Origin: Paludibacter sp.
GTDB lineage: Bacteria; Bacteroidota; Bacteroidia; Bacteroidales; Paludibacteraceae
NCBI GenBank assembly: GCA_023666945.1
Contig: JAMPAY010000001.1
Span: 1-64,000, forward strand
Direction: 5' to 3'
Length of the DNA stretch: 64,000 bases
The translations under genes and the position numbers were made by a program. Below the pieces are notes generated by a model. That model saw only the letters and a list, made by a program, of their open reading frames with translations, did not search any database and was not told where the DNA came from. This document shows, one piece after another, positions 1 to 64,000 of this stretch; position 1 is the first letter of the stretch; the number at the start of each line of letters is the position of its first letter.

Positions 1-144
1 CCTAATACGTATCTACACTTCGTCAGAAAAAATATATGAGGCGATACACATTATCAGTACAAAATAAAGGTTTGTTTGATTACACAACAAAGAATAGTAA
101 GGACACAAAAAATAGGGCACATAAACACAAAACATTATTATATT

Positions 145-1053
145 ATGAAAAAATCAATACGCTTTTGTTCCATTATATGTTTTCTGTTAATGAACACCTA
201 TTTGCAGGCAGAGCCGCTCGCAGGTTTTTGCCAAACTTATATATCCACCTACGGATACACACCGGAAGAAGACCACCCAAAAACATTATCATTCAATAAG
301 GACACTCTTATAAACGGAATCACCTACTACAAAGCAGGGAACAAGCGTTTAGTGCGTACACAAGAATCACAGATAAAGTTGCGCACTGAAGACAGTCCGA
401 CAGAATACATACTCTACGATTTTGCTCTGCAGCCCGGTGATACAATGCCTCAGTTGTATTGCATTGAAGGCAACTATTGCAATAAGTTACCTACAGAGAT
501 TACCGACATGTTTCCCATTACAGACATTTTGCCCATTGACACCGTTATTGCAGTATCCACCATAATTCTGTACAATGGCGAACAACGCAAGGTTTTTATA
601 TGCAGGCAGAGATTATGTACGCCATACTATTGTAGAAGGCATAGGCAGTCTGTATACGGATTTTTTCAGTGTAATACGAACATGGCCCATTCCGACAAGC
701 AATCTTACACAAGCCGTAATATGCACATCTATTGCCCAAGAACTGCTCTACCTGATGTCAGAACAAGAACTAACCTCATACGCTTTAAAAACGACTGCCA
801 TTGCAGACAGGAATTTCCTGATACATTGGAAGACCTTCAAGCAACAAAAACGATGCTTTCGCCTAATCCTGCACAAGATTACCTACGCATGGAGGGAGAG
901 GTGGATGTAAAGGGAATGGATATGCAAGGACAAGTATTGCGGAAGAGTGCAGGAAAAGAAATAGATGTGCGGGGGCTTGCAAAGGGAGCGTATATTGCCC
1001 GCATACGGCTGCAAAACGGAACGTACAAGGCTGAATTGTTTTTGAAAGAATAG
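145..1053 (+). CDS. secreted protein with T9SS C-terminal sorting domain, probably frameshifted
   Basis: This encodes an exported protein of about 302 residues. The start at 145 gives a clean signal peptide (MKKSIRF..., then a hydrophobic stretch ending at QAEP). The last 70 or so residues (SPNPAQDYL ... GLAKGAYIARI) form a type A sorting domain of the type IX secretion system. The middle, about 598-790, reads as Cys/Arg/His-rich sequence unlike this family. The +1-shifted frame there reads YAGRDY ... VEGIGSLY ... FFSVI, which does look like this family. The frames seem to switch at a T-run (593-597) and back at an A-run (787-791). It is therefore either two compensating indels or sequencing errors. 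The function is unknown. Confidence 0.7.
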   Translation: MKKSIRFCSIICFLLMNTYLQAEPLAGFCQTYISTYGYTPEEDHPKTLSFNKDTLINGITYYKAGNKRLVRTQESQIKLRTEDSPTEYILYDFALQPGDTMPQLYCIEGNYCNKLPTEITDMFPITDILPIDTVIAVSTIILYNGEQRKVFICRQRLCTPYYCRRHRQSVYGFFQCNTNMAHSDKQSYTSRNMHIYCPRTALPDVRTRTNLIRFKNDCHCRQEFPDTLEDLQATKTMLSPNPAQDYLRMEGEVDVKGMDMQGQVLRKSAGKEIDVRGLAKGAYIARIRLQNGTYKAELFLKE

Positions 1054-1072
1054 CCCGGGGAAGGGATAATTC

Positions 1073-1121
1073 AACAATACTTCATACTTTAATAAAAATA
1101 ATATTCTATATAAGTATTGTT
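1073..1121 (+). terminator. weak hairpin after the T9SS protein gene
   Basis: AACAATACTT (1073-1082) can pair with AAGTATTGTT (1112-1121), giving a 10-bp stem with a long A/T-rich loop about 20 bp after the stop codon. The long loop makes termination uncertain. Confidence 0.35.
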
Positions 1122-1261
1122 TGGACAAATAAAACTAAGAAATAAGCCTTATAATATATCATGTACATTCAGATTGAGAGTCAAGAAAAGTTCGGTTATG
1201 AAAGTGCAAGTTTTTGCATGGGATAGTTGAACGTTGGAGTATAAATTTGTTGTTCTTGCTC

Positions 1262-1292
1262 TTGCGCAATTCAAAAAGTTGTAGTACTTTTG
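1262..1292 (+). promoter_or_regulatory. Bacteroidales-type promoter
   Basis: TTG (1262-1264) and TACTTTTG (1285-1292) are separated by 20 bp, matching the Bacteroidetes -33/-7 pattern TTG-N19-21-TAnnTTTG. Transcription would begin a few bases downstream and meet the hairpin at 1407-1440, giving an RNA of roughly 140 nt. Confidence 0.75.
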
Positions 1293-1322
1293 CAAAAAAT
1301 TAACCCAAACAAGAGAACCAAG

Positions 1323-1373
1323 ATGCAACCGATTGACAACCATAGAATTCCCCCCCCCTACTCGCAGGCATAA
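1323..1373 (+). CDS. possible 16-residue peptide or small RNA
   Basis: An ATG about 30 bp after the -7 element opens a 16-codon frame, MQPIDNHRIPPPYSQA, that stops at 1371. Three proline codons make a run of nine C (1350-1358), so slippage would change the reading frame. The unit has its own promoter and terminator-like hairpin, so the product could equally be a non-coding RNA of about 140 nt. No family is recognised, and nothing but position supports translation. Confidence 0.3.
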   Translation: MQPIDNHRIPPPYSQA

Positions 1374-1406
1374 ATAATTCTGTTTCAACAAGTTACAACA
1401 CCATAC

Positions 1407-1440
1407 AAAAGCAATACTCATTTCTATGAGTATTGCTTTT
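1407..1440 (+). terminator. perfect 15-bp hairpin terminator
   Basis: AAAAGCAATACTCAT and its exact reverse complement flank a 4-base loop. The stem ends in T residues on the plus strand and A residues at the start, so it could terminate in both directions. It separates the small transcript from the large operon at 1618. Confidence 0.75.
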
Positions 1441-1617
1441 AGTTATATATACTATCCTGGACCGAGTAAAAGAAGATGTCAGGTGACTTGGAGAAGCCCC
1501 AAAATCCGTGCCATTGCATCCTCTGTCTGTTCCGTCACCAATTGACGATGTAAATGAAATAAAAAGATATACCAATCATTTAGAAACTTAACTTTCTATA
1601 ATTCCGAAATAATTGAG

Positions 1618-3045
1618 ATGAAAGGATTTATTCGAATAATAGCAGTTGCCAGCATCTTTTTTTGTGCTTTTTCTGCATGCACAAGAGTTAGTAACAAAGG
1701 TACAAATAATGGAACCAAAAGCGTTCTTGAACAAGTAAGTGAACGTCAAGTCAATGATGAGGGGAAAATTTCAGCAGAAGATATCAAAGTCATTACAATA
1801 GTTTCTGATAAAGTTCCCAAACAAACACAAACACTGCATGTATTTATTGAAAATTCAGGTAGCATGAATGGATATATCAATAGCGCGTCTGATTTTCAAA
1901 TGTCTATTGGGAAAGCAATTCAATTGATGAAATACAAATATGGCGAAGAGAATATAAAGACCTACTATATTAATCAATCTGTTCACGAAACGCAAAGACC
2001 GGAAGGCACAGATGTTTATAGTTTCGTCCAGAAAATGCTGACTAGAAAAGATTTCACCACATCAGGAACAGGAAAAGTGGATAAAGGGACTGCCTCAACC
2101 GACCTCAATGATATTATAACAATGGTTTTAGGATATGTTGATGAAAACAACACGGCCGTATTGATTTCGGATTTTATATATTCTTTATCTTCCACAACGG
2201 GAGTCACAACCTCTCTTTTATATGGCTGTCAGAATCTAACGATGTCTGCATTCTTGCAAAAGACAAAGACACTGCCTCAAAACACTTCATTAGCAACGAA
2301 TTTAATTCAACTATATAGCAATTTTTCCGGCAAATATTGGCATTGGGAAAAGCCAACGGGAAACGGATATGTAACATTGAATTGCTCTCGCCCCTATTAT
2401 ATGTGCGTACTTGGAACGGATGACAATGTACGAGATTTCAATAAAGATGTAAACATCACAGAATTGAAAGGCTATAAGAACCAATTTACCATATCCAACA
2501 AGGATGTCTCTAAGACCAAATACACTGTTTTTGACACAAAATACAAGAGAGGTGTTTATCGTCATGGAAAAGAGAATGCAATTCACTCAATAGATAAAGC
2601 CCGCAAAAACAATATCGGGGAATTTGCATTTGGTATTGGCATTGATTTGTCGGATTTCTCTATGTCTGAAACGGACAAAACGGATGTAGCAAACTATATT
2701 GTAAAGAGAGGCAACTACGAAATTGACCATATTGAAATAATAGATACCCTGAAGTTGCCAACACCAATAGATAAAAAGTTGGTTAGAGAAAATCATTGTA
2801 CGCACGCTATTATCGTAAAAGCGACCGGTTTCCCTAATGATTTATCTATATGTATTAGAAGGGAGTTACCGAATTGGATTCGCCGCACATCTTCAATAGA
2901 TGATAGGATAATAGTTAACGACACAGAGGAGCAACTGAAAACCTTTGGAATTGCATATTTTGTAGAGGGCATTTCAGATGCCTATAAATACTTGGCAACG
3001 GACAAGAATAACTTCATGACGATAGAAGTTACAGTAAGTAAGTAA
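1618..3045 (+). CDS. VWA-like lipoprotein, first gene of the tubulin/actin/MotAB-like operon
   Basis: This 475-residue protein has a lipoprotein signal (lipobox AFSAC, Cys21), so it is probably tethered in the envelope. Residues 73-86 read VFIENSGSMNGY, the metal-binding loop of a von Willebrand factor A fold. Glu78 stands where Asp is usual, followed by Ser80 and Ser82. A later STDLNDII and an LISDFIY strand fit the other metal-site positions. The remainder is unassigned. VWA domains usually mediate metal-dependent protein contacts. It leads the operon, with 6 bp to the next gene. Its partner is unknown, but the envelope position suggests a sensor or assembly role. Confidence 0.75.
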   Translation: MKGFIRIIAVASIFFCAFSACTRVSNKGTNNGTKSVLEQVSERQVNDEGKISAEDIKVITIVSDKVPKQTQTLHVFIENSGSMNGYINSASDFQMSIGKAIQLMKYKYGEENIKTYYINQSVHETQRPEGTDVYSFVQKMLTRKDFTTSGTGKVDKGTASTDLNDIITMVLGYVDENNTAVLISDFIYSLSSTTGVTTSLLYGCQNLTMSAFLQKTKTLPQNTSLATNLIQLYSNFSGKYWHWEKPTGNGYVTLNCSRPYYMCVLGTDDNVRDFNKDVNITELKGYKNQFTISNKDVSKTKYTVFDTKYKRGVYRHGKENAIHSIDKARKNNIGEFAFGIGIDLSDFSMSETDKTDVANYIVKRGNYEIDHIEIIDTLKLPTPIDKKLVRENHCTHAIIVKATGFPNDLSICIRRELPNWIRRTSSIDDRIIVNDTEEQLKTFGIAYFVEGISDAYKYLATDKNNFMTIEVTVSK

Positions 3046-3051
3046 ACTATA

Positions 3052-3483
3052 ATGAACAACAATATGGATGGATTAATTGCGAACCTATATGAATTATTTG
3101 GTTTCTTAAACCAAGGAAATTTCTCAAATGACATGTACCAAAATGGTTTTTATAAACCTATTTTTATCATTATGATTGCCATATGTCTTGTCGTCCCCGT
3201 CTTGTACTATTATGCGATCAATCACCCACGGATAAATCGTTGGTATCATTGGTTGTTTTTCAATTTGGGTACATCGTTATTAGACTTTATCGTTGCTTGG
3301 GTTGTGGCATCTGATAAAATTGTTAACTACTATGCACAGCAAGAGATGGAAGCCCCCTACGATTGGACAAATTATTTACTCCTATCGCTAATGGCTTTCC
3401 TATGGTCATTTGTATGCTTCTTCCTTTTCTCTTTTGTAATAAAATGGTGGAGTACAAACTGCAAGCATACACCTTTTGTTTAA
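3052..3483 (+). CDS. small three-helix membrane protein of the operon
   Basis: This 143-residue protein has a polar N-terminus (1-34), three likely transmembrane helices (about 36-56, 67-87, 106-133) and a short basic, Cys/His-containing tail. I recognise no family. It starts 6 bp after the VWA gene and ends 19 bp before the tubulin-like gene, so it is surely co-transcribed. It could anchor the soluble tubulin-like or actin-like partners to the inner membrane, but this rests on position only. Confidence 0.7.
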   Translation: MNNNMDGLIANLYELFGFLNQGNFSNDMYQNGFYKPIFIIMIAICLVVPVLYYYAINHPRINRWYHWLFFNLGTSLLDFIVAWVVASDKIVNYYAQQEMEAPYDWTNYLLLSLMAFLWSFVCFFLFSFVIKWWSTNCKHTPFV

Positions 3484-3502
3484 TCTGTAACAAATAAGAT
3501 AT

Positions 3503-4984
3503 ATGAGCAAATTATTTGTATTTGGTATCGGCGGAACAGGTTCCCGTGTTCTAAAATCGCTCACCATGTTGCTTACCGCCGGTATTAAAACCAATGTTGA
3601 TGAAATTATACCTATTATCATTGACAAAGACGAAACCAATGGCGATACAGTTAGAACCAAACGCCTTATAGAAGTGTACATGTCAACTAGAGAAAAGTTC
3701 GTTCACGACAGAGACAAATTTTTCTCTACAAAGATGACACTATTAAGGTACGAATTAGAGGACAAATTATGTTTGCCTTTGGTTGATAAACAGAAAAAAT
3801 TCTCGGACTACATTGAAATTGACAAACTTCCAAAAGAAGACCGAGCATTGGTTGAGGCTCTTTTTTCAAAGAAGGCTCTTGATATGGAAACTACAGAAGG
3901 TTTTCGTGGAATACCAAGTATCGGCAGTGTTGTGCTAAATCAGTTTGAGAAATCGGATATATTCAACACTTTCGCCAATCAATTCAAGAAAGGAGATAAG
4001 ATATTCATCATTAGTTCTATATTTGGCGGAACGGGTGCAAGTGGTTTTCCTCTTTTGGTAAAGACGCTACGCGGTAATACCAATCTCACAAATTGGGATT
4101 CTGTTCAGAAAGCCCCTATTGGTGCATTATCTGTATTACCATACTTTATTGTTGGAAAACCAAATGAGAAGGGTAAGGTAAATGTCGAATCCGACACATT
4201 CAATGCTAAAGCAAAAGCAGCCTTAGCATATTACGCAGAGACACTTGATGGGCAAATTGATGAAATGTACTATGTCGGCGATAAAAAATTCTCGACATAT
4301 GCATATAGTGCAGGAGGAAGCAAGCAACAGAACCATGCTCAATTCACCGAATTGGTTGCAGCTTTATCCGTAATTGATTTTGCAAATAGCAGTATAGTGG
4401 GGACTTCAGGCAAGACATCATACAATGAGTTTGGTATCATTGATCCACAGCACTCGAAAGAAAAAATTATTTTCAGTGATCTCCACAAGAGCACACGAAA
4501 GATAATAGTAAATCCGTTGATTCAGTTCTATGCATACAGTCAGTATATGGAACTCGAGTTTGATAAAGAAAACACTCATCAGCCATGGTCGCACAACTTT
4601 CCATGGCAGAAACCATATGATTTTGATAAAGAGTTTAAGCAAAGTGCTGCTATGCAAGATATGCAAGAATGTATCAAGGACTTCATCGGTTGGCTTAAAG
4701 AACTTGCAGACACACAATCCCACAAACGTTGTTTTGTCCCGTTTAATTTGGAGTCTAAATCCTTCGCCTTTGTTTACGAACCCTCGGATAACATAGCCGT
4801 CAGGGAGGGAAGCCTTAGGTATAAAAACTGGGCTTGGCTTGACAACGAACTCAACCGAGCCAGTGCAAGAAAAGCGACACAAGTATCAGAATCAATGACT
4901 AAAGAACAGCGTTTCTTGGAGATATTCTACAGATCGACAAAGAAATTTGTCGAAGAATTAATTCCTAACTCTCAAGACAATTAA
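3503..4984 (+). CDS. tubulin/FtsZ-like GTPase (Tubulin_2-type)
   Basis: This is a 493-residue protein with a tubulin-like nucleotide-binding core. The N-terminus has FGIGGTGSRVLKSL (residues 7-20), a glycine loop at the end of the first strand. The second, diagnostic loop is SIFGGTGASG, with G175-G176-T177-G178, equivalent to the GGGTGSG signature of tubulin and FtsZ. The strand PIIIDKDE (about 33-41) follows the expected alternating fold. It is not the cell-division FtsZ, which has a different length and context. Tubulin_2-type proteins are known next to VWA proteins in bacteria. Here it sits directly before an actin-fold ATPase, which suggests NTP-driven assembly on the membrane complex. 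The substrate is unknown. Confidence 0.78.
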   Translation: MSKLFVFGIGGTGSRVLKSLTMLLTAGIKTNVDEIIPIIIDKDETNGDTVRTKRLIEVYMSTREKFVHDRDKFFSTKMTLLRYELEDKLCLPLVDKQKKFSDYIEIDKLPKEDRALVEALFSKKALDMETTEGFRGIPSIGSVVLNQFEKSDIFNTFANQFKKGDKIFIISSIFGGTGASGFPLLVKTLRGNTNLTNWDSVQKAPIGALSVLPYFIVGKPNEKGKVNVESDTFNAKAKAALAYYAETLDGQIDEMYYVGDKKFSTYAYSAGGSKQQNHAQFTELVAALSVIDFANSSIVGTSGKTSYNEFGIIDPQHSKEKIIFSDLHKSTRKIIVNPLIQFYAYSQYMELEFDKENTHQPWSHNFPWQKPYDFDKEFKQSAAMQDMQECIKDFIGWLKELADTQSHKRCFVPFNLESKSFAFVYEPSDNIAVREGSLRYKNWAWLDNELNRASARKATQVSESMTKEQRFLEIFYRSTKKFVEELIPNSQDN

Positions 4985-4988
4985 AACT

Positions 4989-7900
4989 ATGGCTGAAAAT
5001 AATAAATACGAACTCCTGACTTTAAGAGCCGATGTAGCAGGGCAAGCAGGACACTGGCAGAAGAGTACAAATTCTCCTTATGGAAAGAACAGTATTGATG
5101 AATCAAACTCTAAAAGTACTACTGAACCAACTTCTATTCCATCGCCATTTGCACGAATGGAACTGGCAAGAACTGCATTTGAGATAGCCGCTTCTTGCAA
5201 AACATGGGACGAAGTTCCCGAGCGGTATAAGAAAATTGTTTCGGACTGTTTGGATGTAGCAGAGATCTTCTTTAATTACTCAATGTATAGTAAATATATT
5301 GAGATAATTAAGTGGGATAAAAGTAATATAGGGAAAGCACCACTCAAAGATAGTGAGTTAGGGAAAGCGATGAAGAAGTTTATGGATAGCGATAAAGACA
5401 CATATCATTTTGAGGACATGAACGCCATCTATCTACTTAATTACATAGGTGATAACAGACCTAACAAAACAGGCTTAAACATAATAGGTGCAACCTCTCC
5501 TATTACGATGTTCTTTAGTGTAGATAATGATTTGAAATACGTCTCTACACACATCCACTTTACTAATAATGACAAACCATTCGACACAAGTTTCAATTCA
5601 TTAGAGAAAAGAGATGTTAGTTTCATTCAGTATCTTGCTACTCTTCCCCCAAAATACGATACAACGCAAGGCGGTACGGGAACTTTTGCAAAACATTTCA
5701 AAGCCCTACATGATTACATACAAACTGCATGCGGTCGTCTATCGGAAGGTGTTTTAGAAAAGAATAACAGCGCAAACTATAATAAAATTGAAGTAACTCC
5801 GGGGTCTAGCGACTTCGTTAATATACTTGGCTTCTTTATAGAGTGTCAAGGTTCAAAAACCCCACAACAAAGTGATTTTGAAATTAAGTCGTTGTTGGTT
5901 AGTACAGGAAAATTACCGTTGGTGCTCCCTATAGAAGTTGCTAATGCCTATCAAAATTGTGCGTACATAGATGCTAACGATTTATGGAGGAACAATCATG
6001 CCCCAGTTCGTGTAGACGAATCTCTTAATGACCGCATTTTGCCGGGAACGAACATCAAATACCCCTATTTGACAGTTTCAGATTTCTTCGAAGATACTAT
6101 CGTTAAGATGCCTTATAAACTAAATAAGATATCATACTTCGATGGTAATGCAAAAAATGATTATGAGGAGAGTTATTTACTTCCAATGACACCAACCTTC
6201 TTCAAGTATTTCACAACAGAAGATTTAAGAAGCATGATTTCTATGGAAGTAAGTGGTACAGTAGTGAAAATAGCCCTACAGATACCTATTCGGAACTATT
6301 CCAAGAAAGCAGCAGTTTCATATATTACATATACCAAGACATATCAAACCAATAAAAATGAGGCAAATAATATAGGTGACACTGTAGTTGCTAAACTTGG
6401 TTTGGGTATATTTCCACTCGTTAAGACAAACGATATTAATGTTGCCGACTATCGAGTTGCCCTATTTGATAAAGTGGGTATAGATGGCGTCCGTTTTTAT
6501 AATAAAGATACAGAACTTGAATCCGTACCCGAGAAAACAAGACGTAAACTTGAGGAAGTCTGCGGTATTAAAACATATGTCATAGAGAAACGTCATTTCG
6601 ACAGAATAGATATTCAGATAGGAGATAAACATGGATATATAGTTCCCTTGTTTAAAGAGCAGGAAGGCTCTAAACAATTCAGGTTTTCGGTTGATTTTGG
6701 TACGACTAATACTCACATTGCATACTCTATCGTTAACGAGAAAGAGTCAAGTCCATTCGACTGTGCTACTCCACAGATTGCACGTTTGCATGAGAACTAC
6801 AACGCAGATAGAGATATTATTGCTGGTTTTGAAGACAACTATCTACCAACCGGTTTGGGGGCAACAAAGATGTTATTCCCAATTAGGAGTGCATTTGCCG
6901 AGGCTCGTCCAATAGACTATGGCGATATCACGTATACACTAAGCGATGGTAATATACCTTTTCGTTATGAAAAAGTTGGTCCTGTTGAGTATTTAGATAT
7001 ACAAACAGGAGATAACCTTAAGTGGTCTGCAAACAGAGGACGTATTGGACTGTATATTAGAAACATCGCCTTTATACTTCACAATAAGGTGCTTCTTGAA
7101 AAGGGGCGGCTGAAAGATGTACAGATAAGATGGTTTTACCCTGCCAGCATGTCTACTTATGTGCGCACCATGATGGAACAGTCATGGAATAAGGCATACA
7201 CAGATTATTTTGATGCCAACTATGCAGAAGGTAGTGCCCAACTAACAAGTATGTCAGAATCGATAGCTCCCTATTGCCATTATATTAACAAAGATGAAGC
7301 TATGGGAATCGTAACGACGATAGACATCGGAGGAGGTACAACTGATGTATATGTTTCAGACGGGAAGAAGAATGAAGACGGCACTGATAATGAAGGGATG
7401 CTGCTATCATTCAGATTTGCTTCGAATGCCATCTTCGGAGATGGCTATAACAATAACATCAACAACAATGGCTTTGTCAAAAAATATCGGAAGGAGTTTG
7501 AAGATGTATTGAAGAGTGATGAAGCACTTAAGAATGCAATGAGTAAGATTGCACAAAAGGGAAATTCGTCTGAACTAATATCCTTCTTCTTCTCACTTGG
7601 GACTCTTAATAAACCAGGGGTAGATTTTATACAAAAACTCGTAGAAGATCAGAAATTTAAATATGTGTTTTTGGTATTCTATTCTGCTATCCTATATCAT
7701 GTGGCTCATGCGATGAAAGCAAAAGGAATTGACTTACCTCAAACCGTTGCATTCTCCGGAAATGGTTCAAAAACCCTGCAAGTTATTTCTCAAAGTTCTC
7801 AGGTTCAACAAGATTTTGTCAAGAAAATTTTTGAGAAGGTATATGGTAGAACATATCCCAACAATCAACGCTTCTACCTTAAATTCGACAAGGATCGTCC

Positions 7901-8336
7901 CAAAGAAGCTACCGCTAATGGAGGGCTTGAGGCTACGACAGAGCAGGCTACTGCGCAGCCGGAACAGATTGTACTTTTGGGAACAGACAATAAGACGTTT
8001 GTGGTTAATGAAAAATACGACACCATTAATGACGAACAAAAAAAGGCTGTCATAAATAATGTGATTGACTTCATCAATTTTATCCCCACGCTGAATGAGA
8101 ACAATAGATTTGGTAGTGAGTATAATCTTGATGTTACGATACTCAATAAAATCCTTGAAATTTGCAAACAAAATTTGTCAAGTTATCTTGATTTAGGTAT
8201 AGATAAAGTTTTGCAATTACTTGCAGACGACAGGGCCCGGACTACAAATATCACGGAATCGCTATTCTTCCTCCCCATTGTAGGAATGTTGAACAACTTA
8301 GCAAAAGAAATCTATGTTTTGGATTGCAATAAATAG
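4989..8336 (+). CDS. large protein with C-terminal actin/Hsp70-like ATPase domain
   Basis: This protein has 1115 residues. The first 550 or so match nothing I know. From about 565 there is an actin/Hsp70 ATPase fold: phosphate-1 loop SVDFGTTNTH (Asp569), phosphate-2 loop TIDIGGGTTDVYV (Asp779, Gly781-783) and adenosine loop AFSGNGSKTL (Gly924, Gly926). All three nucleotide motifs are intact, so ATP binding is likely. No signal or membrane helix is seen, so it should be cytoplasmic. It starts 4 bp after the tubulin-like gene. Pairing tubulin-fold and actin-fold NTPases in adjacent genes is rare. The N-terminal half may bind the partner or the target. Confidence 0.78.
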   Translation: MAENNKYELLTLRADVAGQAGHWQKSTNSPYGKNSIDESNSKSTTEPTSIPSPFARMELARTAFEIAASCKTWDEVPERYKKIVSDCLDVAEIFFNYSMYSKYIEIIKWDKSNIGKAPLKDSELGKAMKKFMDSDKDTYHFEDMNAIYLLNYIGDNRPNKTGLNIIGATSPITMFFSVDNDLKYVSTHIHFTNNDKPFDTSFNSLEKRDVSFIQYLATLPPKYDTTQGGTGTFAKHFKALHDYIQTACGRLSEGVLEKNNSANYNKIEVTPGSSDFVNILGFFIECQGSKTPQQSDFEIKSLLVSTGKLPLVLPIEVANAYQNCAYIDANDLWRNNHAPVRVDESLNDRILPGTNIKYPYLTVSDFFEDTIVKMPYKLNKISYFDGNAKNDYEESYLLPMTPTFFKYFTTEDLRSMISMEVSGTVVKIALQIPIRNYSKKAAVSYITYTKTYQTNKNEANNIGDTVVAKLGLGIFPLVKTNDINVADYRVALFDKVGIDGVRFYNKDTELESVPEKTRRKLEEVCGIKTYVIEKRHFDRIDIQIGDKHGYIVPLFKEQEGSKQFRFSVDFGTTNTHIAYSIVNEKESSPFDCATPQIARLHENYNADRDIIAGFEDNYLPTGLGATKMLFPIRSAFAEARPIDYGDITYTLSDGNIPFRYEKVGPVEYLDIQTGDNLKWSANRGRIGLYIRNIAFILHNKVLLEKGRLKDVQIRWFYPASMSTYVRTMMEQSWNKAYTDYFDANYAEGSAQLTSMSESIAPYCHYINKDEAMGIVTTIDIGGGTTDVYVSDGKKNEDGTDNEGMLLSFRFASNAIFGDGYNNNINNNGFVKKYRKEFEDVLKSDEALKNAMSKIAQKGNSSELISFFFSLGTLNKPGVDFIQKLVEDQKFKYVFLVFYSAILYHVAHAMKAKGIDLPQTVAFSGNGSKTLQVISQSSQVQQDFVKKIFEKVYGRTYPNNQRFYLKFDKDRPKEATANGGLEATTEQATAQPEQIVLLGTDNKTFVVNEKYDTINDEQKKAVINNVIDFINFIPTLNENNRFGSEYNLDVTILNKILEICKQNLSSYLDLGIDKVLQLLADDRARTTNITESLFFLPIVGMLNNLAKEIYVLDCNK

Positions 8337-9027
8337 CCTTTTTACGGCTAGGAAAATAGCGTTCTATGCACTACTAATTAGTTTGATTGCCCTTGGAGCA
8401 GCAATATACGCAATTATCAGACAAAAACGCAAGAATAAACATGCAGCCAATCGCGATGTGGATAGAAGCCCAAATCACTTAGCCAAAAATATTCAACAAA
8501 TTCCAGGGTTGCAGGAATACATAACTACAACCGTGCAGAAAATTGTTAAAAATGAGTTAACTAAAGCGTCTATTGATCCTAACGGTAAGTTGGTATCAAA
8601 AATAGCCGATGTGGTTATTTATTGCATACGCCTCGAAGAGAACGAAAGAATAAAGAATAACATTGAGCAACAATCGGTTCAACAAATTCCACTCTCGAAT
8701 CGGTCTCAACAGGAACAAGTAGCACAAAATTATTATGCTTCAGCGTTAGATGAAAGAGATAATCGTACATTCTATGCTGTTACACTAACACCGATGAAAG
8801 GAGAGACTATTTTTAAGTTCACAGAAATTCAAAAAGGGAAATGCGAATTTGAAGTATATGAAGGTGCATTCAACATGGTGCTAAAAGAGAGTGACTACCT
8901 TAATGGTGCTTGTGATTTTGAAAAGTCTGGGAACACAAGGGTAGTTACTGTCCATAAAGGTGTAGCAGAACAAAATATAGATGGGAAATGGCAAGTAAAA
9001 GAACAAGCAAAGGTTAGATTTGAATAA
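8314..9027 (+). CDS. membrane-anchored protein with C-terminal beta-rich domain
   Basis: This 237-residue protein has one N-terminal membrane helix (about 15-36) followed by a basic stretch (RQKRKNKH), so the rest is predicted cytoplasmic. A helical, Gln-rich middle (about 55-145) leads to a beta-rich C-terminal domain (FYAVTLTPMKGETIFKFTEI ... AKVRFE). I recognise no family. The start overlaps the end of the actin-like gene by 23 bp, and it is the first ATG in frame. Its stop lies 2 bp before the channel gene. It may link the cytoplasmic ATPase to the membrane channel; that is inference. Confidence 0.68.
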   Translation: MFWIAINSLFTARKIAFYALLISLIALGAAIYAIIRQKRKNKHAANRDVDRSPNHLAKNIQQIPGLQEYITTTVQKIVKNELTKASIDPNGKLVSKIADVVIYCIRLEENERIKNNIEQQSVQQIPLSNRSQQEQVAQNYYASALDERDNRTFYAVTLTPMKGETIFKFTEIQKGKCEFEVYEGAFNMVLKESDYLNGACDFEKSGNTRVVTVHKGVAEQNIDGKWQVKEQAKVRFE

Positions 9028-9029
9028 AT

Positions 9030-10793
9030 ATGGTATGGCATTATATTTTGATAGGAATAGTCATTATTTCTATCATCTGCATTCAAGTAAGAATATTTTT
9101 AAGAACTAAAAATATAAGAAAACATCTTGAGAATATCTTCCCAGAGAACTCGGAAGACGAATGGTTGGTTCAAAAAAGTGATATCGGGGTACAAATTATT
9201 TCTCAACATCTTTTTGATGCGCAAGAAAAGAAGGCTGAAATTGAAAAATCTTTATCACTAAACAACAAAGAACAGGAATTAGTTCAGAATACTATTGATA
9301 AATATGAAAAAGCCAAACAGAATGCAACGAACGATGTAGAACGTTTTCTGTATGTAAATAAGATAATAGAACAGAATGAGAAAAGGCATGGTCTTAAAGC
9401 AGAGGAGAGCGAGTTGAAAAATCAGTTGGAAGAAACAACAAAATTTATTGAGACATTTAATGGAACATGGGAACTTGGAGATAATGCAACACGGACGGAA
9501 ATTATTGAATCAATCAATAGATATCTGTATAAAAACAAAAACTCTGTCAGCGACTTCAATTTAATTCGTGATATTATTGACAGAAACTGCAGTTCTTTAG
9601 AGGAAGAAATACAAATACAACTTCCGGTACCGCTCTATTTCGGTTTGATAGGTACAATGCTAGGCATCCTGGTCGGCGTTGGTGCATTGGTCATTACGGG
9701 TTCATTGTCGAACCTATTAACTTCATTTGAACCACCAATTGGAATTAAGGAGGGAACTGCAGCATTTATGGAAGCAAAAAACGTATATGACGCTCAAGCA
9801 ACGCAGGGTATCGTATCTTTGTTTGGCGGTATTGCACTAGCGATGATCTCCAGTATAGTAGGTATATTATTAACTACTATCGGTTTTCTTGGCAACAAAA
9901 ACACAAAAGCAAATGTTGAAAGAAAGAAGCATCATTTCTTTAGTTGGTTACAAGCAGAGTTACTACCTAAAATCTCCACTGATTTTTCATCTGCTTTAAT
10001 TCGATTAGGTCACGACCTTTCGAGTTTTAATAACACATTCTCTTCTAATGCTAATTTACTAAAACAAACTATTTCCGAGATTAGTACGGCAACCGTAGCG
10101 CAGTCCGGTCTTCTTAATGCAATTGAAAGATTGGATATTGCCCATATTGCACAAGCAAATATAGTAGTGTACGAACAACTCAAGAATTGTACAGAAGACA
10201 TTTTCCGTCTATCCGTGAACTTAAAGGAGATTCAATCAAATATCAAGGGCATAGGGCAGTACATGGAGAATAGTATCAATGACTATGAACGCCGAAACAC
10301 ATTCATACAAGATGCTTCAGGTAAGGTTGACCTTGCTATTATAGAAGGTCAGAAAAAACTTACAAATGGTGCAAACGACATATTTACAAAATATGACGAA
10401 TTATTGCATACGTTATATATGAGGACAGAGGCCACCACTGTTGAACTTGCAAAAAAATATAACGAGCAAACAGAAAGTCTACACAAAGCAATAGTTAATA
10501 AACTAGGTGATGTTAAACAATTAGAGACAGAGTTGAGAAATTTAGTTGCAGTAAAAACAAGTATTACAAATCTTGAAAAGGCTGCTACAGACCAAAATCG
10601 CAAGATTGATAATTTAACTACTGCTATTCGGGATTTAGCACAAGTTAAAGTAAATGGAGGCATGACTCATATAGAAATGAAAATGCCCACAGCATATAAG
10701 GTTATTATTATATTAGCCAGCACAGTTATCACAATTTCCGGATTGTTTTTTATCACACTTCGAGTTCTTAGTATTTTTGGTATCACAATATAA
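9030..10793 (+). CDS. MotA/TolQ/ExbB-like channel subunit with long helical tail (ZorA-like)
   Basis: This protein has 587 residues. Helix 1 (about 3-25) is followed by a coiled-coil region (about 60-150). Two helices then carry the channel signature: LPVPLYFGLIGTMLGILVG (about 198-225) and QGIVSLFGGIALAMISSIVG (about 259-287). The GLIGTMLG motif is that of MotA/TolQ/ExbB proteins. Next comes about 265 residues of mostly helical tail, and then, unusually, a last membrane helix (about 556-581). The next gene overlaps by one base and encodes the MotB-like partner, so the two should form an ion-driven stator. ZorA of Zorya also has a long tail, but no terminal membrane helix in the versions I know. 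Confidence 0.78.
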   Translation: MVWHYILIGIVIISIICIQVRIFLRTKNIRKHLENIFPENSEDEWLVQKSDIGVQIISQHLFDAQEKKAEIEKSLSLNNKEQELVQNTIDKYEKAKQNATNDVERFLYVNKIIEQNEKRHGLKAEESELKNQLEETTKFIETFNGTWELGDNATRTEIIESINRYLYKNKNSVSDFNLIRDIIDRNCSSLEEEIQIQLPVPLYFGLIGTMLGILVGVGALVITGSLSNLLTSFEPPIGIKEGTAAFMEAKNVYDAQATQGIVSLFGGIALAMISSIVGILLTTIGFLGNKNTKANVERKKHHFFSWLQAELLPKISTDFSSALIRLGHDLSSFNNTFSSNANLLKQTISEISTATVAQSGLLNAIERLDIAHIAQANIVVYEQLKNCTEDIFRLSVNLKEIQSNIKGIGQYMENSINDYERRNTFIQDASGKVDLAIIEGQKKLTNGANDIFTKYDELLHTLYMRTEATTVELAKKYNEQTESLHKAIVNKLGDVKQLETELRNLVAVKTSITNLEKAATDQNRKIDNLTTAIRDLAQVKVNGGMTHIEMKMPTAYKVIIILASTVITISGLFFITLRVLSIFGITI

Positions 10794-11431
10794 TGGCAAA
10801 GCAAGAATCGTTTTTTTGGACCAGTTATTCTGACTTGATGACAAGCATGTTCTTCATCATGCTTGTGCTATTTGTGTTAGTAGTTGCTTTGCTTCATCGT
10901 AAGATAGGTGATATTGATGCAGAAAGAAAAGCTACTACCGAACAGTTGCAAGTAATAAAAGAAATTGAAGAAGCCACACACAATATTGACTCTACTTATT
11001 TTGTATATAATCCTGAATATAAAAAACATGTGCTAAATATTACAGTTCAGTTTAAAACAGGTATTGCCGATATGGACGACATTGACTCTATTACGCAAAA
11101 TGATTTAATCAAAGCAGGAGAGAGCATACAAACTTTCATCGAAAAAATTACAGAAGAACATCCCGAAGTTCAATATCTACTAGTAATCGAGGGACAGGCT
11201 TCGAAAGATGCATATCAAAAGAATTACGAATTAAGTTATCGTAGAGCATTAGCGTTAAAGCAACTTTGGGATGATAGATGCATAAGATTCGGTAAAAAAT
11301 GTGAAGTTGTCATTGGTGGTAATGGCGATGGGAAATTGTCGGGCACTAATTTTATGAGAGAAGAGAAAGAGTCAAAGAACCAAAGATTTTTAATACACAT
11401 ATTGCCGAAAACATCTATCCCAGAGAAATGA
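10793..11431 (+). CDS. MotB/OmpA-like stator partner (ZorB-like)
   Basis: This 212-residue protein begins FFWTSYSDLMTSMFFIM, matching the MotB membrane helix WxxSYxDLMT. Asp14 is the expected proton-binding residue. After the helix (about 16-38) and a linker, residues about 80-205 form an OmpA/MotB-type peptidoglycan-binding fold (VQFKTGIADM, LLVIEGQASKD, NYELSYRRALAL). Its start overlaps the MotA-like stop (TAATG), and its stop overlaps the next ATG (ATGA). Together with the upstream gene it should form a proton-driven motor anchored to the cell wall. Confidence 0.8.
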   Translation: MAKQESFFWTSYSDLMTSMFFIMLVLFVLVVALLHRKIGDIDAERKATTEQLQVIKEIEEATHNIDSTYFVYNPEYKKHVLNITVQFKTGIADMDDIDSITQNDLIKAGESIQTFIEKITEEHPEVQYLLVIEGQASKDAYQKNYELSYRRALALKQLWDDRCIRFGKKCEVVIGGNGDGKLSGTNFMREEKESKNQRFLIHILPKTSIPEK

Positions 11432-12714
11432 AATTGAAAACATTCATATTAGTTCTTACTGCAATTTTCAGTTGTTGTTGCACACGAAGAAGCAATAACT
11501 TCGGCAACCATCAAGACCATAACAACGCACAACCAAAAGAATCTACTATCAAATCCGTTAACTCAGGCTCTGACATAGTTGATATATCTACAAACCTGCC
11601 TTCTGTATCAGAGAGAAAATATATAGGAACTGAAATTTTTGACAAATACAACTCTGCTGTATTTATGATTTTTACTTCAGATGGACTAAATGAGTTCCAA
11701 GGGTCTGGTTTTTTCATAGATTCGGATGGTCTTGCAGTCAGTAATTATCATGTATTTGAGGGGACAGGCATAGGATTGGAGACAATTAAATTATCAAATG
11801 GAAGGATATATAAAATAAAAAATATAATTGCACAGAATAAGGATTATGATTTTATCATATTCAAAGTTGATATAAACCAAAAATGCAATTATATTCCTAT
11901 GACAAACAGACATAACAAAATAGGAGAAAAGATATTCACTATAGGCAGCCCAATGGGGTTAGAAAACACATTTTCATCTGGGGAAATATCACAATTAAGA
12001 GGAGAATATATTATTCAAATAAATGCTCCCATTGACCATGGTAGCAGTGGTGGAGCACTTATTAACGAGTATGGAGAAGTTATTGGGATAACAAGTTCAG
12101 GGTATGACAATTCCAATGCGAACCTCAACTTTGCAATCGACATCTGCATTATAAAATCAAGTATAAACAGTCATAATACGGCTTCTGCATATCAGTGGAC
12201 TCAAGAAGAACTAATTAACGCCAACACTGCTGACAATATAGAGGAGTTGACACGCAAAGAAAGAGATGTCATTAAGTTTCTTAATCTAGCAAGACTATAC
12301 CCACAACGGTTTATACAAATAGAGTTGCGCTCAGATAGAGTAAAGCGATATTCAAATAGTTCATATTTGACTTCACTAATAGAAGAGTTGTCTGTGCTTC
12401 AACCATTGAATCCTTTTTATTTTAATGAAGAAATGCAAGCATTTGCTGAGTGCTGGGCTATTGAAAGTGGAAAGCACGCTATACTCGGACATGATCGGGA
12501 GGGGTATTGTACAGACGGATTTTTTGCAGAATGTTGTTCTTATGGACCACAAACTGCCGAAGAAATAGTGGTGGGACTTTTAGTTGACTATAACATTCCA
12601 AGTTTAGGGCATCGTAAAACATTATTAGGCAATTATAATAGCGTAGGAGTTGCAATCGCATCACATAAAAGTAAATATCAACAATGTTGCGTAATAGACC
12701 TAAAAAAAATATAA
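11428..12714 (+). CDS. lipoprotein with trypsin-like (HtrA-type) protease and CAP domain
   Basis: This 428-residue protein has a lipoprotein-like signal (AIFSCCC, Cys16-18). Residues about 70-250 are a trypsin-like serine protease with an intact triad: His108 (NYHVFEG), Asp141 (DYDFIIF) and Ser207 (HGSSGGAL). From about 270 a CAP/SCP-like domain follows (KFLNLARLYPQRF, AECWAIESGKHA, SLGHRKTLLGNY). No PDZ domain is seen, unlike classical HtrA. Protease-CAP fusions are uncommon. As the only apparent hydrolase in the operon it is a candidate effector, or a processing factor in the periplasm. ATGA overlap with the MotB-like gene indicates translational coupling. Confidence 0.8.
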   Translation: MKLKTFILVLTAIFSCCCTRRSNNFGNHQDHNNAQPKESTIKSVNSGSDIVDISTNLPSVSERKYIGTEIFDKYNSAVFMIFTSDGLNEFQGSGFFIDSDGLAVSNYHVFEGTGIGLETIKLSNGRIYKIKNIIAQNKDYDFIIFKVDINQKCNYIPMTNRHNKIGEKIFTIGSPMGLENTFSSGEISQLRGEYIIQINAPIDHGSSGGALINEYGEVIGITSSGYDNSNANLNFAIDICIIKSSINSHNTASAYQWTQEELINANTADNIEELTRKERDVIKFLNLARLYPQRFIQIELRSDRVKRYSNSSYLTSLIEELSVLQPLNPFYFNEEMQAFAECWAIESGKHAILGHDREGYCTDGFFAECCSYGPQTAEEIVVGLLVDYNIPSLGHRKTLLGNYNSVGVAIASHKSKYQQCCVIDLKKI

Positions 12715-12727
12715 GAAAAGAAAGAAT

Positions 12728-12904
12728 ATGACACATAACATTCTTTTAATAATTATTGGCTTTATTTTATGGAATTTTATTCCCGGAAAGATTACAGCGG
12801 GGTCAAAAAAAATACGCCCATATATTGATTTGGGAGCACAGATTTTGGGGATTCTTTTAATGTTAACCGGTGGTATCAATATGATTAAACTAATCATATC
12901 ATAA
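12728..12904 (+). CDS. 58-residue membrane protein closing the operon
   Basis: This small frame, MTHNILLIII ... NMIKLIIS, has two hydrophobic helices (about 4-20 and 35-57) joined by a basic loop (GKITAGSKKIR). It starts 13 bp after the protease-CAP gene and lies before the terminator at 12942. Same strand, tight spacing and membrane character support a real gene. No family is recognised. It could be an accessory subunit of the channel or an inhibitor of the system. Confidence 0.55.
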   Translation: MTHNILLIIIGFILWNFIPGKITAGSKKIRPYIDLGAQILGILLMLTGGINMIKLIIS

Positions 12905-12941
12905 GAGACAAGTTCCTAACTCCTACAAAATTTCGAAGATG

Positions 12942-12983
12942 ATACAACTCTTGATATAACTATAGTCGTATCAAGAGTTGTAT
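12942..12983 (+). terminator. perfect 15-bp hairpin ending the operon
   Basis: ATACAACTCTTGATA (12942-12956) pairs exactly with TATCAAGAGTTGTAT (12969-12983) and is followed by TTATT. It lies 38 bp after the last gene and could also terminate the convergent gene at 13005. Confidence 0.75.
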
Positions 12984-13004
12984 TTATTACGCATTGATAT
13001 TTTT

Positions 13005-13352
13005 TTAGTTGTAAAGTTTCTTTTTTGGGTAGTCATAACGTTTTTGTCTGTTAGTCTTCCCAATGGATAGATAGAAATCTATATACCACTTGACAAATTC
13101 TTCTCCATTACACAACCCCACCCAATGTTCATACCGATTGAACAATTGTGCCTTTAAAGTTAATGGAGTTCCATCTTCTTCTTTCATAAACTGATCAAGG
13201 CCAAGTATATGCATATACTCAATCTCTTCAGTCCACTTTATTTTAGGATGTGTTACCCAATGACGCTCATAGTCCCAAATCAAAGCATTTTGATTATTCG
13301 GACAGGAATCTTCTCCATTGTAAACACGGCAATCGAGTGTTCTATGTTTCAT
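13005..13352 (-). CDS. small hypothetical protein
   Basis: This is a soluble protein of about 115 residues with many aromatic and charged residues (ALIWDYERHWVTHP, FNRYEHWVGLCNGEEFVKWYIDFYL). There is no signal peptide or membrane helix. The start at 13352 (MKHRTLDCRVYNGE) is preferred; an in-frame ATG four codons upstream is possible. A -7-like TAAATTTG lies just upstream on the minus strand (13369-13376). No known domain is recognised. It faces the large operon tail to tail and lies 99 bp after the DUF4491 gene. Confidence 0.55.
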   Translation of the reverse strand: MKHRTLDCRVYNGEDSCPNNQNALIWDYERHWVTHPKIKWTEEIEYMHILGLDQFMKEEDGTPLTLKAQLFNRYEHWVGLCNGEEFVKWYIDFYLSIGKTNRQKRYDYPKKKLYN

Positions 13353-13451
13353 TTCTTCTGTCATACTGCAAATTTAATCTTTTATAGCACACCCATATTC
13401 AAGGAATGTATCCGGTATGGAGAGGCAGAAACAAGTGGTGTGTTGGTGTAA

Positions 13452-13754
13452 CTATTTTTTCTCGGAAGGTGCTGCACGTTTGGGGTTGCGAGGGAACCAT
13501 CCTTTCTCGACCCGTTTTTCTTGTTCAAACAATTCGAAGATACTCCAAAAGCACGAGAAGGAGAATACCCCCAACAAAACAGAACAGACATCTTCCTCCA
13601 CAAAAAGCGATGCTACAGATGCAGCCACTCCAACCAACAAAAAGACCCACCAACAGCGTTTGGTGAAATAGTATTCCGCCTTAATAACTATAGGATGAAA
13701 CATACCGATACAAAGAAAAGTAGCCGCACCAATTAAAAGACCATTGAAAGACAT
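13452..13754 (-). CDS. DUF4491 family membrane protein
   Basis: This 100-residue protein has three predicted membrane helices (about 5-30, 34-52, 56-76) and a conserved basic tail, FEQEKRVEKGWFPRNPKR. The length and the motifs FHPIVIKAEYYF and CFWSIFELFEQEKRV match the DUF4491 family common in Bacteroidales. No biochemical role is known. It lies 21 bp after the cytochrome c maturation gene, so it is probably in the same operon. Confidence 0.85.
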   Translation of the reverse strand: MSFNGLLIGAATFLCIGMFHPIVIKAEYYFTKRCWWVFLLVGVAASVASLFVEEDVCSVLLGVFSFSCFWSIFELFEQEKRVEKGWFPRNPKRAAPSEKK

Positions 13755-13775
13755 AAAAAGTGATATATTACAAAA

Positions 13776-15992
13776 TTAAACATAGCCATGCATACCTCCT
13801 AACAAAAAATTGACTCCGAAATAGGTAAACAAGACACAGAAAAAAGCCAAGACCATATATGTATGAAACCATAGCGGTTTTTGCAGCCATGACAACGAAC
13901 GCGTATGCAGCGGCAGTGCATAGACCAACAAAGTAATCAACGCCCATACCTCTTTGGGATCCCACCCCCAATATCTTCCCCACGAGAGATTCGCCCATAC
14001 AGCCCCTACAAAGATTCCGATAGTAAGACAGAAGGTTGCAGGATAAAGCAGAACTTGGCTAATGTTTTGCAAACGTTGTATCTGTTGCGCACAATCGCGT
14101 TTAGTAAGCATCAGAATCAATGCCGACAATCCGTTGAGCATAATAAACGCCAACAAAGCATACGCCAACATGATAATAACAACATGCAGACTAAGCAAAG
14201 GAGATTGCAAAACCGGCATTAAGAGTGTTATTTGCGGATTGGATGCTCCCATGACCGACACCATCATCGCCATTCCTGAAAATAGACATCCGAAAGGCAA
14301 CAATAGTGAGAAACGGTGTGCAAAAACGAGCGTCAGGAGCAATGTTGCCCATGAGAGAAACAACATAGTTTCGAAACCATTGGACAAAGGAACATGCCCA
14401 GCGACATACCCCCTAAAGCATAAGAGCACAGACACATAAAGAAACAAGAACCCGAGCAATACAATTCCCATAAAACGGAAAGAAGGCGGAATAGTTTGCT
14501 TACGCGCAAGACAGGCACAAGCAAAGAAGAAAAAGATCAAGCCCAACGTCATAGCCACTATTGCCAAGGGGCGAATTGCCAGTGCCAACTGTAGATAATA
14601 ACACTCTGCCGCAATGACTGTATCTAAGGGAAGAAGATCATGCGCCTGATGCATCTGGTATTTGCGCAACTTAAGCAGTACCTGATTGGCTTCGACATTT
14701 TGTCCCTCCATGATTCGACCGGCAACATAGTCCATTGCTCCTCGTTCGAACTGCCATTCTTCGTAAGTAAGATTTTCGGGCAAATTATCCGTCCAAGAAT
14801 ACCACATGAGTGTTTGCGACGCTGCATCGAGATGTGGAAAGATCTTAAACAAAGACCCAGTAGACGCCATGGCGATCAGTTGTATTTTCTCATCAACGTT
14901 CCTCGCATTGCGGTCGCCCTGCATCAACAACGTCTGCAAACGATAGCCGTTAGCATCGTAGAAAGCCGCGAGAGGAAGATAGGAGTCGGACGTATGCAAT
15001 GCCTGTTTGACCGCTGTCCCTTTCACCTTGATAATAGGCACATTCTTCCAATCATCGTAATAGAAAAGGAATCCTGTGAGTACTTGGTTAGCAGAAAATT
15101 CGTGATAGGAAGTCTTGCCACAGAGTTTTGTACAGAAATCGTTTGCCAAAGTAGAGATAGCACAGACGCGGTCACCGTAACTTATATAGAGATTACCAAA
15201 GGATTCCGCAAGTCCGTATTGTAATGTTTTTGGTCGTTGTTCGGCGGCCTGCATCGTAAGGGGGGCAAAGACAATGAGCAAAAGTAATGTTGTTCGTCGC
15301 AAGTCAGTCAGCAGTTTTCGGAAATGTGTATGCTTTTGGAAGAAAAACCCGATAAGAGATAATAAGAGCAAGGCATAGCCCAGATAGGTAACCGTGATAC
15401 CCCAGGGATCGGACGTAACGGTGTAGGTAGTTCCCTTCAAATCGGCATCATAACGCGTTTGATAGAAACGATACGTCCAATGGGTGAAAATATGATTCAT
15501 TGCAATGACTCCCTGCTTATCGGTATCGGGTACGGAAACGTGACTAACATAATCCATTGGAGCGCGTGTACCGGGATAGTAGCGAACATAAAAAGTATCC
15601 AAGCGCAAGGGGAAAGGCAAAGGTTGTACTTGTGAATCGGCAGCAAGGAAAGAATAGGCAGTATCGCCCTCTCTGAGATGCAGTGTACCCTCTTTGCCCA
15701 TAGTATGCGTAAGAAATGCTCCTGCCAAGATTACCACAAAAGAGCCATGCAAAAGGAATGTGACCCATTGGTTACGTTGCATCCCCATTCGCCAAATATA
15801 GAGCAATGCCGACACAACAGCACACGCCCAAAGCAAGATGGTCCAAGGAGCCGTATAGACATAACGCACAGCGATATCGGTTCCCCATAGTTTTTCCAAG
15901 AAAGTAGCAATAATGAGAAGAACTATCATCAGCCCCATGAGAGAGAATGCCAATTGACGCAACCTATTACCACTAAAAAAATTATGTTTCAT
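13776..15992 (-). CDS. ccsA: CcsBA-type cytochrome c biogenesis protein (ResB-CcsA fusion)
   Basis: This 738-residue fusion belongs to system II cytochrome c maturation, which carries heme across the inner membrane and attaches it to CXXCH motifs. The N-terminal 250 residues have ResB/Ccs1-like helices. A periplasmic section follows, and from about 455 comes the multi-helix CcsA part, with the heme-handling WGWDPKEVWALI motif at 675-686. It lies downstream of a di-heme CXXCH protein (16077-17714), whose maturation it may serve. A hairpin between the two genes may lower expression. Confidence 0.88.
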   Translation of the reverse strand: MKHNFFSGNRLRQLAFSLMGLMIVLLIIATFLEKLWGTDIAVRYVYTAPWTILLWACAVVSALLYIWRMGMQRNQWVTFLLHGSFVVILAGAFLTHTMGKEGTLHLREGDTAYSFLAADSQVQPLPFPLRLDTFYVRYYPGTRAPMDYVSHVSVPDTDKQGVIAMNHIFTHWTYRFYQTRYDADLKGTTYTVTSDPWGITVTYLGYALLLLSLIGFFFQKHTHFRKLLTDLRRTTLLLLIVFAPLTMQAAEQRPKTLQYGLAESFGNLYISYGDRVCAISTLANDFCTKLCGKTSYHEFSANQVLTGFLFYYDDWKNVPIIKVKGTAVKQALHTSDSYLPLAAFYDANGYRLQTLLMQGDRNARNVDEKIQLIAMASTGSLFKIFPHLDAASQTLMWYSWTDNLPENLTYEEWQFERGAMDYVAGRIMEGQNVEANQVLLKLRKYQMHQAHDLLPLDTVIAAECYYLQLALAIRPLAIVAMTLGLIFFFFACACLARKQTIPPSFRFMGIVLLGFLFLYVSVLLCFRGYVAGHVPLSNGFETMLFLSWATLLLTLVFAHRFSLLLPFGCLFSGMAMMVSVMGASNPQITLLMPVLQSPLLSLHVVIIMLAYALLAFIMLNGLSALILMLTKRDCAQQIQRLQNISQVLLYPATFCLTIGIFVGAVWANLSWGRYWGWDPKEVWALITLLVYALPLHTRSLSWLQKPLWFHTYMVLAFFCVLFTYFGVNFLLGGMHGYV

Positions 15993-16008
15993 TTCCTTTT
16001 TCTACAAA

Positions 16009-16042
16009 TTCGGCAGAGCGAGTAAATGCTCACTCCGCCGAA
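16009..16042 (-). terminator. hairpin between the di-heme protein and ccsA genes
   Basis: TTCGGCAGAGCGAG and CTCACTCCGCCGAA form a 14-position stem with two mismatches, followed on the minus strand by TTTGTAG. It lies 35 bp after the di-heme oxidoreductase stop and may act as a terminator or partial attenuator before ccsA. Confidence 0.5.
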
Positions 16043-16076
16043 CAATAACAACAAAATTTATACCAATATACCTTGA

Positions 16077-17714
16077 TCAGATAGCATCCACAAAATCGCA
16101 AATGGCTTGTCTTTCCTCTTTATCCAACTGTCGGAAGCGTTCAACGGAACGTCTGGCATCGGATTGCGGAGAATATCCGTGCCACATGATAGCCTCCATT
16201 GCATTGCGTGCTCTCGTATCGTGTAATCGTGCAGCAAAAGCATCGCCCGTGCAACGCTGATGCAATCCACGCCCCCACAAAGGAGTGGTACGACACCACC
16301 CTGTGCGGATATCGTTCTCCATATAGAGACGGTGTTGCACCATGTCGGTATAGGGCCAAATGGTTTGATGCGGATAGCGGGGCAGTTCGTTTCCTCGGAA
16401 GAACCGTGCGGGGTCAACGATGTTGTCGTCGCCCGTAGTCCAAGAAGGTCGGTGACAATAGGCACATCCGATTTCGGAGAACAGTTCTTTACCTTTTTGT
16501 ACACTTTCGCTATCGATATTACGCACAGCCGGCACCGCCAATCCACGGTGCCAAACCATGAGATCGGTGTACTCTTGGTCGGTCATTTCGACAGGCAAAT
16601 CTTTCGCTGTGAGATAAGCATAGATATTGTGCTCGACATCGTCGGTAAACCAATCGGCATGTTCGTGTTTGGGATCGACTTGTTCGATATAGGCAGGGAA
16701 AGCGTCTTGAACTTCGGGATCTTTGGAGGCGTAGGTAGCATAGATAGTACCATTAAGGTCGAGGTAATGGTAACGACGGTCGGAGCGTGTAACATTCGTG
16801 ATGTTCCATATGGCATTGGCTCCTGCAGCATCTTGCAAAGGTCCTCGCGAGAGAGCATAGGTAAACCGACGCACATATGGAGTCCCGTCGCCCTGCAGGG
16901 AGTTGGTATAGAAATTTTTCCATTGCCCGCCCTCAAAGAACGCCGTATTCAATGGGAAATAATTATCCTGTTCTTCTTGTGCCCACTGTGCGATAATATC
17001 TTCTTCGGGAATGGCATCGAGTAATCCCGTACCATAAATGCCGATTGTATTTTCCAACTTGACTCCATAGTCGCCCAAATCGGTAAATCCCTGATTGAAA
17101 ACATATACGGCAGCGGCAGGCAGAGTAACTTCCGGATAGCGCAAGGAGTAGGTTTCGTTATCGGGGAATGTATTGCCCCAGTCGTCGGTTGCTTCTTTCC
17201 ATGTGACCGTGATTTGCGACTCATCCAAAGGAGCCTTGAACGGTCCAACCCCATGCAACTGGGGCATACCTGCCAACCAGGTAACATAGGCTTCGGTTGC
17301 CTTATTATACACAACCAGCAATGTACCATTGCCCACTTCTACGGAATTATAGGTTCCCTCAGGTACACTTTCGCCATGGCTATAGCCCGGATGACAATGA
17401 ATACACGACTGACGTACATAGAGTGGTCCGAGTCCGGAGCGTGTTCCCGTCAGGTTAGACATGAAAGGTTTCTCGAAAATAGCCTCTCCACGTTTGAAGG
17501 ACTCGTAGAAACCCTCATTGATGGGTTCGGTAGGTTGTTCTAAAGCATTGGATGTAGCCAAATAGGCAGTACCCAACTTACCTCCAGCATAATACCAGTC
17601 GGGCATCTCTTGCGGTTTGGGATTGTCGGTTATTTCCGTATTAGGCTGACAAGAGGCCAAACACAGACATGCGATTGCAGGAACCGCATAAAAAAAAATT
17701 CGTTTCATATTCAT
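16077..17714 (-). CDS. di-heme c-type oxidoreductase lipoprotein (DHOR family)
   Basis: This 545-residue protein has a lipobox (LASC, Cys22) and two c-type heme sites: CIHCH (Cys104, Cys107, His108) and CAYCH (Cys417, Cys420, His421). The length and layout match the di-heme oxidoreductase family, often annotated as putative thiol oxidoreductase. It is probably periplasmic or outer-membrane anchored. It follows an imelysin gene by 83 bp, a pairing repeatedly seen in bacterial iron-uptake loci. The role in electron transfer to iron is inferred. Confidence 0.87.
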   Translation of the reverse strand: MNMKRIFFYAVPAIACLCLASCQPNTEITDNPKPQEMPDWYYAGGKLGTAYLATSNALEQPTEPINEGFYESFKRGEAIFEKPFMSNLTGTRSGLGPLYVRQSCIHCHPGYSHGESVPEGTYNSVEVGNGTLLVVYNKATEAYVTWLAGMPQLHGVGPFKAPLDESQITVTWKEATDDWGNTFPDNETYSLRYPEVTLPAAAVYVFNQGFTDLGDYGVKLENTIGIYGTGLLDAIPEEDIIAQWAQEEQDNYFPLNTAFFEGGQWKNFYTNSLQGDGTPYVRRFTYALSRGPLQDAAGANAIWNITNVTRSDRRYHYLDLNGTIYATYASKDPEVQDAFPAYIEQVDPKHEHADWFTDDVEHNIYAYLTAKDLPVEMTDQEYTDLMVWHRGLAVPAVRNIDSESVQKGKELFSEIGCAYCHRPSWTTGDDNIVDPARFFRGNELPRYPHQTIWPYTDMVQHRLYMENDIRTGWCRTTPLWGRGLHQRCTGDAFAARLHDTRARNAMEAIMWHGYSPQSDARRSVERFRQLDKEERQAICDFVDAI

Positions 17715-17797
17715 TTACATTTTTATTATCATCCATTATAAAACGGCACTATCCGCCTGCGCAAACAAGCGGATTATTGCCTTAGGCTATCTCTATA

Positions 17798-18979
17798 TTA
17801 ATTTTCAGAGAGTGCTGCATAGACTGCTTCCAACACATCTACCAAATCGGAGCCGACAACCTTAACCGCATTCTTAGCCTCGGCAGATCCTGCCGTTTTA
17901 GCAAACGGCTCGGGTATAGCCTGAATGGCTTTGATAGCATTATCCAATGCAGACTGCATTTGAGCATCCAACTCGGGATTAACACTCTTAATATAGTCGG
18001 ACAAACTACGGTCGTTTGCCATTCCGTTGTAACTATTTTGAATAGAACGGATATTATCGGTAAAATCTTCGATAGAGTTGAGGCTATAGGGAGATTCGAT
18101 ATAGTCTCGGTCTTCATCGTTAGCCGCGAAGCAAGGTGTACCAATCTTGGTATTACCTACTTCATCAGCGATATCAATACATCCCTGCACCAACTCCTCG
18201 GCAGCCTCTTGTGCCGTTTTATAAATAGATCCGACTTTGCCTGCATTGCGGAAATAGTCGGCATAGTTTTCGCCATAATCGAGTTCTGCCTCTTCCAAAA
18301 CAGCCTGTTTTTCAGCCGTTACATTGTCGGTACCTGCCCAGCAAGCCTCCAAACAAACCGTTTGATTGCGCAAGTCTTCCGCTACGGCAACCAAATAGAC
18401 CAATTCGGGACGCGTATAGGTGAGCGAATGAGGATGTGACTCAGTACCATCTTCGGACAACTCGTACAACATATATTCAACAGCATGGAAACCCAACAAA
18501 CCATAGCCTAAAGCCACGATATAGTCGGAGCCTTTTTCCTCAATATATGCCATTGTTTTTTCGTTATTCAACATCTGATCCATCATATCTTTATCCAAGG
18601 GCCAAGAGTCGATATGCGGGTCGATATTGTGGTTTCCTGCAGGACCAAAGAGGAAAGACTCGGAAAGTTCCCAATACTTACGTGCCTGATTCCAATAGTT
18701 GCATGCGTTTTCGACATCAGCCGTTTGCAAAGTACCTGCTTCGTATTTAGCAAAGATAGTTTCGCAAGCCTCATGAAGTTGAATAGTAGCATCCGCCAAC
18801 TTAGTATAGGTAAAAATAACGTTGTTCTCCACATAGGGGGTAAGCATGGCTTGTAGTGCTTGTTCTTTTTCGTCATTATTGTTGACGGGATTATTGTTGT
18901 TGGGGTCGCAGGATGCGAATCCAATCATGATAGCGGCAGCAACAGTCGCATAGATACTTTTAGTAAAAATCTGTTTCAT
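17798..18979 (-). CDS. imelysin family lipoprotein
   Basis: This 393-residue protein has a lipobox (GFASC) followed by an Asn-rich linker. The imelysin signature GxHxxE is present as LLGFHAVEYMLYE, and a second conserved region reads FGPAGNHNIDPHIDSWPLD. Imelysin (EfeO/IrpA-like) proteins are helical, iron-linked surface or periplasmic proteins and are not proteases in this family. It sits between a porin-like gene and the di-heme oxidoreductase, with 11 bp to the porin stop, so it is one operon. An iron or heme uptake role is likely but not proven. Confidence 0.9.
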   Translation of the reverse strand: MKQIFTKSIYATVAAAIMIGFASCDPNNNNPVNNNDEKEQALQAMLTPYVENNVIFTYTKLADATIQLHEACETIFAKYEAGTLQTADVENACNYWNQARKYWELSESFLFGPAGNHNIDPHIDSWPLDKDMMDQMLNNEKTMAYIEEKGSDYIVALGYGLLGFHAVEYMLYELSEDGTESHPHSLTYTRPELVYLVAVAEDLRNQTVCLEACWAGTDNVTAEKQAVLEEAELDYGENYADYFRNAGKVGSIYKTAQEAAEELVQGCIDIADEVGNTKIGTPCFAANDEDRDYIESPYSLNSIEDFTDNIRSIQNSYNGMANDRSLSDYIKSVNPELDAQMQSALDNAIKAIQAIPEPFAKTAGSAEAKNAVKVVGSDLVDVLEAVYAALSEN

Positions 18980-18990
18980 ATATAACTTAA

Positions 18991-20475
18991 TTATTTATTA
19001 GTATCGAAGAATATACCACAATAGGCTATACCGAGCGAAATGGCGGGTTCGTCGTTGTATTTTTTTGAGAAAGTACCTGCTCCATCGGATACTTTGTTAA
19101 GAATCCCATAGGAGAACTCGCCTTTGACTATAATTTCGGGCAGCGGATAGTAGTTGAACCCTGCGGCAAAACGCTGACGTCCACACCAGGCATACCCTGC
19201 ATTGCGGTCGCCATCGACTTTGAACTGTGAGTCGTATAGGTCGTAGCGTGCAAAGACATAGAACTTTTGTTTTTTCTCCACCAACTTATTGTTTAGAGCA
19301 AAAAAATCGTATCCTGCCTCTACGCCAAACGAATAGGCATCGGACGCCACCAATTGTCGTTTGGATGGCGAATCTTTGCGCATTTGCATATTGTATTCGG
19401 TAATGGTACGGGCGTCGTTGAGATGTCCGTACGTAAATCCTCCGCGCAGAATCAGGTTGTGTGCATCGTATTTGAAATCGGCACTACCGATAGAAACGAG
19501 TCCATGTACATCTTTATATTTATCGGCACTGGTATTGGAGAGTGTATTATCAAAAGAAGTGCCACAATACCCGCTAAGCGAGAGTCGGAGTCCGGGTGCA
19601 GCATAGAAATCGTAGCGCATAGCCGCAGCATAGCAGGTTGCCAATTTAAACTCATAGGGTGAACCCGCCCCATATTTAACCCAATTGGTTCGTCCGAACC
19701 GATCGGAATCCAACCCTGGAAGGAATTGTATCTCATATCGCCAAAATTTATAGCGTCCGAAGAAACTCAACCCTACTTCGTGCCATGTACAAGGCAAGAT
19801 GGCATTATCGCCCTCCGGGCGAAAGACACCGAAGAACCGATTGGGCTCGTGGTGCGCATTGGTAGGTCCGACCGGTACGATAATCATACCCGCGCGCAAG
19901 TTAGCATATTCATTAAAAGATTTCTGAATCCAGAACTGTTCGATAGCCACTTCGCCACCGCGCTCGATTTCCGTTTCGTATTCTCCCGCCTCTTCTTCTT
20001 CAATTTCGACAGCACCCTCCATGCCGCCATGCTCAAACTCTATTTCAGTACCCATACTCCAACCTTTTCCGAAATCGCATCCGAAAGCGAGTACAACATG
20101 CGGAAGATCGAACTGCCCATAGGAATCGTTCTTATAATTTTCAGGTTTGGAGTAGCGCAGATAGTTGTCGGAATAGAAAGCCCGCATCATGGTGGCTTCA
20201 CCGTATCCCCCAATCCAAAAACGTGTTTTCCGTTCTTTCTTGTTTTTCGTATCTTTAGGTTTGTCTTTTTTAACAGTATCTTCCGGTAATGGTTCTTCTT
20301 TGGGGGTTGCTCCTGAGGTTGCATCCACCTCCAAGCGTTCGATCCTTTGCAACAATGCTTCCCAATCGGCGCGATTGACCACCATTACATCGGCATCTTG
20401 TTGCGCCAACAAGACATTGATATTCAAAGAAAACATCAGCGCTACGGCTGTGCACAATTTAACTTTTGTCATCAT
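18991..20475 (-). CDS. porin-like outer-membrane beta-barrel protein
   Basis: This protein of about 494 residues has a signal peptide (MMTKVKLCTAVALMFSL ... LLAQQ), a short coiled coil (NRADWEALLQRIERLEV), a Lys-rich linker and then amphipathic strands typical of a 14-18-stranded barrel. The frame stays open 20 codons further upstream, but a full promoter (20505-20535) lies in that extension, so the start is at 20475 or 20472. It is the first gene of the imelysin/di-heme operon and presumably the outer-membrane channel of the system. Confidence 0.82.
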   Translation of the reverse strand: MMTKVKLCTAVALMFSLNINVLLAQQDADVMVVNRADWEALLQRIERLEVDATSGATPKEEPLPEDTVKKDKPKDTKNKKERKTRFWIGGYGEATMMRAFYSDNYLRYSKPENYKNDSYGQFDLPHVVLAFGCDFGKGWSMGTEIEFEHGGMEGAVEIEEEEAGEYETEIERGGEVAIEQFWIQKSFNEYANLRAGMIIVPVGPTNAHHEPNRFFGVFRPEGDNAILPCTWHEVGLSFFGRYKFWRYEIQFLPGLDSDRFGRTNWVKYGAGSPYEFKLATCYAAAMRYDFYAAPGLRLSLSGYCGTSFDNTLSNTSADKYKDVHGLVSIGSADFKYDAHNLILRGGFTYGHLNDARTITEYNMQMRKDSPSKRQLVASDAYSFGVEAGYDFFALNNKLVEKKQKFYVFARYDLYDSQFKVDGDRNAGYAWCGRQRFAAGFNYYPLPEIIVKGEFSYGILNKVSDGAGTFSKKYNDEPAISLGIAYCGIFFDTNK

Positions 20476-20504
20476 CAATAGTTCGTAATCGTTAAAAAAC
20501 GCTG

Positions 20505-20535
20505 CAAAAGTACGATGTGCATCAGGAAAGGACAA
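20505..20535 (-). promoter_or_regulatory. promoter of the porin-imelysin operon
   Basis: On the minus strand, TTG (20533-20535) and TACTTTTG (20505-20512) are 20 bp apart, an exact Bacteroidetes match. It lies about 30 bp upstream of the ATG at 20475. Confidence 0.8.
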
Positions 20536-20572
20536 TCCCTTATTGTGATGATTTTAATAACTAAAACGACAA

Positions 20573-20605
20573 CGGGGCAATCACCATTTATAGGTAATAG
20601 CCCCG
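20573..20605 (-). terminator. hairpin after the secreted protein gene
   Basis: On the minus strand CGGGGC-T-ATTACC pairs with GGTGAT-T-GCCCCG around a 7-base loop and is followed by TTGTCGTTTTA. It lies 26 bp after the stop of the 20631-21542 gene. Confidence 0.7.
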
Positions 20606-20630
20606 CTGTATAGTTCAGCAGATGCTCGTA

Positions 20631-21542
20631 TCAGCGCAATACTTTATGTGAAGCAGACAGAGTTTTGATAACATATATACCTCGAGGCAACGCGCTAAAA
20701 GCATTTTCGGAATAAATGCCAAGACATGTCCCCAAACAATTGTATATGTAAGCAGGTTCGTCAGAAGAACCGATTGAAACGTTGTTGATGGCCGTATTGT
20801 CGTCCATCATCAGAACTGCTTCCTGCCATGTGGTAGCCACACGTATACCATCAACAACGAGCCACCCATTAGCATCGTACCCCCTCAGAACAACATTTGC
20901 CGGATTTATGTCTTTTTTGGCAGCATCAGTAAGAGGTCCGATGAGTGGTTGAGCAGGTTCGTCAGGCACGGCTTCTTTGAAAAGCCAAAGCGATACTGCA
21001 TCGTTACAAGCCCCCGCATTGACGGTATATTTAATGACTACCAAATAAGTAGTATTGTAATCTAAATAACTATCGGCAAACTGTGCTTTTTGATTATCGG
21101 CAAAGGCGAGTCCTATACGATTGGAATCATCCAAAAGCAATCGTGCATTGAAGTTATATTCGGAATTGTATCCTGCCGAGAAATTATTGTCGCGCAATGC
21201 AAAGAACCACCCTTTTTTATTGTTAATCAACGGTGCAAACATGAAAGCGACATAAATATCTCCCTCAGTTTGTTCAAGAAAAGCACGATGCGGCTGATCC
21301 GAACCACTAATACAATCGATTAAGGCAGCCCCACCTATGTCGGACGGTGCATAACGAGGCACTGACAAGGCATTGGTGACACTGATATCGGATGATGCTC
21401 TGTATTGTGTAAACCACCCATTGTCGGTAAGCATAGAACCCAACCCGTACTTAAAATTCTCCTCCAACAACACCTCTGCCCACAAGTTGGCAGCCGTGAG
21501 AAAAGTTATCAAGCAAAACAACAGAATACGTTTCATAAACAC
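20631..21542 (-). CDS. secreted protein with degenerate C-terminal sorting-like domain
   Basis: This 303-residue protein has a signal peptide (KRILLFCLITFLTAANLWAE). The body (about 22-215) is beta-rich with lectin/laminin-G-like features (YVAFMFAPL, GWFFALRDN, DYNTTYLVVIKYT). The last 45 residues (YIYNCLGTCLGIY ... LPRGIYVIKTL) resemble the beta-sandwich tails used for type IX secretion or cell-surface sorting. No catalytic residues are recognised. It is a single gene with its own terminator. A -7-like TATCTTTG lies upstream (21567-21574, minus), but no well-spaced -33 element is seen. Confidence 0.7.
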   Translation of the reverse strand: MFMKRILLFCLITFLTAANLWAEVLLEENFKYGLGSMLTDNGWFTQYRASSDISVTNALSVPRYAPSDIGGAALIDCISGSDQPHRAFLEQTEGDIYVAFMFAPLINNKKGWFFALRDNNFSAGYNSEYNFNARLLLDDSNRIGLAFADNQKAQFADSYLDYNTTYLVVIKYTVNAGACNDAVSLWLFKEAVPDEPAQPLIGPLTDAAKKDINPANVVLRGYDANGWLVVDGIRVATTWQEAVLMMDDNTAINNVSIGSSDEPAYIYNCLGTCLGIYSENAFSALPRGIYVIKTLSASHKVLR

Positions 21543-21721
21543 TATAAACTAAATTTATTATGCCGACAAAGATAGTACAAATAACCGAATTGTGAAAATA
21601 CAAGTCCTTGCATATACTTTTGGGATATTAATCAGGCTGCATTAATAGTTCTTTTAAGAATTAGGATGCGATAATCTTCATAGTTTTGTGGTTGAACGAC
21701 AGTAGAGTTTTATGCCGATTG

Positions 21722-21752
21722 TTGTGTTTGTGGACTTTTTGTTGTATCTTTG
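21722..21752 (+). promoter_or_regulatory. promoter of the rfbA-to-lpxB gene run
   Basis: TTG (21722-21724) and TATCTTTG (21745-21752) have a 20-bp spacer, about 60 bp before the rfbA start. No terminator is seen until 31595, so this promoter may drive all eight genes. Confidence 0.8.
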
Positions 21753-21812
21753 CGGTGCGGAATAGGCTTCACTTACAAGCGTCCGTCTAACCCATAAAAA
21801 CCGCCCTGCCTT

Positions 21813-22676
21813 ATGAAAGGAATAATACTTGCCGGAGGAAGCGCAACACGCCTATATCCATTATCAAAAGCGATTAGTAAACAGATAATGCCTGTTTATG
21901 ACAAACCGATGATTTACTATCCGCTCTCGACCCTGATGCTTGCAGGCATCAGAGAAGTGCTGATAATATCAACTCCTCGCGACCTACCAATGTTCAGAGA
22001 ATTATTAGGGGACGGCAATCGTATAGGCATGCATTTGGAATATAAGGTTCAGGAGGTACCTAACGGATTGGCTCAAGCCTTTGTATTGGGTAAAGATTTC
22101 TTACAAGGTGAAGCAGGTTGTTTGATATTGGGCGACAACTTGTTCTACGGTCAGGGTTTCACCCAGATGCTTCGCCGTGCCGCCTCGATAGAAAACGGGG
22201 CGTGCATTTTCGGTTATTATGTGAAAGACCCGCGTGCCTATGGGGTGGTAGAATTTGACGCAGAGCATCGTGTTCTTTCGTTGGAAGAGAAGCCCGAACA
22301 TCCGAAAAGTAACTTTGCCGTTCCGGGACTTTATTTCTACGACAAGACCGTTTGTGAGAAAGCCGCTTCTTTGAAACCTTCTGCCAGAGGAGAATATGAG
22401 ATAACCGATTTAAACAAAGTGTATTTGCGAGAAGGAACACTTCAAGTAGAACTTTTCGGCAGAGGTTTTGCCTGGTTGGATACCGGTAACTGCGACAGTC
22501 TGATGGATGCAGGCAACTTCATTGCCACTATACAAAACCGCCAAGGCTTCTATGTGAGTTGTATAGAAGAGATAGCATGGCGAAACGGTTGGATAAGCAC
22601 GGAACAACTTCACCAATTAGGAGATGAACTCTGCAAAACACAATACGGACAATATTTGCAAGGATTAGGCAAATGA
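21813..22676 (+). CDS. rfbA: glucose-1-phosphate thymidylyltransferase
   Basis: This 287-residue enzyme makes dTDP-glucose from glucose-1-phosphate and dTTP, the first step towards dTDP-rhamnose. The N-terminal nucleotidyltransferase signature [17 protein letters not shown] and the sugar-phosphate site ([24 protein letters not shown]) are intact, and the length is standard. The other rml genes are not next to it. It overlaps the start of the downstream sensor-regulator (ATGA). Confidence 0.95.
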
Positions 22677-25600
22677 CAAACTCTATGAGAAATCGTACTA
22701 TTTTAGCCATTGGCTTACTTTTAAGTTGCACAATTCACCTTATTGCTCAACATTCGCCCAATGATACGGGAGCATATCAGTACACCGTAAAACACTATTC
22801 GGTAGAAGACGGATTGAGCCAAAATACCGTTATGGCCATACTACAAGACCACGACGGCTATATGTGGTTTGGTACATGGGACGGTTTGAACAAGTTTGAC
22901 GGTTATAATTTTACCAACTACAAATCGCATCCCGACCCGCAACGGCAAATGCAGAACAGCCGTATTCATTTTATATACGAAGACTCGTTGAACTACATTT
23001 GGTCGCAAACCTATGACGGCAACATCCATCGTCTTGACAAACGCACAGAGAAGATATACTCGCTTGACTTACAAGTACAGAGCCTGCACAACCATACTCA
23101 TCATCTCTATGCAGAACCTCGCAAAGGCGAACTTTGGTTTGCAACCTACACAAGTATTCTTCGCCTGCAAAACATAGAACAAGGTGACTGTCCGACACTC
23201 AGTACATATCAGACCCGGCATGCCGCTCATTTTCTGGTAAGCGATACAGAAGGGAATATATGGTTTGATGACGGGAACTCGTTGTGCCGCATTACCGCTC
23301 AAGGAGACTCCACACGCTTCTATCCTTACGGCAAAGAGAAAGCGATTAAATATATATCGGTATATACACAGAAATCGTGCATTTGGTTTGGTTCGGACAA
23401 TGGTATTATTTGGCGATACTCTCCACAAGACAAACATTTCGAACACATAGAAATAGGCAAAGAAACCCGCATCACCGACATTCAGCCCCTACAAAACGGG
23501 AGTCTGATTTTTACTACCGATTCGGAAGGTCTGTTTTTGTACGACTACAAGCAAGGTTCGCTAAAACAGTACTCAACTTCAAATACTCCGTTTATTCATT
23601 CGAACAATTTCTTATCCGTAAGTATGGATAATCATGGCATTGTTTGGATAGAAAATAGCGAAAGTGGTATTTTCCGTTATCGCATCAGCGACCAATCGCT
23701 CAAACACCTTCAGCCCCTAACCGATACCCGCTACATTAGACAATTAGCCCCTAACTTTCTGATGTTTGAGGACGCGAACCATCAACTATGGCTTAATCCT
23801 ACAGGAGGCGGTTTTAGTAAATACAACTATGATAGCGATGAATTGGAGGCTCCGATAGAGGGCTTAAGCAATATGATTCATACCGCCTACCCCGACAAAC
23901 AAGGTGCCATTTGGATAAGTACCTATGACCAGGGAATAGACCGAGTGGATATTCAACGTCCTCAATTTCACTTACAAGATATACGAGAGAATATACATCA
24001 GTCGGGGGAAGTGAGAGCCACTTTACAGTTGCGCAACGGAGACATACTGATGGCTAACAAAGGCGGGAAAGTTATCCACTACAACAAAGCCATGCAACAA
24101 AAGAGCGTATTACCAATAGATGCCCTTGTATATTGCATGCACGAAGACAAGAACGGTGACATTTGGTTTGGAACGCGCGGCATGGGTCTTATGAAATTAA
24201 CCCTCTCGGCAAACGGACACTTCACCATCAGTCAATATATACACACAGATGATCCATACAGCGTATCGTGTAACGATATATATGCCATAACAGAAGATAA
24301 AAACGGTACATTATATATAGGAACATATGGTGGAGGTATAAACATACTGAGGGGTGAGCGGTTTATCCATTATGCCAACGAATGGGAGGCGTATCCGATA
24401 GACAAATGCGCTCGTGTGCGCAACCTGCTGACTGCAGGAGACAGTATATTATGGGCAGCAACCACCAACGGATTGTTGCAAATAAGCATTCCTCAGAATG
24501 TATGTTCGTTTACTGCCTATTACGACATTACTCACTTGCACTGTGACAGTAGCGGCACATTGTGGTTCTGTACCTATGGTGCAGGACTGAACAAAGTGAT
24601 ACAACCTGCTACCCAGAACAGCCCCGCCATATTCAAAGCCTACACAACGGCCGATGGTCTGAACAGCGATATTGTATTGAGTATAGCAGAAGACGAATGC
24701 GGGATGTTGTGGCTTTTGTCGGAAAACTCCATTACTCGTTTTGACAGCCAAAGCAATACGTTTCAGCACTTCAATGCACTGAGCCACCAACCCAATGCCT
24801 ATTTCAGCGAAAGTCCGCTGCTACATCTGCAATCGGGGAAGATGCTTGCCGGCTATAGCAACGGCTATTGCAGTTTTGCGCCTAAACTGATACTACATTC
24901 GGAAGAAGTACCGGATGTAGTGCTCACCAAACTGCAATTATTTAACAAAGATGTGGTTATAGGCGGTAAAGGTTCTCCTCTGCAACAAGACATAGCCTAT
25001 ACCCAAGAAATAAGTCTGACACATGCACAAAGCGTATTCAGCGTAGAATATGCAGCATTAGATTTTGCCAATGCCGACAAAATCCGCTACGCCTACATTC
25101 TGCAAGGTTTTGAGAAAGAATGGAACTATGTGAACACTCGAAAAGTAACTTATACCAACCTGAAACCCGGTACCTACCATTTTTGCGTGCGTTCCACCAA
25201 CTCGGAAGGCGTATGGGCAGACAACATACGGACACTGACCATACACATACAACCCCCATTCAGGCAAACCGGATGGGCTATTCTGCTCTATGTACTCTGC
25301 GGTCTTCTGCTGCTCTATGTAGCATTCCGGATATTTTCATCGTACACTCATTTGCAACAAGAAATAATTCTGGGACAAAAAGTGACCGATATAAAATTGC
25401 GTTTCTTCACCAATATATCGCATGAATTGCGTACTCCACTAACCTTGATATCCGGACCTGTGGAAAACATATTGAAGACTGAAAAAATATCGCCCAATGT
25501 ACGCACCCAATTAGAAATAGTGGAAAGTAACTGCAATCGTATGCTCAGACTCATCAACGAGATTTTGGATTTCAGGAAGATCCAGAACAAGAAGATGAAA

Positions 25601-26938
25601 CTCAAAATACAGGAAACAAAACTGCCAGAACTTGTAGAACGTACTTGCGCCAATTTCACCAAAGAAGCCTACGACAAACATATCAACTTCCAGATAGAAA
25701 ACATGGCTCCCGACCTCACGATATGGATAGATCGCGAGAAAGTGGATATAATACTCTATAATCTACTATCTAATGCATTTAAGTTTACCCCAGCAGGCAA
25801 GGGCATAAAAGTGACAATAAGCGAAAAAAACAACTTTGCTCTGCTAAAAGTAAGCGATGAGGGGGTTGGTATTCCCAATGACAAACGCAGTCTGCTTTTC
25901 GAACGCTTTTCTTCGCAGAACGAGATAAAGAACTTCAGCAGTATATCGTCGACGGGTATAGGTTTGAACTTAGTGAAAGAACTGGTGGATATGCACAAGG
26001 GCTACATAGAAGTGGATAGCGAGCCAAACAAAGGTACCACTTTTGTGATTATGCTACGTATGGGTAAAGACCATTTCGGCAGCGATGTTGATTTTATCAC
26101 TGACACGCCCATTGTTACAAACAACGAAGAGAATCCTCGACTACTGACTGACAACCTTGAAACCCATTCCGAAGAGAAAACCATGCTCATAGTGGAAGAT
26201 AATCAAGACATGCGAAGTTTCTTGAGCAATATTTTCCAACAAGAGTTCAAAGTGCTGACCGCCAACGACGGAAAAGAGGGCGTTAATAGTGCCTTAGAAC
26301 ACATTCCCGACATTATCATATCGGATTTAATGATGCCCAACATGGATGGGTTGGAACTAACCAACAAACTGAAAGAGGACATCAAGACCAGTCATATACC
26401 TATTATTTTGCTCACGGCAAAATCTGCCATAGAAAGCAAATTAGAGGCCTTACGCTATGGTGCTGATGATTATATCACCAAACCTTTTTCACCCGAACAT
26501 TTGAAAGCACGCGTAGTAAATCTACTCAAACAACGGGACCGTTTGCAAGAAAGTTATCGCAACGAATTGCTGAACCTACAACCCAAAGACGTTAAAGTGA
26601 AATCAAGTAACGAGGCATTTCTTGCAAAACTAATGGATTTCATGGAACGCAACATGGATAACAGCGATTTGGTGGTAGAAGACATGGTGAACGAAATGAA
26701 TTTAGGACGCACCGTATTCTTCAACAAACTGAAAGGATTAACAGGTTTATCGCCTGTGGAGTTTATTCGCGAGGTACGCATAAAGCGTGCTGCACAATTA
26801 TTGGAAACCGGTACCTACAACATCACCGAGATAACCTATATGGTAGGTATGAACGACAGTAGATATTTCTCCAAATGCTTCAAAGCCATTTATGGCATGA
26901 CACCCTCCGAATACAAGAAAAAGTTGACCAACAAATGA
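22673..26938 (+). CDS. hybrid two-component sensor kinase/response regulator (HTCS)
   Basis: This 1421-residue one-protein signalling system has, in order: a signal peptide; a periplasmic two-component-regulator propeller (about 35-760, with [12 protein letters not shown] and repeated WFGT motifs); a Y_Y_Y domain; a membrane helix (about 868-888); HisKA with His917 ([11 protein letters not shown]); a HATPase; a receiver with Asp1218 ([12 protein letters not shown]); and an AraC-type DNA-binding domain at the C-terminus. Such proteins usually sense oligosaccharides and switch on a neighbouring polysaccharide-utilisation locus, but no SusCD or glycoside hydrolase gene lies nearby. An alternative start is at 22685. 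It overlaps the genes on both sides by an ATGA. Confidence 0.92.
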
Positions 26939-27453
26939 GAAGAACAACTTTCATAACTATTTTGGCAGGAATTTTGTTATTATACGGATGTAACAAAACC
27001 AAACCCCAAGCACCCAGTCATAGAACGGAACAGAACGACACCACGCAATTGGCTTTGGTGCTACTGAACCAACGTATGGCAGAAGAGGCAGATAAAGAAT
27101 TGATACATTATATACAACAGGAACCCGATACCTACACTTTAGATACATACGGATATTGGTATCGTTACAATAACCACACCCAACTACCCCATTTACAAAA
27201 AGACCAATACGTCGTGGTAAAAGCGCAAATATATGACCTGCAAGATCAACTGCTGACCGATTCGGAAGAAACAATTTGTATCGGCAAAAAGCAAGTTATT
27301 CCTGTAATCGACCAAATGTTACCACAACTCAGAGAAGGTGAAGAATGCACCTTATTGGCACCTTGGTACACGGCCTTCGGTCCTATAGGAAGTGATGCCG
27401 TTCCTCCTTATACAAATGTGAAAATAAAATTGCAAACACAAACTATCAACTGA
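26935..27453 (+). CDS. FKBP-type peptidyl-prolyl isomerase lipoprotein (GldI-like)
   Basis: This is a 172-residue lipoprotein (lipobox LLYGC, Cys19). The C-terminal half has FKBP features: VVVKAQIYDLQDQLL, a strand-turn QVIPVIDQMLPQLREGEECTLLAPWYTAFG and VPPYTNVKIKLQ. It probably folds envelope proteins in the periplasm. In some Bacteroidetes the related GldI serves gliding/T9SS. The start overlaps the sensor-regulator stop (ATGA), and the next gene follows after 4 bp. Confidence 0.8.
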   Translation: MRRTTFITILAGILLLYGCNKTKPQAPSHRTEQNDTTQLALVLLNQRMAEEADKELIHYIQQEPDTYTLDTYGYWYRYNNHTQLPHLQKDQYVVVKAQIYDLQDQLLTDSEETICIGKKQVIPVIDQMLPQLREGEECTLLAPWYTAFGPIGSDAVPPYTNVKIKLQTQTIN

Positions 27454-27457
27454 CCAT

Positions 27458-28003
27458 ATGAGAACAAAAACAGTGCTTTTCTGCATAGGAACATTTTGCC
27501 TGCTTACTGCTTTCTGCAGTTGCAACTCGAACAGTTACGCCAATTCGCTCAAGGAAGAGAAACAACTGATAGCCGACTATATAAAGCGTAACCATATCAA
27601 CATCATTTACGAAGAGCCAGAAGACGGCAGATGGGGTGAAAACGATTATTTGGAAATAGGTGACAACTGCTATTTCCGCTTAACAAACATCGGTGACACC
27701 GAAGGCGATACAATTGCTTACAAAGACAAAATACAATTGCGTTATCGCCAATATACATTGGATGTTTACCCACAAATAATCAAAAGCATTTGGACTCCTA
27801 ACGAATCGGCAAACCCTATTGTATTTCAGAACGGTGTTTCGTCAGAGGAAACATGTACAGCCTGGCTCTTGGCTGTGGCACACATGAAATATAACGGTGC
27901 AGAAGGCAAACTTATCTGTCCCAGCAAATTAGGGTTTTCCGATGCGAGCGATAGTGTAATACCTTACGGATATGACCTTAAAATACAAATACGCAAATTC
28001 TAA
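27458..28003 (+). CDS. DUF4827 family lipoprotein
   Basis: This 181-residue protein has a Cys-rich lipoprotein signal (TAFCSC, Cys20/22). The body (YIKRNHINIIYEEPEDGRWGEND, DVYPQIIKSIWTPNE) matches DUF4827, a Bacteroidales family thought to be FKBP-like. It directly follows another FKBP-like lipoprotein, so the two may act together as envelope folding factors. The precise function is unknown. Confidence 0.78.
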   Translation: MRTKTVLFCIGTFCLLTAFCSCNSNSYANSLKEEKQLIADYIKRNHINIIYEEPEDGRWGENDYLEIGDNCYFRLTNIGDTEGDTIAYKDKIQLRYRQYTLDVYPQIIKSIWTPNESANPIVFQNGVSSEETCTAWLLAVAHMKYNGAEGKLICPSKLGFSDASDSVIPYGYDLKIQIRKF

Positions 28004-28015
28004 TACCTCAAAATT

Positions 28016-29404
28016 ATGTCTTTAGTTAAATCTATTTCCGGCATCCGCGGTACCATAGGCGGAGCCGTAGGCGAGGGACTCAACCCTGTGGATATAGTAC
28101 GTTTTACAGCCGCTTATGCCACCCAACGCCAACATAATATGCCCAACAACAGGACCATTGTTGTAGGACGTGATGCACGCATATCAGGTGCCATGGTTGA
28201 TTTATTGGTTTCGGGTACACTCATGGGAATGGGCTATAATGTAGTCAATATAGGATTAGCCACTACTCCTACCACCGAACTTGCCGTTGCAGGCGAACAT
28301 GCAGCAGGGGGCATCATTCTTACTGCTTCGCACAACCCCAAGCAATGGAATGCCCTAAAACTGCTCAATGAGAAAGGTGAGTTTCTGAATGATGCCGAAG
28401 GCAAAGAGGTGCTACGCATTGCCGAACAAGAAGATTTCGTTTTCGCAGAAGTGGACGAACTCGGTACGTTATCGCATAAAGATTGGCTGCAACAACATAT
28501 AGACAATGTTCTCGCACTTTCGTTGGTAGATACAGATGCCATCCGTAATGCAGGTTTCACAGTGGCCGTAGACTGTGTCAATTCGGTAGGCGGATTGGCA
28601 ATTCCTGCCTTACTGAAAGCGTTGGGAGTAAGCAATATCATACAACTCAACTGCACTCCTGACGGACATTTTCCCCATAATCCGGAACCACTTCCGCAGC
28701 ATCTCACGCAAATTGCCTCTCTGCTCAAAGAAGGCAAAGCCGATGTGGGATTTGTGGTAGATCCAGACGTTGACCGATTGGCTATTATCTGTGAAAACGG
28801 AGATATGTTTGGCGAAGAATACACACTTGTATCGGTGGCAGACTACGTACTGACTCACACCCCCGGCAACACCGTCAGCAACATGAGCAGCACAAGAGCC
28901 TTGAGTGATGTTACTCGATTGCATGGAGGTAATTATTCGGCAAGTGCCGTGGGCGAAGTAAATGTTGTGACAGAAATGAAACGCACTCATGCCATTATCG
29001 GCGGAGAGGGCAATGGTGGGATTATCTACCCCGCATCGCACTACGGGAGAGATGCTCTTGTAGGTATTGCATTGTTCTTAAGTCATTTGGCCCATAAAGG
29101 ATGTAGCGTATCAGAACTAAAGAAAGAATATCCGCTCTATTTCATTTCGAAGAATCGTATTAACCTAACCCCTGAAATAAACGTAGACACACTTCTGCAA
29201 GCCGTCAAAACACAATATGCCAATGAGCGCATTAACGATATTGACGGTGTAAAGATTGATTTTGCAGAGGGTTGGGTACATCTGCGTAAATCAAACACAG
29301 AACCCATCATTCGCGTATATTCAGAAGCCGCAACCGAACAACAAGCCGAAGCCTTGGCACAGACTATCATAAACGACATAAAGCGCATTGCAAACATAGC
29401 ATAA
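28016..29404 (+). CDS. glmM: phosphoglucosamine mutase
   Basis: This 462-residue alpha-D-phosphohexomutase converts glucosamine-6-phosphate to glucosamine-1-phosphate for UDP-GlcNAc, the precursor of peptidoglycan and lipid A. The active-site phosphoserine motif LTASHNPKQWNALK holds Ser105. The metal loop DPDVDRLAI, sugar loop GGEGNGGI and phosphate loop RKSNTEPIIRVY are intact. The Bacteroidetes form is slightly longer than that of E. coli. It lies 2 bp before surE. Confidence 0.93.
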   Translation: MSLVKSISGIRGTIGGAVGEGLNPVDIVRFTAAYATQRQHNMPNNRTIVVGRDARISGAMVDLLVSGTLMGMGYNVVNIGLATTPTTELAVAGEHAAGGIILTASHNPKQWNALKLLNEKGEFLNDAEGKEVLRIAEQEDFVFAEVDELGTLSHKDWLQQHIDNVLALSLVDTDAIRNAGFTVAVDCVNSVGGLAIPALLKALGVSNIIQLNCTPDGHFPHNPEPLPQHLTQIASLLKEGKADVGFVVDPDVDRLAIICENGDMFGEEYTLVSVADYVLTHTPGNTVSNMSSTRALSDVTRLHGGNYSASAVGEVNVVTEMKRTHAIIGGEGNGGIIYPASHYGRDALVGIALFLSHLAHKGCSVSELKKEYPLYFISKNRINLTPEINVDTLLQAVKTQYANERINDIDGVKIDFAEGWVHLRKSNTEPIIRVYSEAATEQQAEALAQTIINDIKRIANIA

Positions 29405-29406
29405 AC

Positions 29407-30162
29407 ATGGAGATTCTTATTACCAACGATGACGGCTGGCAAGCCAAAGGGATACAAACCCTGGCAAGACTTATGCAGACCATCGGGCATGTCACTGTAG
29501 TGGCGCCCGATGGCGCACGAAGCGGACAGTCTAATGCCATTACCATACAACAACCCATTCGATTGCGCAAAGTGTTAGAAAACGCTAACATCACTGCTTA
29601 TACGACCAATGGGACTCCTTCCGATTGTGTAAAATTGGCACTTAATGTTATCTACAAAGGCGGTAAACCCGATTTGGTTGTATCGGGCATCAATCATGGG
29701 TCGAATGCAGCCATCAACGTCATCTACTCAGGGACCATGGGAGCGGCTTTTGTGGCTGCCGAGCACGGCATTCCCGCTATCGGATTCTCACTCTGCGATC
29801 ACCATCCCGATGCCGATTTTTCTGCATTCGAGCCCTATATAATCAAACTCACCCGGCAGATTATATCCGCATCGTTGCCCTATGGAACCTGCATCAATAT
29901 AAATGCACCTGTGGGAGAGATACAAGGAGTACGCCTTACACGGCAATGCATAGGACATTGGGAGAAAGAATTAAAAGAATATACCGACCCACATGGAGAA
30001 CCTTTCTATATGCTTGTCGGAGAATTTATCAACCACGAGCCCGAAGCCGAAGATACCGACGAATGGGCATTGAAACATGGATACATTGCACTTACTCCCA
30101 ATTCAATAGACCTTACAGACTATAAATGGATCGATTCGACAAATATTGGATTGGAGCACTAA
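29407..30162 (+). CDS. surE: 5'-nucleotidase SurE
   Basis: This 251-residue metal-dependent nucleoside 5'-monophosphate phosphatase has the N-terminal metal site EILITNDDGWQAKGI (Asp8, Asp9), plus APDGARSGQSNAIT, TNGTPSDCVKLAL and SGINHGSNA, the conserved SurE blocks. The length is normal. It shares its 3' end with a small membrane protein gene in another frame (37-bp overlap). Confidence 0.94.
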   Translation: MEILITNDDGWQAKGIQTLARLMQTIGHVTVVAPDGARSGQSNAITIQQPIRLRKVLENANITAYTTNGTPSDCVKLALNVIYKGGKPDLVVSGINHGSNAAINVIYSGTMGAAFVAAEHGIPAIGFSLCDHHPDADFSAFEPYIIKLTRQIISASLPYGTCININAPVGEIQGVRLTRQCIGHWEKELKEYTDPHGEPFYMLVGEFINHEPEAEDTDEWALKHGYIALTPNSIDLTDYKWIDSTNIGLEH

Positions 30163-30404
30163 TCGGATTGATTATACCCGCTATCTTTGGTTATCTCTAC
30201 ATTGACCAAATGAACCTATGGTATGCACTCCAAACTTTTCACATGCACTCAGGTGCTGTATTGAACAAACTTTTTTTGGTCTGTATATTCCCCGATATGG
30301 CACTCATATTCTTGTTCTACACCACCGATACATGGCGACTTGCCAAAGGTATTCTTATAGGTGCCATGCCCTATGTATTGGCAAGTATTGCCGTTTCTAT
30401 GTAA
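30126..30404 (+). CDS. small three-helix membrane protein between surE and lpxB
   Basis: This 92-residue hydrophobic protein has three likely helices (about 7-26, 50-66, 73-91). It begins inside the surE end and stops 12 bp before lpxB, with no gap on either side, so it is a real co-expressed gene. No family name is recognised. The position suggests a role at the membrane linked to lipid A or nucleotide metabolism, but that is only context. Confidence 0.68.
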   Translation: MDRFDKYWIGALIGLIIPAIFGYLYIDQMNLWYALQTFHMHSGAVLNKLFLVCIFPDMALIFLFYTTDTWRLAKGILIGAMPYVLASIAVSM

Positions 30405-30416
30405 AACCATTTCACG

Positions 30417-31529
30417 ATGCCTATCAACTATTTTGTTATTGCAGGAGAAGCCTCAGGAGATTTGCATGCAGGCAACCTTATAGAGGCTATCAAGCACATG
30501 CAACCGCACGCACAATTTGTCGGTATGGGTGGCGACCATATGCAGGAAGCTGGATGCAGGCTCATACAACACTACCGCAATATGGCATTTATGGGGATAG
30601 TAGCCGTTGTGCGCAATCTTGACAAAGTACACCGTAATTTTCAAATAGCACAACAAGCGTTGCTTGACAATCATCCGGATGCACTTATACTCATTGACTA
30701 CCCCACTTTTAACCTTAAGATTGCCCAATTTTGCCGAAAGCACCTGCCCGATACAAAAATCTACTATTACATTCCCCCAAAAATTTGGGCATGGAAAACA
30801 TGGAGAGTACATAAAATAGCCCGCTATGCTGACCGCATCCTCGGTATTTTCCCATTTGAGCCCTCATTCTATCAGCAATACGGATACCAAGCCGAATATG
30901 TTGGTAATCCCACAATGGATAGCGTAAGGCAGTACCTTACACATACTGCCGCCAACAATCCGGCAACCGACCGCCCTATTATTGCCATTCTTCCAGGGTC
31001 TCGACAACACGAAATAAGCCAATGCCTACCACGCATGCTGGAAGCCGCACGGCGAATAAAAGGATATGACATCGTTGTGTCCGGAGCACCCGGAATAGAT
31101 CCGCAGTTCTACAAAAACTATCTACAAGACGAAACCATCGTATTCGGGCAAACCTATCAATTACTTACACAGGCTAAAGCCGCCGTTGTCAATTCCGGTA
31201 CTGCCACACTTGAAACGGCACTCCTACGTTGCCCGCAAGTGGCAGTCTACCATATCGTGTGCGGCAGATTGGTAGGACTCATAAAAGATTTTCTATTCAA
31301 GATTCCACACTTTACGTTGGTCAATATCATTGCCCAAAAAGAAGTGATACGAGAACTACTTGCCTATCTTTTCACCGTAGATAATGTAGAAACAGAACTC
31401 AGACGACTACTTGATGATAGCGAATATCGCACCCAAATGCTCAGCAATTACGAGGAAATACGTTGCACATTGGGAGATACACCTGCAGCCGACAATGCAG
31501 CACGCATTATAATCCAAGCCACAGTCTGA
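30417..31529 (+). CDS. lpxB: lipid-A-disaccharide synthase
   Basis: This 370-residue glycosyltransferase (GT19) joins UDP-diacylglucosamine and lipid X to make the lipid A disaccharide at the inner membrane. The N-terminus IAGEASGDLHAGNLI, the central YYIPPKIWAWK, LPGSRQHEI and the donor loop VVNSGTATLETALLRCPQVAVY are all intact. It is the last gene of the run and is followed by the hairpin at 31595. Confidence 0.95.
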   Translation: MPINYFVIAGEASGDLHAGNLIEAIKHMQPHAQFVGMGGDHMQEAGCRLIQHYRNMAFMGIVAVVRNLDKVHRNFQIAQQALLDNHPDALILIDYPTFNLKIAQFCRKHLPDTKIYYYIPPKIWAWKTWRVHKIARYADRILGIFPFEPSFYQQYGYQAEYVGNPTMDSVRQYLTHTAANNPATDRPIIAILPGSRQHEISQCLPRMLEAARRIKGYDIVVSGAPGIDPQFYKNYLQDETIVFGQTYQLLTQAKAAVVNSGTATLETALLRCPQVAVYHIVCGRLVGLIKDFLFKIPHFTLVNIIAQKEVIRELLAYLFTVDNVETELRRLLDDSEYRTQMLSNYEEIRCTLGDTPAADNAARIIIQATV

Positions 31530-31594
31530 TGACCGTTTTTGCACTCCACCTTTTCTGGAATAACCTTTAGCGCGTGCAGAATAATACATAAAAA

Positions 31595-31625
31595 AAGAGG
31601 TCGTACCAAACAATTACGACCTCTT
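31595..31625. terminator. bidirectional terminator between lpxB and the M16 gene
   Basis: AAGAGGTCGTA (31595-31605) pairs perfectly with TACGACCTCTT (31615-31625). It has an A-run before and CTTTT after, fitting termination of the two converging transcripts. Confidence 0.85.
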
Positions 31626-31650
31626 CTTTTATGTATTATCTTTTTTATTC

Positions 31651-34464
31651 TCAGTTTACAGGGAACATCACCACTTCAAACACATTACCGGCTTCTACCA
31701 AACGGTTTAACGTAGCCTGTACTGTTTCGGCGGTAATAGAACGGACTGCATCCTCATAATCCGTCAAGTAGTTCACACCATATACGTAGTAGTTGTACAA
31801 CACCGTATTATCCCACCAATCGTTCTTCTCCAGATCTTCTTGGAAATCCTTCAGCATCGATTCTTTTTCTTTCTGCAAGTCAGAAGCCAAAGGTCCTTCG
31901 GCAATGATGGTGGCTATTTCTTCATGGATTATCTCCATCAAACGAGCCTGTTTCTCGGGATCGGTATCAAATTGCATAATGAGACGGGCTTGCTCTATAG
32001 GCTTTCGATCAACCGTTCCGAAACATCCTACTCCGTAAGATCCTCCTTCACGTTCGCGTATGCTCTCCAAGTAGCGTGTAGACAAGATACGTCCAATCAT
32101 CTCCATGTTCAAGTCGTTGGCAAGTGTCCATTCCATAGGAGCCGTATATTGTATTCTGTTGGATGCCGTATGAATCTGCATATTGCGGTCGAAATAGTTC
32201 TTAACGACCCCTTTCGGTGCACGCACCTTTGTATCCTGCCACTGTTCGAGTGCCTTCTTGTTGGTTTTCATACCGCCCAACCATTGGCAAATAAGTTGCT
32301 TTGTTTGCGCATCCTCAGGATTTATATTGCCGGTAAAGAAGAATACAAAGTCGGCAGGATTGGCAAAACGTTCACAATAGACAGCATAGGCCTTGTCTTG
32401 CGATACATGCGAGAGTGTTGCTTTGTTCCACAGTATGGTACGAGGCGAATAATCGCTTGACATAAGCGATACAGAATCACGGAAAACGGCTTTATGGTTG
32501 GTTTCCTTATTCTCCAACTGTGTTTGCATCAAACTCATAAGAGCCGCGAACGCATCTGCATCTTTGCGTGGTGCAGTGAAATAGAGATAGGTGAGTTGGA
32601 GCAACGTTTCAAAATCACGCACATTAGAACTACCGTCCATAGTTTCAGAATATGCATTGATGGATGGCGATACACTGCAATATTTACCCGTCAGTGCCTT
32701 TTGCAACTGAGTCAGCGTAAATTCACCGACACCGCTAAAGGATATGATATCTGTTGCCAATTCGGCAGAAGGCAAGTCTTCGGGATTACCTATCATAGAC
32801 TTTCCACCCTCCGACCAAGCCGACATACGTATTTCGTCTTGCTTAAAGGTAGTTGGCTTAATAATCACACGCACGCCATTACGCAAGGTCCATTCAGTGG
32901 TACCCAATACCTCATTATAGGATGTCTTGGCAATTTTACCCGCCTTGGGTGCTTTCTTTACCAATGTATTATCGAACACCTCCTCTTGCGGAGCCTCAAT
33001 TTCGAGCGTCTTCATACCTTCAAACAACTCAAGCACTTCGGTTTGCGAAGGGATAACCACACCCTCTTTCTCAGGAGCCGAGAAACTGATTATGACATTC
33101 TCGTCGGTTATATATGCTTCCGCCAATCGGTTAATTTGGTCGATAGCCACCAATGGCAATACATTCTTCACGAAATTATATTCCCATTCTATACCCGGGA
33201 TGCACTCTCCATCCAAGAAATTGCGGATATACTCTCGCGTATAGGATATGTTGCGTACAGAATTACGTTCGTTATAGGACTTTTCGTAGGATGTAATCAT
33301 CTCCGTCTTAGCACGTTCCAACTCCGCATTTGTAAAGCCATATCGACGCATTTTTTCCAATTGAGTCAGCAAATCAGTATAGGCTTTTGTTTCTTGTCCG
33401 TTTTTTGCTACATATATGGAGATGAAAGCATCTTTAGCCTTTACCAATTCTGTATAGAAACTTGCTGCACCAACAAACGAAGCATCTGCTTGCTGAGCCA
33501 ACTCTTGAAAACGGTTGTTCAGCATTGTACATATCAAACTGTTGTAGATATTCTGCAAATAATCCACATTTGTACCTTCCAATTCCGCGGGCAGCGGATT
33601 CTTCTTGAAATCAATGCGTATGCGCGTAAACTGTGCTTCTGCATCTTGCACAATGGCAACTATCGGTTCTTTATTATCATCGACCGAATAAACAGGCCGC
33701 TCACCTCTGTTGGCACGTGCAGGTACATCAGCCCACAAGGCTTTGATCTTTGCCTCTATTGCATCGACATCCACATCACCGACTACTACTATCGCTTGCA
33801 AGTCCGGTCCATACCATTTATGATAGTAATCCCGCAACGCCTGATACGAGAAATTGTTAATTACTGCCGTATCTCCAATCACATCGCGTTTAGCATATTG
33901 GCTACCCGGATACATCAACGGATTCAGTTCTTTCCACATCCGACGTTCTGCCGTAGCCCCTGTACGCCATTCTTCACGAATCACGCCACGCTCGGCATCG
34001 ATTTCTTCACCCAAGAGCGACAAAGCACATGACCAATCGTGCATCACCAACAATGCCGAGTCAATGATACCTTCACGCACAGTAGGTACCTCCGACAAAC
34101 GATAAACCGTCTCATCCAACGAAGTATAAGCATTGATATTACCACCAAAGTTTACGCCTACCGATTCAAAATAATTGATAATTCCTTTCCCCGGGAAATG
34201 CTCTGTTCCGTTGAATGCCATGTGTTCAAGAAAGTGCGCCAAGCCATTCTGGTGGTCTTCTTCCAATATAGCACCGACTGCTTGGGCAATATGAAATTCC
34301 GCACGTTGTTTAGGCAGTTCATTATGACGAATATAATAGGTCAATCCGTTGTCCAGATGCCCTACACGCACTTGCTCATCGACAGGCAATTTCTCTACTT
34401 GTTGTGCTTGTATGCCCAGCAAAGCAAACGACACAACCGCTATTGATAATACTAATCTTTTCAT
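31651..34464 (-). CDS. M16 family zinc metallopeptidase
   Basis: This 937-residue secreted protease has two M16 units in tandem and a signal peptide ([19 protein letters not shown]). The inverted zinc motif HFLEH (His77, Glu80, His81) is intact in the first unit, and the second is the usual inactive half. The length matches PqqL/YhjJ-like periplasmic peptidases. The first bases overlap the ftsH stop, so it is translated from the ftsH mRNA. Both are proteolytic, one at the membrane and one outside it. The substrate is unknown. Confidence 0.92.
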   Translation of the reverse strand: MKRLVLSIAVVSFALLGIQAQQVEKLPVDEQVRVGHLDNGLTYYIRHNELPKQRAEFHIAQAVGAILEEDHQNGLAHFLEHMAFNGTEHFPGKGIINYFESVGVNFGGNINAYTSLDETVYRLSEVPTVREGIIDSALLVMHDWSCALSLLGEEIDAERGVIREEWRTGATAERRMWKELNPLMYPGSQYAKRDVIGDTAVINNFSYQALRDYYHKWYGPDLQAIVVVGDVDVDAIEAKIKALWADVPARANRGERPVYSVDDNKEPIVAIVQDAEAQFTRIRIDFKKNPLPAELEGTNVDYLQNIYNSLICTMLNNRFQELAQQADASFVGAASFYTELVKAKDAFISIYVAKNGQETKAYTDLLTQLEKMRRYGFTNAELERAKTEMITSYEKSYNERNSVRNISYTREYIRNFLDGECIPGIEWEYNFVKNVLPLVAIDQINRLAEAYITDENVIISFSAPEKEGVVIPSQTEVLELFEGMKTLEIEAPQEEVFDNTLVKKAPKAGKIAKTSYNEVLGTTEWTLRNGVRVIIKPTTFKQDEIRMSAWSEGGKSMIGNPEDLPSAELATDIISFSGVGEFTLTQLQKALTGKYCSVSPSINAYSETMDGSSNVRDFETLLQLTYLYFTAPRKDADAFAALMSLMQTQLENKETNHKAVFRDSVSLMSSDYSPRTILWNKATLSHVSQDKAYAVYCERFANPADFVFFFTGNINPEDAQTKQLICQWLGGMKTNKKALEQWQDTKVRAPKGVVKNYFDRNMQIHTASNRIQYTAPMEWTLANDLNMEMIGRILSTRYLESIREREGGSYGVGCFGTVDRKPIEQARLIMQFDTDPEKQARLMEIIHEEIATIIAEGPLASDLQKEKESMLKDFQEDLEKNDWWDNTVLYNYYVYGVNYLTDYEDAVRSITAETVQATLNRLVEAGNVFEVVMFPVN

Positions 34465-36524
34465 ATACTATTATTGTTATCTTGTAAATCATTCGTATCC
34501 GACTCTTTTTCCGCTGCAGATGCCAAAGTATTCGTATCCGACTGAGTTTCCGTGATACCTTGCTCCGTTGCTTCTGCCAACTGTTGCAGTTTATCATTGT
34601 CCTCAATAATTTCGTCTTGGCGCGATTTCCAAGGTCGGGGTCCTAATATTGCTTCGACATCTTCGGCAGTAATCACCTCTTTCTCTATCAAGAGTTCGGC
34701 AATTCGATGATGTCCCTCTGCATTTTCCTCCAAAATACGTTTCGCCCGCTCCATTTGAACAGCAATGATCTGACCTGCTTCTTTGTCGATGGTTTCGGCA
34801 GTCTTCTCCGAATACGGTTTGGCAAAACCGTAATCAGAACGCCCAGTGGAATCGTAATAACTCAAATTTGCCAACTTATCGCTCATACCATAATACGCTA
34901 CCATCGCATAAGCCTGTTTAGTAACACGCTCTAAATCGTTCAATGCGCCAGTACTTGTCTGCCCAAGGAAAGACTCTTCCGCAGCACGTCCACCCAACGT
35001 GGCACACATTTCATCCAATAAATGTTCCTTATTGGTGAGTTGCCGTTCTTCGGGCAGATACCAAGCAGCCCCCAAAGCAATACCACGCGGCACTATTGTT
35101 ACTTTAACCAACGGATTGGCCCAACGCAACATCCACGAGATTGTTGCATGACCGGCTTCATGATAGGCAATGGAACGCTTCTCGTCGTCCGTCATTATCT
35201 TTGTCTTACGCTCCAAGCCGCCAATAATACGGTCTACTGCATCCATAAAATCCTGCTTACTAATTGATTGTTTGTCGTAGCGTGCGGCAATCAAGGCTGC
35301 CTCGTTGCAAACATTAGCGATATCCGCTCCAGAGAATCCGGGAGTCTGCTTTGCCAAAAAATTAACATCAACCGAGTCATCCAACTTCAAGGGGCGCAAG
35401 TGTACAGCAAAAATTTCTTTTCGTTCCTGCAAGTCGGGCAATTCCACATGAATTTGTCTGTCGAATCTTCCTGCCCGCAACAAGGCAGCATCCAATACAT
35501 CCGCACGGTTTGTTGCCGCCAATATGATAACGCCGGAGTTGGTACCAAAACCATCCATCTCCGTAAGCAATTGGTTCAATGTAGACTCTCTCTCGTCGTT
35601 TCCCCCACTCATTATGTTCTTCCCGCGGGCACGCCCCACTGCATCGATCTCATCGATAAAGATAATACAAGGTGCAGCAGCCTTGGCCTGACGGAACAAA
35701 TCTCGCACGCGAGAAGCACCTACTCCCACAAACATCTCCACAAAATCGGACCCTGACATTGAGAAGAACGGTACATTAGCCTCTCCCGCCACAGCCTTTG
35801 CGAGCAAAGTCTTACCCGTTCCGGGAGGGCCTACCAAAAGTGCACCCTTGGGAATTTTTCCTCCTAAGTTGGTGTACTTCTTCGGGTTCTTCAGGAATGC
35901 CACAATTTCTTCAACCTCCTGCTTCGCACCTGCCAAACCGGCAACATCCTTGAACGTCACCTTATCTTTCTTATCCTTGTCGAAGACCTGTGCCTTAGCC
36001 TTGCCCACACTGAAGATGCCTCCACCGGCAGCACCTGCCATACCACGACTCATAAACATGAAGAAGAAGATTATCAGCACAAACGGCAGAACGTTAAGTA
36101 TTATCATCCAATAGTCGTGATTTTTCTGAAACGACAGGTCAATCATCTTCTTACCTTCGTCTGTTCGAGCAGTGTTTACATCGGTCATGTACTTATTAAA
36201 CTCGTCCACACTCGGAATAGAGACCGCTATGCGTCGGTCTGTATGTTGCTCTGCGACATCTCCGAAAACGACACCCATTGCATCTTGGCGAACAACGGCT
36301 TTCACAACATTGTTATCATAGACCACCAACGATTCGATAATATCGTTTTGAATATACGATTGCAACTGTGTATACGAAATATCTTTGCTGACCGCACTGC
36401 CGTCGCCCATAAATAGGAGCCCAAACAATAGGGCTATAATAACCACATACAACCAGGAAAGGCTCGGTCCCTTTTTCTTTTTCTGTTGCGGAGAGGGTTG
36501 ATTTTGTTTCGATTTTTGTTCCAT
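34461..36524 (-). CDS. ftsH: ATP-dependent zinc metalloprotease FtsH
   Basis: This 687-residue membrane AAA+ protease degrades unfolded and short-lived membrane and cytosolic proteins. It has N-terminal helices (about 23-40 and 115-140) around a periplasmic domain. Walker A is [14 protein letters not shown], Walker B is [12 protein letters not shown], the second region of homology follows, and the zinc site is HEAGH. The C-terminal tail is Asn/Asp/Thr-rich. It sits 23 bp after rsfS, an arrangement common in Bacteroidetes. Confidence 0.96.
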
Positions 36525-36547
36525 AGTTAATCTGTTTTTAGTGTGGC

Positions 36548-36919
36548 TTACTCATTCGGAAGCATCGTAATTTTCGCATCACCCCACAGATGTTCTATAT
36601 CATAAAACTCACGCGTTTGAGGTTGGAATATATGTACTATAATATCGACATAGTCGATTGCCACCCACTCGGCATTGTCTTGTCCGACTATTGCTATCGG
36701 CTTATCTCCTACCGACTTACGCACGTAATCTTCCACCTCATCTGCAATGGCTGCCACTTGTGTATTCGATGTTCCTTCCGCTATGACAAAACAACGGCAA
36801 GGAGCCGATTCCAATTCGCTCATATCCACCACTACGATACGATGACCTTTTTTATTTCTGATTCCTTCTACAATAGCACTTGTAAGTGCACCTGTCGCGA
36901 TACTTTCTGTTTGTTTCAT
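36548..36919 (-). CDS. rsfS: ribosomal silencing factor RsfS
   Basis: This 123-residue Iojap/RsfS-family protein binds ribosomal protein uL14 and blocks subunit joining when nutrients are low. Conserved blocks CRCFVIAEGTSNTQVAAIADEV, WVAIDYVDIIVHIFQPQTREFYDIEHLWGDA are split here as CFVIAEGTSNTQV and DYVDIIVHIF ... YDIEHLWGDA. The length is normal. It is the first gene of the ftsH operon, with a matching promoter at 37011-37041. Confidence 0.94.
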   Translation of the reverse strand: MKQTESIATGALTSAIVEGIRNKKGHRIVVVDMSELESAPCRCFVIAEGTSNTQVAAIADEVEDYVRKSVGDKPIAIVGQDNAEWVAIDYVDIIVHIFQPQTREFYDIEHLWGDAKITMLPNE

Positions 36920-37010
36920 GCTTTATTCTATTTGGTCTTTCTATTGATTACTAACAACAAATTCCGCACCAATCTGACATGTATGCCATAATGGCAGCAA
37001 AATAAGAGGA

Positions 37011-37041
37011 CAAAGGTACATAAAAAACTCTATTATCACAA
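37011..37041 (-). promoter_or_regulatory. promoter of rsfS-ftsH-M16
   Basis: On the minus strand, TTG (37039-37041) and TACCTTTG (37011-37018) have a 20-bp spacer. Confidence 0.78.
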
Positions 37042-37149
37042 ACAAAAATACAAAACACGTTCAAAGTAACCATACAGCAAACACAACAAGACGTTTGCAG
37101 CCTATAACAAGAACATGGTAGTGCCTGCAAGATATTTCAGATGCCATAT

Positions 37150-37180
37150 TTGCATATTCCGCGGCAAAACCGTACCTTTG
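37150..37180 (+). promoter_or_regulatory. promoter of the acyl-CoA ligase gene
   Basis: TTG (37150-37152) and TACCTTTG (37173-37180) have a 20-bp spacer, leaving a leader of about 75 bp before the ATG at 37263. Confidence 0.78.
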
Positions 37181-37262
37181 TTGCGGAATGGGGTTTGTTT
37201 ACTCTCGCTAACCACAGAAATAGGCTTTCCCTTATACGTTTAACCACTAATAAACACTACAC

Positions 37263-39170
37263 ATGACAGAGCGACTCACTATTATTGACTTTGTAGAAAA
37301 ATACACCCGTCAATTCGCCGATCACACCTTTTTACGTGAGAAAACACAAGGGAAATGGACAGAAACTTCTTTTCGACAGACTCGCCACGAAGCATATCGT
37401 ATAGGAGCGGGGCTTATGCAACTTGGCTTGCAAAAGGGAGATAAGGTAGCACTTCTTTCCGAGGGACGTAACCTATGGGTTCTTGGAGAACTCGGTATTC
37501 TCTATGCAGGCGGAGTAAACGTACCACTCAGTATTAAACTTGAAGAAACCAACGACCTGCTCTTCCGCATCAGACACTCTGATGCCCGTTACATCATGGT
37601 TTCGGGACAACAACTTCCGAAGATACGGGCCATACTTCCAAAATTGGAAAACGTAGAGCATATCATCGTATTTGACTCTCAAGAATCGTACGAAGAAAAA
37701 GAAATATACCTTGGCGATATTCTACGCATGGGAGACCAACTACTGGAGCAACATCCCGATGATTTCACACAACGCTATCAGTCCGTTCAACCCGACGATT
37801 ATGCCAACATCAGTTACACATCAGGCACTACTGCCGACCCTAAAGGCATATTACTCACCCACCGTAACTACACTGCGAATGTAGAACAAGCACACTCCGT
37901 TATCGGTATAGATGTAGATGATGTTATGCTCATCATCTTGCCGCTTGACCATTGTTTTGCACATGTAGCAGGATTCTATACCATGATGTCGTATGGCGGC
38001 AGTATTGCGACCGTACCAACCGGGAAGACTGCTTTGGCTACTCTAAAAAACATACCTATTGCCATTCAGGAAGTACGCCCCATGGTTATGTTGTCTGTTC
38101 CTGCTTTGGCACGCAATTTCAAGAAAAACATAGAAACCGGCATACACAAACAGGGTGCAAAAGTAGAAGCCCTCTACAACTTTGCCCTCCGACTTGCCAT
38201 ATCCTACAATAAAGAATACTACAACCGCGGAGGTTTTGCGCAAGCATGGAAGAAACCCCTCATCCATCTTTTTGATCGCCTCATATTCAAACAAGTTCGT
38301 GCCGGTCTTGGAGGACGCATGAAATTTTTTGTGGGCGGTGGAGCATTGCTTGATATCGAACTGCAACGCTATTATAACGCTATAGGTATACCTATGTTCC
38401 AAGGATACGGACTTTCAGAAGCCACACCTATCATTTGTGCCAATGCCCCCGAAAACTGCATTTTCGGATCTTCCGGACGTTTAGTGCAGCCTATGGACAT
38501 AAAAATATGTGATGCAGAAGGAAATTCGCTCCCCTATGGCGAAAAAGGAGAAATTGTAATACGAGGAGAGAACGTAATGGCCGGATATTGGAAGAATCCT
38601 GATTCTACGGCAGAAACCGTTATTGACGGATGGCTGCACACCGGTGATATGGGATACATAACTGCACAGCACCCTGATTTTTTGTGGGTTACAGGACGGT
38701 TTAAATCGTTGCTTATAGCCTCGGATGGTGAAAAATACAGTCCAGAAGGATTTGAAGACTCACTTACCGACAGTTCAAAATACATAGAACAAGTGATTCT
38801 TCACAACAATCAAGACCCTTACACGATTGTCCTTATCGTACCCAACAAAGACGCCTTACAACAGTACGCAAAAGCCGAAGGCAAAAATCCTGAAAGCGAA
38901 GAAGGCAAACGTTTGATGCTTGATAAAATACAAGCAGAAACAGACGCGTATCGCAAAGGAGGTATTCATGCAGGAATGTTCCCCGAACGCTGGTTGCCGA
39001 CAGCCGTGGTTGTACTGCCCGAACCATTCACAGAGCAGAACCACATGGTGAACAGTACCATGAAAATTGTACGCGGTAAAGTGGAAACATACTATGCCGA
39101 CCGTATTGAGTATGCCTACACATTGGAAGGAAAGAACCTTTATAACCCACAAAACCTCAGCGCAATATAA
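37263..39170 (+). CDS. long-chain fatty acid-CoA ligase (AMP-forming)
   Basis: This 635-residue member of the ANL adenylating superfamily activates long-chain fatty acids to acyl-CoA through an acyl-AMP. The ATP loop YTSGTTADPKGILLTH, the motif YGLSEATPIIC and the hinge GWLHTGDMGYI ... WVTGRFKSLL are intact. The C-terminus is longer than in FadD, as in other Bacteroidales homologues. There is no signal peptide. It is monocistronic with its own promoter. Confidence 0.92.
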   Translation: MTERLTIIDFVEKYTRQFADHTFLREKTQGKWTETSFRQTRHEAYRIGAGLMQLGLQKGDKVALLSEGRNLWVLGELGILYAGGVNVPLSIKLEETNDLLFRIRHSDARYIMVSGQQLPKIRAILPKLENVEHIIVFDSQESYEEKEIYLGDILRMGDQLLEQHPDDFTQRYQSVQPDDYANISYTSGTTADPKGILLTHRNYTANVEQAHSVIGIDVDDVMLIILPLDHCFAHVAGFYTMMSYGGSIATVPTGKTALATLKNIPIAIQEVRPMVMLSVPALARNFKKNIETGIHKQGAKVEALYNFALRLAISYNKEYYNRGGFAQAWKKPLIHLFDRLIFKQVRAGLGGRMKFFVGGGALLDIELQRYYNAIGIPMFQGYGLSEATPIICANAPENCIFGSSGRLVQPMDIKICDAEGNSLPYGEKGEIVIRGENVMAGYWKNPDSTAETVIDGWLHTGDMGYITAQHPDFLWVTGRFKSLLIASDGEKYSPEGFEDSLTDSSKYIEQVILHNNQDPYTIVLIVPNKDALQQYAKAEGKNPESEEGKRLMLDKIQAETDAYRKGGIHAGMFPERWLPTAVVVLPEPFTEQNHMVNSTMKIVRGKVETYYADRIEYAYTLEGKNLYNPQNLSAI

Positions 39171-39240
39171 CATCCGCCACATTGGTTGTCGCTCGGCAGG
39201 TTCAAGATAAGCCCGAGAATGCAGTAGAAAAAAAAGCGTT

Positions 39241-39270
39241 TTGTCATCTCAAAACTTTTCCGTACCTTTG
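39241..39270 (+). promoter_or_regulatory. promoter of udk and the genes after it
   Basis: TTG (39241-39243) and TACCTTTG (39263-39270) have a 19-bp spacer, about 60 bp before the udk start. Confidence 0.75.
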
Positions 39271-39329
39271 TAGCCCGTATAAACCAATTAACAACAAATA
39301 GTATTTGTTGTCGTTAACACATCTCTCTC

Positions 39330-39944
39330 ATGTTTATCATTGGCATTGCGGGTGGCACCGGCTCGGGCAAAACTACGGTGGTCAAAAAATTAGTAGAGCG
39401 TCTTCCTAAAGACGATGTAGTGGTTATTCCACAAGACTCTTATTACAAAGATTCTTCCAATGTTCCCGTAGAAGAACGGCAGAATATTAATTTCGACCAC
39501 CCCGATGCGTTTGATTGGGCATTACTCGAGAAACACTTGAAGATGCTAAAAGAGGGGAAGCCTATTGAGCAACCCACCTACTCGTATCTCACTTGCACCC
39601 GGCAGCCCGAAACGATACATGTAGAGCCACGCGAAGTAGTAATTGTGGAAGGTATTATGGCCTTATGCGACAAGAAACTCCGCAACGAAATGGACTTGAA
39701 GATATTTGTAGATGCCGATGCCGATGACCGTTTGATACGTGTGATTGAACGCGATGTGATTGAGCGCGGTCGCACGGCAGAAGCAGTAATGGAACGCTAT
39801 ACACGCATTGTCAAGCCCATGCACTTGCAGTTTATTGAACCTTGCAAACGATATGCCGACCTTATTATTCCACAAGGAGGACATAATCGTGCAGCCATTA
39901 ACATACTTGTCAAGTTTGTCAAGCAGCAAATCAGCGAAAACTAA
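39330..39944 (+). CDS. udk: uridine kinase
   Basis: This 204-residue P-loop kinase phosphorylates uridine and cytidine in pyrimidine salvage. Walker A is GIAGGTGSGKTTVVKKL at residues 4-20. The substrate-binding blocks IPQDSYYKD, NFDHPDAFDW and EGIMALCD are intact. The length is normal. The exonuclease gene begins 16 bp after its stop. Confidence 0.95.
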   Translation: MFIIGIAGGTGSGKTTVVKKLVERLPKDDVVVIPQDSYYKDSSNVPVEERQNINFDHPDAFDWALLEKHLKMLKEGKPIEQPTYSYLTCTRQPETIHVEPREVVIVEGIMALCDKKLRNEMDLKIFVDADADDRLIRVIERDVIERGRTAEAVMERYTRIVKPMHLQFIEPCKRYADLIIPQGGHNRAAINILVKFVKQQISEN

Positions 39945-39960
39945 CACATGCCGCCCACAC

Positions 39961-40695
39961 ATGGATATATCACTTGATAAGATATTGTTTTTCGACATAG
40001 AGACCGCACCCATGGTGGAGTCGTACAACCAACTCAGCGAAGAGATGCAACATCTGTGGGCAGAGAAATATGCACGTTTGCAACAATTCAACCCCGAGCG
40101 ATATACCGATGATATAGAGCAAGGGTGGCAGCAGGCCGGAATTTATGCCGAATATGCACGTATTGTTTGTATTTCGGTTGGGTTTTGCCATATTGACAAG
40201 GATGACCACCAATGGCATCTGCGTACCAAATCGTTCTACGGGACTGATGAATATAGCATATTAGCCGATTTTCTGGAATTGTTAGGCAGTTTCTTCAAGT
40301 CGCCCTACAACAACCTATGCGGACACAACATCAAAGAGTTCGATATTCCTTTTGTATGCAGACGTGCTCTTATTAATGGGCTTCCGTTGCCCGATTGTCT
40401 GCAAATAGCCGGCAAGAAACCATGGGAAGTACACTTTATCGACACCATGGAACTCTGGAAGTTTGGAGATTACAAGAATTACACCTCACTTAAGACACTC
40501 ACAGCCATCTTCGGTATTCCCACTCCCAAAGATGACATTGACGGCAGCCAAGTAGCGGAAGTATATTACAAAGAGCGTAACCCTCAACGTATATCGGTGT
40601 ATTGCCAGAAAGATGTGGTTGCTACGGCTCAAGTTTTCTTACGCCTCAACGGTATGCCTACTATTGCAGAAAAGAATATCCAACACACCAACTAA
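39961..40695 (+). CDS. predicted 3'-5' exonuclease (PolB exonuclease-like)
   Basis: This is a 244-residue DEDD-type nuclease. Exo I motif FFDIETAP lies at residues 9-16, with Asp and Glu for two metal ions. HNIKEFDIPFVCRRA supplies exo II, and the C-terminal QKDVVATAQVFLRL supplies the last Asp. The family is related to the proofreading domain of DNA polymerase B and is common in Bacteroidetes. The frame is open further upstream within udk, but the ATG at 39961 starts exactly at the conserved fold. Confidence 0.86.
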   Translation: MDISLDKILFFDIETAPMVESYNQLSEEMQHLWAEKYARLQQFNPERYTDDIEQGWQQAGIYAEYARIVCISVGFCHIDKDDHQWHLRTKSFYGTDEYSILADFLELLGSFFKSPYNNLCGHNIKEFDIPFVCRRALINGLPLPDCLQIAGKKPWEVHFIDTMELWKFGDYKNYTSLKTLTAIFGIPTPKDDIDGSQVAEVYYKERNPQRISVYCQKDVVATAQVFLRLNGMPTIAEKNIQHTN

Positions 40696-40706
40696 TAGAC
40701 TATCGT

Positions 40707-41408
40707 TTGACAAAGACTTCACGCATAACATCCTTATTCATTTGCCCGGTTATCATGGCACTATTGTTTATGCGCGGTTGTCAGCACTCGTTGTACAAAG
40801 AAGATCCAACACTTTTTGTGACGGACAGTGAGCAGCATTGTAGAGTTCCTTATGCTGACATCTTCCGACAACATGCTCCTACGATTGGTTGGGATTGGCA
40901 ACTACTTGCAGCCTTGTGCTACGAAGAATCGCACTACAATACGCACGCTCGTTCGCAAAGTGGTGCAATTGGGCTTATGCAACTCATGCCCAAAACAGCA
41001 CACCGTTTTGGCTTAAATGATTCGACCATCTACGTCCCTGCCGATAATATAGAAGCCGGAGTACGCTATATCAAGCGTTTGCAGGAGATGTTCTCTTTTA
41101 TCAACAATAAGGAAGAGCAAACGAAGTTTGTGCTTGCATCGTACAATGCAGGTCCGGCACACATAATGGATGCGCGTCGACTCGCCAAACGCTACGGCAG
41201 AAGTGCTTACATATGGTTTGACAATACCGAGTATTGGCTCGGGCAACTTCATACAGAAACCTATGCAAATGATAGCGTAGTGCTATACGGAGCATTTGAT
41301 GCAACCGAAACAACCCGCTATGTGCGCAAAGTATTGCGTACGTATCATCGTATACTGCAGCAAGAGCAACAAGAACAGTCTGCCGATATGCTCAGTAATT
41401 CCCCTTAA
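40707..41408 (+). CDS. lytic murein transglycosylase lipoprotein (SLT/MltF-like)
   Basis: This protein of about 233 residues cleaves peptidoglycan glycan strands. The catalytic Glu is in LCYEESHYN, followed by GAIGLMQLMPKTA and VLASYNAGPAHIMDARR, the SLT blocks. A TTG start at 40707 gives a full lipoprotein signal (basic KTSR, hydrophobic run, LFMRGC). The nearest ATG (40755) would leave only eight residues before the lipobox Cys. It lacks the N-terminal solute-binding domain of full MltF. Confidence 0.83.
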   Translation: MTKTSRITSLFICPVIMALLFMRGCQHSLYKEDPTLFVTDSEQHCRVPYADIFRQHAPTIGWDWQLLAALCYEESHYNTHARSQSGAIGLMQLMPKTAHRFGLNDSTIYVPADNIEAGVRYIKRLQEMFSFINNKEEQTKFVLASYNAGPAHIMDARRLAKRYGRSAYIWFDNTEYWLGQLHTETYANDSVVLYGAFDATETTRYVRKVLRTYHRILQQEQQEQSADMLSNSP

Positions 41409-41747
41409 CAGAGTGACGCATAAATAAAATGCTTTCACATCAGTTATAGAAAACGGAAAGCAACTGATCTGAAAACAACATCATCCTTCATATAAAAGAA
41501 TGGACTGATATTTTATATAGAGTGATTAACTTACCCAATCCATATGCCAAGATAGTTACAAAGTACAATTTATTTTCACAAAGTGGATGTGCCTGCATTG
41601 GCACATCCACACATATTTTCGACCGATACTTCGCTTTGAGCATCATTTTATGGCTGCAAGTAACTTGACTCTTGGAGACACCTATAATTTCGGGCTTTGA
41701 AGCACGTTTCTGCCTGTAAAATTAATATACATACCACTTTTCTATTA
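41409..41747. other. 339-bp intergenic region between converging genes
   Basis: It holds one clear hairpin (41583-41610) and otherwise A/T-rich sequence. No gene, tRNA or promoter is recognised. Confidence 0.6.
41583..41610 (+). terminator. perfect 11-bp hairpin
   Basis: GTGGATGTGCC and GGCACATCCAC flank a 6-base loop and are followed by ACACATATTTTC. It may stop transcription from the udk group and from the opposite strand. Confidence 0.6.
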
Positions 41748-42068
41748 TTATTCTATCTCGTATCTTTTTAACCTCTGGAATAAATTAGGTCGCCCACTCC
41801 CAATAGTAAAGGTGTTAGCATCTTTATTGATTGTCATAAAGTAATTGCAAGGAGTTCTATTTGTCATTAAGAGCAGATATGATATACTAACACACTCGTT
41901 CCCTCTATATTTCCTAATATATTCAGACGTAAGTGTTAGTCCAAAGGCTTTTGCAATCTTTTCTGCTATTTTGTCTTGTTCTTCTTGACTTCCCTCCCAT
42001 CTCCAATTATTGCGTAAATTATTATAGACGCTTTCCATAAATACATTGTGATGGGTCACCCAACACAT
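41748..42068 (-). CDS. small hypothetical protein, possibly the second part of a frameshifted gene
   Basis: This frame of up to 106 residues contains a helical middle (EEQDKIAEKIAKAFGLTLTSEYIRKY, in parts) and a C-terminus CNYFMTINKDANTF ... RLKRYEIE. No domain is recognised and no signal peptide is present. It overlaps the gene before it in a different frame. The natural start may be Met at 42038, or the two frames may be one broken gene. It is in the A/T-rich accessory cluster. Confidence 0.45.
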   Translation of the reverse strand: MCWVTHHNVFMESVYNNLRNNWRWEGSQEEQDKIAEKIAKAFGLTLTSEYIRKYRGNECVSISYLLLMTNRTPCNYFMTINKDANTFTIGSGRPNLFQRLKRYEIE

Positions 42069-42300
42069 CTTGTATTTCTTTCTGTATGCAAATAGGAATA
42101 TCTCCTATGACACTAACATCTTGATTGTTATTTAAGGGAATCCGTATACTGCACTCGCCTTTCTTCCTATTAAATTTGAATACTTTGTGCAGGTGCACAT
42201 CCTGACTGGAGTCATTAAAATCATTGACAACACCTCCACCCCATTTATGATTATCTATTCGGATAATTTGTTTTTTTACTAATTTTTCTAATCCATGCAT
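42022..42300 (-). CDS. small hypothetical protein overlapping the next frame
   Basis: This 92-residue soluble protein is rich in charged and Asn residues (MHGLEKLVKKQIIRID, KWGGGVVNDFND). It ends DPSQCIYGKRL inside the start of the next frame. It lies 28 bp after the 42329-42625 gene on the same strand. No family is recognised. Confidence 0.45.
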   Translation of the reverse strand: MHGLEKLVKKQIIRIDNHKWGGGVVNDFNDSSQDVHLHKVFKFNRKKGECSIRIPLNNNQDVSVIGDIPICIQKEIQDVLGDPSQCIYGKRL

Positions 42301-42328
42301 ATCTTAGTTTTCTTTGAGTTTGTACTGA

Positions 42329-42625
42329 TTATTTCGATTGGAATGATATTTCTTGCTCTTTCAAATCAGAATCTATCAGGCGCAAAGTCGCAAAACGAGA
42401 AGCAATCCACTCTTCCACCATCGTACGGGGCAATTTAGATTGATCGAATTCAAGTTCATAACATCCTTTACCCTCATAGTCTGGAGAAATCCGAAGTCGT
42501 AACTGTTTATCCGTCCCGGAAGTTGTTATAACCTCTGCATCTATCTTGCACATGCGAGAGCCATCGGGATCAATAAGTTCGAAACTGCATTTAGTTTCCA
42601 TTTGTTCGTATATTTTTTCAGACAT
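42329..42625 (-). CDS. small hypothetical protein
   Basis: This 98-residue acidic soluble protein (SFELIDPDGSRMCKIDAEV, LRISPDYEGKGCYELEFD) is predicted to be beta-rich, with a helix near TMVEEWIASRFATLRL. No family is recognised. It lies 53 bp after the surface LRR protein gene and may belong to the same operon. Confidence 0.55.
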   Translation of the reverse strand: MSEKIYEQMETKCSFELIDPDGSRMCKIDAEVITTSGTDKQLRLRISPDYEGKGCYELEFDQSKLPRTMVEEWIASRFATLRLIDSDLKEQEISFQSK

Positions 42626-42678
42626 ATCTTATAACACTTTATTCGTGTCGTGCGCAACTTTTAGAATAAATAATAAAG

Positions 42679-44584
42679 TTAATCAAAATCGTATCCAATA
42701 ATCTTATCTGCATACGCGCTCCATGCGGCTTTATATAACAGGACAGAATTTGTCGGAACATATATCAGCCCCAATGCTGTGTCGTCAAAAACATAATCGT
42801 CACCAAGAACCGGAGGTGTGGGATTCTTACAGTATAATAAATAGAGTTTTGTACAATTTTGGAAAGCACTATAGCCAATTTTTTCCACTTTGCTACCAAT
42901 TGTCGCTGTCGTTAATGCACTGCAGTTGTCGAAAGCATATTCTCCTATCTCTACAACCTTATCTGGGATAATGATCTTAGTCATTTTATTACTCTCCGGA
43001 GCAAAGTTTTTTGGAATGTACTCTACATCTTCTCCTATGATAATATTTTCAAGATTCGAGGCGTAATCAGAAAGATGTGGTGATTCCGATCCCATATAAC
43101 GCTTGCAATTCCAATAAACGGTTGTTAGTGCGGGCTTGATGTTTTCTCGATATTTTTCACCATGATAAGCATTTGCACCTGTAGTTAAATTTTCAGGAAA
43201 GACAAAGGAGGTGAGTGTTGAGCAATCAAATGCACCTATCTCCATAGAAATTACGCTATTAGGCAGTGCCACATCAGTTAATTTACAACCTTTAAAAGCA
43301 TTTTTGGCAATAGTCTTACATCCATTTTGAAATACTACATGAGTTAGTGAAGAACAATCTGCAAAAGCACATTCACCAATCGTTTGGCATGTTGATGGAA
43401 TTTCAATAGCCGATCTTAGATTGCTACATCCGTTAAATGCGTATCTACCAATGTATTTACAAGATGTGGGAATAGTAATACTTGTTAGTTTAGTCTTGTA
43501 AAATGCATAATCAAGAATAGAATCACATGCAGCCGGCAATACTAACTCAAACAACGAAGTACATTCTTGAAAAGATACCGAACTTAAGTTAGTAAAATAT
43601 TGGAGTTCTTTAAAAGAACGTATGTCTTCATCTTTTTTAATAATCATAAAACCCGAGTATGCCGCTGCTTCTGCATATGAAATTTCGCCATTATTATTGA
43701 TATCTATATCCTTTTGCAAGAGTACCGATTTAACCGCCAAATCCTTAAACTCAATAAAATCAGTTGCCTCATGCGTACCACCATCTCCATATCCACCTTT
43801 GCCTTTTGCGATCTGTATCACTGTCCCATCCGCAAGGGTGAAGTAGACATAATTGTCATCGTAGGTGACGCTACTGAACATACTATCCCCATCGGTACCG
43901 GGGTCTCCCTTATCACCTTGCTCACCCTTGTCGCCTTTTTCGCCCTGTGCACCTGTAGCACCTGTTTCGCCTACGGCTTTGCCTAACTTTGTCCACGAAC
44001 GACCATTGTCATACGACACAAACCAATACCCTGTTTCTATCTTGAGTTGTGGCGTAATACCGTCTGCACCATCCTGACCGTTGGTGCCATCTTGCCCATC
44101 GTTGCCTGCGGCCCGTCTTTGCCGTCAGCACCCGATACCGGAATTTTCTTCCCCTCTCCGTCTAAAAGCCAAGTGCCATTGAGCGTCCATAATAGATACC
44201 GTCAAGGTCTTTCAGCACCCCGACAACAGGCGAAACTCCGTCTTGTCCGTCCTTGCCATTGGTGCCATCGATACCGTTCGTACCGTCTTTGCCATCGTGT
44301 CCGTTGTAGATAGTAATAGAACCATGTTGCGCGAAAGTGATGGTATAGCCTATCTGCTGACCGCCCTCCATAATGGGCGATATGTTGGTAATATAATCTC
44401 CCTTTTGCTCCGACTCCACTATAACGCGCAACGCTTCTATATTGGTATTCAGTTGAGTACACAGTTTCTCCAACGCTGCAATACGTCTATCCATATCGGT
44501 CAGCAATCCGCTCAAACCGCTATCTCTGTCACAACCGATTAGAAACATTACAAACACTACTACTACACTGATATATTTTCTCAT
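42679..44584 (-). pseudogene. collagen-like / BspA-type leucine-rich repeat lipoprotein with two frameshifts
   Basis: Three frames join into one protein of about 635 residues. The first (44584 to about 44190) has a lipoprotein signal (MFLIGC), a coiled coil and Gly-x-x repeats (GHDGKDGTNGIDGTNGKDG). A second frame (about 44190-44107) reads YYWTLNGTWLLDGEGKKIPVSG, and a third (about 44106-42679) reads NDGQDGTNGQDG, then GYWFVSYDNGRSWTKLGKA, more collagen-like repeats, an EF-hand-like DINNNGEISYAEA and BspA-type LRR_5 repeats (YAFNGCSNL, CAFADCSSL). The breaks look like single-base losses near 44190 (ccaTaat, expected ccAAtaat) and 44105 (tgccTgc, expected tgcccTgc). Intact relatives are large surface adhesin-like lipoproteins. 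It is either decayed or an assembly error. Confidence 0.8.
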
Positions 44585-44596
44585 AAGACTATTCTA

Positions 44597-45067
44597 TTAA
44601 AAGTTAAACGCTATACCTGCACCATTGCCGGTATACTGAACATTCAGATCGGCAATCTTCTTACCATGCAAATACATGGGGATACCCACGATAGTGAGGG
44701 CACCTCCAAGCGGAGTAAGAATGCAACCTGCAGTAGTGGCTGCCTGCACTTTACCATTGTAACTGTCCATCTTTTTCACATATTCTTCTACCGTGATGTA
44801 TTGCAAGTCATCGCTAACGGCTACCGCCGTCGTACCGGTAGTATATCCCTTGGTAGCAGAAGGTAACAGATTGGCATAAAGCAAACAACCCATACCGGCT
44901 GCAAGACAAGGCACACCCACCGACATCGAAACAGTGCCCGTAGTTGTCAATGCCCTACCTACCATAACATTGGGGTCGGAGGCACGATTACGGTCAACCG
45001 ACTCCATTTGCTGCGCTTGTATGCCCATACTGAAGCATAAAAGCAAAACTGATAAAGTTTTCTTCAT
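44597..45067 (-). CDS. small exported protein with hydrophobic segments
   Basis: This 156-residue protein has a signal peptide (KKTLSVLLLCFSMGIQAQQ) and two or three Gly/Ala-rich hydrophobic stretches (TTTGTVSMSVGVPCLAAGMGCLLYA, in parts, and TTAGCILTPLGGALTIVGIPMYL), ending in a beta-like NGAGIAFNF. It may be a small outer-membrane or periplasmic protein. No family is recognised. It is 12 bp before the LRR lipoprotein gene in the same direction. A -7-like TACCTTTG (45181-45188, minus) lies upstream. Confidence 0.62.
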   Translation of the reverse strand: MKKTLSVLLLCFSMGIQAQQMESVDRNRASDPNVMVGRALTTTGTVSMSVGVPCLAAGMGCLLYANLLPSATKGYTTGTTAVAVSDDLQYITVEEYVKKMDSYNGKVQAATTAGCILTPLGGALTIVGIPMYLHGKKIADLNVQYTGNGAGIAFNF

Positions 45068-45242
45068 AATTGTAATTTGTTAATATATATAATACATTTA
45101 TTATCTTTCTGTATATCAGCACTTTTCAAAATATTCTCATCCGCACGAACATGTGTCTTCCACTTGTTTTTTGTTCACAACAAAGGTACCTATTTTGCAC
45201 TTGATAGTTGAAAGTATGGATTTGACAGAAAAAGAATAAGAT

Positions 45243-45273
45243 TTGGGCGATTAGGAATTATTTCGTATCTTTG
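45243..45273 (+). promoter_or_regulatory. promoter of tRNA-Arg (and serB)
   Basis: TTG (45243-45245) and TATCTTTG (45266-45273) have a 20-bp spacer, 50 bp upstream of the tRNA. Confidence 0.78.
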
Positions 45274-45322
45274 CAAGCAGAAAGATTACTTTGTGCAGTA
45301 AACTACATACACAGAGTGAAAT

Positions 45323-45396
45323 GGCTCCGTAGCTTAGTTGAATAGAGCGTCAGATTCCGGTTCTGAAGGTCGTGGGTTTGAGTCCCACCGGGGTCA
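45323..45396 (+). tRNA. tRNA-Arg (anticodon CCG)
   Basis: The 74-nt cloverleaf is complete: acceptor GGCTCCG/CGGGGTC, D arm with GCTTAGTTGAATAGAGC, anticodon stem TCAGA/TCTGA around loop TTCCGGT (anticodon CCG, Arg), and T arm GTGGG-TTTGAGT-CCCAC. CCA is not encoded. Confidence 0.93.
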
Positions 45397-45465
45397 CCTA
45401 TCACATCAATCATTCGATTCTGCCTATTTCAGGCAAATGCAAAAAGGTTGAACAGGCTTTTTACC

Positions 45466-46692
45466 ATGATACAACGAGAAATCATCCTTATCTCCATTTC
45501 CGGTGAAGACCACCCGGGAGTGACATCATCCATTACACAGATTTTGGGCAAATACAACGCTGTGATACTTGATATCGGTCAGGCCAATCTGCACCATCAA
45601 CTATCATTGGGTATTATGTTCAAAATAGAAAATGTTGAACATTCCGGTGATATGCTCAAGGAGATATTGTTCCGTTGTACAGAATTGGGGATGCAGGTGC
45701 GCTTTACCCCTATCAGTGAGAGTGAGTATTCTGCATGGGTGATGCGCCACGGTAAGCCGCGCTATGTAGTGACTCTGCTTGGTCAGACCATTAGTGCCAA
45801 GCAGATTTCGTTGGTAACACAAGCAGTGGCCGACCGCAATTTGAACATAGACTCGATAACCCGCCTTACAGGACGTCCTACGCTGGATTTGCATATGAAT
45901 GAGCAGCCCCGTTCGTGTGTAGAATTTTCTGTTCGTGGGGAATTGCAAGATAAGCACGCTCTTTCTGCTCAATTTATGGATATATCAGCCAAAGAGGGCA
46001 TTGATATTTCGTTTCAGAAAGACGATATTTATCGTCGCAACAGACGGCTCATCTGCTTCGACATGGACTCCACACTCATAAAGACAGAGGTTATTGATGA
46101 ACTTGCCGACAGAGCAGGAGTAGGCGAAGAGGTGCGACGCATTACAGAATCGGCCATGCGAGGAGAGATAGACTTCAAGGAGAGTTTTACTCGGCGCGTA
46201 GCCCTGCTCAAGGGATTAGATGAATCCGTAATGCAAGACATTGCGCGTAATTTGCCCATTATGGACGGAGCCGACAGGCTGATGTGCGTCCTAAAAAAAT
46301 GCGGCATGAAGATAGCCATCCTTTCGGGCGGATTCACTTATTTCGGGAAATATCTGCAAGAGCGTTTCGGAGTAGACTATGTTTATGCCAACAACTTGGA
46401 AATAGAAGACGGCAAACTTACAGGACGTTATGTAGGTGACATTGTAGACGGTAAGCGAAAAGCAGAACTACTCAGTCTGATAGCACAAGTTGAGAAAATA
46501 GACTTGGCACAAGTGATAGCCGTAGGTGATGGTGCCAACGACCTACCTATGCTCAACCTTGCCGGCTTAGGTATAGCATTCCACGCCAAACCCAAGGTAA
46601 AAGCCAACGCACAACAATCCATCTCTACCCTCGGATTAGACGGAATACTCTATTTCTTAGGTTTTAGGGACGTCCACCTTGATACGATTTGA
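45466..46692 (+). CDS. serB: phosphoserine phosphatase
   Basis: This 408-residue enzyme makes L-serine from phosphoserine. N-terminal ACT-type domains (about 1-170, starting LISISGEDHPGVTSS) precede the HAD core: catalytic DMDST in ICFDMDSTLIKTE, AILSGGFTYF, and metal loop AVGDGANDLPML. The ATG at 45466 is preferred over a TTG six codons upstream. It follows tRNA-Arg by 69 bp. Confidence 0.94.
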   Translation: MIQREIILISISGEDHPGVTSSITQILGKYNAVILDIGQANLHHQLSLGIMFKIENVEHSGDMLKEILFRCTELGMQVRFTPISESEYSAWVMRHGKPRYVVTLLGQTISAKQISLVTQAVADRNLNIDSITRLTGRPTLDLHMNEQPRSCVEFSVRGELQDKHALSAQFMDISAKEGIDISFQKDDIYRRNRRLICFDMDSTLIKTEVIDELADRAGVGEEVRRITESAMRGEIDFKESFTRRVALLKGLDESVMQDIARNLPIMDGADRLMCVLKKCGMKIAILSGGFTYFGKYLQERFGVDYVYANNLEIEDGKLTGRYVGDIVDGKRKAELLSLIAQVEKIDLAQVIAVGDGANDLPMLNLAGLGIAFHAKPKVKANAQQSISTLGLDGILYFLGFRDVHLDTI

Positions 46693-46740
46693 TAATACGT
46701 ACCATTATTATCGAACATTATACCCAGCATTCACAACAAT

Positions 46741-46772
46741 AATCCGTGCCATCAGTTAAAATAACACGGATT
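46741..46772 (+). terminator. hairpin after serB
   Basis: AATCCGTG (46741-46748) pairs with CACGGATT (46765-46772), followed by GTTATTTAT. The 8-bp stem has a 16-base loop. Confidence 0.5.
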
Positions 46773-46871
46773 GTTATTTATATAGCCAATTAACAGTACT
46801 TATACCACACATAGTGATACATAAATATCGAGCACAATTGAATTGAGCATAGTAGTACTATCTCACAAAAA

Positions 46872-46905
46872 AAGCGTTGGAATCAGGTATATGATTCCAA
46901 CGCTT
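46872..46905 (-). terminator. strong hairpin after the exbD genes
   Basis: AAGCGTTGGAATCA and TGATTCCAACGCTT form a perfect 14-bp stem with a 6-base loop. The minus-strand product ends in TTTTTTT, so it terminates the ExbBD operon. Confidence 0.85.
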
Positions 46906-46931
46906 AGTATAGACGTATTGTATTCGCTTGA

Positions 46932-47402
46932 TCAATAAGACGTACGTTGTGTGGATGCGTAGTTGATTTTCAGCGCATACGCACGGCGTAATGCCTGCTT
47001 AATATCGGCAATTACACCCATACGAGTATCTTTGTCAGCCTTAATAGAAACCGTCATAAGACCTTGATCTTGCTCTGCCATTGCGGAACGCTCGTTAACA
47101 ATATAATTCTCAATCTCCGATACTTCTGCGAATGCATCATCCAATTGAATACGTGTTTCCGCACCATATTGTTTGCGGAATTCTTCCGTAGGAGTACCGA
47201 CATAGATGTAACGAACCAGCGATTTCTTCTCTAACTTGGTAAGTTCAGTAGCCTGTGGCGACTGGATACGTACCTTATAAGAGACCTCCTTCATAGAGGT
47301 TACCGTCATGAAGAAGAACAAGAGCATGAAGATAATATCCGGCAGTGAAGACGTATTCAACGCCGGCATTTCACGTTTTTCGGAACGACGAATCTTAGCC
47401 AT
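46932..47402 (-). CDS. exbD: ExbD-type biopolymer transport protein
   Basis: This 156-residue protein has one N-terminal helix carrying the proton-site Asp in SLPDIIFMLLFFFM, followed by a periplasmic domain. It works with the ExbB protein encoded upstream to energise TonB-dependent outer-membrane transport. It overlaps the preceding exbD by one base. Two ExbD proteins in tandem is the usual Bacteroidetes layout. Confidence 0.88.
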   Translation of the reverse strand: MAKIRRSEKREMPALNTSSLPDIIFMLLFFFMTVTSMKEVSYKVRIQSPQATELTKLEKKSLVRYIYVGTPTEEFRKQYGAETRIQLDDAFAEVSEIENYIVNERSAMAEQDQGLMTVSIKADKDTRMGVIADIKQALRRAYALKINYASTQRTSY

Positions 47403-47986
47403 TACTTGTTTCCTCCATAATTTTTAGGTTCTGCCTCAGATATCTTTTGCGGATACACCTTTTGAACAAGACGTTGCAATTCTTCATCTAATTCAGCATA
47501 TCCTTTATTGAATTTCATCCGTGCATAATCATCGCGCAACTCGTTATACGCAGCCACCAATTCATTTTGCACATCCAAATAAGCCTGATACTGTGTATCC
47601 ACGTCATTCTGTACGGAGATAACATGGTCTTTCGTATAGGTAACCTCTCCCAAACCTTCGATTGTTTCAGTAAACAACTCCGGCAGATTGGCATCGTTAT
47701 TCGGATTGGCAATAAATTCTTTGGCTTTCTCGCGAAGTTGTTTGATATCCAATTCTTGTCCTTGTACCAAGAGTTGGTTCATCGAGTTGATTTTCACAAC
47801 AAAGATGTTACGCTTCTTGATATCGAAGTCTTCTACTTTTTGGTCAGGCGGGACGGGAGCCGGCAAACGGCGCGCCAATCCCTGATTAACATCCATTGAT
47901 GTGGTCACCAAAAAGAAGATGAGCAACAGGAAAGAAATGTCAGCCATCGAGCTTGCGTTAAGCGCGGGAACTTTTTTCTTTGCCAT
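47402..47986 (-). CDS. exbD: ExbD-type biopolymer transport protein
   Basis: This 194-residue protein has an N-terminal membrane helix with the conserved Asp in SSMADISFLLLIFFLV. The periplasmic domain has a longer helical insertion (TQYQAYLDVQNELVAAYNELRDDY, in parts) than its neighbour. It partners ExbB in proton-driven energy transfer to TonB. It lies 20 bp after the small membrane protein gene. Confidence 0.88.
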   Translation of the reverse strand: MAKKKVPALNASSMADISFLLLIFFLVTTSMDVNQGLARRLPAPVPPDQKVEDFDIKKRNIFVVKINSMNQLLVQGQELDIKQLREKAKEFIANPNNDANLPELFTETIEGLGEVTYTKDHVISVQNDVDTQYQAYLDVQNELVAAYNELRDDYARMKFNKGYAELDEELQRLVQKVYPQKISEAEPKNYGGNK

Positions 47987-48006
47987 AAGTTTTGCTTGTT
48001 AACAGA

Positions 48007-48513
48007 TTATTTTTTTACTCTTGAGTAAATGGCGCCCCATATAATAGCAAGCACCGTACCCGCTACCAATATATAGGTAGCATACATGACAGCGTCAGTA
48101 AACTGCGCCCAACCGCCAACATTTTCAGTTCCTTCGTAGCCGAGAATCTGTACTTCTTCGGGACTACCCAAGAACCAACAAACTACAAGCACTGCAACAA
48201 AGGCAACCAATATGCCTAAAGATTTGAGAGCGGATTTCTTGTCAGATTGACATGTACCAACGAACCCTGCTATTACAGCATAGAGCGTTGCAACAATAGC
48301 CAATCCCAACAATGTATAGCAGAAGTAGATAAGCGGATTCGTATAGTTGGGGATATCCAACATGTCGCCCGCTACTTCCAAAGTGCCCTCGCTTCCTCCT
48401 AAGTGTAGCAAAACTACTGCAGAGAAACACGCACATCCTATCAGCAAGATGCCGAGCACTACTTTTGGGAATATATCAATAAACTTTTTCATTTTTCTCG
48501 ATTTGTTAGACAA
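48007..48513 (-). CDS. four-helix membrane protein of the ExbBD locus
   Basis: This 168-residue protein has four predicted helices (about 10-33, 52-84, 94-113, 140-162). No catalytic motif is visible. It is nearly always found between exbB and exbD in Bacteroidales, so it is presumably an accessory part of the TonB-energising complex, but its activity is not known. Confidence 0.75.
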   Translation of the reverse strand: MSNKSRKMKKFIDIFPKVVLGILLIGCACFSAVVLLHLGGSEGTLEVAGDMLDIPNYTNPLIYFCYTLLGLAIVATLYAVIAGFVGTCQSDKKSALKSLGILVAFVAVLVVCWFLGSPEEVQILGYEGTENVGGWAQFTDAVMYATYILVAGTVLAIIWGAIYSRVKK

Positions 48514-48564
48514 CTACAATTTCGGGGCTATGCCCCACTTTCTGCTTAATCGAATAGAATCAGA

Positions 48565-49392
48565 TTAAGCCTTTTGTGCTTCATCGTACTTGATAACGAT
48601 ATCCAAGAGAGAGATAGAACTATCTTCCATTTCGTTAACAAGACCTTCAACCAACGAAAGAATGTAGTTGTAGAAGATTTGCAGAACAACTGCAATAACC
48701 AAACCGAGCAATGTTGTCAACAGAGCGACTTTAATACCACCGGCAACAACGGTAGCCGAGATATCACCTACTTGCTGAATTTTATCGAATGCCTGAATCA
48801 TACCAATAATTGTTCCCAAGAATCCTAATGAAGGAGCGATGGCAATAAAGAGTGTAATCCAAGACAAGTTCTTTTCCAACAAACCAAGTTGAACACCACC
48901 ATAAGAAGAAACAGTCTTCTCTACTACTTCGATACCCTCGTCGTAGCGCGACAGACCCTGATAGAAGATACTTGCAACAGGTCCACGTGTATTGCGGCAA
49001 ACATCCAAAGCCTTTTCGATACCGCCTTCGTTGAGGGCTGCTTCTATATTAGCCAATAGTTTTTTGGTATTTGTCTTTGAGAGGCTGAGGTATATAATAC
49101 GCTCGATGCAAAGTGCCAAACCAAATACCAAGGTAAGGATAGTCAATCCCATAAAGAAAGCACCACCTTCGATGAACTTTGTTTTCAAGGTCTTGTGAAG
49201 AGCCACCAGTGCGTTATCATCCGACACCTCTGCAACTTCAGCAATTTCCGTTTCCTCTACTTCCTCAACAACGGGAGCATCGGTCAGTACTTCTTCGGCA
49301 GTCACCTGTTCCGCTTCTTGAGCCATTACCAATACGTTGTTACCCATTAAGAGTACCGCAATAACCGTAAGGGTTGCAAATAGTTTTTTCAT
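48565..49392 (-). CDS. exbB: MotA/TolQ/ExbB proton channel family protein
   Basis: This 275-residue protein has a signal-like N-terminus (KKLFATLTVIAVLLMGNNVLVMA), a Glu/Val-rich periplasmic segment, then three helices with the family motif APSLGFLGTIIGMIQAFDKI and VAGGIKVALLTTLLGLVIAV. With the ExbD proteins it forms the proton channel that powers TonB. The N-terminal acidic segment is typical of Bacteroidetes ExbB. Confidence 0.9.
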   Translation of the reverse strand: MKKLFATLTVIAVLLMGNNVLVMAQEAEQVTAEEVLTDAPVVEEVEETEIAEVAEVSDDNALVALHKTLKTKFIEGGAFFMGLTILTLVFGLALCIERIIYLSLSKTNTKKLLANIEAALNEGGIEKALDVCRNTRGPVASIFYQGLSRYDEGIEVVEKTVSSYGGVQLGLLEKNLSWITLFIAIAPSLGFLGTIIGMIQAFDKIQQVGDISATVVAGGIKVALLTTLLGLVIAVVLQIFYNYILSLVEGLVNEMEDSSISLLDIVIKYDEAQKA

Positions 49393-49500
49393 TTTGTCTG
49401 TGATTTAAAAGTTATGTTTGTGTAAATTATTCTCCTTTTAATACATATACAGCCGCCGTGCTCCAGAGCATCGACGGCTCTACTTCCGTACTTGGTTTTG

Positions 49501-49588
49501 CGGAGAGACGGGGATTCGAACCCCGGAAACCCTTTTGGAGTTTACACGCTTTCCAGGCGTGCCTCTTCAACCACTCGAGCATCTCTCC
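49501..49588 (-). tRNA. tRNA-Ser (anticodon GGA)
   Basis: An 88-nt class II tRNA with acceptor GGAGAGA/TCTCTCC, anticodon stem CACGC/GCGTG around CTGGAAA (anticodon GGA), a long variable arm and T arm CGGGG-TTCGAAT-CCCCG. CCA is not encoded. Confidence 0.94.
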
Positions 49589-49613
49589 TTAATTCGTATA
49601 AGTCATCAAAACA

Positions 49614-49631
49614 CCCCTACAAAACAAGGGG
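49614..49631 (-). terminator. short hairpin after tatD
   Basis: CCCCT and AGGGG flank an 8-base loop. On the minus strand the stem is followed by TGTTTTG. It lies about 90 bp after the tatD stop and before tRNA-Ser. Confidence 0.4.
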
Positions 49632-49724
49632 CTGAGCAAATCGGCGGTAAAATTACAAAAAAAATACGGAACGCCAACACACTAACCCGTTTTTTTTTGT
49701 TTTTTGTGCATTTTCCCCTCCTTT

Positions 49725-50504
49725 TCAAAGGCGAAACAGTTCTTTGGCAGTAGCGGTAGTTATTTTCAACACCTGTTCAACACCAACCCCATACACCTCC
49801 GCCAAGCGTTGTGCCACATATATCATATAAGCACTCTCATTACGCTCTCCCCTATGCGGCACCGGAGCCAAATAGGGAGCATCTGTTTCCAGCACCAACA
49901 TTTCCAACGGGATACCCACCAAGTGTTGTGCCAACTTTGCATTTTTAAAAGTAATGACGCCTCCTATACCTAAATGCAGTCCTAACTTAATGACTTGCAG
50001 AGCCACTTCATGACTTCCGGAAAAACAGTGCATGACACCTCGTAACGCCCCTCCGCCTTGTTTTGCTTGTTGTTTTACTTCCTGTAAGATACGCAAACAA
50101 TCTTCGGTAGCATCGCGAGAATGAATCATTACCGGCAAATCTTCAGTTACCGCCCATAGCAGTTGCATCCGAAAAGCCTCCTGCTGCTCTGTTTTGTAAG
50201 TAGTATCGAAATGATAGTCCAGACCTATTTCACCGACAGCCACCCATTTCCGCTCGTGCAATGCAGATTGCAACTGTTGCAGATCGTCTTTGTAGCGTTC
50301 TCCTATTTCCTCGGGATGCAAGCCTAATGCCGGCAGCAGATATCCCGGATAGCGCTCACACACAGCCGGTACCGTGCGAAGCGATTTCACATTTACGCCC
50401 GGCACCAAAATACGTTCGACTCCTGCTTCTTGCTGCCGCAAAATAAATTCATCCAAATCAGAAGCATATACTTCATCATCTATATGGCAATGCGTATCAA
50501 TCAT
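49725..50504 (-). CDS. tatD: TatD family metal-dependent hydrolase
   Basis: This 259-residue TIM-barrel nuclease-like hydrolase has the metal ligand motif DTHCHIDDEVY at the N-terminus, GEIGLDYHFD, MIHSRDA, MHCFSGS and LETDAPYLAP. All metal-binding positions are present. The family acts on DNA 3' ends. It lies 3 bp after queA and is the last gene of the group. Confidence 0.93.
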   Translation of the reverse strand: MIDTHCHIDDEVYASDLDEFILRQQEAGVERILVPGVNVKSLRTVPAVCERYPGYLLPALGLHPEEIGERYKDDLQQLQSALHERKWVAVGEIGLDYHFDTTYKTEQQEAFRMQLLWAVTEDLPVMIHSRDATEDCLRILQEVKQQAKQGGGALRGVMHCFSGSHEVALQVIKLGLHLGIGGVITFKNAKLAQHLVGIPLEMLVLETDAPYLAPVPHRGERNESAYMIYVAQRLAEVYGVGVEQVLKITTATAKELFRL

Positions 50505-50507
50505 AGA

Positions 50508-51734
50508 TTATTCAGTTGTAGTTCTAAACAAGAGTGAACTATCGCCATAACTCAGAAAGCGGAAATCATGCGCCAATGCATAATCGTATATATGCTTCCA
50601 ATCTCCCCCCACAAATGCACTCACCAGCAATAGCAATGTACTTTTAGGCTGATGAAAATTGGTAATAAGCATATCGACCACCCGAAAACGATAGCCCGGC
50701 TTTATCATTATCTGTGTTTCCGCATGCAATGCTTCTTGCCCCGTCTGTTTCAGATATTCCACAATGTACTCCAACGCTTCGGTGAGTGACATATCGTACT
50801 CTTTCTCGTAGGGTTCGAATTGCTCAACATGCAAGTTGCAGTCTTTCCACTCCGTTCGCGCCATCTGTGCCAATCGCACACCTATATAATATAAACTTTC
50901 CAGTGTACGCATTGAGGTTGTACCGACAGCACAAATATGTCCCTGCTTGCGTCTCAAATCGTACAAAGTCCGTACCGGGACCGAAATAATCTCGGTATGC
51001 ATGGTATGCATATTGGCATCGGCAGTCTTGACCGGCTGAAACGTTCCCGCCCCAACATGCAGTGTCAGTTCGGTGATTTCAATGCCACGACAATGCAAGT
51101 CAGCAAGCACATCGTCCGTAAAATGCAGCCCCGCCGTAGGTGCAGCCACCGATCCTTTGATGCGCGAATATACAGTTTGATAAGTTGTCTTATCGCTCTC
51201 TTCCGTTGCACGATTAAGATATGGAGGGATAGGCAATTCTCCCATTGCATCGAGCAATTCGGCAAAAGAAACATTTGTATTATCCCAAGAGAATCTCACC
51301 TCGTGTGTATTGCCCATCGTAGAAATCAGTTCAGCACTTAACTCACACATCCCACTATCCAAAGTGACCGAAGTCGATAATGCTCCTCCTTTCCACTTTT
51401 TAAGATTCCCCACCATACACTTCCACGTACAACCATCCGTAGAAGATAGATTGAGTTGATAGTCGTGAGGAGAAAGAGGTTCCAAACAGAACACTTCTAT
51501 ACGCGCTCCTGTCGCTTTATGAAAGATCAAGCGTGCCTGAATGACACGCGTATTATTATATACCAACAATGTATCAGCAGGCAAACTATCACCAATATGA
51601 CAAAACACATCCTCGCCGACCTTTCCTTCTTTATAAATCAACAACTTCGACCTATCGCGTTGCGATAGCGGATATTTGGCTATCCGTTCATCCGACAAGG
51701 GGTAATTATAATCTTCTATCAACAATTCTTCCAT
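50508..51734 (-). CDS. queA: S-adenosylmethionine:tRNA ribosyltransferase-isomerase
   Basis: This 408-residue enzyme adds the cyclopentene ring of queuosine to tRNA from S-adenosylmethionine. The N-terminal block EDYNYPLSDERIAKYPLSQRD (in parts), SVAAPTAGLHFT, HVGAGTFQPV and NFHQPKSTLLLLVSAFVGG are conserved. It is longer than E. coli QueA, mainly in the middle, as in other Bacteroidetes. It lies 33 bp after the methyltransferase gene. Confidence 0.94.
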   Translation of the reverse strand: MEELLIEDYNYPLSDERIAKYPLSQRDRSKLLIYKEGKVGEDVFCHIGDSLPADTLLVYNNTRVIQARLIFHKATGARIEVFCLEPLSPHDYQLNLSSTDGCTWKCMVGNLKKWKGGALSTSVTLDSGMCELSAELISTMGNTHEVRFSWDNTNVSFAELLDAMGELPIPPYLNRATEESDKTTYQTVYSRIKGSVAAPTAGLHFTDDVLADLHCRGIEITELTLHVGAGTFQPVKTADANMHTMHTEIISVPVRTLYDLRRKQGHICAVGTTSMRTLESLYYIGVRLAQMARTEWKDCNLHVEQFEPYEKEYDMSLTEALEYIVEYLKQTGQEALHAETQIMIKPGYRFRVVDMLITNFHQPKSTLLLLVSAFVGGDWKHIYDYALAHDFRFLSYGDSSLLFRTTTE

Positions 51735-51767
51735 AGCATTTTTCTCTTCATCTGCACTTCCACAACA

Positions 51768-52940
51768 TCATTTCCGCTTATGAGAAGTACGTTGTTTGTA
51801 TTCTTTATGATTACCCTGAAACAATTCGTACTTAACAAAGTGGCAATCCAACTCACCATTCAGCAGTTTGATGCGCTGCGCCGGTTTCAATCCGATACAC
51901 TTAAGGGCATCTTCGTTAGAAGACAACACCCATGCCGTACTACCTGCAAACTTATGTTTGAGCATAGCCCCCAAATCATCGTATAATTGCTGTATATCTT
52001 TAGGTTCCAAGCGTTCGCCATAAGGAGGGTTAGTCAACAACAAACAATTATTACATGGAGGCTGAAGATTCTGCAAAGCAGTTTGGTGTAAAGTAATGTA
52101 TTTTTGCAGCCCTGCACTCTTAATATTCTTTTCCGCCACACGAATAGCATAGAATGATGAATCGGAACCATAAATATGATGCTGATACTCTCGTTCATCG
52201 GAGTCATCATTGTAGAGCATTTCAAACAGTTGCTCATCAAAATCATCCCATTTCTCAAAAGCGAAACCCTGCCGATAAATTCCCGGCGGTATATTCAGTG
52301 CTATCATGGCTGCTTCTATCAAGAACGTACCACTACCACACATCGGGTCTACAAAATCCGTATTGCCATTCCAGCCGGCCAAGAGCAACATACCTGCAGC
52401 CAAGGCTTCGTTTATAGGAGCAGCCGTCTGCTCGGCACGCCAACCTCGCTTGTGAAGCGATTCTCCGGAACTATCAAGGCTTACCGTTACTTTATCTTGT
52501 GCAATATGGACATTGATATACAAATCAGGTTTTGTAACCTGTACGTTCGGGCGTTTACCATAGCGTTCGTTAAAAGAATCCGCGATAGCATCTTTAACTC
52601 TATAGGTTACATACTTTGAGTGTCTAAACATATCGGAATAGACAGTACTATCTATTGCAAATGAAGAATTGACATTCAAGTAGTTCTCCCACTGAATTTT
52701 CTTCACTTCTTCATATACCTCATCCGCATCTTTAGCCCGAAACGATGCGATAGGTTTCAACACACGTGAAGCGGTACGCAGCCACAAGTTGGCCTTATAC
52801 ATCAAAGCCTTATCGCCCGTAAAACCGACGGCACGTCGTTCTATCTGCACATTGTTTGCTCCTAAAGCAACCAATTCGCTCGCCAATACTTCTTCCAACC
52901 CCTTAAAGGTCTTGGCTATCATTGCATATTCCTTATTCAT
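51768..52940 (-). CDS. THUMP domain class I RNA methyltransferase (RlmL-like)
   Basis: This 390-residue protein has an N-terminal ferredoxin-like/THUMP region (about 1-160) followed by a Rossmann methyltransferase with DPMCGSGTFLIEAA (SAM site) and LTNPPYGERL (catalytic NPPY for N2-guanine methylation). It corresponds to the N-terminal half of E. coli RlmKL, which makes m2G2445 in 23S rRNA; the target here is inferred. A -7-like TACCTTTG is present upstream (52996-53003, minus). Confidence 0.9.
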   Translation of the reverse strand: MNKEYAMIAKTFKGLEEVLASELVALGANNVQIERRAVGFTGDKALMYKANLWLRTASRVLKPIASFRAKDADEVYEEVKKIQWENYLNVNSSFAIDSTVYSDMFRHSKYVTYRVKDAIADSFNERYGKRPNVQVTKPDLYINVHIAQDKVTVSLDSSGESLHKRGWRAEQTAAPINEALAAGMLLLAGWNGNTDFVDPMCGSGTFLIEAAMIALNIPPGIYRQGFAFEKWDDFDEQLFEMLYNDDSDEREYQHHIYGSDSSFYAIRVAEKNIKSAGLQKYITLHQTALQNLQPPCNNCLLLTNPPYGERLEPKDIQQLYDDLGAMLKHKFAGSTAWVLSSNEDALKCIGLKPAQRIKLLNGELDCHFVKYELFQGNHKEYKQRTSHKRK

Positions 52941-53039
52941 ATTCTATTAACCTATTTCACATACATTTATTCCATTGCACAAGCAAAACATTCTGCAAAG
53001 GTATTATCCTATTCTATCTTCGTCCATAGCAAACCAACC

Positions 53040-54305
53040 TTAATAACGTAACCATTTCCACAATTCAGCCCAAGAAGGTTTCTTTCCATACATAAGAATT
53101 CCCGTACGATAGATTTTTCCCGCCAACCAAGTACTCCCCACAAAAGAAACTATAAGGATGAAGATCGAAAGCCCTATTTCCCACCACGCCACATCAAAAG
53201 GCAGACGCACCAACATCACGATAGGCGAAGTAAAGGGAATCATAGAACACCAGAAAGCCAAAGGTCCATCGGGATTCTGCGCACTATAGATGGCCGCATA
53301 CATTGCAAAAACGATGGGTATAGTAAGAATCAACGAAAACTGTTGGGTATCCGTTTCGTTGTCAACTGCAGAGCCAAATGCAGCAAAGAAAGACGCATAC
53401 AACAGATAGCCACAAAGAAAATACACCACAAACAACACCAACAGACTCGGGACATCCACCGCTTGCAAAGCCTTCAGCAATTCTATAGTATCACTACCAG
53501 CCGCCATTGCACTGTCCGCACCGGAGGAAACCATTGGGAGTACCACTCCAAAACAGAAGGTCAACAAGACAACCCACAAAAAGAACTGCGTAAGCCCCAC
53601 CAATGCTATTCCTATAATCTTACCCATCATCAGTTGGAACGGGCGCACAGATGAGACCATAACTTCCATAATACGATTGGACTTTTCCTGTACCACCCCC
53701 GACATCACTTGCGCACCATATAAAACAATAAACATATAGATCAAGAAAGCCGACAACATTCCGACCACTTCTGCCAATTCAGCAGAACCCTGCTTTTCTT
53801 CATCGTTATCGCCCCACTTAATAGTCGTTATCGGCACTTCTGTTTGCACATCACGAATAATCTGCGACAAATCGGGAATATTATAGTCATCCAACTTCTG
53901 CTGTTCCACGAATTTTCCCAACGTACTCCGCAAATATGCCATCATTTCCACGTTAGCCTGTTTATCGGAATAATAGATTACATTGCCTTCCGGTTTCGCA
54001 AGATTTCCTGTTATACAAAGAAATCCTGTAACATCCGTATATTCCGTCCGAGCCTCCGTCAAACTATCTTCCGTATAGATAAAATGAAAGGCAGCCGTAT
54101 CTGCAAATACCGAACGATACAATCCAGACGAATCGATAACAACCACAGTTCTCTGCGTATCGCTCTTTGCCTGCGAGAGCAAAATCGGCAACGCGACAAT
54201 TCCTACCAACAGCAATGGAGTTAACAGAGTAAGCAGTATAAACGATTTTTTACAGACACGCGTTTTATACTCGCGTCCGATGATAAGGGCTATTTTTGAT
54301 TGCAT
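53040..54305 (-). CDS. ABC transporter permease (NatB-like)
   Basis: This 421-residue permease has one N-terminal helix (about 20-42), a large external domain (about 43-185) and five or six C-terminal helices, with the ABC-2 motif QEKSNRIMEVMVSSVRPFQLMMGKI in parts. It resembles NatB, the sodium-efflux permease. It overlaps the ATPase gene by 16 bp, so the two form one exporter. The substrate is not known. Confidence 0.87.
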   Translation of the reverse strand: MQSKIALIIGREYKTRVCKKSFILLTLLTPLLLVGIVALPILLSQAKSDTQRTVVVIDSSGLYRSVFADTAAFHFIYTEDSLTEARTEYTDVTGFLCITGNLAKPEGNVIYYSDKQANVEMMAYLRSTLGKFVEQQKLDDYNIPDLSQIIRDVQTEVPITTIKWGDNDEEKQGSAELAEVVGMLSAFLIYMFIVLYGAQVMSGVVQEKSNRIMEVMVSSVRPFQLMMGKIIGIALVGLTQFFLWVVLLTFCFGVVLPMVSSGADSAMAAGSDTIELLKALQAVDVPSLLVLFVVYFLCGYLLYASFFAAFGSAVDNETDTQQFSLILTIPIVFAMYAAIYSAQNPDGPLAFWCSMIPFTSPIVMLVRLPFDVAWWEIGLSIFILIVSFVGSTWLAGKIYRTGILMYGKKPSWAELWKWLRY

Positions 54306-55174
54306 ACAGTTTGAATAAATATATCATTCATACGCGGAAGGATTTCTTCAAACGCAACTATCTCGGCGGTTTCCGCAAGTTGTTTCAGCAGTTGACTATT
54401 GGTCTGCGAAGATTCTTTTTGTACTACATATTCGTACACACCTCCTTTAGTATTTAGAGGAGTATATTCAGGCAAAGCATTTCGCGTAAGCAAGCGGAAC
54501 AAATGCGTCTTATACATTTCCCTTATAGCAGCCACTTCCCCTTGCAGCACTATACGCCCATGATTGATAAGAGAAATTTCCCGGCAAAGTGTTTCTACCG
54601 ACTCCATATTATGCGTACTCAAAATAACCGTAGTACCCTCCCTGTTCAAGCGAAGCACTTCTTGCCGGATTTGTTCCGCATTAACGGGATCAAATCCCGA
54701 AAAAGGTTCATCTAAAATCAACAATTCCGGGCGATGAATGACCGTTGCCACAAACTGCACTTTCTGCGCCATTCCCTTGGACAATTCTTCGATTTTCTTA
54801 TCTCTCCAGTCACCTATATCAAAGCGGTCGAACCACTGTCTCATCTCCAGTTCCGCATCGTGGCGCGACAGTCCCTTAAGGCGTGCCAAATACAGCACCT
54901 GTTCCCCCACCTTCATCTTCTTATATAACCCACGTTCCTCCGGCAGATAGCCAATATGCGCTGCATCTCTCAACGTAATGCACCGTCCACTCAGCAATGC
55001 ACTTCCGCTATCAGGAGCAGTAATACCATTAATAATACGAATGAGTGTGGTTTTTCCCGCTCCATTAGGTCCCAACAAACCGTAGACCGTACCCTGCGGT
55101 ACCACAAGCGACACATCATCCAATGCCCGCTGCTGCCCAAAAGATTTGTCTACATGTTCTACTTGTAACAACAT
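54290..55174 (-). CDS. ABC transporter ATP-binding protein (NatA-like)
   Basis: This protein of about 294 residues has Walker A GPNGAGKTTLIRII, signature motif ELSKGMAQKVQF, Walker B LLILDEPFSGFDP and switch His in ILSTHNME. The C-terminal extension is typical of NatA/YhaQ proteins. The frame is open to 55276, but a promoter (55193-55223) lies in that extension, so the start is the ATG at 55174. It exports an unknown substrate with the permease encoded next to it. Confidence 0.9.
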   Translation of the reverse strand: MLLQVEHVDKSFGQQRALDDVSLVVPQGTVYGLLGPNGAGKTTLIRIINGITAPDSGSALLSGRCITLRDAAHIGYLPEERGLYKKMKVGEQVLYLARLKGLSRHDAELEMRQWFDRFDIGDWRDKKIEELSKGMAQKVQFVATVIHRPELLILDEPFSGFDPVNAEQIRQEVLRLNREGTTVILSTHNMESVETLCREISLINHGRIVLQGEVAAIREMYKTHLFRLLTRNALPEYTPLNTKGGVYEYVVQKESSQTNSQLLKQLAETAEIVAFEEILPRMNDIFIQTVCNQK

Positions 55175-55192
55175 ATATCTCTTTATTTGTTG

Positions 55193-55223
55193 CAAAAGTA
55201 CTACTATTTTTTTGTTGATACAA
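55193..55223 (-). promoter_or_regulatory. promoter of the ABC exporter operon
   Basis: On the minus strand, TTG (55221-55223) and TACTTTTG (55193-55200) have a 20-bp spacer, less than 20 bp from the ATG at 55174. Confidence 0.8.
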
Positions 55224-55311
55224 GTTTCGGCTAAGATAAAGACAGATACGGTGATTTGAGGCGTAAAATCGAACAAGAAATCGTTTTTTTACAAAATGAT
55301 AGTTCGACAAG

Positions 55312-55355
55312 GTCTCGTCGAAGTCTCGTTACCGTCCCGTTATGGTCTCGTAAGA
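55312..55355. repeat. four tandem 11-bp repeats with a GTCTCGT core
   Basis: GTCTCGT, GTCTCGT, GTCCCGT and GTCTCGT start at 55312, 55323, 55334 and 55345, each followed by four variable bases. A 7-bp core plus a 4-bp spacer gives exactly one helical turn per unit, the layout of binding sites for OmpR/PhoB-type winged-helix regulators. It lies about 90 bp upstream of the exporter -33 element. Confidence 0.7.
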
Positions 55356-55643
55356 AAATTTTACCTGCAAATAACTTTGAGCGCAAGACAAAAACAAATT
55401 GCTCAAGAAAAATACTTTTATTTTATAAAGAAAAGTATCATTTAGACAAATAAAGCAGGATAAAATAACTCTGCCGGTTTACGAGAATTGCAATAAGCAC
55501 AAATACCGAGGGTATCAGGGCACCAAACGGTACATATACAGTATTCAACATTCAATTTACATTGCAAAATATGGTGCATGATTGAAAGTTTCGTCATAGA
55601 ATATTGTACCTTCACAAAAAAAAGAGAATAAAGACCATAAAAA

Positions 55644-55677
55644 AAGAGAAATCGGAATTCATATTCCAATTTCTCTT
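55644..55677 (-). terminator. terminator of the tRNA array
   Basis: AAGAGAAAT-C-GGAAT and ATTCC-A-ATTTCTCTT form a 15-position stem with one mismatch and a 4-base loop. The minus-strand product ends in TTTTTTT. It lies 5 bp after the last tRNA. Confidence 0.8.
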
Positions 55678-55681
55678 CCAG

Positions 55682-55765
55682 TGCGCAGGATGAGACTCGA
55701 ACTCACACGATCTTGCGACCACTACCCCCTCAAAGTAGCGTGTATACCAATTTCACCACCTGCGC
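55682..55765 (-). tRNA. tRNA-Leu (anticodon GAG)
   Basis: An 84-nt class II tRNA with acceptor GCGCAGG/CCTGCGC, anticodon stem CTACT/GGTAG around TTGAGGG (anticodon GAG), a long variable arm and T arm with GTTCGAG. It is the last of three tRNAs read from one promoter. Confidence 0.93.
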
Positions 55766-55859
55766 ATAATCAGGAAATATCTGATCCTAAAAGACCTAAA
55801 TCCAATTGGAATCATTTTATTTCCTTTTCATCAAAATAAAACACCATTTTCTTCCCCGG

Positions 55860-55941
55860 TGCCCGGAACAGGACTCGAACCTGCACGTCTCTCAACACTC
55901 GCACCTGAAACGAGCGCGTCTACCAATTCCGCCATCCGGGC
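55860..55941 (-). tRNA. tRNA-Leu (anticodon CAG)
   Basis: An 82-nt class II tRNA with acceptor GCCCGGA/TCCGGGC, anticodon stem CTCGT/GCGAG around TTCAGGT (anticodon CAG), a long variable arm and T arm CAGG-TTCGAGT-CCTG. It is the middle gene of the array. Confidence 0.93.
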
Positions 55942-55995
55942 AAAGTCTCTCATTAAGAGAAAAAACGCAGAACCACTGTCCTGCACCTTGGCTTG

Positions 55996-56068
55996 AGCGG
56001 AAAACGGGACTCGAACCCGCGACCCCAACCTTGGCAAGGTTGTGCTCTACCAACTGAGCTATTTCCGC
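55996..56068 (-). tRNA. tRNA-Gly (anticodon GCC)
   Basis: A 73-nt cloverleaf with acceptor GCGGAAA/TTTCCGC, D arm GCTCAGTTGGTAGAGC, anticodon stem CAACC/GGTTG around TTGCCAA (anticodon GCC) and T arm GCGGG-TTCGAGT-CCCGT. It is first in the array. Confidence 0.94.
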
Positions 56069-56153
56069 ATTTGCTGAAAAGATTGCCCTACAAAGGTTTC
56101 CTCCGAAACCTCGCTTCTCTCAAGGAGAATACACATCTTTTCGAAAGCGGTTG

Positions 56154-56183
56154 CAAAAGTACAACATTTTTCTGACATACCAA
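56154..56183 (-). promoter_or_regulatory. promoter of the tRNA array
   Basis: On the minus strand, TTG (56181-56183) and TACTTTTG (56154-56161) have a 19-bp spacer, about 85 bp before tRNA-Gly. On the plus strand, a -7-like TATCTTTG (56233-56240) serves ttcA. Confidence 0.7.
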
Positions 56184-56269
56184 ACTTTTACGCAAAAAAA
56201 ATTAGGAAAAGTTTTATACCACTAAATTATTGTATCTTTGCAGCGCAATAATGACACGTTATTTTATTT

Positions 56270-57031
56270 ATGGAACGCACTGAAAAAGAGATAGAAATTA
56301 TTCGTCTTGAGAAACGTATCACACGTTTATTTCATCAAGCCTGTTCTGATTACGGTCTGATAGAAGACGGTGACCATATACTCATAGGGCTATCGGGAGG
56401 TAAAGATTCATTGGCATTAGTGGAATTATTAGGCAGACGTTCCAAGATATACAAGCCTCGTTTTCGGGTAAGTGCCGTACATATATCGGTTGAAAATATC
56501 GGTTATCAGTCGGACACAACCTACCTATCCGACTTCTGCCAAAACCACGGAGTCCGTTTCATTCATTACACAACCCGTTTTGACGACAGCACCGATCAAC
56601 GCAAGTCGCACTGCTTTCTATGTTCTTGGTACAGAAGAAAAGCTCTATTTGAAGTTGCGAAACAAGAAGGTTGCAGCAAAATAGCACTCGGACATCACAA
56701 AGATGATATTGTGGAAACATTGCTTATGAATCTTGTTTTTCAGGGTAACTTCGGGAGTATAAGTCCGAAACTACAAATGCAGAAATTTCCGATGACCCTC
56801 ATACGTCCTTTGTGTTTAATTGAAGAAAAAGACCTACAACGCTATGCCACACTATGCCAATACCAAAAACAACAGAAATTGTGTCCTTACGAAAAAGAAA
56901 GTTCGCGCAGTGACATAAAGAATCTTATACAAGAATTAGAGAAATTCAACCCTCATGTGCGTGACAGCCTTTGGGGAGCAATGGAAAACATAAAAACAGA
57001 ATACTTACCCCACAAAATAGCAGAGAAATGA
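56270..57031 (+). CDS. ttcA: tRNA 2-thiocytidine biosynthesis protein TtcA-like
   Basis: This 253-residue PP-loop ATPase would thiolate cytidine 32 of some tRNAs. The ATP loop LSGGKDSLAL lies at 41-50. A Cys pair (HCFLCSW) and a later CPYE supply the iron-sulphur cluster ligands of TtcA. KIALGHHKDDIVETLLMN and LIRPLCLIEEKDLQRYA are conserved. The tRNA array lies next to it on the opposite strand. The next gene overlaps its stop (ATGA). Confidence 0.88.
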   Translation: MERTEKEIEIIRLEKRITRLFHQACSDYGLIEDGDHILIGLSGGKDSLALVELLGRRSKIYKPRFRVSAVHISVENIGYQSDTTYLSDFCQNHGVRFIHYTTRFDDSTDQRKSHCFLCSWYRRKALFEVAKQEGCSKIALGHHKDDIVETLLMNLVFQGNFGSISPKLQMQKFPMTLIRPLCLIEEKDLQRYATLCQYQKQQKLCPYEKESSRSDIKNLIQELEKFNPHVRDSLWGAMENIKTEYLPHKIAEK

Positions 57032-57390
57032 AAACACTTTTTACCATAGGCATGTTGATATGCTCCAACATTTTTATGACATTAGCATGGTACGGACACC
57101 TAAAACTCGGTGAATACAAATGGTTTCAGCAATTGCCCATTATCGGAGTTATCGCTATCAGTTGGGGTATAGCATTCTTTGAGTACTGCCTGCAAGTGCC
57201 CGCTAACAGAATAGGTTTCGAGGGAAACGGAGGCCCGTTCAGCCTAATGCAACTCAAGGTAATTCAAGAAGTCATCACACTGAGCATCTTCATTATCTTC
57301 TCTTTGATTGCTTTCCATGCACAACTACGATGGAATCATATTGTAGCGATGCTATTACTGATTTTGGCCGTATACTTTGCTTATAAATAA
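57028..57390 (+). CDS. DMT family protein (DUF486)
   Basis: This 120-residue membrane protein has four helices (about 3-20, 33-52, 66-95 and 98-118). GEYKWFQQLPIIGVIAISWGIAFFEYCLQVPANRIG, here given by its ends GEYKW and VPANRIG, is the hallmark of the DUF486 family. Its function is unknown. The start overlaps the ttcA stop, and it is followed by a terminator. Confidence 0.85.
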   Translation: MKTLFTIGMLICSNIFMTLAWYGHLKLGEYKWFQQLPIIGVIAISWGIAFFEYCLQVPANRIGFEGNGGPFSLMQLKVIQEVITLSIFIIFSLIAFHAQLRWNHIVAMLLLILAVYFAYK

Positions 57391-57427
57391 CAGAGAGGTT
57401 ATGCACACATGGTCATAACCTCTCTGT
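57390..57427. terminator. bidirectional terminator between the DMT-family gene and guaD
   Basis: ACAGAGAGGTTATG and CATAACCTCTCTGT form a perfect 14-bp stem with a 10-base loop, between two converging genes. Confidence 0.8.
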
Positions 57428-57451
57428 AGATTATTATTCAGACTTTCCGCA

Positions 57452-57925
57452 TCAGTACTCTACCTTATCGGCATTAACCTCCCATGCCTGAAATGCCTTA
57501 ATGGCTTCTTCGGGCAAGAGTTGTACAGCCCTCAAGCGGCGATCTTCAATACGAAGGTCTATCTCATCGTAGATAAACTTGTCATCGAAACCAATACGCG
57601 CAGCATCTTGCTGATTATTGCCATAGAACATGCGATCGATATGCGCCCAATAGATTGCCCCCAAGCACATAGGACAAGGTTCGCAACTGGTATAGATGGT
57701 ACATCCTGTCAGGTCGAATGTACCCAACTTCTGACAAGCGGCACGAATGGCTGATACTTCGGCATGCGCAGTAGGATCGCAATTGGCAGTAACACGATTA
57801 ACGCCCGTAGCCACAATCTCACCATCTTTCACAATAACCGCCCCAAAAGGGCCTCCGCCATTGTTTACATTTTCAACAGAGAGGGCAATTGCCTGTCTCA
57901 TAAAATCATTATCTGTCATAATCAT
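57452..57925 (-). CDS. guaD: guanine deaminase
   Basis: This 157-residue zinc deaminase of the CDA fold converts guanine to xanthine. The zinc motifs are TAHAEVSAIRAA and TSCEPCPMCLGAIYWA. The C-terminal FDDKFIYDEI and FQAWEVNADKVEY closely resemble Bacillus subtilis GuaD rather than TadA. An alternative start is two codons downstream. It is monocistronic with its own promoter. Confidence 0.88.
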   Translation of the reverse strand: MIMTDNDFMRQAIALSVENVNNGGGPFGAVIVKDGEIVATGVNRVTANCDPTAHAEVSAIRAACQKLGTFDLTGCTIYTSCEPCPMCLGAIYWAHIDRMFYGNNQQDAARIGFDDKFIYDEIDLRIEDRRLRAVQLLPEEAIKAFQAWEVNADKVEY

Positions 57926-57957
57926 ATATTGCTGAATACGTTTTATTCTTAACGCTG

Positions 57958-57988
57958 CAAAGATACAAAACTAATCGGATATTCACAA
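57958..57988 (-). promoter_or_regulatory. promoter of guaD
   Basis: On the minus strand, TTG (57986-57988) and TATCTTTG (57958-57965) have a 20-bp spacer, about 35 bp upstream of the start codon. Confidence 0.78.
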
Positions 57989-57996
57989 CAACAGAC

Positions 57997-58018
57997 AAGC
58001 CACCCTCACGGGTGGCTT
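57997..58018 (-). terminator. terminator of the PspC/PadR operon
   Basis: AAGCCACCC and GGGTGGCTT form a perfect 9-bp stem with a 4-base loop, 27 bp after the stop of the PspC-DUF2807 gene, with T-rich sequence beyond on the minus strand. It lies next to the guaD promoter. Confidence 0.75.
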
Positions 58019-58045
58019 TGTCCTTGATTGAAAAAACTATTCTAT

Positions 58046-59683
58046 TTATTTACGTTTTATTTTGCTTGCACCTACCTCAATGCTTTTCTCCACAGTAGGA
58101 TTGCCCTTATACGATATTTTGCTTGCCCCGGCTGCTTGTGCCGACAACGATTGTGCACAAGCGATAGCGGCCTTACTTCCTCCTGCGCAATAGACAGAAG
58201 CCGTATCTGTCAGCAATTTGTAAGCATCGATATTTCCTGCACCTAACAGACGTACATCCATATTCCGTGCCACGCCCTCCATTTTCAGATTGCTTGCACC
58301 TTGCACATCAATGATTAACTTCTGCGTCTCCACTTGTAAATCTGCCTTAGAAGCCCCTTTCAACTTCAGAGTGAGTGATTCGGAACGCAACATTCCATCT
58401 GTTTTCACCTTACTTGCTCCTGCTATGTCAACAGAGCGCACATCGGGTGCGGCAAGCACGACTTCTGCAGTTTCGACATAATTATCAACACAACCAATAT
58501 ACAAAACGCCCTCTCTAACTTCGGTGGTTATATTCGACGGCACCACTGCAGCAATGGTCAGCAAGCGATTGGAGTCTTGCTTTAACTCCAAATCGATTGC
58601 TCCCTGCGCCACGACAGCATAAAACGGTTCCACGTCACGCACCTCGGTTGTTGCACCATCCGATTTAGACACAAACGTATCAGACAGCGAGAGACTCCCC
58701 TTAGCATATATTGTCATGGCACCCGCACCTAACAATGAAACAAGCCACAAAAGACCCACAACCCACCAAAATGCTGCTATAGGATGTTGCCTTTTTCGAA
58801 CATATTTAACCACCCAATAGATTAGCGCAAATAGCGGTACTCCGATAACCAAAACAACCAAGAACACATATAATGCCACCAGCCAACCGTTTCCTCCGAA
58901 AATTTCCAACCCTCCGGCCAAAGGCAAACCTGCCAAGAAGCCACTCATACCGCCAAACATACCAAAGGCAACTCCCAAAAACGCCACACATAACGACCCA
59001 AGCACTATAAGCAACGGAGCAATAACACAAACCAATATCAACCCAAGACAAAGTTTCAAGCAAACTTCCAAGACCGTACGACAACCGCGCGAAGAAGAAT
59101 GCCGACTTTCGTTTTCTTTCATTCGTTCGTATTCACACTTAATATTCTCTACCGATGCAGGTTCTCCCCTCATTTCCAATCGTTGTGCAGCCGTAACCGC
59201 CCCCGATGCAATAGCCCATACCATGAGATAAATAGGGATTGTTATTCCCCAGAAAAAGGTACACAACAACACCAATACTCTCACCCAAAACACATCCCAT
59301 CCGACATAGGCTGCAAAACCGGCACACACCCCGCCCAATATCCGATTATCCACATCTCTATAGAAACGATGCTTGCGCGGTGCTTCATTCGCATCAGCAG
59401 ACGCATCATCACCCTCCGCATCGACAAAAGCATCGGGACTTCCCAACTGCTCCATAACACACTCCGTCATATTGGCATCAACCACTTCAATACGTTGACG
59501 AGAAAGCATTTCGCCAAACAACTCTGCAATACGTGCCTCTATATCCTGCATTATTTCTGCCGTATCATCCGATGATTCCAAACGGCTCTCTATCGCCTCC
59601 AAATAATCACTCAGGATAGCATAAGCATCGTCATCTATATTAAAAACAATACCATTCAGATTAATTGTTAATGTCTTCTTCAT
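58046..59683 (-). CDS. PspC domain protein with C-terminal DUF2807 beta-solenoid
   Basis: This is a membrane protein of about 545 residues. An N-terminal cytoplasmic segment (1-105) precedes a PspC domain (about 108-168, RFYRDVDNRILGGVCAGFAAYVG in parts). Several helices follow (to about 335), then a periplasmic beta-solenoid of the DUF2807 type (about 355-545, with repeats such as SVDIAGASKVKTDG and IDVQGASNLKMEG). The start at 59683 (MKKTLTINLNG) is preferred. PspC proteins belong to envelope-stress responses. It is encoded with a short PspC protein and a PadR repressor. Confidence 0.88.
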   Translation of the reverse strand: MKKTLTINLNGIVFNIDDDAYAILSDYLEAIESRLESSDDTAEIMQDIEARIAELFGEMLSRQRIEVVDANMTECVMEQLGSPDAFVDAEGDDASADANEAPRKHRFYRDVDNRILGGVCAGFAAYVGWDVFWVRVLVLLCTFFWGITIPIYLMVWAIASGAVTAAQRLEMRGEPASVENIKCEYERMKENESRHSSSRGCRTVLEVCLKLCLGLILVCVIAPLLIVLGSLCVAFLGVAFGMFGGMSGFLAGLPLAGGLEIFGGNGWLVALYVFLVVLVIGVPLFALIYWVVKYVRKRQHPIAAFWWVVGLLWLVSLLGAGAMTIYAKGSLSLSDTFVSKSDGATTEVRDVEPFYAVVAQGAIDLELKQDSNRLLTIAAVVPSNITTEVREGVLYIGCVDNYVETAEVVLAAPDVRSVDIAGASKVKTDGMLRSESLTLKLKGASKADLQVETQKLIIDVQGASNLKMEGVARNMDVRLLGAGNIDAYKLLTDTASVYCAGGSKAAIACAQSLSAQAAGASKISYKGNPTVEKSIEVGASKIKRK

Positions 59684-59722
59684 AACGCACAAATTTTATC
59701 AATTAAAAACATCCTATTTTGC

Positions 59723-59929
59723 TTACCGAGGCAACCGATTTGCAGGCGGCATAATAATACACAAAATAATATATAGCAACAATCCCGGAAAACCGATACC
59801 CATTATCGACAAAACCGCATAAGCGACTCTCACTACCGTAGGATCAACCTCAAGCCACTCGGCTATTCCCGCACACACTCCGGCAATCATCTTATTACCC
59901 GAGCGACAAAGTTTCTTTTCTGTGTTCAT
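59723..59929 (-). CDS. short PspC domain protein
   Basis: This 68-residue protein is almost only a PspC domain: LCRSGNKMIAGVCAGIAEWL, a DPTVVRVAYAV turn and one long membrane helix (about 38-58). It lies 39 bp before the larger PspC gene and 12 bp after padR in the same direction. It probably acts with the larger PspC protein at the inner membrane. Confidence 0.87.
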   Translation of the reverse strand: MNTEKKLCRSGNKMIAGVCAGIAEWLEVDPTVVRVAYAVLSIMGIGFPGLLLYIILCIIMPPANRLPR

Positions 59930-59941
59930 AATCTTTTATTT

Positions 59942-60265
59942 TCAATTGTTAGAAATCTTGTTAACCGAAGCATTGATAGCACGCCATTCCTGCTCCAAGC
60001 CAGAGAGCAAATCACGCCCTTTATCCGTTATACAAAAATATTTTCGCGGCGGTCCTGAGGGTGACTCTTGCCACCGATATGCCAATATGCCCGCATTCTT
60101 CATACGCGACAATAAGGGATACAACGTACCTTCCACCACTAATAAATCAGCCGCTTTCAAATACTCAAGAATTTCCGATGCATATGCTTCCTGCTGACTG
60201 ATAATCTCCAAGATGCAATACTCTAAAATTCCTTTCCGCATCTGCGATTTAATGTTATCTATCAT
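59942..60265 (-). CDS. PadR family transcriptional regulator
   Basis: This 107-residue winged-helix repressor has MRKGILEYCILEIIS, the recognition part VVEGTLYPLLSRMKNAGIL and the wing PPRKYFCITDKGRDLL. It is the first gene of the PspC operon, so it likely controls its own operon. The start at 60265 (MIDNIKSQM) is chosen because PadR proteins begin there and the promoter is 60 bp upstream. Confidence 0.88.
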   Translation of the reverse strand: MIDNIKSQMRKGILEYCILEIISQQEAYASEILEYLKAADLLVVEGTLYPLLSRMKNAGILAYRWQESPSGPPRKYFCITDKGRDLLSGLEQEWRAINASVNKISNN

Positions 60266-60325
60266 AGTGATTCCTTTTTTATATGGTAAGAGCCACAATA
60301 ACTCCTACTCTTTGTTTTCCGAGTG

Positions 60326-60356
60326 CAAAATTACAACATTTTCTATTACCTTGCAA
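60326..60356 (-). promoter_or_regulatory. promoter of padR-pspC operon
   Basis: On the minus strand, TTG (60354-60356) and TAATTTTG (60326-60333) have a 20-bp spacer. It is the likely site of autorepression by the PadR protein. Confidence 0.72.
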
Positions 60357-60541
60357 TACATAGTAGTGTATTTACGTAAACTTTTTACACAACAAAACAA
60401 TAACAGACTACATACAAGTTATTTACAATAATAAAAAAACAGAAAAAAACATGACAGAAACTTCAAAAAAGCACATCTCTGCGCGATAGGATCTTCTTAC
60501 CAAGGCTTAATAAACACCTATTTCAAGAACCTATATGCTAT

Positions 60542-61027
60542 CTATTGCTTCGTTTTACGCCGGCATATCTTACACGTTCCATACACCGACAAAGAGAAGT
60601 CGTTCATTACAAAATTAGAGAAACGCTTACCTTTCAAGATATTCTCAATGGCCTTATCTTTAAAATCGACCATCCTACCGCAATTGGTACAAACAAAACG
60701 CATTGTATGTGCATTGCCACGCAACAATTCATACTCCACCACACGCACTTTATGCTGCAAACTGAGTTTACGAATAATGTGGCAAGCGCACAACAGATCC
60801 AAGGTATTATATACAGTTCCCGTACTCACACGAACCACAGATTGCATATCCTTTATCAGTAGTTCTGCCGTAAAATTACGCTTATAGGAACATATCTGTT
60901 TCAGCAAAAACAAGCGTTCGGGAGTACATCGCAACCCATTATCCTTCAGATACTCGCGCAACCTCACCGCTGCATCCTCATACAGTGTCTGTATATGTTG
61001 CTCCTGTTGCCGCACAGAAGATTTCAT
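60542..61027 (-). CDS. Fur family transcriptional regulator
   Basis: This 161-residue metal-type repressor has a winged helix at about 28-95 (RCTPERLFLLKQI, STGTVYNTLDLL), then a dimerisation domain with CTNCG and a terminal CKIC pair for a structural zinc. The usual HHxHxxC regulatory-metal motif is replaced by NAHTMRFVC, so metal sensing may differ from true Fur. It overlaps the GNAT gene (ATGA), so the two are co-expressed. Confidence 0.85.
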   Translation of the reverse strand: MKSSVRQQEQHIQTLYEDAAVRLREYLKDNGLRCTPERLFLLKQICSYKRNFTAELLIKDMQSVVRVSTGTVYNTLDLLCACHIIRKLSLQHKVRVVEYELLRGNAHTMRFVCTNCGRMVDFKDKAIENILKGKRFSNFVMNDFSLSVYGTCKICRRKTKQ

Positions 61028-62157
61028 CAGATAGATTTTATATACGCCCTACGACGTTTGTGCTGCTTGCGATCGAAATACTCCCAATTGGCTTGATTCT
61101 TGGCATTCGTTTCCATAATAGAAGTGGTTTCTACACGCTTGATGCCATACTGTTGGAAATAGGGAATCTGATCGACAATAATCAAACTATTAACTCCCTT
61201 ATTCTGATAATCGGGATGCACAGCGATTAAGAGCAAATCGAAAGATTCCATTTTCTTTGCTCTCAATGCCTTAATGATGTGATACCACCCAAACGGGAAC
61301 AACTTACCACCACTCTTACGCAAGGCTTCCGATATATCGGGCATACCTACCCCTACAGCCACTATTTCGTCTTTCTCATTCACTACAATCGTAACAAAAT
61401 CGAAATTCAATAACGGGAAATACATCTCACTATAGTATTTCTTCTGACGCGGTGTAAGCGGCTGAAAATTATACAAATGTTGGTAAGCCGTATCGATAAC
61501 ATCAAAATACGAATACCCGTATTTACGTATCAATTCACGCACATTCTTTACCTTATCCACACGTACGCGGCTTCGTTCTGCTGCGATTTTACTCATTCGT
61601 GCCAAACGCTCAGGCACAGTATCAGGAGGAGTCAATTGAAACTCAATCCAATCGTTTTCCTTAACCAAACCATAAGCCTCCATATGGCGGATATAATACG
61701 GATAGTTATATAAAGATGCCATAGGAGCCAAATACTCAAAACCTTCAATCAGCAACCCTTCATGGTCTAAATCGGTAAAACCTACCGGACCATTCAGCGT
61801 ATCCATCCCCTTACTTTTCCCCCATGCCGCCACGGCATCCAACAAAGCCTTTGAGACCTCCAAATCGTCGATAAAATCCATCCAACCAAAGCGCACCTTC
61901 TTCACATTCCAATGGCTATTGGCTGCATAATTAACAATTCCGGCAATACGCCCTACTATATTTCCATCGCGATACGCCAAATATAAGATATGCTCACTTA
62001 CCTCGTGAACGGGGTTCTTTTTTACATCGAACGTATCCAATTCATCTTGCAACAAGGCAGGGCAATAATTTTCACAATCTTTATAGAGGTCATTACCAAA
62101 TTGAATGAACTTTTTGATGTCTTTCTTTGTTTTAATTTCGCGTATTTCTACAGCCAT
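61027..62157 (-). CDS. GNAT-fold N-acetyltransferase-like protein
   Basis: This 376-residue protein has a C-terminal GNAT region with LLIAVHPDYQNKGVNSLIIVDQI (in parts), the acetyl-CoA binding loop, and a less conserved N-terminal half (REIKTKKDIKKFIQFGNDLY, WNVKKVRFGWMDFIDD). The family is widespread in Bacteroidetes and has no assigned substrate. It is first in an operon with the Fur-like regulator. Confidence 0.8.
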   Translation of the reverse strand: MAVEIREIKTKKDIKKFIQFGNDLYKDCENYCPALLQDELDTFDVKKNPVHEVSEHILYLAYRDGNIVGRIAGIVNYAANSHWNVKKVRFGWMDFIDDLEVSKALLDAVAAWGKSKGMDTLNGPVGFTDLDHEGLLIEGFEYLAPMASLYNYPYYIRHMEAYGLVKENDWIEFQLTPPDTVPERLARMSKIAAERSRVRVDKVKNVRELIRKYGYSYFDVIDTAYQHLYNFQPLTPRQKKYYSEMYFPLLNFDFVTIVVNEKDEIVAVGVGMPDISEALRKSGGKLFPFGWYHIIKALRAKKMESFDLLLIAVHPDYQNKGVNSLIIVDQIPYFQQYGIKRVETTSIMETNAKNQANWEYFDRKQHKRRRAYIKSI

Positions 62158-62189
62158 AGTATCAGTCTATTATTGCTTATAACGAGCGG

Positions 62190-62220
62190 CAAAATTACAG
62201 TTTTTTTTTTGAAAGACCAA
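62190..62220 (-). promoter_or_regulatory. promoter of the GNAT-Fur operon
   Basis: On the minus strand, TTG (62218-62220) and TAATTTTG (62190-62197) have a 20-bp spacer. A divergent -7-like TATCTTTG (62240-62247, plus) lies upstream of the LOG gene without a well-placed -33. Confidence 0.68.
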
Positions 62221-62297
62221 GAATGCCGCCAAAAAGCACTATCTTTGCAAACGGAAAGACCTACTTTTCTCAATAACAATCATAAATATACGTCATC

Positions 62298-62888
62298 ATG
62301 AATTCAATTCGTTCGCTTGCCGTGTACGCAGCCTCCAGTACGCAAATAGACCCTATTTATTTCGAATGCGCACGAAAACTCGGGCATATTCTTGCGCAAA
62401 ACAACATACGTCTTGTTTATGGAGCAGGCAATATGGGGCTGATGGGTGAAATTGCCGATGCCGTTTTAGAACAAGGCGGCAAAGTAACCGGTGTTATTCC
62501 TGAATTTATGGTGGAACAACATTGGGAACATCAAGGATGCACAGACCTGATAATAACCCCCGACATGCACCAACGCAAAGCCACCATAGAACAATTATCC
62601 GATGCCATGCTCGCACTACCCGGAGGAATAGGTACATTTGAAGAACTACTTGAAATACTCACATGGAAACAATTAGGCTTACACACAAAACCCGTCGTAA
62701 TACTCAACATCAACGGCTACTACGACAATCTGCTGCGATGCCTCAATCAGATGGTAGAAGAACATTTCATGCGCGACATTCACAACAATAAGATGTATAG
62801 CGTTGTCGGTTCAGCCGAAGAAGTACTTCATGCCATTGCCAATGCCCCTGCATGGGACAAATCAATTCGCAAAGCCGCTAAAATATAA
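62298..62888 (+). CDS. LOG family protein (nucleotide 5'-monophosphate phosphoribohydrolase-like)
   Basis: This 196-residue Rossmann-fold protein has the LOG signature PGGIGTFEELLEILTWKQLG, with the catalytic Arg/Glu region MHQRKATIEQ upstream. GAGNMGLMGEIADAVL forms the nucleotide-binding loop. LOG enzymes release the base from nucleoside monophosphates. It lies 15 bp before the DUF4271 gene. Confidence 0.92.
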   Translation: MNSIRSLAVYAASSTQIDPIYFECARKLGHILAQNNIRLVYGAGNMGLMGEIADAVLEQGGKVTGVIPEFMVEQHWEHQGCTDLIITPDMHQRKATIEQLSDAMLALPGGIGTFEELLEILTWKQLGLHTKPVVILNINGYYDNLLRCLNQMVEEHFMRDIHNNKMYSVVGSAEEVLHAIANAPAWDKSIRKAAKI

Positions 62889-62903
62889 CCTGCTTCCCAC
62901 TCA

Positions 62904-63569
62904 ATGGAACCTATTCTGCGCATATCTTCTTCTTTATCTGAAGCATGGACTGCATGGACAATGCTCTTCCTGCCAATAATGTTTGCCATATCTTCGTGGA
63001 TGCAACCCGGCTTAACCATCAATAGTTTTCGCAACTTATCCGATTCGAAACAACGCGGCAACCAACTCAGCAATACCAATTTTAACATTCCGGGAATAAT
63101 TTGCCTTCTTATCTACCAAATCGGCATATTCTCCATGGCAGTATATACCTGCCTGCCTCACGCCTCTCGGTTTGCGTGCAGCGAATGGCTGATTACTTCT
63201 GCCATCTTTGCACTCATATTATTAGTACAATACCTCATTGCCCACCTTTTGGCGTTTATTTTCTTCAACAGGTCATTGCTTGATACCTGCTTTCGCTATC
63301 GGTTAGAAATCAATACGTGCCTATCCACCTTATTTTATCCTATTCTGCTTTTTGCACTGTTTTACCCACAAACCAACTTACATGCGATAGCCGGCATACT
63401 TATTTCTCTGACAATTATTACAGAAGTGCTGTTGCTATGGAAACTTTTTCGACTTTTTTTTCAGAAACCTCTGGCAGGGTTCTATATTTTGTTGTACCTT
63501 TGCACTCTCGAAATAATCCCTCTTGCAGGGTGGATTTTCGTTGTGAATTTTTTAGTCAACCAAGTATAA
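62904..63569 (+). CDS. DUF4271 family membrane protein
   Basis: This 221-residue protein has about six membrane helices (about 14-30, 60-80, 92-116, 135-155, 160-178, 195-220) and a signal-like N-terminus. The order of a LOG protein, DUF4271 and uroporphyrinogen-III synthase is typical of Bacteroidales. Its function is unknown. Confidence 0.85.
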   Translation: MEPILRISSSLSEAWTAWTMLFLPIMFAISSWMQPGLTINSFRNLSDSKQRGNQLSNTNFNIPGIICLLIYQIGIFSMAVYTCLPHASRFACSEWLITSAIFALILLVQYLIAHLLAFIFFNRSLLDTCFRYRLEINTCLSTLFYPILLFALFYPQTNLHAIAGILISLTIITEVLLLWKLFRLFFQKPLAGFYILLYLCTLEIIPLAGWIFVVNFLVNQV

Positions 63570-63588
63570 CCACAAAAACGTTAGAGCC

Positions 63589-64000
63589 TTGAAAGTCAAG
63601 AATATACTAATCTCACAGCCCAAACCGACTACTGAAAAATCGCCTTATTTCGATATTGAAGCCCGATACGGAGTGCGTATGCATTTCCATCAGTTTATAC
63701 GTGTGGAAGAACTCACTCCAAGAGAATTTCGTGCACAACACATCAACATTCTCGACTATTCCGCCATTATTTTCAGTTCAAGATTGGGTATAGACCATTT
63801 CTTTCATCTTTGTGAAGAAATGCGGGTTACCATTCCCGATTCCATGCACTACTACTGTGTATCGGAATCAATTGCCAACTATTTGCAAAAATACATACAA
63901 TATCGCAAGCGCAAAGTCTTTTTTGCAGCAGGCAATAATATAGCCGGTCTTGTACCGCTGATGCTACGACGTCCTAACGACAAATTCCTTATGGCTGTGG
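63589..64000 (+). CDS. hemD: uroporphyrinogen-III synthase (5' part)
   Basis: At least 137 residues are present before the window ends. The frame starts with TTG at 63589 (LKVKNILISQPKP), matching the conserved HemD start in Bacteroidetes; no ATG is available nearby. AIIFSSRLGIDHFF and YYCVSESIANYL are family blocks. It closes the linear tetrapyrrole to uroporphyrinogen III in heme synthesis. It starts 19 bp after the DUF4271 gene. Confidence 0.88.
   Translation, partial: MKVKNILISQPKPTTEKSPYFDIEARYGVRMHFHQFIRVEELTPREFRAQHINILDYSAIIFSSRLGIDHFFHLCEEMRVTIPDSMHYYCVSESIANYLQKYIQYRKRKVFFAAGNNIAGLVPLMLRRPNDKFLMAV

What the first reader, a model, noticed from the sequence alone, without database searches (positions are those of the whole stretch)
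3503..8336. Adjacent tubulin-like and actin-like ATPases
The 4-bp gap between a protein with GGTGAS-type tubulin loop (G175-G178) and one with DFGTTN / DIGGGTTD / AFSGNGS actin loops implies co-translation. Few loci pair both cytoskeletal folds outside cell division. The first 550 residues of the ATPase match nothing I know and may be the specific part.
Basis: partly seen in the sequence, partly recalled or inferred. Interest (0 to 1): 0.72.

Follow-up and report, generated by a model that had tools for sequence, protein, structure and literature searches.

The report
Tubulin-actin pair with Zorya-like motor
A bacterium of the Bacteroidota carries an eight-gene, patchily distributed operon that encodes a tubulin-fold and an actin-fold protein side by side, together with an ion-driven motor like that of the Zorya anti-phage system; the layout recurs in several bacterial phyla and looks like a membrane-anchored defence or envelope-response machine rather than cell division.

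Summary
ORFs 3503-4984 and 4989-8336 are 4 bp apart. The first has a divergent tubulin/FtsZ GTPase fold with invariant T1 and T4 glycines. The second has an actin/Hsp70/MreB-fold ATPase core with invariant phosphate-1, phosphate-2 and catalytic-Glu positions, plus a conserved N-terminal ~500 residues matching nothing known. The pair sits in a low-GC eight-gene operon (1618-12714): vWA-like lipoprotein, 3-TM protein, tubulin, actin, TM-anchored adaptor, ZorA/MotA-like and ZorB/MotB-like motor proteins, HtrA+CAP lipoprotein. In 43 of 47 loci found through the tubulin alone, the actin-like gene is next. The vWA-TM-tubulin-actin set also occurs in Clostridiales and on cyanobacterial plasmids. The adaptor's C-terminal domain is fused to the actin-like ATPase in two loci and to the motor's tail in one. 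The tubulin belongs to the Tubulin_2/FtsZl1 group, known with vWA and OmpA genes (Makarova & Koonin 2010) and in GTPase-centred conflict systems (Kaur 2020). Most likely it is an envelope-anchored response module, probably anti-phage or anti-injury, in which a ZorAB-type motor is coupled through the adaptor to the NTPase pair. Composition is well supported; function is inferred. Filament formation was not testable here.

The parts
1618..3045 (+). A: vWA-like lipoprotein (475 aa; signal peptide with lipobox Cys21; MIDAS-like ENSGSM, then LISDF)
   Evidence: alignment A7, (C21, D185 invariant; S80, G85, S184 nearly so); no Pfam/PDB match, so the vWA assignment rests on motifs and on homologues with DGSGSM in cyanobacteria
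3052..3483 (+). B: small inner-membrane protein, 3 predicted TM helices
   Evidence: present in most loci
3503..4984 (+). C: tubulin/FtsZ-fold GTPase-like protein of the Tubulin_2 (FtsZl1) group
3527..3547 (+). tubulin T1-like loop IGGTGSR (aa 9-15)
   Evidence: G10-G13 invariant in 37 homologues
4022..4042 (+). tubulin T4 loop FGGTGAS (aa 174-180)
   Evidence: F174-G178 invariant
4989..8336 (+). D: actin/Hsp70-fold ATPase with a family-specific N-terminal region
5139..6668 (+). D, N-terminal region (aa 51-560): ordered in the model, alpha/beta then beta-rich, no known family
6675..8333 (+). D, actin-fold core (aa 563-1115): DFGTTN, catalytic-Glu SES (E757), DIGGGTTD, AFSGNGS
8314..9027 (+). 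E: N-terminal TM, linker, conserved C-terminal domain; proposed adaptor
8722..9024 (+). E C-terminal domain (aa 137-237), elsewhere fused to the D C-terminus (L033, L135) or to the F tail (L102)
9030..10793 (+). F: ZorA/MotA/ExbB-like motor subunit with TM segments and a long tail; T209 and S275 invariant
10793..11431 (+). G: ZorB/MotB-like protein, 1 TM and OmpA-like peptidoglycan-binding domain
10832..10834 (+). G Asp14 codon: aligns with the ion-binding Asp26 of ZorB; invariant
11428..12714 (+). H: lipoprotein-like HtrA-type serine protease with C-terminal CAP domain (accessory, variable)
12942..12983 (.). 21-nt inverted repeat, probable terminator after the operon
1407..1440 (+). terminator-like stem-loop upstream of the operon

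Best explanation
The tubulin-actin pair is the NTPase heart of an accessory, membrane-anchored module: vWA-like lipoprotein (A), 3-TM protein (B), tubulin-fold GTPase (C), actin/Hsp70-fold ATPase (D) and TM-anchored adaptor (E). In this operon the module is combined with a ZorAB-type, ion-driven, peptidoglycan-bound motor (F, G) and a secreted HtrA+CAP protein (H). Shown by sequence or model: fold and family of C, D, F, G and H; conserved gene order; conserved nucleotide-site and ion-path residues; fusions linking the E domain with D and with the tail of F. Inferred: A, B and G sense a disturbance of the envelope such as phage attachment, DNA injection or wall damage; ion flow turns or tilts the F tail, as proposed for Zorya; E passes this to D and C in the cytoplasm; nucleotide-driven assembly or conformational change of C and D at that site then blocks the intruder or remodels the membrane. 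H may act as a periplasmic effector or repair enzyme.
For: Operon with overlaps or short gaps, bounded by stem-loops; operon G+C 36% against 43% for the rest of the window. Of 47 loci found through the tubulin and having a downstream gene, 43 have D next; vWA-like and TM genes usually lie directly upstream; MotA/MotB-like genes occur in 30 of 65 pair-bearing loci. Same order in Clostridiales (L138) and same gene set on cyanobacterial plasmids (L140, L141). C and D distances are correlated (Spearman 0.88 over 62 loci, 0.72 within the closer group; reached by 0 of 499 permutations). G profile against ZorB: 1e-19 (8vvn) and 4e-13 (8qyd), with Asp14 on ZorB Asp26; F against ZorA: 1.5e-6 and 4.7e-6 in the TM region. 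Fusions E-D (L033, L135) and E-F (L102). Patchy distribution: 13 of 120 genomes of the family, none of 7 other genomes of the genus. More distant loci carry GAP1-N2, DO-GTPase, TerD, kinase-like or PP2C-like genes, some of which belong to predicted conflict systems (PMC7159879).
Against: No locus examined shows ZorC, ZorD, ZorE or another nuclease effector next to the module. Flanks are mostly housekeeping; 65 flanking proteins gave only scattered PADLOC matches, without a control set. More than half of the pair-bearing loci lack recognised MotA/MotB, so the motor is not part of the core (some of these loci are truncated). No phage-challenge data exist. Polymer formation by C is doubtful because the T7 loop and the canonical C-terminal domain were not found. 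The E-F fusion is one case with E 6.5e-6.
Confidence: 0.45

Rival explanations
1. Membrane-remodelling or vesicle machine, as Makarova and Koonin proposed for the FtsZl1 family: C and D form a scaffold on the inner membrane that, with vWA and OmpA-like partners, shapes the envelope under stress, without any role in defence.
For: vWA + Tubulin_2 + OmpA-type neighbours match the 2010 description; the partners are membrane or secreted proteins; an HtrA-type protease is typical of envelope stress; flanks are not evident defence islands.
Against: Patchy distribution and low G+C suggest an accessory, transferred function; the motor is closest to ZorAB among solved structures; a related locus carries conflict-system genes.
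Confidence: 0.3
2. Ion-driven envelope transporter or secretion energiser of the Tol/Exb/GldLM kind, with C and D as cytoplasmic regulators.
For: F and G belong to the MotA/TolQ/ExbB and MotB groups.
Against: No TonB-, Tol- or Gld-type partner or outer-membrane channel recognised in the operon; motor genes are missing in many loci that keep C and D.
Confidence: 0.1
3. DNA or plasmid partition system using TubZ-like and ParM-like filaments.
For: D matches a phage partition-protein family (phrog_691, 1.8e-7); some homologues are on cyanobacterial plasmids.
Against: No recognised DNA-binding adaptor in the operon and no direct-repeat centromere around it; linked genes are membrane or secreted proteins.
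Confidence: 0.04
4. Duplicated FtsZ/FtsA pair acting in cell division.
For: Adjacent tubulin and actin folds are also the ftsA-ftsZ arrangement; FtsA is among the weak matches of D.
Against: An ordinary ftsA-ftsZ pair exists on contig C25; the module is absent from most relatives; sequence is far from FtsZ/FtsA.
Confidence: 0.03

Closest known systems
FtsZ-like 1 (FtsZl1 / Pfam Tubulin_2) vWA-OmpA systems, Makarova & Koonin 2010 (PMC2875224)
   Same: Divergent FtsZ-like GTPase domain with T1 and T4 loops, no identifiable T6-H7, helical C-terminus; operons with vWA and OmpA-domain genes and membrane proteins; kinases and GTPases in some relatives.
   Different: Most FtsZl1 proteins described there have an extended coiled coil (the type protein is 1051 aa), here ~490-570 aa without it. 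The main text names no actin-fold partner and no MotA-like motor (the supplement was not readable here). The window protein scores just below the Tubulin_2 cut-off.
GAP1-N2 GTPase-centric conflict systems with tubulin / HSP70 themes, Kaur et al. 2020 (PMC7159879)
   Same: Tubulin-family and vWA genes, membrane association, mobile neighbourhoods; a distant locus of this family (L165, with a like-ordered neighbourhood in L166) carries GAP1-N2 and DO-GTPase.
   Different: The window operon has neither GAP1 nor DO-GTPase; the paper treats tubulin and HSP70 as separate themes and reports the systems as nearly absent from cyanobacteria; D is not a canonical Hsp70.
Zorya anti-phage systems (ZorAB motor), PMC11890865
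   Same: Motor pair of the ZorA/ZorB type: long F tail, G with the ZorB-like Asp and peptidoglycan-binding domain.
   Different: No ZorC, ZorD or ZorE; tubulin/actin NTPases take the cytoplasmic place.
SrfB (Pfam PF07520)
   Same: Large bacterial protein with an actin-like phosphate-binding motif.
   Different: Only marginal matches around phosphate-2; no SrfA or SrfC recognised in the operon.

Membership tests
FtsZl1 / Tubulin_2 | FtsZ-like GTPase domain with GGTG-type T4 loop | tested here: met
   Tubulin_2 6e-6 in the window protein (26.1 bits, cut-off 27, so just under it); 29 of 37 family members match, best 4e-10
FtsZl1 / Tubulin_2 | T6-H7/T7 elements not identifiable, C-terminal part mostly helical | tested here: met
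   secondary structure; no NxDxxD/E motif conserved
FtsZl1 / Tubulin_2 | operon with vWA protein and often OmpA-domain protein | tested here: met
   vWA-like A by motif only; OmpA-like G
FtsZl1 / Tubulin_2 | extended coiled-coil region after the GTPase domain (majority of members, not stated to be universal) | tested here: not met
   493 aa, no such region in the model; for this reason filed as a divergent member of the Tubulin_2 group, not as typical FtsZl1
Tubulin/FtsZ proper | T7 catalytic loop and C-terminal domain for polymer contacts | tested here: inconclusive
   not identified; low TM-scores
Actin/Hsp70/MreB superfamily | phosphate-1, connect-1 Glu, phosphate-2 and adenosine motifs in an actin fold | tested here: met
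Hsp70 (DnaK) | HSP70 family match with C-terminal substrate-binding domain | tested here: not met
   no HSP70 Pfam match; C-terminus helical
5:2 rotary motors (MotAB/ZorAB) | A-type subunit with conserved Thr/Ser in the TM pair; B-type with TM Asp and OmpA-like domain | tested here: met
5:2 rotary motors (MotAB/ZorAB) | 5:2 assembly and ion flow | not testable with these tools
   needs cryo-EM and ion-flux assays
Zorya | ZorC/ZorD or ZorE effector genes | tested here: not met
   not in the window operon; not recognised in related loci, where only selected neighbours were scanned
GAP1-N2 conflict systems | GAP1 plus DO-GTPase | tested here: not met
   absent from the window operon; present in distant relative L165

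The most novel reading that the evidence does not exclude
A new kind of envelope machine in which an ion-driven ZorAB-type rotary motor is mechanically coupled, through the adaptor domain E, to a tubulin-fold GTPase and an actin-fold ATPase acting as one NTPase unit, so that an envelope event triggers cytoplasmic assembly; probably an undescribed immune system.
Probability: 0.3. Interest if true: 0.88.

Novelty: new variant of a known kind. Interest (0 to 1): 0.62.

Why it matters
Bacterial tubulin- and actin-fold proteins are known mainly from division, shape and plasmid partition. Here the two folds form a conserved pair in an accessory, membrane-linked module found in several phyla, in many cases with the motor type that drives Zorya defence. 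If the motor and the NTPase pair work together, this would be a new way to turn an envelope signal into a cytoplasmic response. It would also give a concrete, testable function to the FtsZl1/Tubulin_2 proteins, whose role has been open since 2010.

Tried and rejected
Phage records: no tubulin match. PDB search with the vWA-like profile: no match, so 'vWA-like' rests on motifs. Profile comparison with the genome's own FtsZ and FtsA as single sequences gave no significant score (in one search the FtsZ entry was FtsA by mistake, corrected). Search of SrfB in control genomes rang nowhere. Partition hypothesis set aside for lack of repeats and a DNA-binding partner. Division hypothesis set aside because ftsA-ftsZ lies elsewhere. 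Plain 'Zorya system' rejected: no ZorC, D or E. First distance-correlation script timed out, repeated with a faster aligner. Viral structure library: only Hsp70/actin-like proteins among the good matches. Searches centred on L137 and L138 were not possible. No Rfam family in 1-14000.

Full report
1. Observation. The named motifs are real and conserved: the tubulin T1 and T4 glycines are invariant in 37 homologues, and the phosphate-1, catalytic-Glu and phosphate-2 residues in 34 actin-like homologues. The tubulin protein matches Pfam Tubulin_2 and Tubulin below the curated cut-offs; 29 and 30 of 37 family members match them too. Its model (pLDDT 84, pTM 0.91) finds FtsZ, CetZ and tubulins first, at modest TM-scores. 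The actin-like model (pLDDT 84, pTM 0.69) finds DnaK, MreB, BeeR, ParM and actin; by sequence the profile finds a BeeR actin-family protein and MreB at about 1e-6 and Hsp70 more weakly.

2. What surrounds it. The pair is genes 3 and 4 of an eight-gene operon, 1618-12714, in which neighbouring genes overlap or lie within about 20 bases of each other. There is a terminator-like stem-loop upstream at 1407-1440 and a 21-nt inverted repeat downstream at 12942-12983. Operon G+C is 36%, the rest of the window 43%. Gene A is a lipoprotein with a MIDAS-like ENSGSM motif; B has three TM helices; E has an N-terminal TM and a conserved C-terminal domain; F and G are a MotA/ZorA-like and a MotB/ZorB-like protein; H is an HtrA-type protease with a weak CAP match. 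Genes further downstream are ordinary: cytochrome c biogenesis, di-haem oxidoreductase, imelysin, hybrid two-component system, FtsH.

3. The module recurs. Searches found tubulin relatives in 18 of 295 genomes of the order, 24 of 395 of the class and 13 of 120 of the family, but in none of 7 other genomes of the genus. In two genomes of the genus the adjacent cytochrome c cluster is conserved without the operon. In 43 of 47 loci found through the tubulin alone and with a gene downstream, the actin-like gene is next, mostly within 40 bp. vWA-like and TM genes usually lie just upstream. Named carriers include Gillisia, Christiangramia, Maribacter, Hymenobacter, Pedobacter, Prevotella and Bacteroides luti, plus a Clostridiales bin with the whole core and a Sericytochromatia contig with the actin-like gene. 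Plasmids of Picosynechococcus and Gloeothece carry a vWA-like gene, a TM gene, tubulin and actin together; in Gloeothece the vWA-like gene is on the opposite strand. Distances of C and D between loci are correlated (Spearman 0.88), as expected if they travel together, although shared ancestry contributes to this.

4. The motor. The G profile matches ZorB structures at 1e-19 and 4e-13 and puts invariant Asp14 on ZorB Asp26. The F profile matches ZorA at 1.5e-6 and 4.7e-6 in the TM region, with conserved Thr and Ser; coiled-coil proteins score similarly through the F tail, so the TM segment is the informative part. Several F homologues match PADLOC ZorA models although the window protein itself does not. 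Thirty of 65 pair-bearing loci carry F and/or G, so the motor is a frequent partner, not a fixed part. A locus of another kind (L142, Parabacteroides plasmid) has a close F-G pair near a DUF4433-annotated gene and no tubulin or actin.

5. The adaptor. A profile of the C-terminal domain of E, built without the window, finds the window E at 1e-15. It also finds the domain at the end of the actin-like ATPase in L033 (2.7e-17) and L135 (2.3e-13), where F follows D directly with no separate E gene between, and, more weakly, at the end of the F tail in L102 (6.5e-6). Such fusions suggest that E, D and F meet in the cytoplasm.

6. Mechanism. Shown: composition, folds, conserved active-site and ion-path residues, gene order, fusions. 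Inferred: A, B and G sense the envelope; ion flow moves the F tail as proposed for Zorya (PMC11890865); E transmits to D and C; nucleotide-dependent assembly or switching follows. Anti-phage or anti-injury response is the leading reading because of patchy distribution, the ZorAB relationship and the conflict- or stress-system partners of distant relatives (GAP1-N2 and DO-GTPase in L165, TerD in L117). Against it: no known effector nuclease, and flanks that are not evident defence islands (no control set). Membrane remodelling (PMC2875224) is the main rival. Whether C and D form filaments is open, since the T7 loop and the usual C-terminal domain of C were not found.

7. Known or new. The tubulin belongs to a group described in 2010 with vWA and OmpA genes; tubulin-containing neighbourhoods were treated in 2020 within GTPase-centred conflict systems. 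I found no paper in the held library that describes the conserved actin-fold partner, the adaptor E, or the ZorAB-type motor in these loci; subscription papers and the 2010 supplement were not readable. I therefore call it a new variant of a known kind.

Noticed in passing
L142 (Parabacteroides distasonis plasmid, NZ_OY725823.1) 6704-10826: A close relative of the F-G motor pair (2.7e-82 and 1.2e-74) lies after a gene annotated as DUF4433 and a small gene, without tubulin, actin or vWA: possibly a separate motor-based system in Bacteroidota.
   Followed up: partly
L033 7701-11198, L135 9965-13498, L102 4198-6300: The E C-terminal domain is fused to the actin-like ATPase (two loci) or to the tail of the MotA-like protein (one locus).
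   Followed up: yes
L117 2417-4358 and L121 4172-6063: Distant members of the module are followed by TerD-type genes (one confirmed by Pfam at 1.3e-43, the rest by resemblance), suggesting a link with Ter stress systems.
   Followed up: partly
L165 1-3764 and L166 1-3559: Tubulin-actin loci with a GAP1-N2 protein and a DO-GTPase downstream (Pfam-tested in L165, similar ORFs in L166), which tie this module to the GTPase-centred conflict systems of Kaur et al. 2020.
   Followed up: partly
L168 625-17215: Distant member in a locus that also has an Eco57I-type restriction-modification methylase upstream and a true Hsp70 gene directly downstream.
   Followed up: no
L138 991-2469: In a Clostridiales bin the module lies just downstream of spoIVA, itself an ATPase gene of spore-coat assembly; probably only a neighbour.
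   Followed up: no
window 1350-1358: Run of nine C upstream of the operon; one in the window where 0.19 are expected by chance; might be a slippage site or nothing.
   Followed up: no
window 12729-12900: Small ORF (fewer than 60 aa) with hydrophobic stretches after gene H, before the inverted repeat; may be a ninth gene of the operon.
   Followed up: no

Follow-up and report, generated by a model that had tools for sequence, protein, structure and literature searches.

Direct repeats that recur every 11 bp have been described in PHO boxes and OmpR/PhoB-type sites, in which a 7-bp core is followed by a 4-bp spacer, with TCACAGC-N4 in M. tuberculosis and 11-bp GTTCACC repeats in S. coelicolor (excerpted text of PMC9019756). 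For BldC sites, a title in the reference list of that paper points to cooperative multimers on direct repeats. CarH operators consist of three or four tandem 11-bp direct repeats that are bound by a tetramer, carry the motif TnnACA (nnnnTnnACAn) and overlap the -35/-10 region (PMC9304148, in extract). Within the Bacteroidales, the BrickBuilt elements of Porphyromonas gingivalis are dispersed and intergenic and have a tandem repeat core with a leader and a tail, as well as small inverted ends. Many of their copies are degenerate, their host range is limited, and the authors of the study suggest a mobile promoter role; judged by sections of PMC4596501, they are the nearest published case to the element described below. 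Among the titles listed from the open-licence literature, none on 11-bp tandem repeats in Bacteroidetes, Bacteroidales or Prevotella, on MITEs and promoters in Bacteroidales or on intergenic 11-bp repeats describes such a system.

The array studied here lies in a 64,000-nucleotide stretch of a Paludibacter sp. genome, hereafter the window, between an ABC exporter ATPase gene on the minus strand and three minus-strand tRNA genes (Table 1). It reads GTCTCGT-CGAA-GTCTCGT-TACC-GTCCCGT-TATG-GTCTCGT, and the original prediction, made from the letters alone, described it correctly as four cores at exact 11-bp steps, one of which (the third) is GTCCCGT. When at most three mismatches are allowed, the four-core pattern has a single match in the 64-kb window and no match in any of 100 dinucleotide shuffles, and the 7+4 layout, which had been likened to Pho boxes, agrees with the PHO boxes published in the excerpt of PMC9019756. 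The complete promoter that had been placed downstream of it is also present, with a -7 box that fits the consensus TAnnTTTG (as given in part of PMC7366714) and the TTG of a -33 region, but the distance to it, previously put at about 90 bp, measures 112 bp from the near edge of the array to the -7 box.

In contrast to a PHO box, the array is made up of four units after a conserved header, is carried by a dispersed element, is separated from the downstream -7 box by more than 100 bp, precedes unrelated target genes, and is not conserved at the orthologous ABC promoter of a relative. Unlike the CarH repeats in the extract, it has no ACA on either strand and keeps clear of the promoter. The element shares with MITEs its many short, non-coding dispersed copies. 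It differs from BrickBuilt, whose repeats are 23 nt long and variable in number (1 to 22.8, in 19 copies), in its 11-bp units; BrickBuilt ends read GAGACC... and those found here CAGGGCAACC, and the available sections of PMC4596501 report no fixed distance of BrickBuilt to host promoters.

Table 1. Positions of the array, its surroundings and related elements (window coordinates unless a contig is given).
Feature	Position	Strand	Basis or remark
Four 11-bp direct repeats (GTCTCGT + 4 variable bases)	55312..55351	+	Sequence reading, pattern scan
Header TTTACAAAATGATAGTTCGACAAG (family consensus TTGACANAATGANANNTCGACRAG)	55288..55311	+	1 mismatch in the window copy
Weakly conserved block preceding the header	55271..55287	+	Pairwise identity 0.42 vs 0.30 further left
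Conserved tail	55352..55452	+	Pairwise identity 0.47-0.50 vs 0.28 beyond; 26-copy alignment
AT-rich inverted repeat within the tail, ATACTTTT / AAAAGTAT	55412-55419 / 55431-55438		
ATTTAGACAA within the tail	55440-55449	+	
-7 box TACTTTTG of the ABC gene promoter	55193..55200	-	Fits consensus TAnnTTTG
TTG of the -33 region	55221..55223	-	20 bases before the -7 box; sequence reading
ABC exporter ATPase gene	54290..55174	-	ATG at 55174; DrrA/GldA-like, below every curated cut-off shown
ABC permease gene	53040..54305	-	Weak SagH-family match
Three tRNA genes	55681-56068	-	
134-136-bp element, L264	C8:520		
134-136-bp element, L265	C8:28980-29114		
134-136-bp element, L267	C2:11023-11158		
134-136-bp element, L271	C21:22318-22451		
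134-136-bp element, L273	C5:2103		
Arrays of genome G122 at 86-bp spacing			Loci L226, L232, L236, L242, L244

The array is very probably one of about 50-60 copies of a lineage-specific, mobile-like dispersed element of about 300 bp. The scan for further repeats that the original prediction had proposed returned 114 matches to GTCTCGT-N4-GTCTCGT (at most one mismatch; 63 forward and 51 reverse) in this 2.08-Mb draft genome of 28 contigs, compared with one match for the reversed control pattern. The first 100 matches listed form about 49 arrays, giving about 50 arrays in the genome and a density of about one per 40 kb, on both strands. In 46 loci that were found by the array alone, so that the header played no part in their choice, a 24-base header directly precedes the array in 45 (at most six mismatches of 20), while control positions 1 kb away gave best scores of 9-13 mismatches.

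A total of 59 regions including the window, namely array-found stretches and ten places located from the header alone, were examined. Of the 55 raw hits that they gave, three proved spurious and were discarded (L048 minus strand, 56887 in the window and L070 minus strand), which left 52 elements for analysis; L032, L046, L068, L071, L074 and L075 fell outside the filter, and the L070 header (plus strand, with a degenerate array) was left out along with its dropped hit. Unit 4 is the last one in 32 of the 52 copies, whereas 13 arrays stop earlier and seven run on further, and the linkers are position-specific across the arrays of this genome. In an alignment of 26 of the 52 copies (A1), pairwise identity is 0.76 in the header and 0.82 in the array, compared with 0.42-0.50 in the body next to them and 0.28-0.30 outside the element, the array value being inflated because most loci were picked by their array, and the header value less so. 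Conservation is much stronger in header and array than elsewhere in the element. Flanks are homologous between some copies (L027 and L052 share 258 bp at 74%), and the right tails score at least 30 in 85 of 1176 pairs, compared with 1 of 1176 in shuffles. The header, the shared body and the homologous flanks and right tails therefore indicate that the copies descend from one dispersed element. The four units originally delimited stand, but the conserved header and a tail reaching to about 55450 had been overlooked.

Several other descriptions of the copies were set aside. The header was dropped as the outer end of the element, conserved sequence having been found beyond it. A simple minisatellite was reported at the window copy by neither a custom tandem finder nor TRF, both of which missed the array because its linkers differ. 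For an RNA reading, RNAalifold on the 26 copies gave zero consensus pairs, and an Rfam scan of the window found only tRNAs. Two array copies at contig ends, L021 (start of C9) and L056 (end of C28), terminate in an identical stretch of 38 bases; it is therefore probable that the elements interrupt the assembly, and a single locus may have been counted twice.

Information on the ends of the element comes from the motif TTTGATGCGGTTGCCCTG, which occurs (at most two mismatches) at 15 places in the genome. A -7 box lies exactly 59 nt from its first base at ten of these, at 65 nt at one and at 48 nt at another; the remaining three have no -7 box on that side, two belonging to elements counted at their other end and the third having a box at 60 nt there. 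At five places, the motif forms both inverted ends of a separate 135-bp element. This second dispersed element measures 134-136 bp, has 18-bp inverted ends (CAGGGCAACCGCATCAAA), and each copy carries a -7 box 59, 60 or 65 nt from one end (Table 1). The copy L265 is flanked by a perfect 10-bp direct repeat (AAATAAAAAG), as would be expected of a transposed element, and the repeat around another copy is imperfect.

Among the array elements, the end motif is found at the left side in L014, L027, L077 and L047 (elsewhere in L047) and at +212 in L029 and L025, in each case scoring above all 99 controls (maximum score 11.3), with weaker matches at the usual left position in L051, L042, L041, L052 and others. 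None of the array copies has both ends, which is why no target duplication is seen for the array element. On this inverted-end evidence we call the element, which is about 300 bp long, MITE-like and putatively mobile. Because the ends begin with CAGGG, which would fit an ISAs1 parent, the ISAs1 transposase (NF033564) was sought, as the only family, and gave no matches in this genome; such a parent was thus not found here. At L266, L272, L276 and L277, TTTGATGCGGTTGCCCTG is likewise spaced exactly 59 nt from a -7 box, and no inverted partner was found within 200 bp; L266 probably represents the right-hand end of array element L046, and the other three look solitary. The solitary copies may be what is left of eroded elements, or else an independent activator site. 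In some array copies the end motif, in the form TTTGATGCGGTTGCCYTG, turns up in the stretch that separates header from promoter.

The copies are placed non-randomly with respect to neighbouring genes. A left-hand gene, defined as an ORF of at least 120 aa, is present for 51 of the 52 elements and points away from the element, which therefore lies upstream of it, in 45 of the 51 (P 2e-8), while the right-side genes are oriented 29 plus to 20 minus. For the left gene, a TAnnTTTG box is found 30-300 nt away in 39 of the 52 elements, 13 having none in this range. The box stands 124-128 nt from the header in 14 of 52, a number that random placement raised to at most 8 in 5000 trials, and 38 copies lack this spacing. 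In four others it stands at 99-101 nt, namely at 99 in the window copy and L019 and at 101 in L039 and L053. Neither the opposite strand nor the right side of the 52 elements shows a cluster of -7 boxes. The long distance at the exporter is thus a family property, since copies throughout the family lie upstream of promoters at a preferred spacing. The promoter may or may not be carried inside the element and have moved with it, as the spacers between header and promoter are almost without similarity (mean score 13.0, versus 11.9 in shuffled and 12.9 in far controls).

The genes downstream were named from the 30 proteins scanned, out of 46 with a reading frame, besides the ABC gene. They include recA, dnaN, topA, topB, efp, adk, hflX, prmA, nadB, pdxJ, trmO and the genes for a PPi-dependent phosphofructokinase, a rluA-type synthase and ribosomal protein L21, and no pathway or function common to these 30 proteins and the ABC gene was found.

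Comparison with relatives shows that the element itself is confined to this lineage, whereas the 11-bp habit is not. The header (at most three mismatches) has 40 matches here and three in two of 177 other genomes of the genus, no more than its reversed control. The original prediction would have been abandoned had there been neither further copies nor conservation in related genomes; copies abound in this genome, and sequence conservation is absent, as the header comparison across the 177 genomes indicates. Conservation upstream of the exporter, proposed as a further check, was not found either, as the most similar ABC ATPase gene among 40 relatives searched (81%, in genome G011, the nearest relative recognised) has no array upstream. 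Only two of 34 array-flanking genes in G011 match one of the 100 array-flanking genes here, which was judged chance level.

Exact GTCTCGT pairs are nevertheless present in 55 of the 177 other genomes (56 of 178 including this one; reversed control in six), with linkers that differ from one species to another and, along a single array, are often all alike. Other cores are found as well: exact AATCACC-N4-AATCACC pairs number 119 in G011 (reversed control 15), ten in G122 and two in this genome, and G028 has TGCTCTGGTAR arrays. In G011, loci L227-L263 comprise at least three AATCACC-N4 families with headers of their own (AAGTGCTTGAAAGC...CATATG; TTGATATCGGCTG; GGTAGCGTAAGGG). A fixed promoter spacing was absent from the nine other genomes of the genus tested except for G122 and a weak hint in G011. 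In G122, five of eight AATCACC arrays lie 86 bp downstream of a promoter that points at the array (Table 1), and these arrays are possibly a transcribed element; some loci have a possible hairpin (GGGAGAAA...TTTCTCCC) between promoter and array. In G011, three of seven right-side boxes fall within 5 bp (P ~0.02, with four sides in nine genomes tested), a hint that led us to drop the view that its arrays are wholly without promoter spacing. Moreover, 19 of 67 GTCTCGT arrays in other genomes overlap ORFs. Eight of these are translated in frame, and the six scanned lie in valS (L153, L143), murB (L175, L181), uvrB (L158) and RNase R (L176), the valS and murB arrays each occupying the same site in two species.

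In a blind sample of the genus (20 stretches of 20 kb from 17 genomes, 400 kb), 20 period-11 arrays from 11 genomes were recovered, 18 of them outside ORFs of at least 100 aa and with unit sequences unrelated to each other, together with 30 period-7 arrays; 20 stretches from six genomes of other families of the order contained one and none, respectively. The period-7 arrays in these genus stretches (L186-L205) are commoner than the period-11 arrays, and 14 of the 30 lie inside ORFs. As the 11-base arrays of relatives differ in sequence, they point to a fast-changing repeat system and not to one ordinary control site.

How the repeats arose and what they do can be explained in several ways. A purely selfish MITE-like element, in which the repeats are transposase sites or a passenger minisatellite and the nearness to promoters reflects insertion preference or tolerance, is a real if somewhat doubtful possibility. 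It would account for the inverted ends and the 10-bp direct repeat of the related 135-bp element, the lineage restriction of the header and the same-core arrays that relatives carry in frame within valS, murB, uvrB and RNase R, and BrickBuilt, the closest published case, is itself a MITE with an internal minisatellite (sections of PMC4596501). However, header and array are kept while ends and tail decay, the tight spacing to the -7 box persists where the end motif is past recognition, and no transposase was found (ISAs1 being the only family sought). A tendency of the genus to generate, by replication slippage, tandem repeats with an 11-bp unit of whatever sequence fits the dominance of periods 7 and 11 in the blind stretches (30 and 20 versus 0 and 1) and their unrelated units, but the arrays here share one header, one core and position-specific linkers and mostly end at unit 4, which makes slippage improbable.

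It is even less probable that the arrays are the operators of a classical regulon, recognised by one response regulator of the OmpR/PhoB type and spread by convergent evolution. The 7+4 direct-repeat layout and the upstream position agree with such operators, but the flanks outside the array are homologous, the header is not conserved in 177 relatives and the targets have no functional theme. Nucleoid or chromosome-organising sites, to which a density of roughly one array every 40 kb, with both strands occupied, would be suited, are very improbable, given the strong link to the promoters of one neighbouring gene and the missing sequence conservation in relatives. The operator idea leaves the homologous flanks, the lineage restriction, the missing theme and the in-gene arrays unexplained, and a mobile element is therefore favoured; a mobile element alone, in turn, leaves the better-kept header and array unexplained, and the core is therefore read as a putative binding site.

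The explanation that we prefer, though tentatively, is thus a lineage-specific, non-autonomous MITE-like element that brings a putative protein-binding site, made up of four direct repeats, to positions upstream of host promoters. That the array is a protein-binding site appears probable, and that it controls the adjacent promoters is conceivable, with rather less confidence. Several molecules of a single DNA-binding protein, for which OmpR/PhoB-like or CarH/BldC-like proteins are candidates, would occupy neighbouring repeats, and the resulting complexes, positioned upstream of RNA polymerase, might tune promoters wherever the element has inserted, so that it would act as a mobile operator. 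A bolder and rather unlikely extension is that the genus has a fast-evolving system of 11-bp arrays with cores of each species' own, and that in this genome a mobile element has inserted at a measured spacing before housekeeping promoters (the first base of one end motif standing 59 nt from the -7 box), placing a putative multi-unit protein-binding array before dozens of core genes and rewiring one lineage.

If the spacing reflects targeting or selection, the family would be an example from nature of a small bacterial mobile element that inserts next to promoters at a defined distance, and it may rewire core genes in one lineage. Since the 11-bp period stays constant while the unit sequence turns over, a testable question is what reads an 11-bp step and not a fixed sequence.
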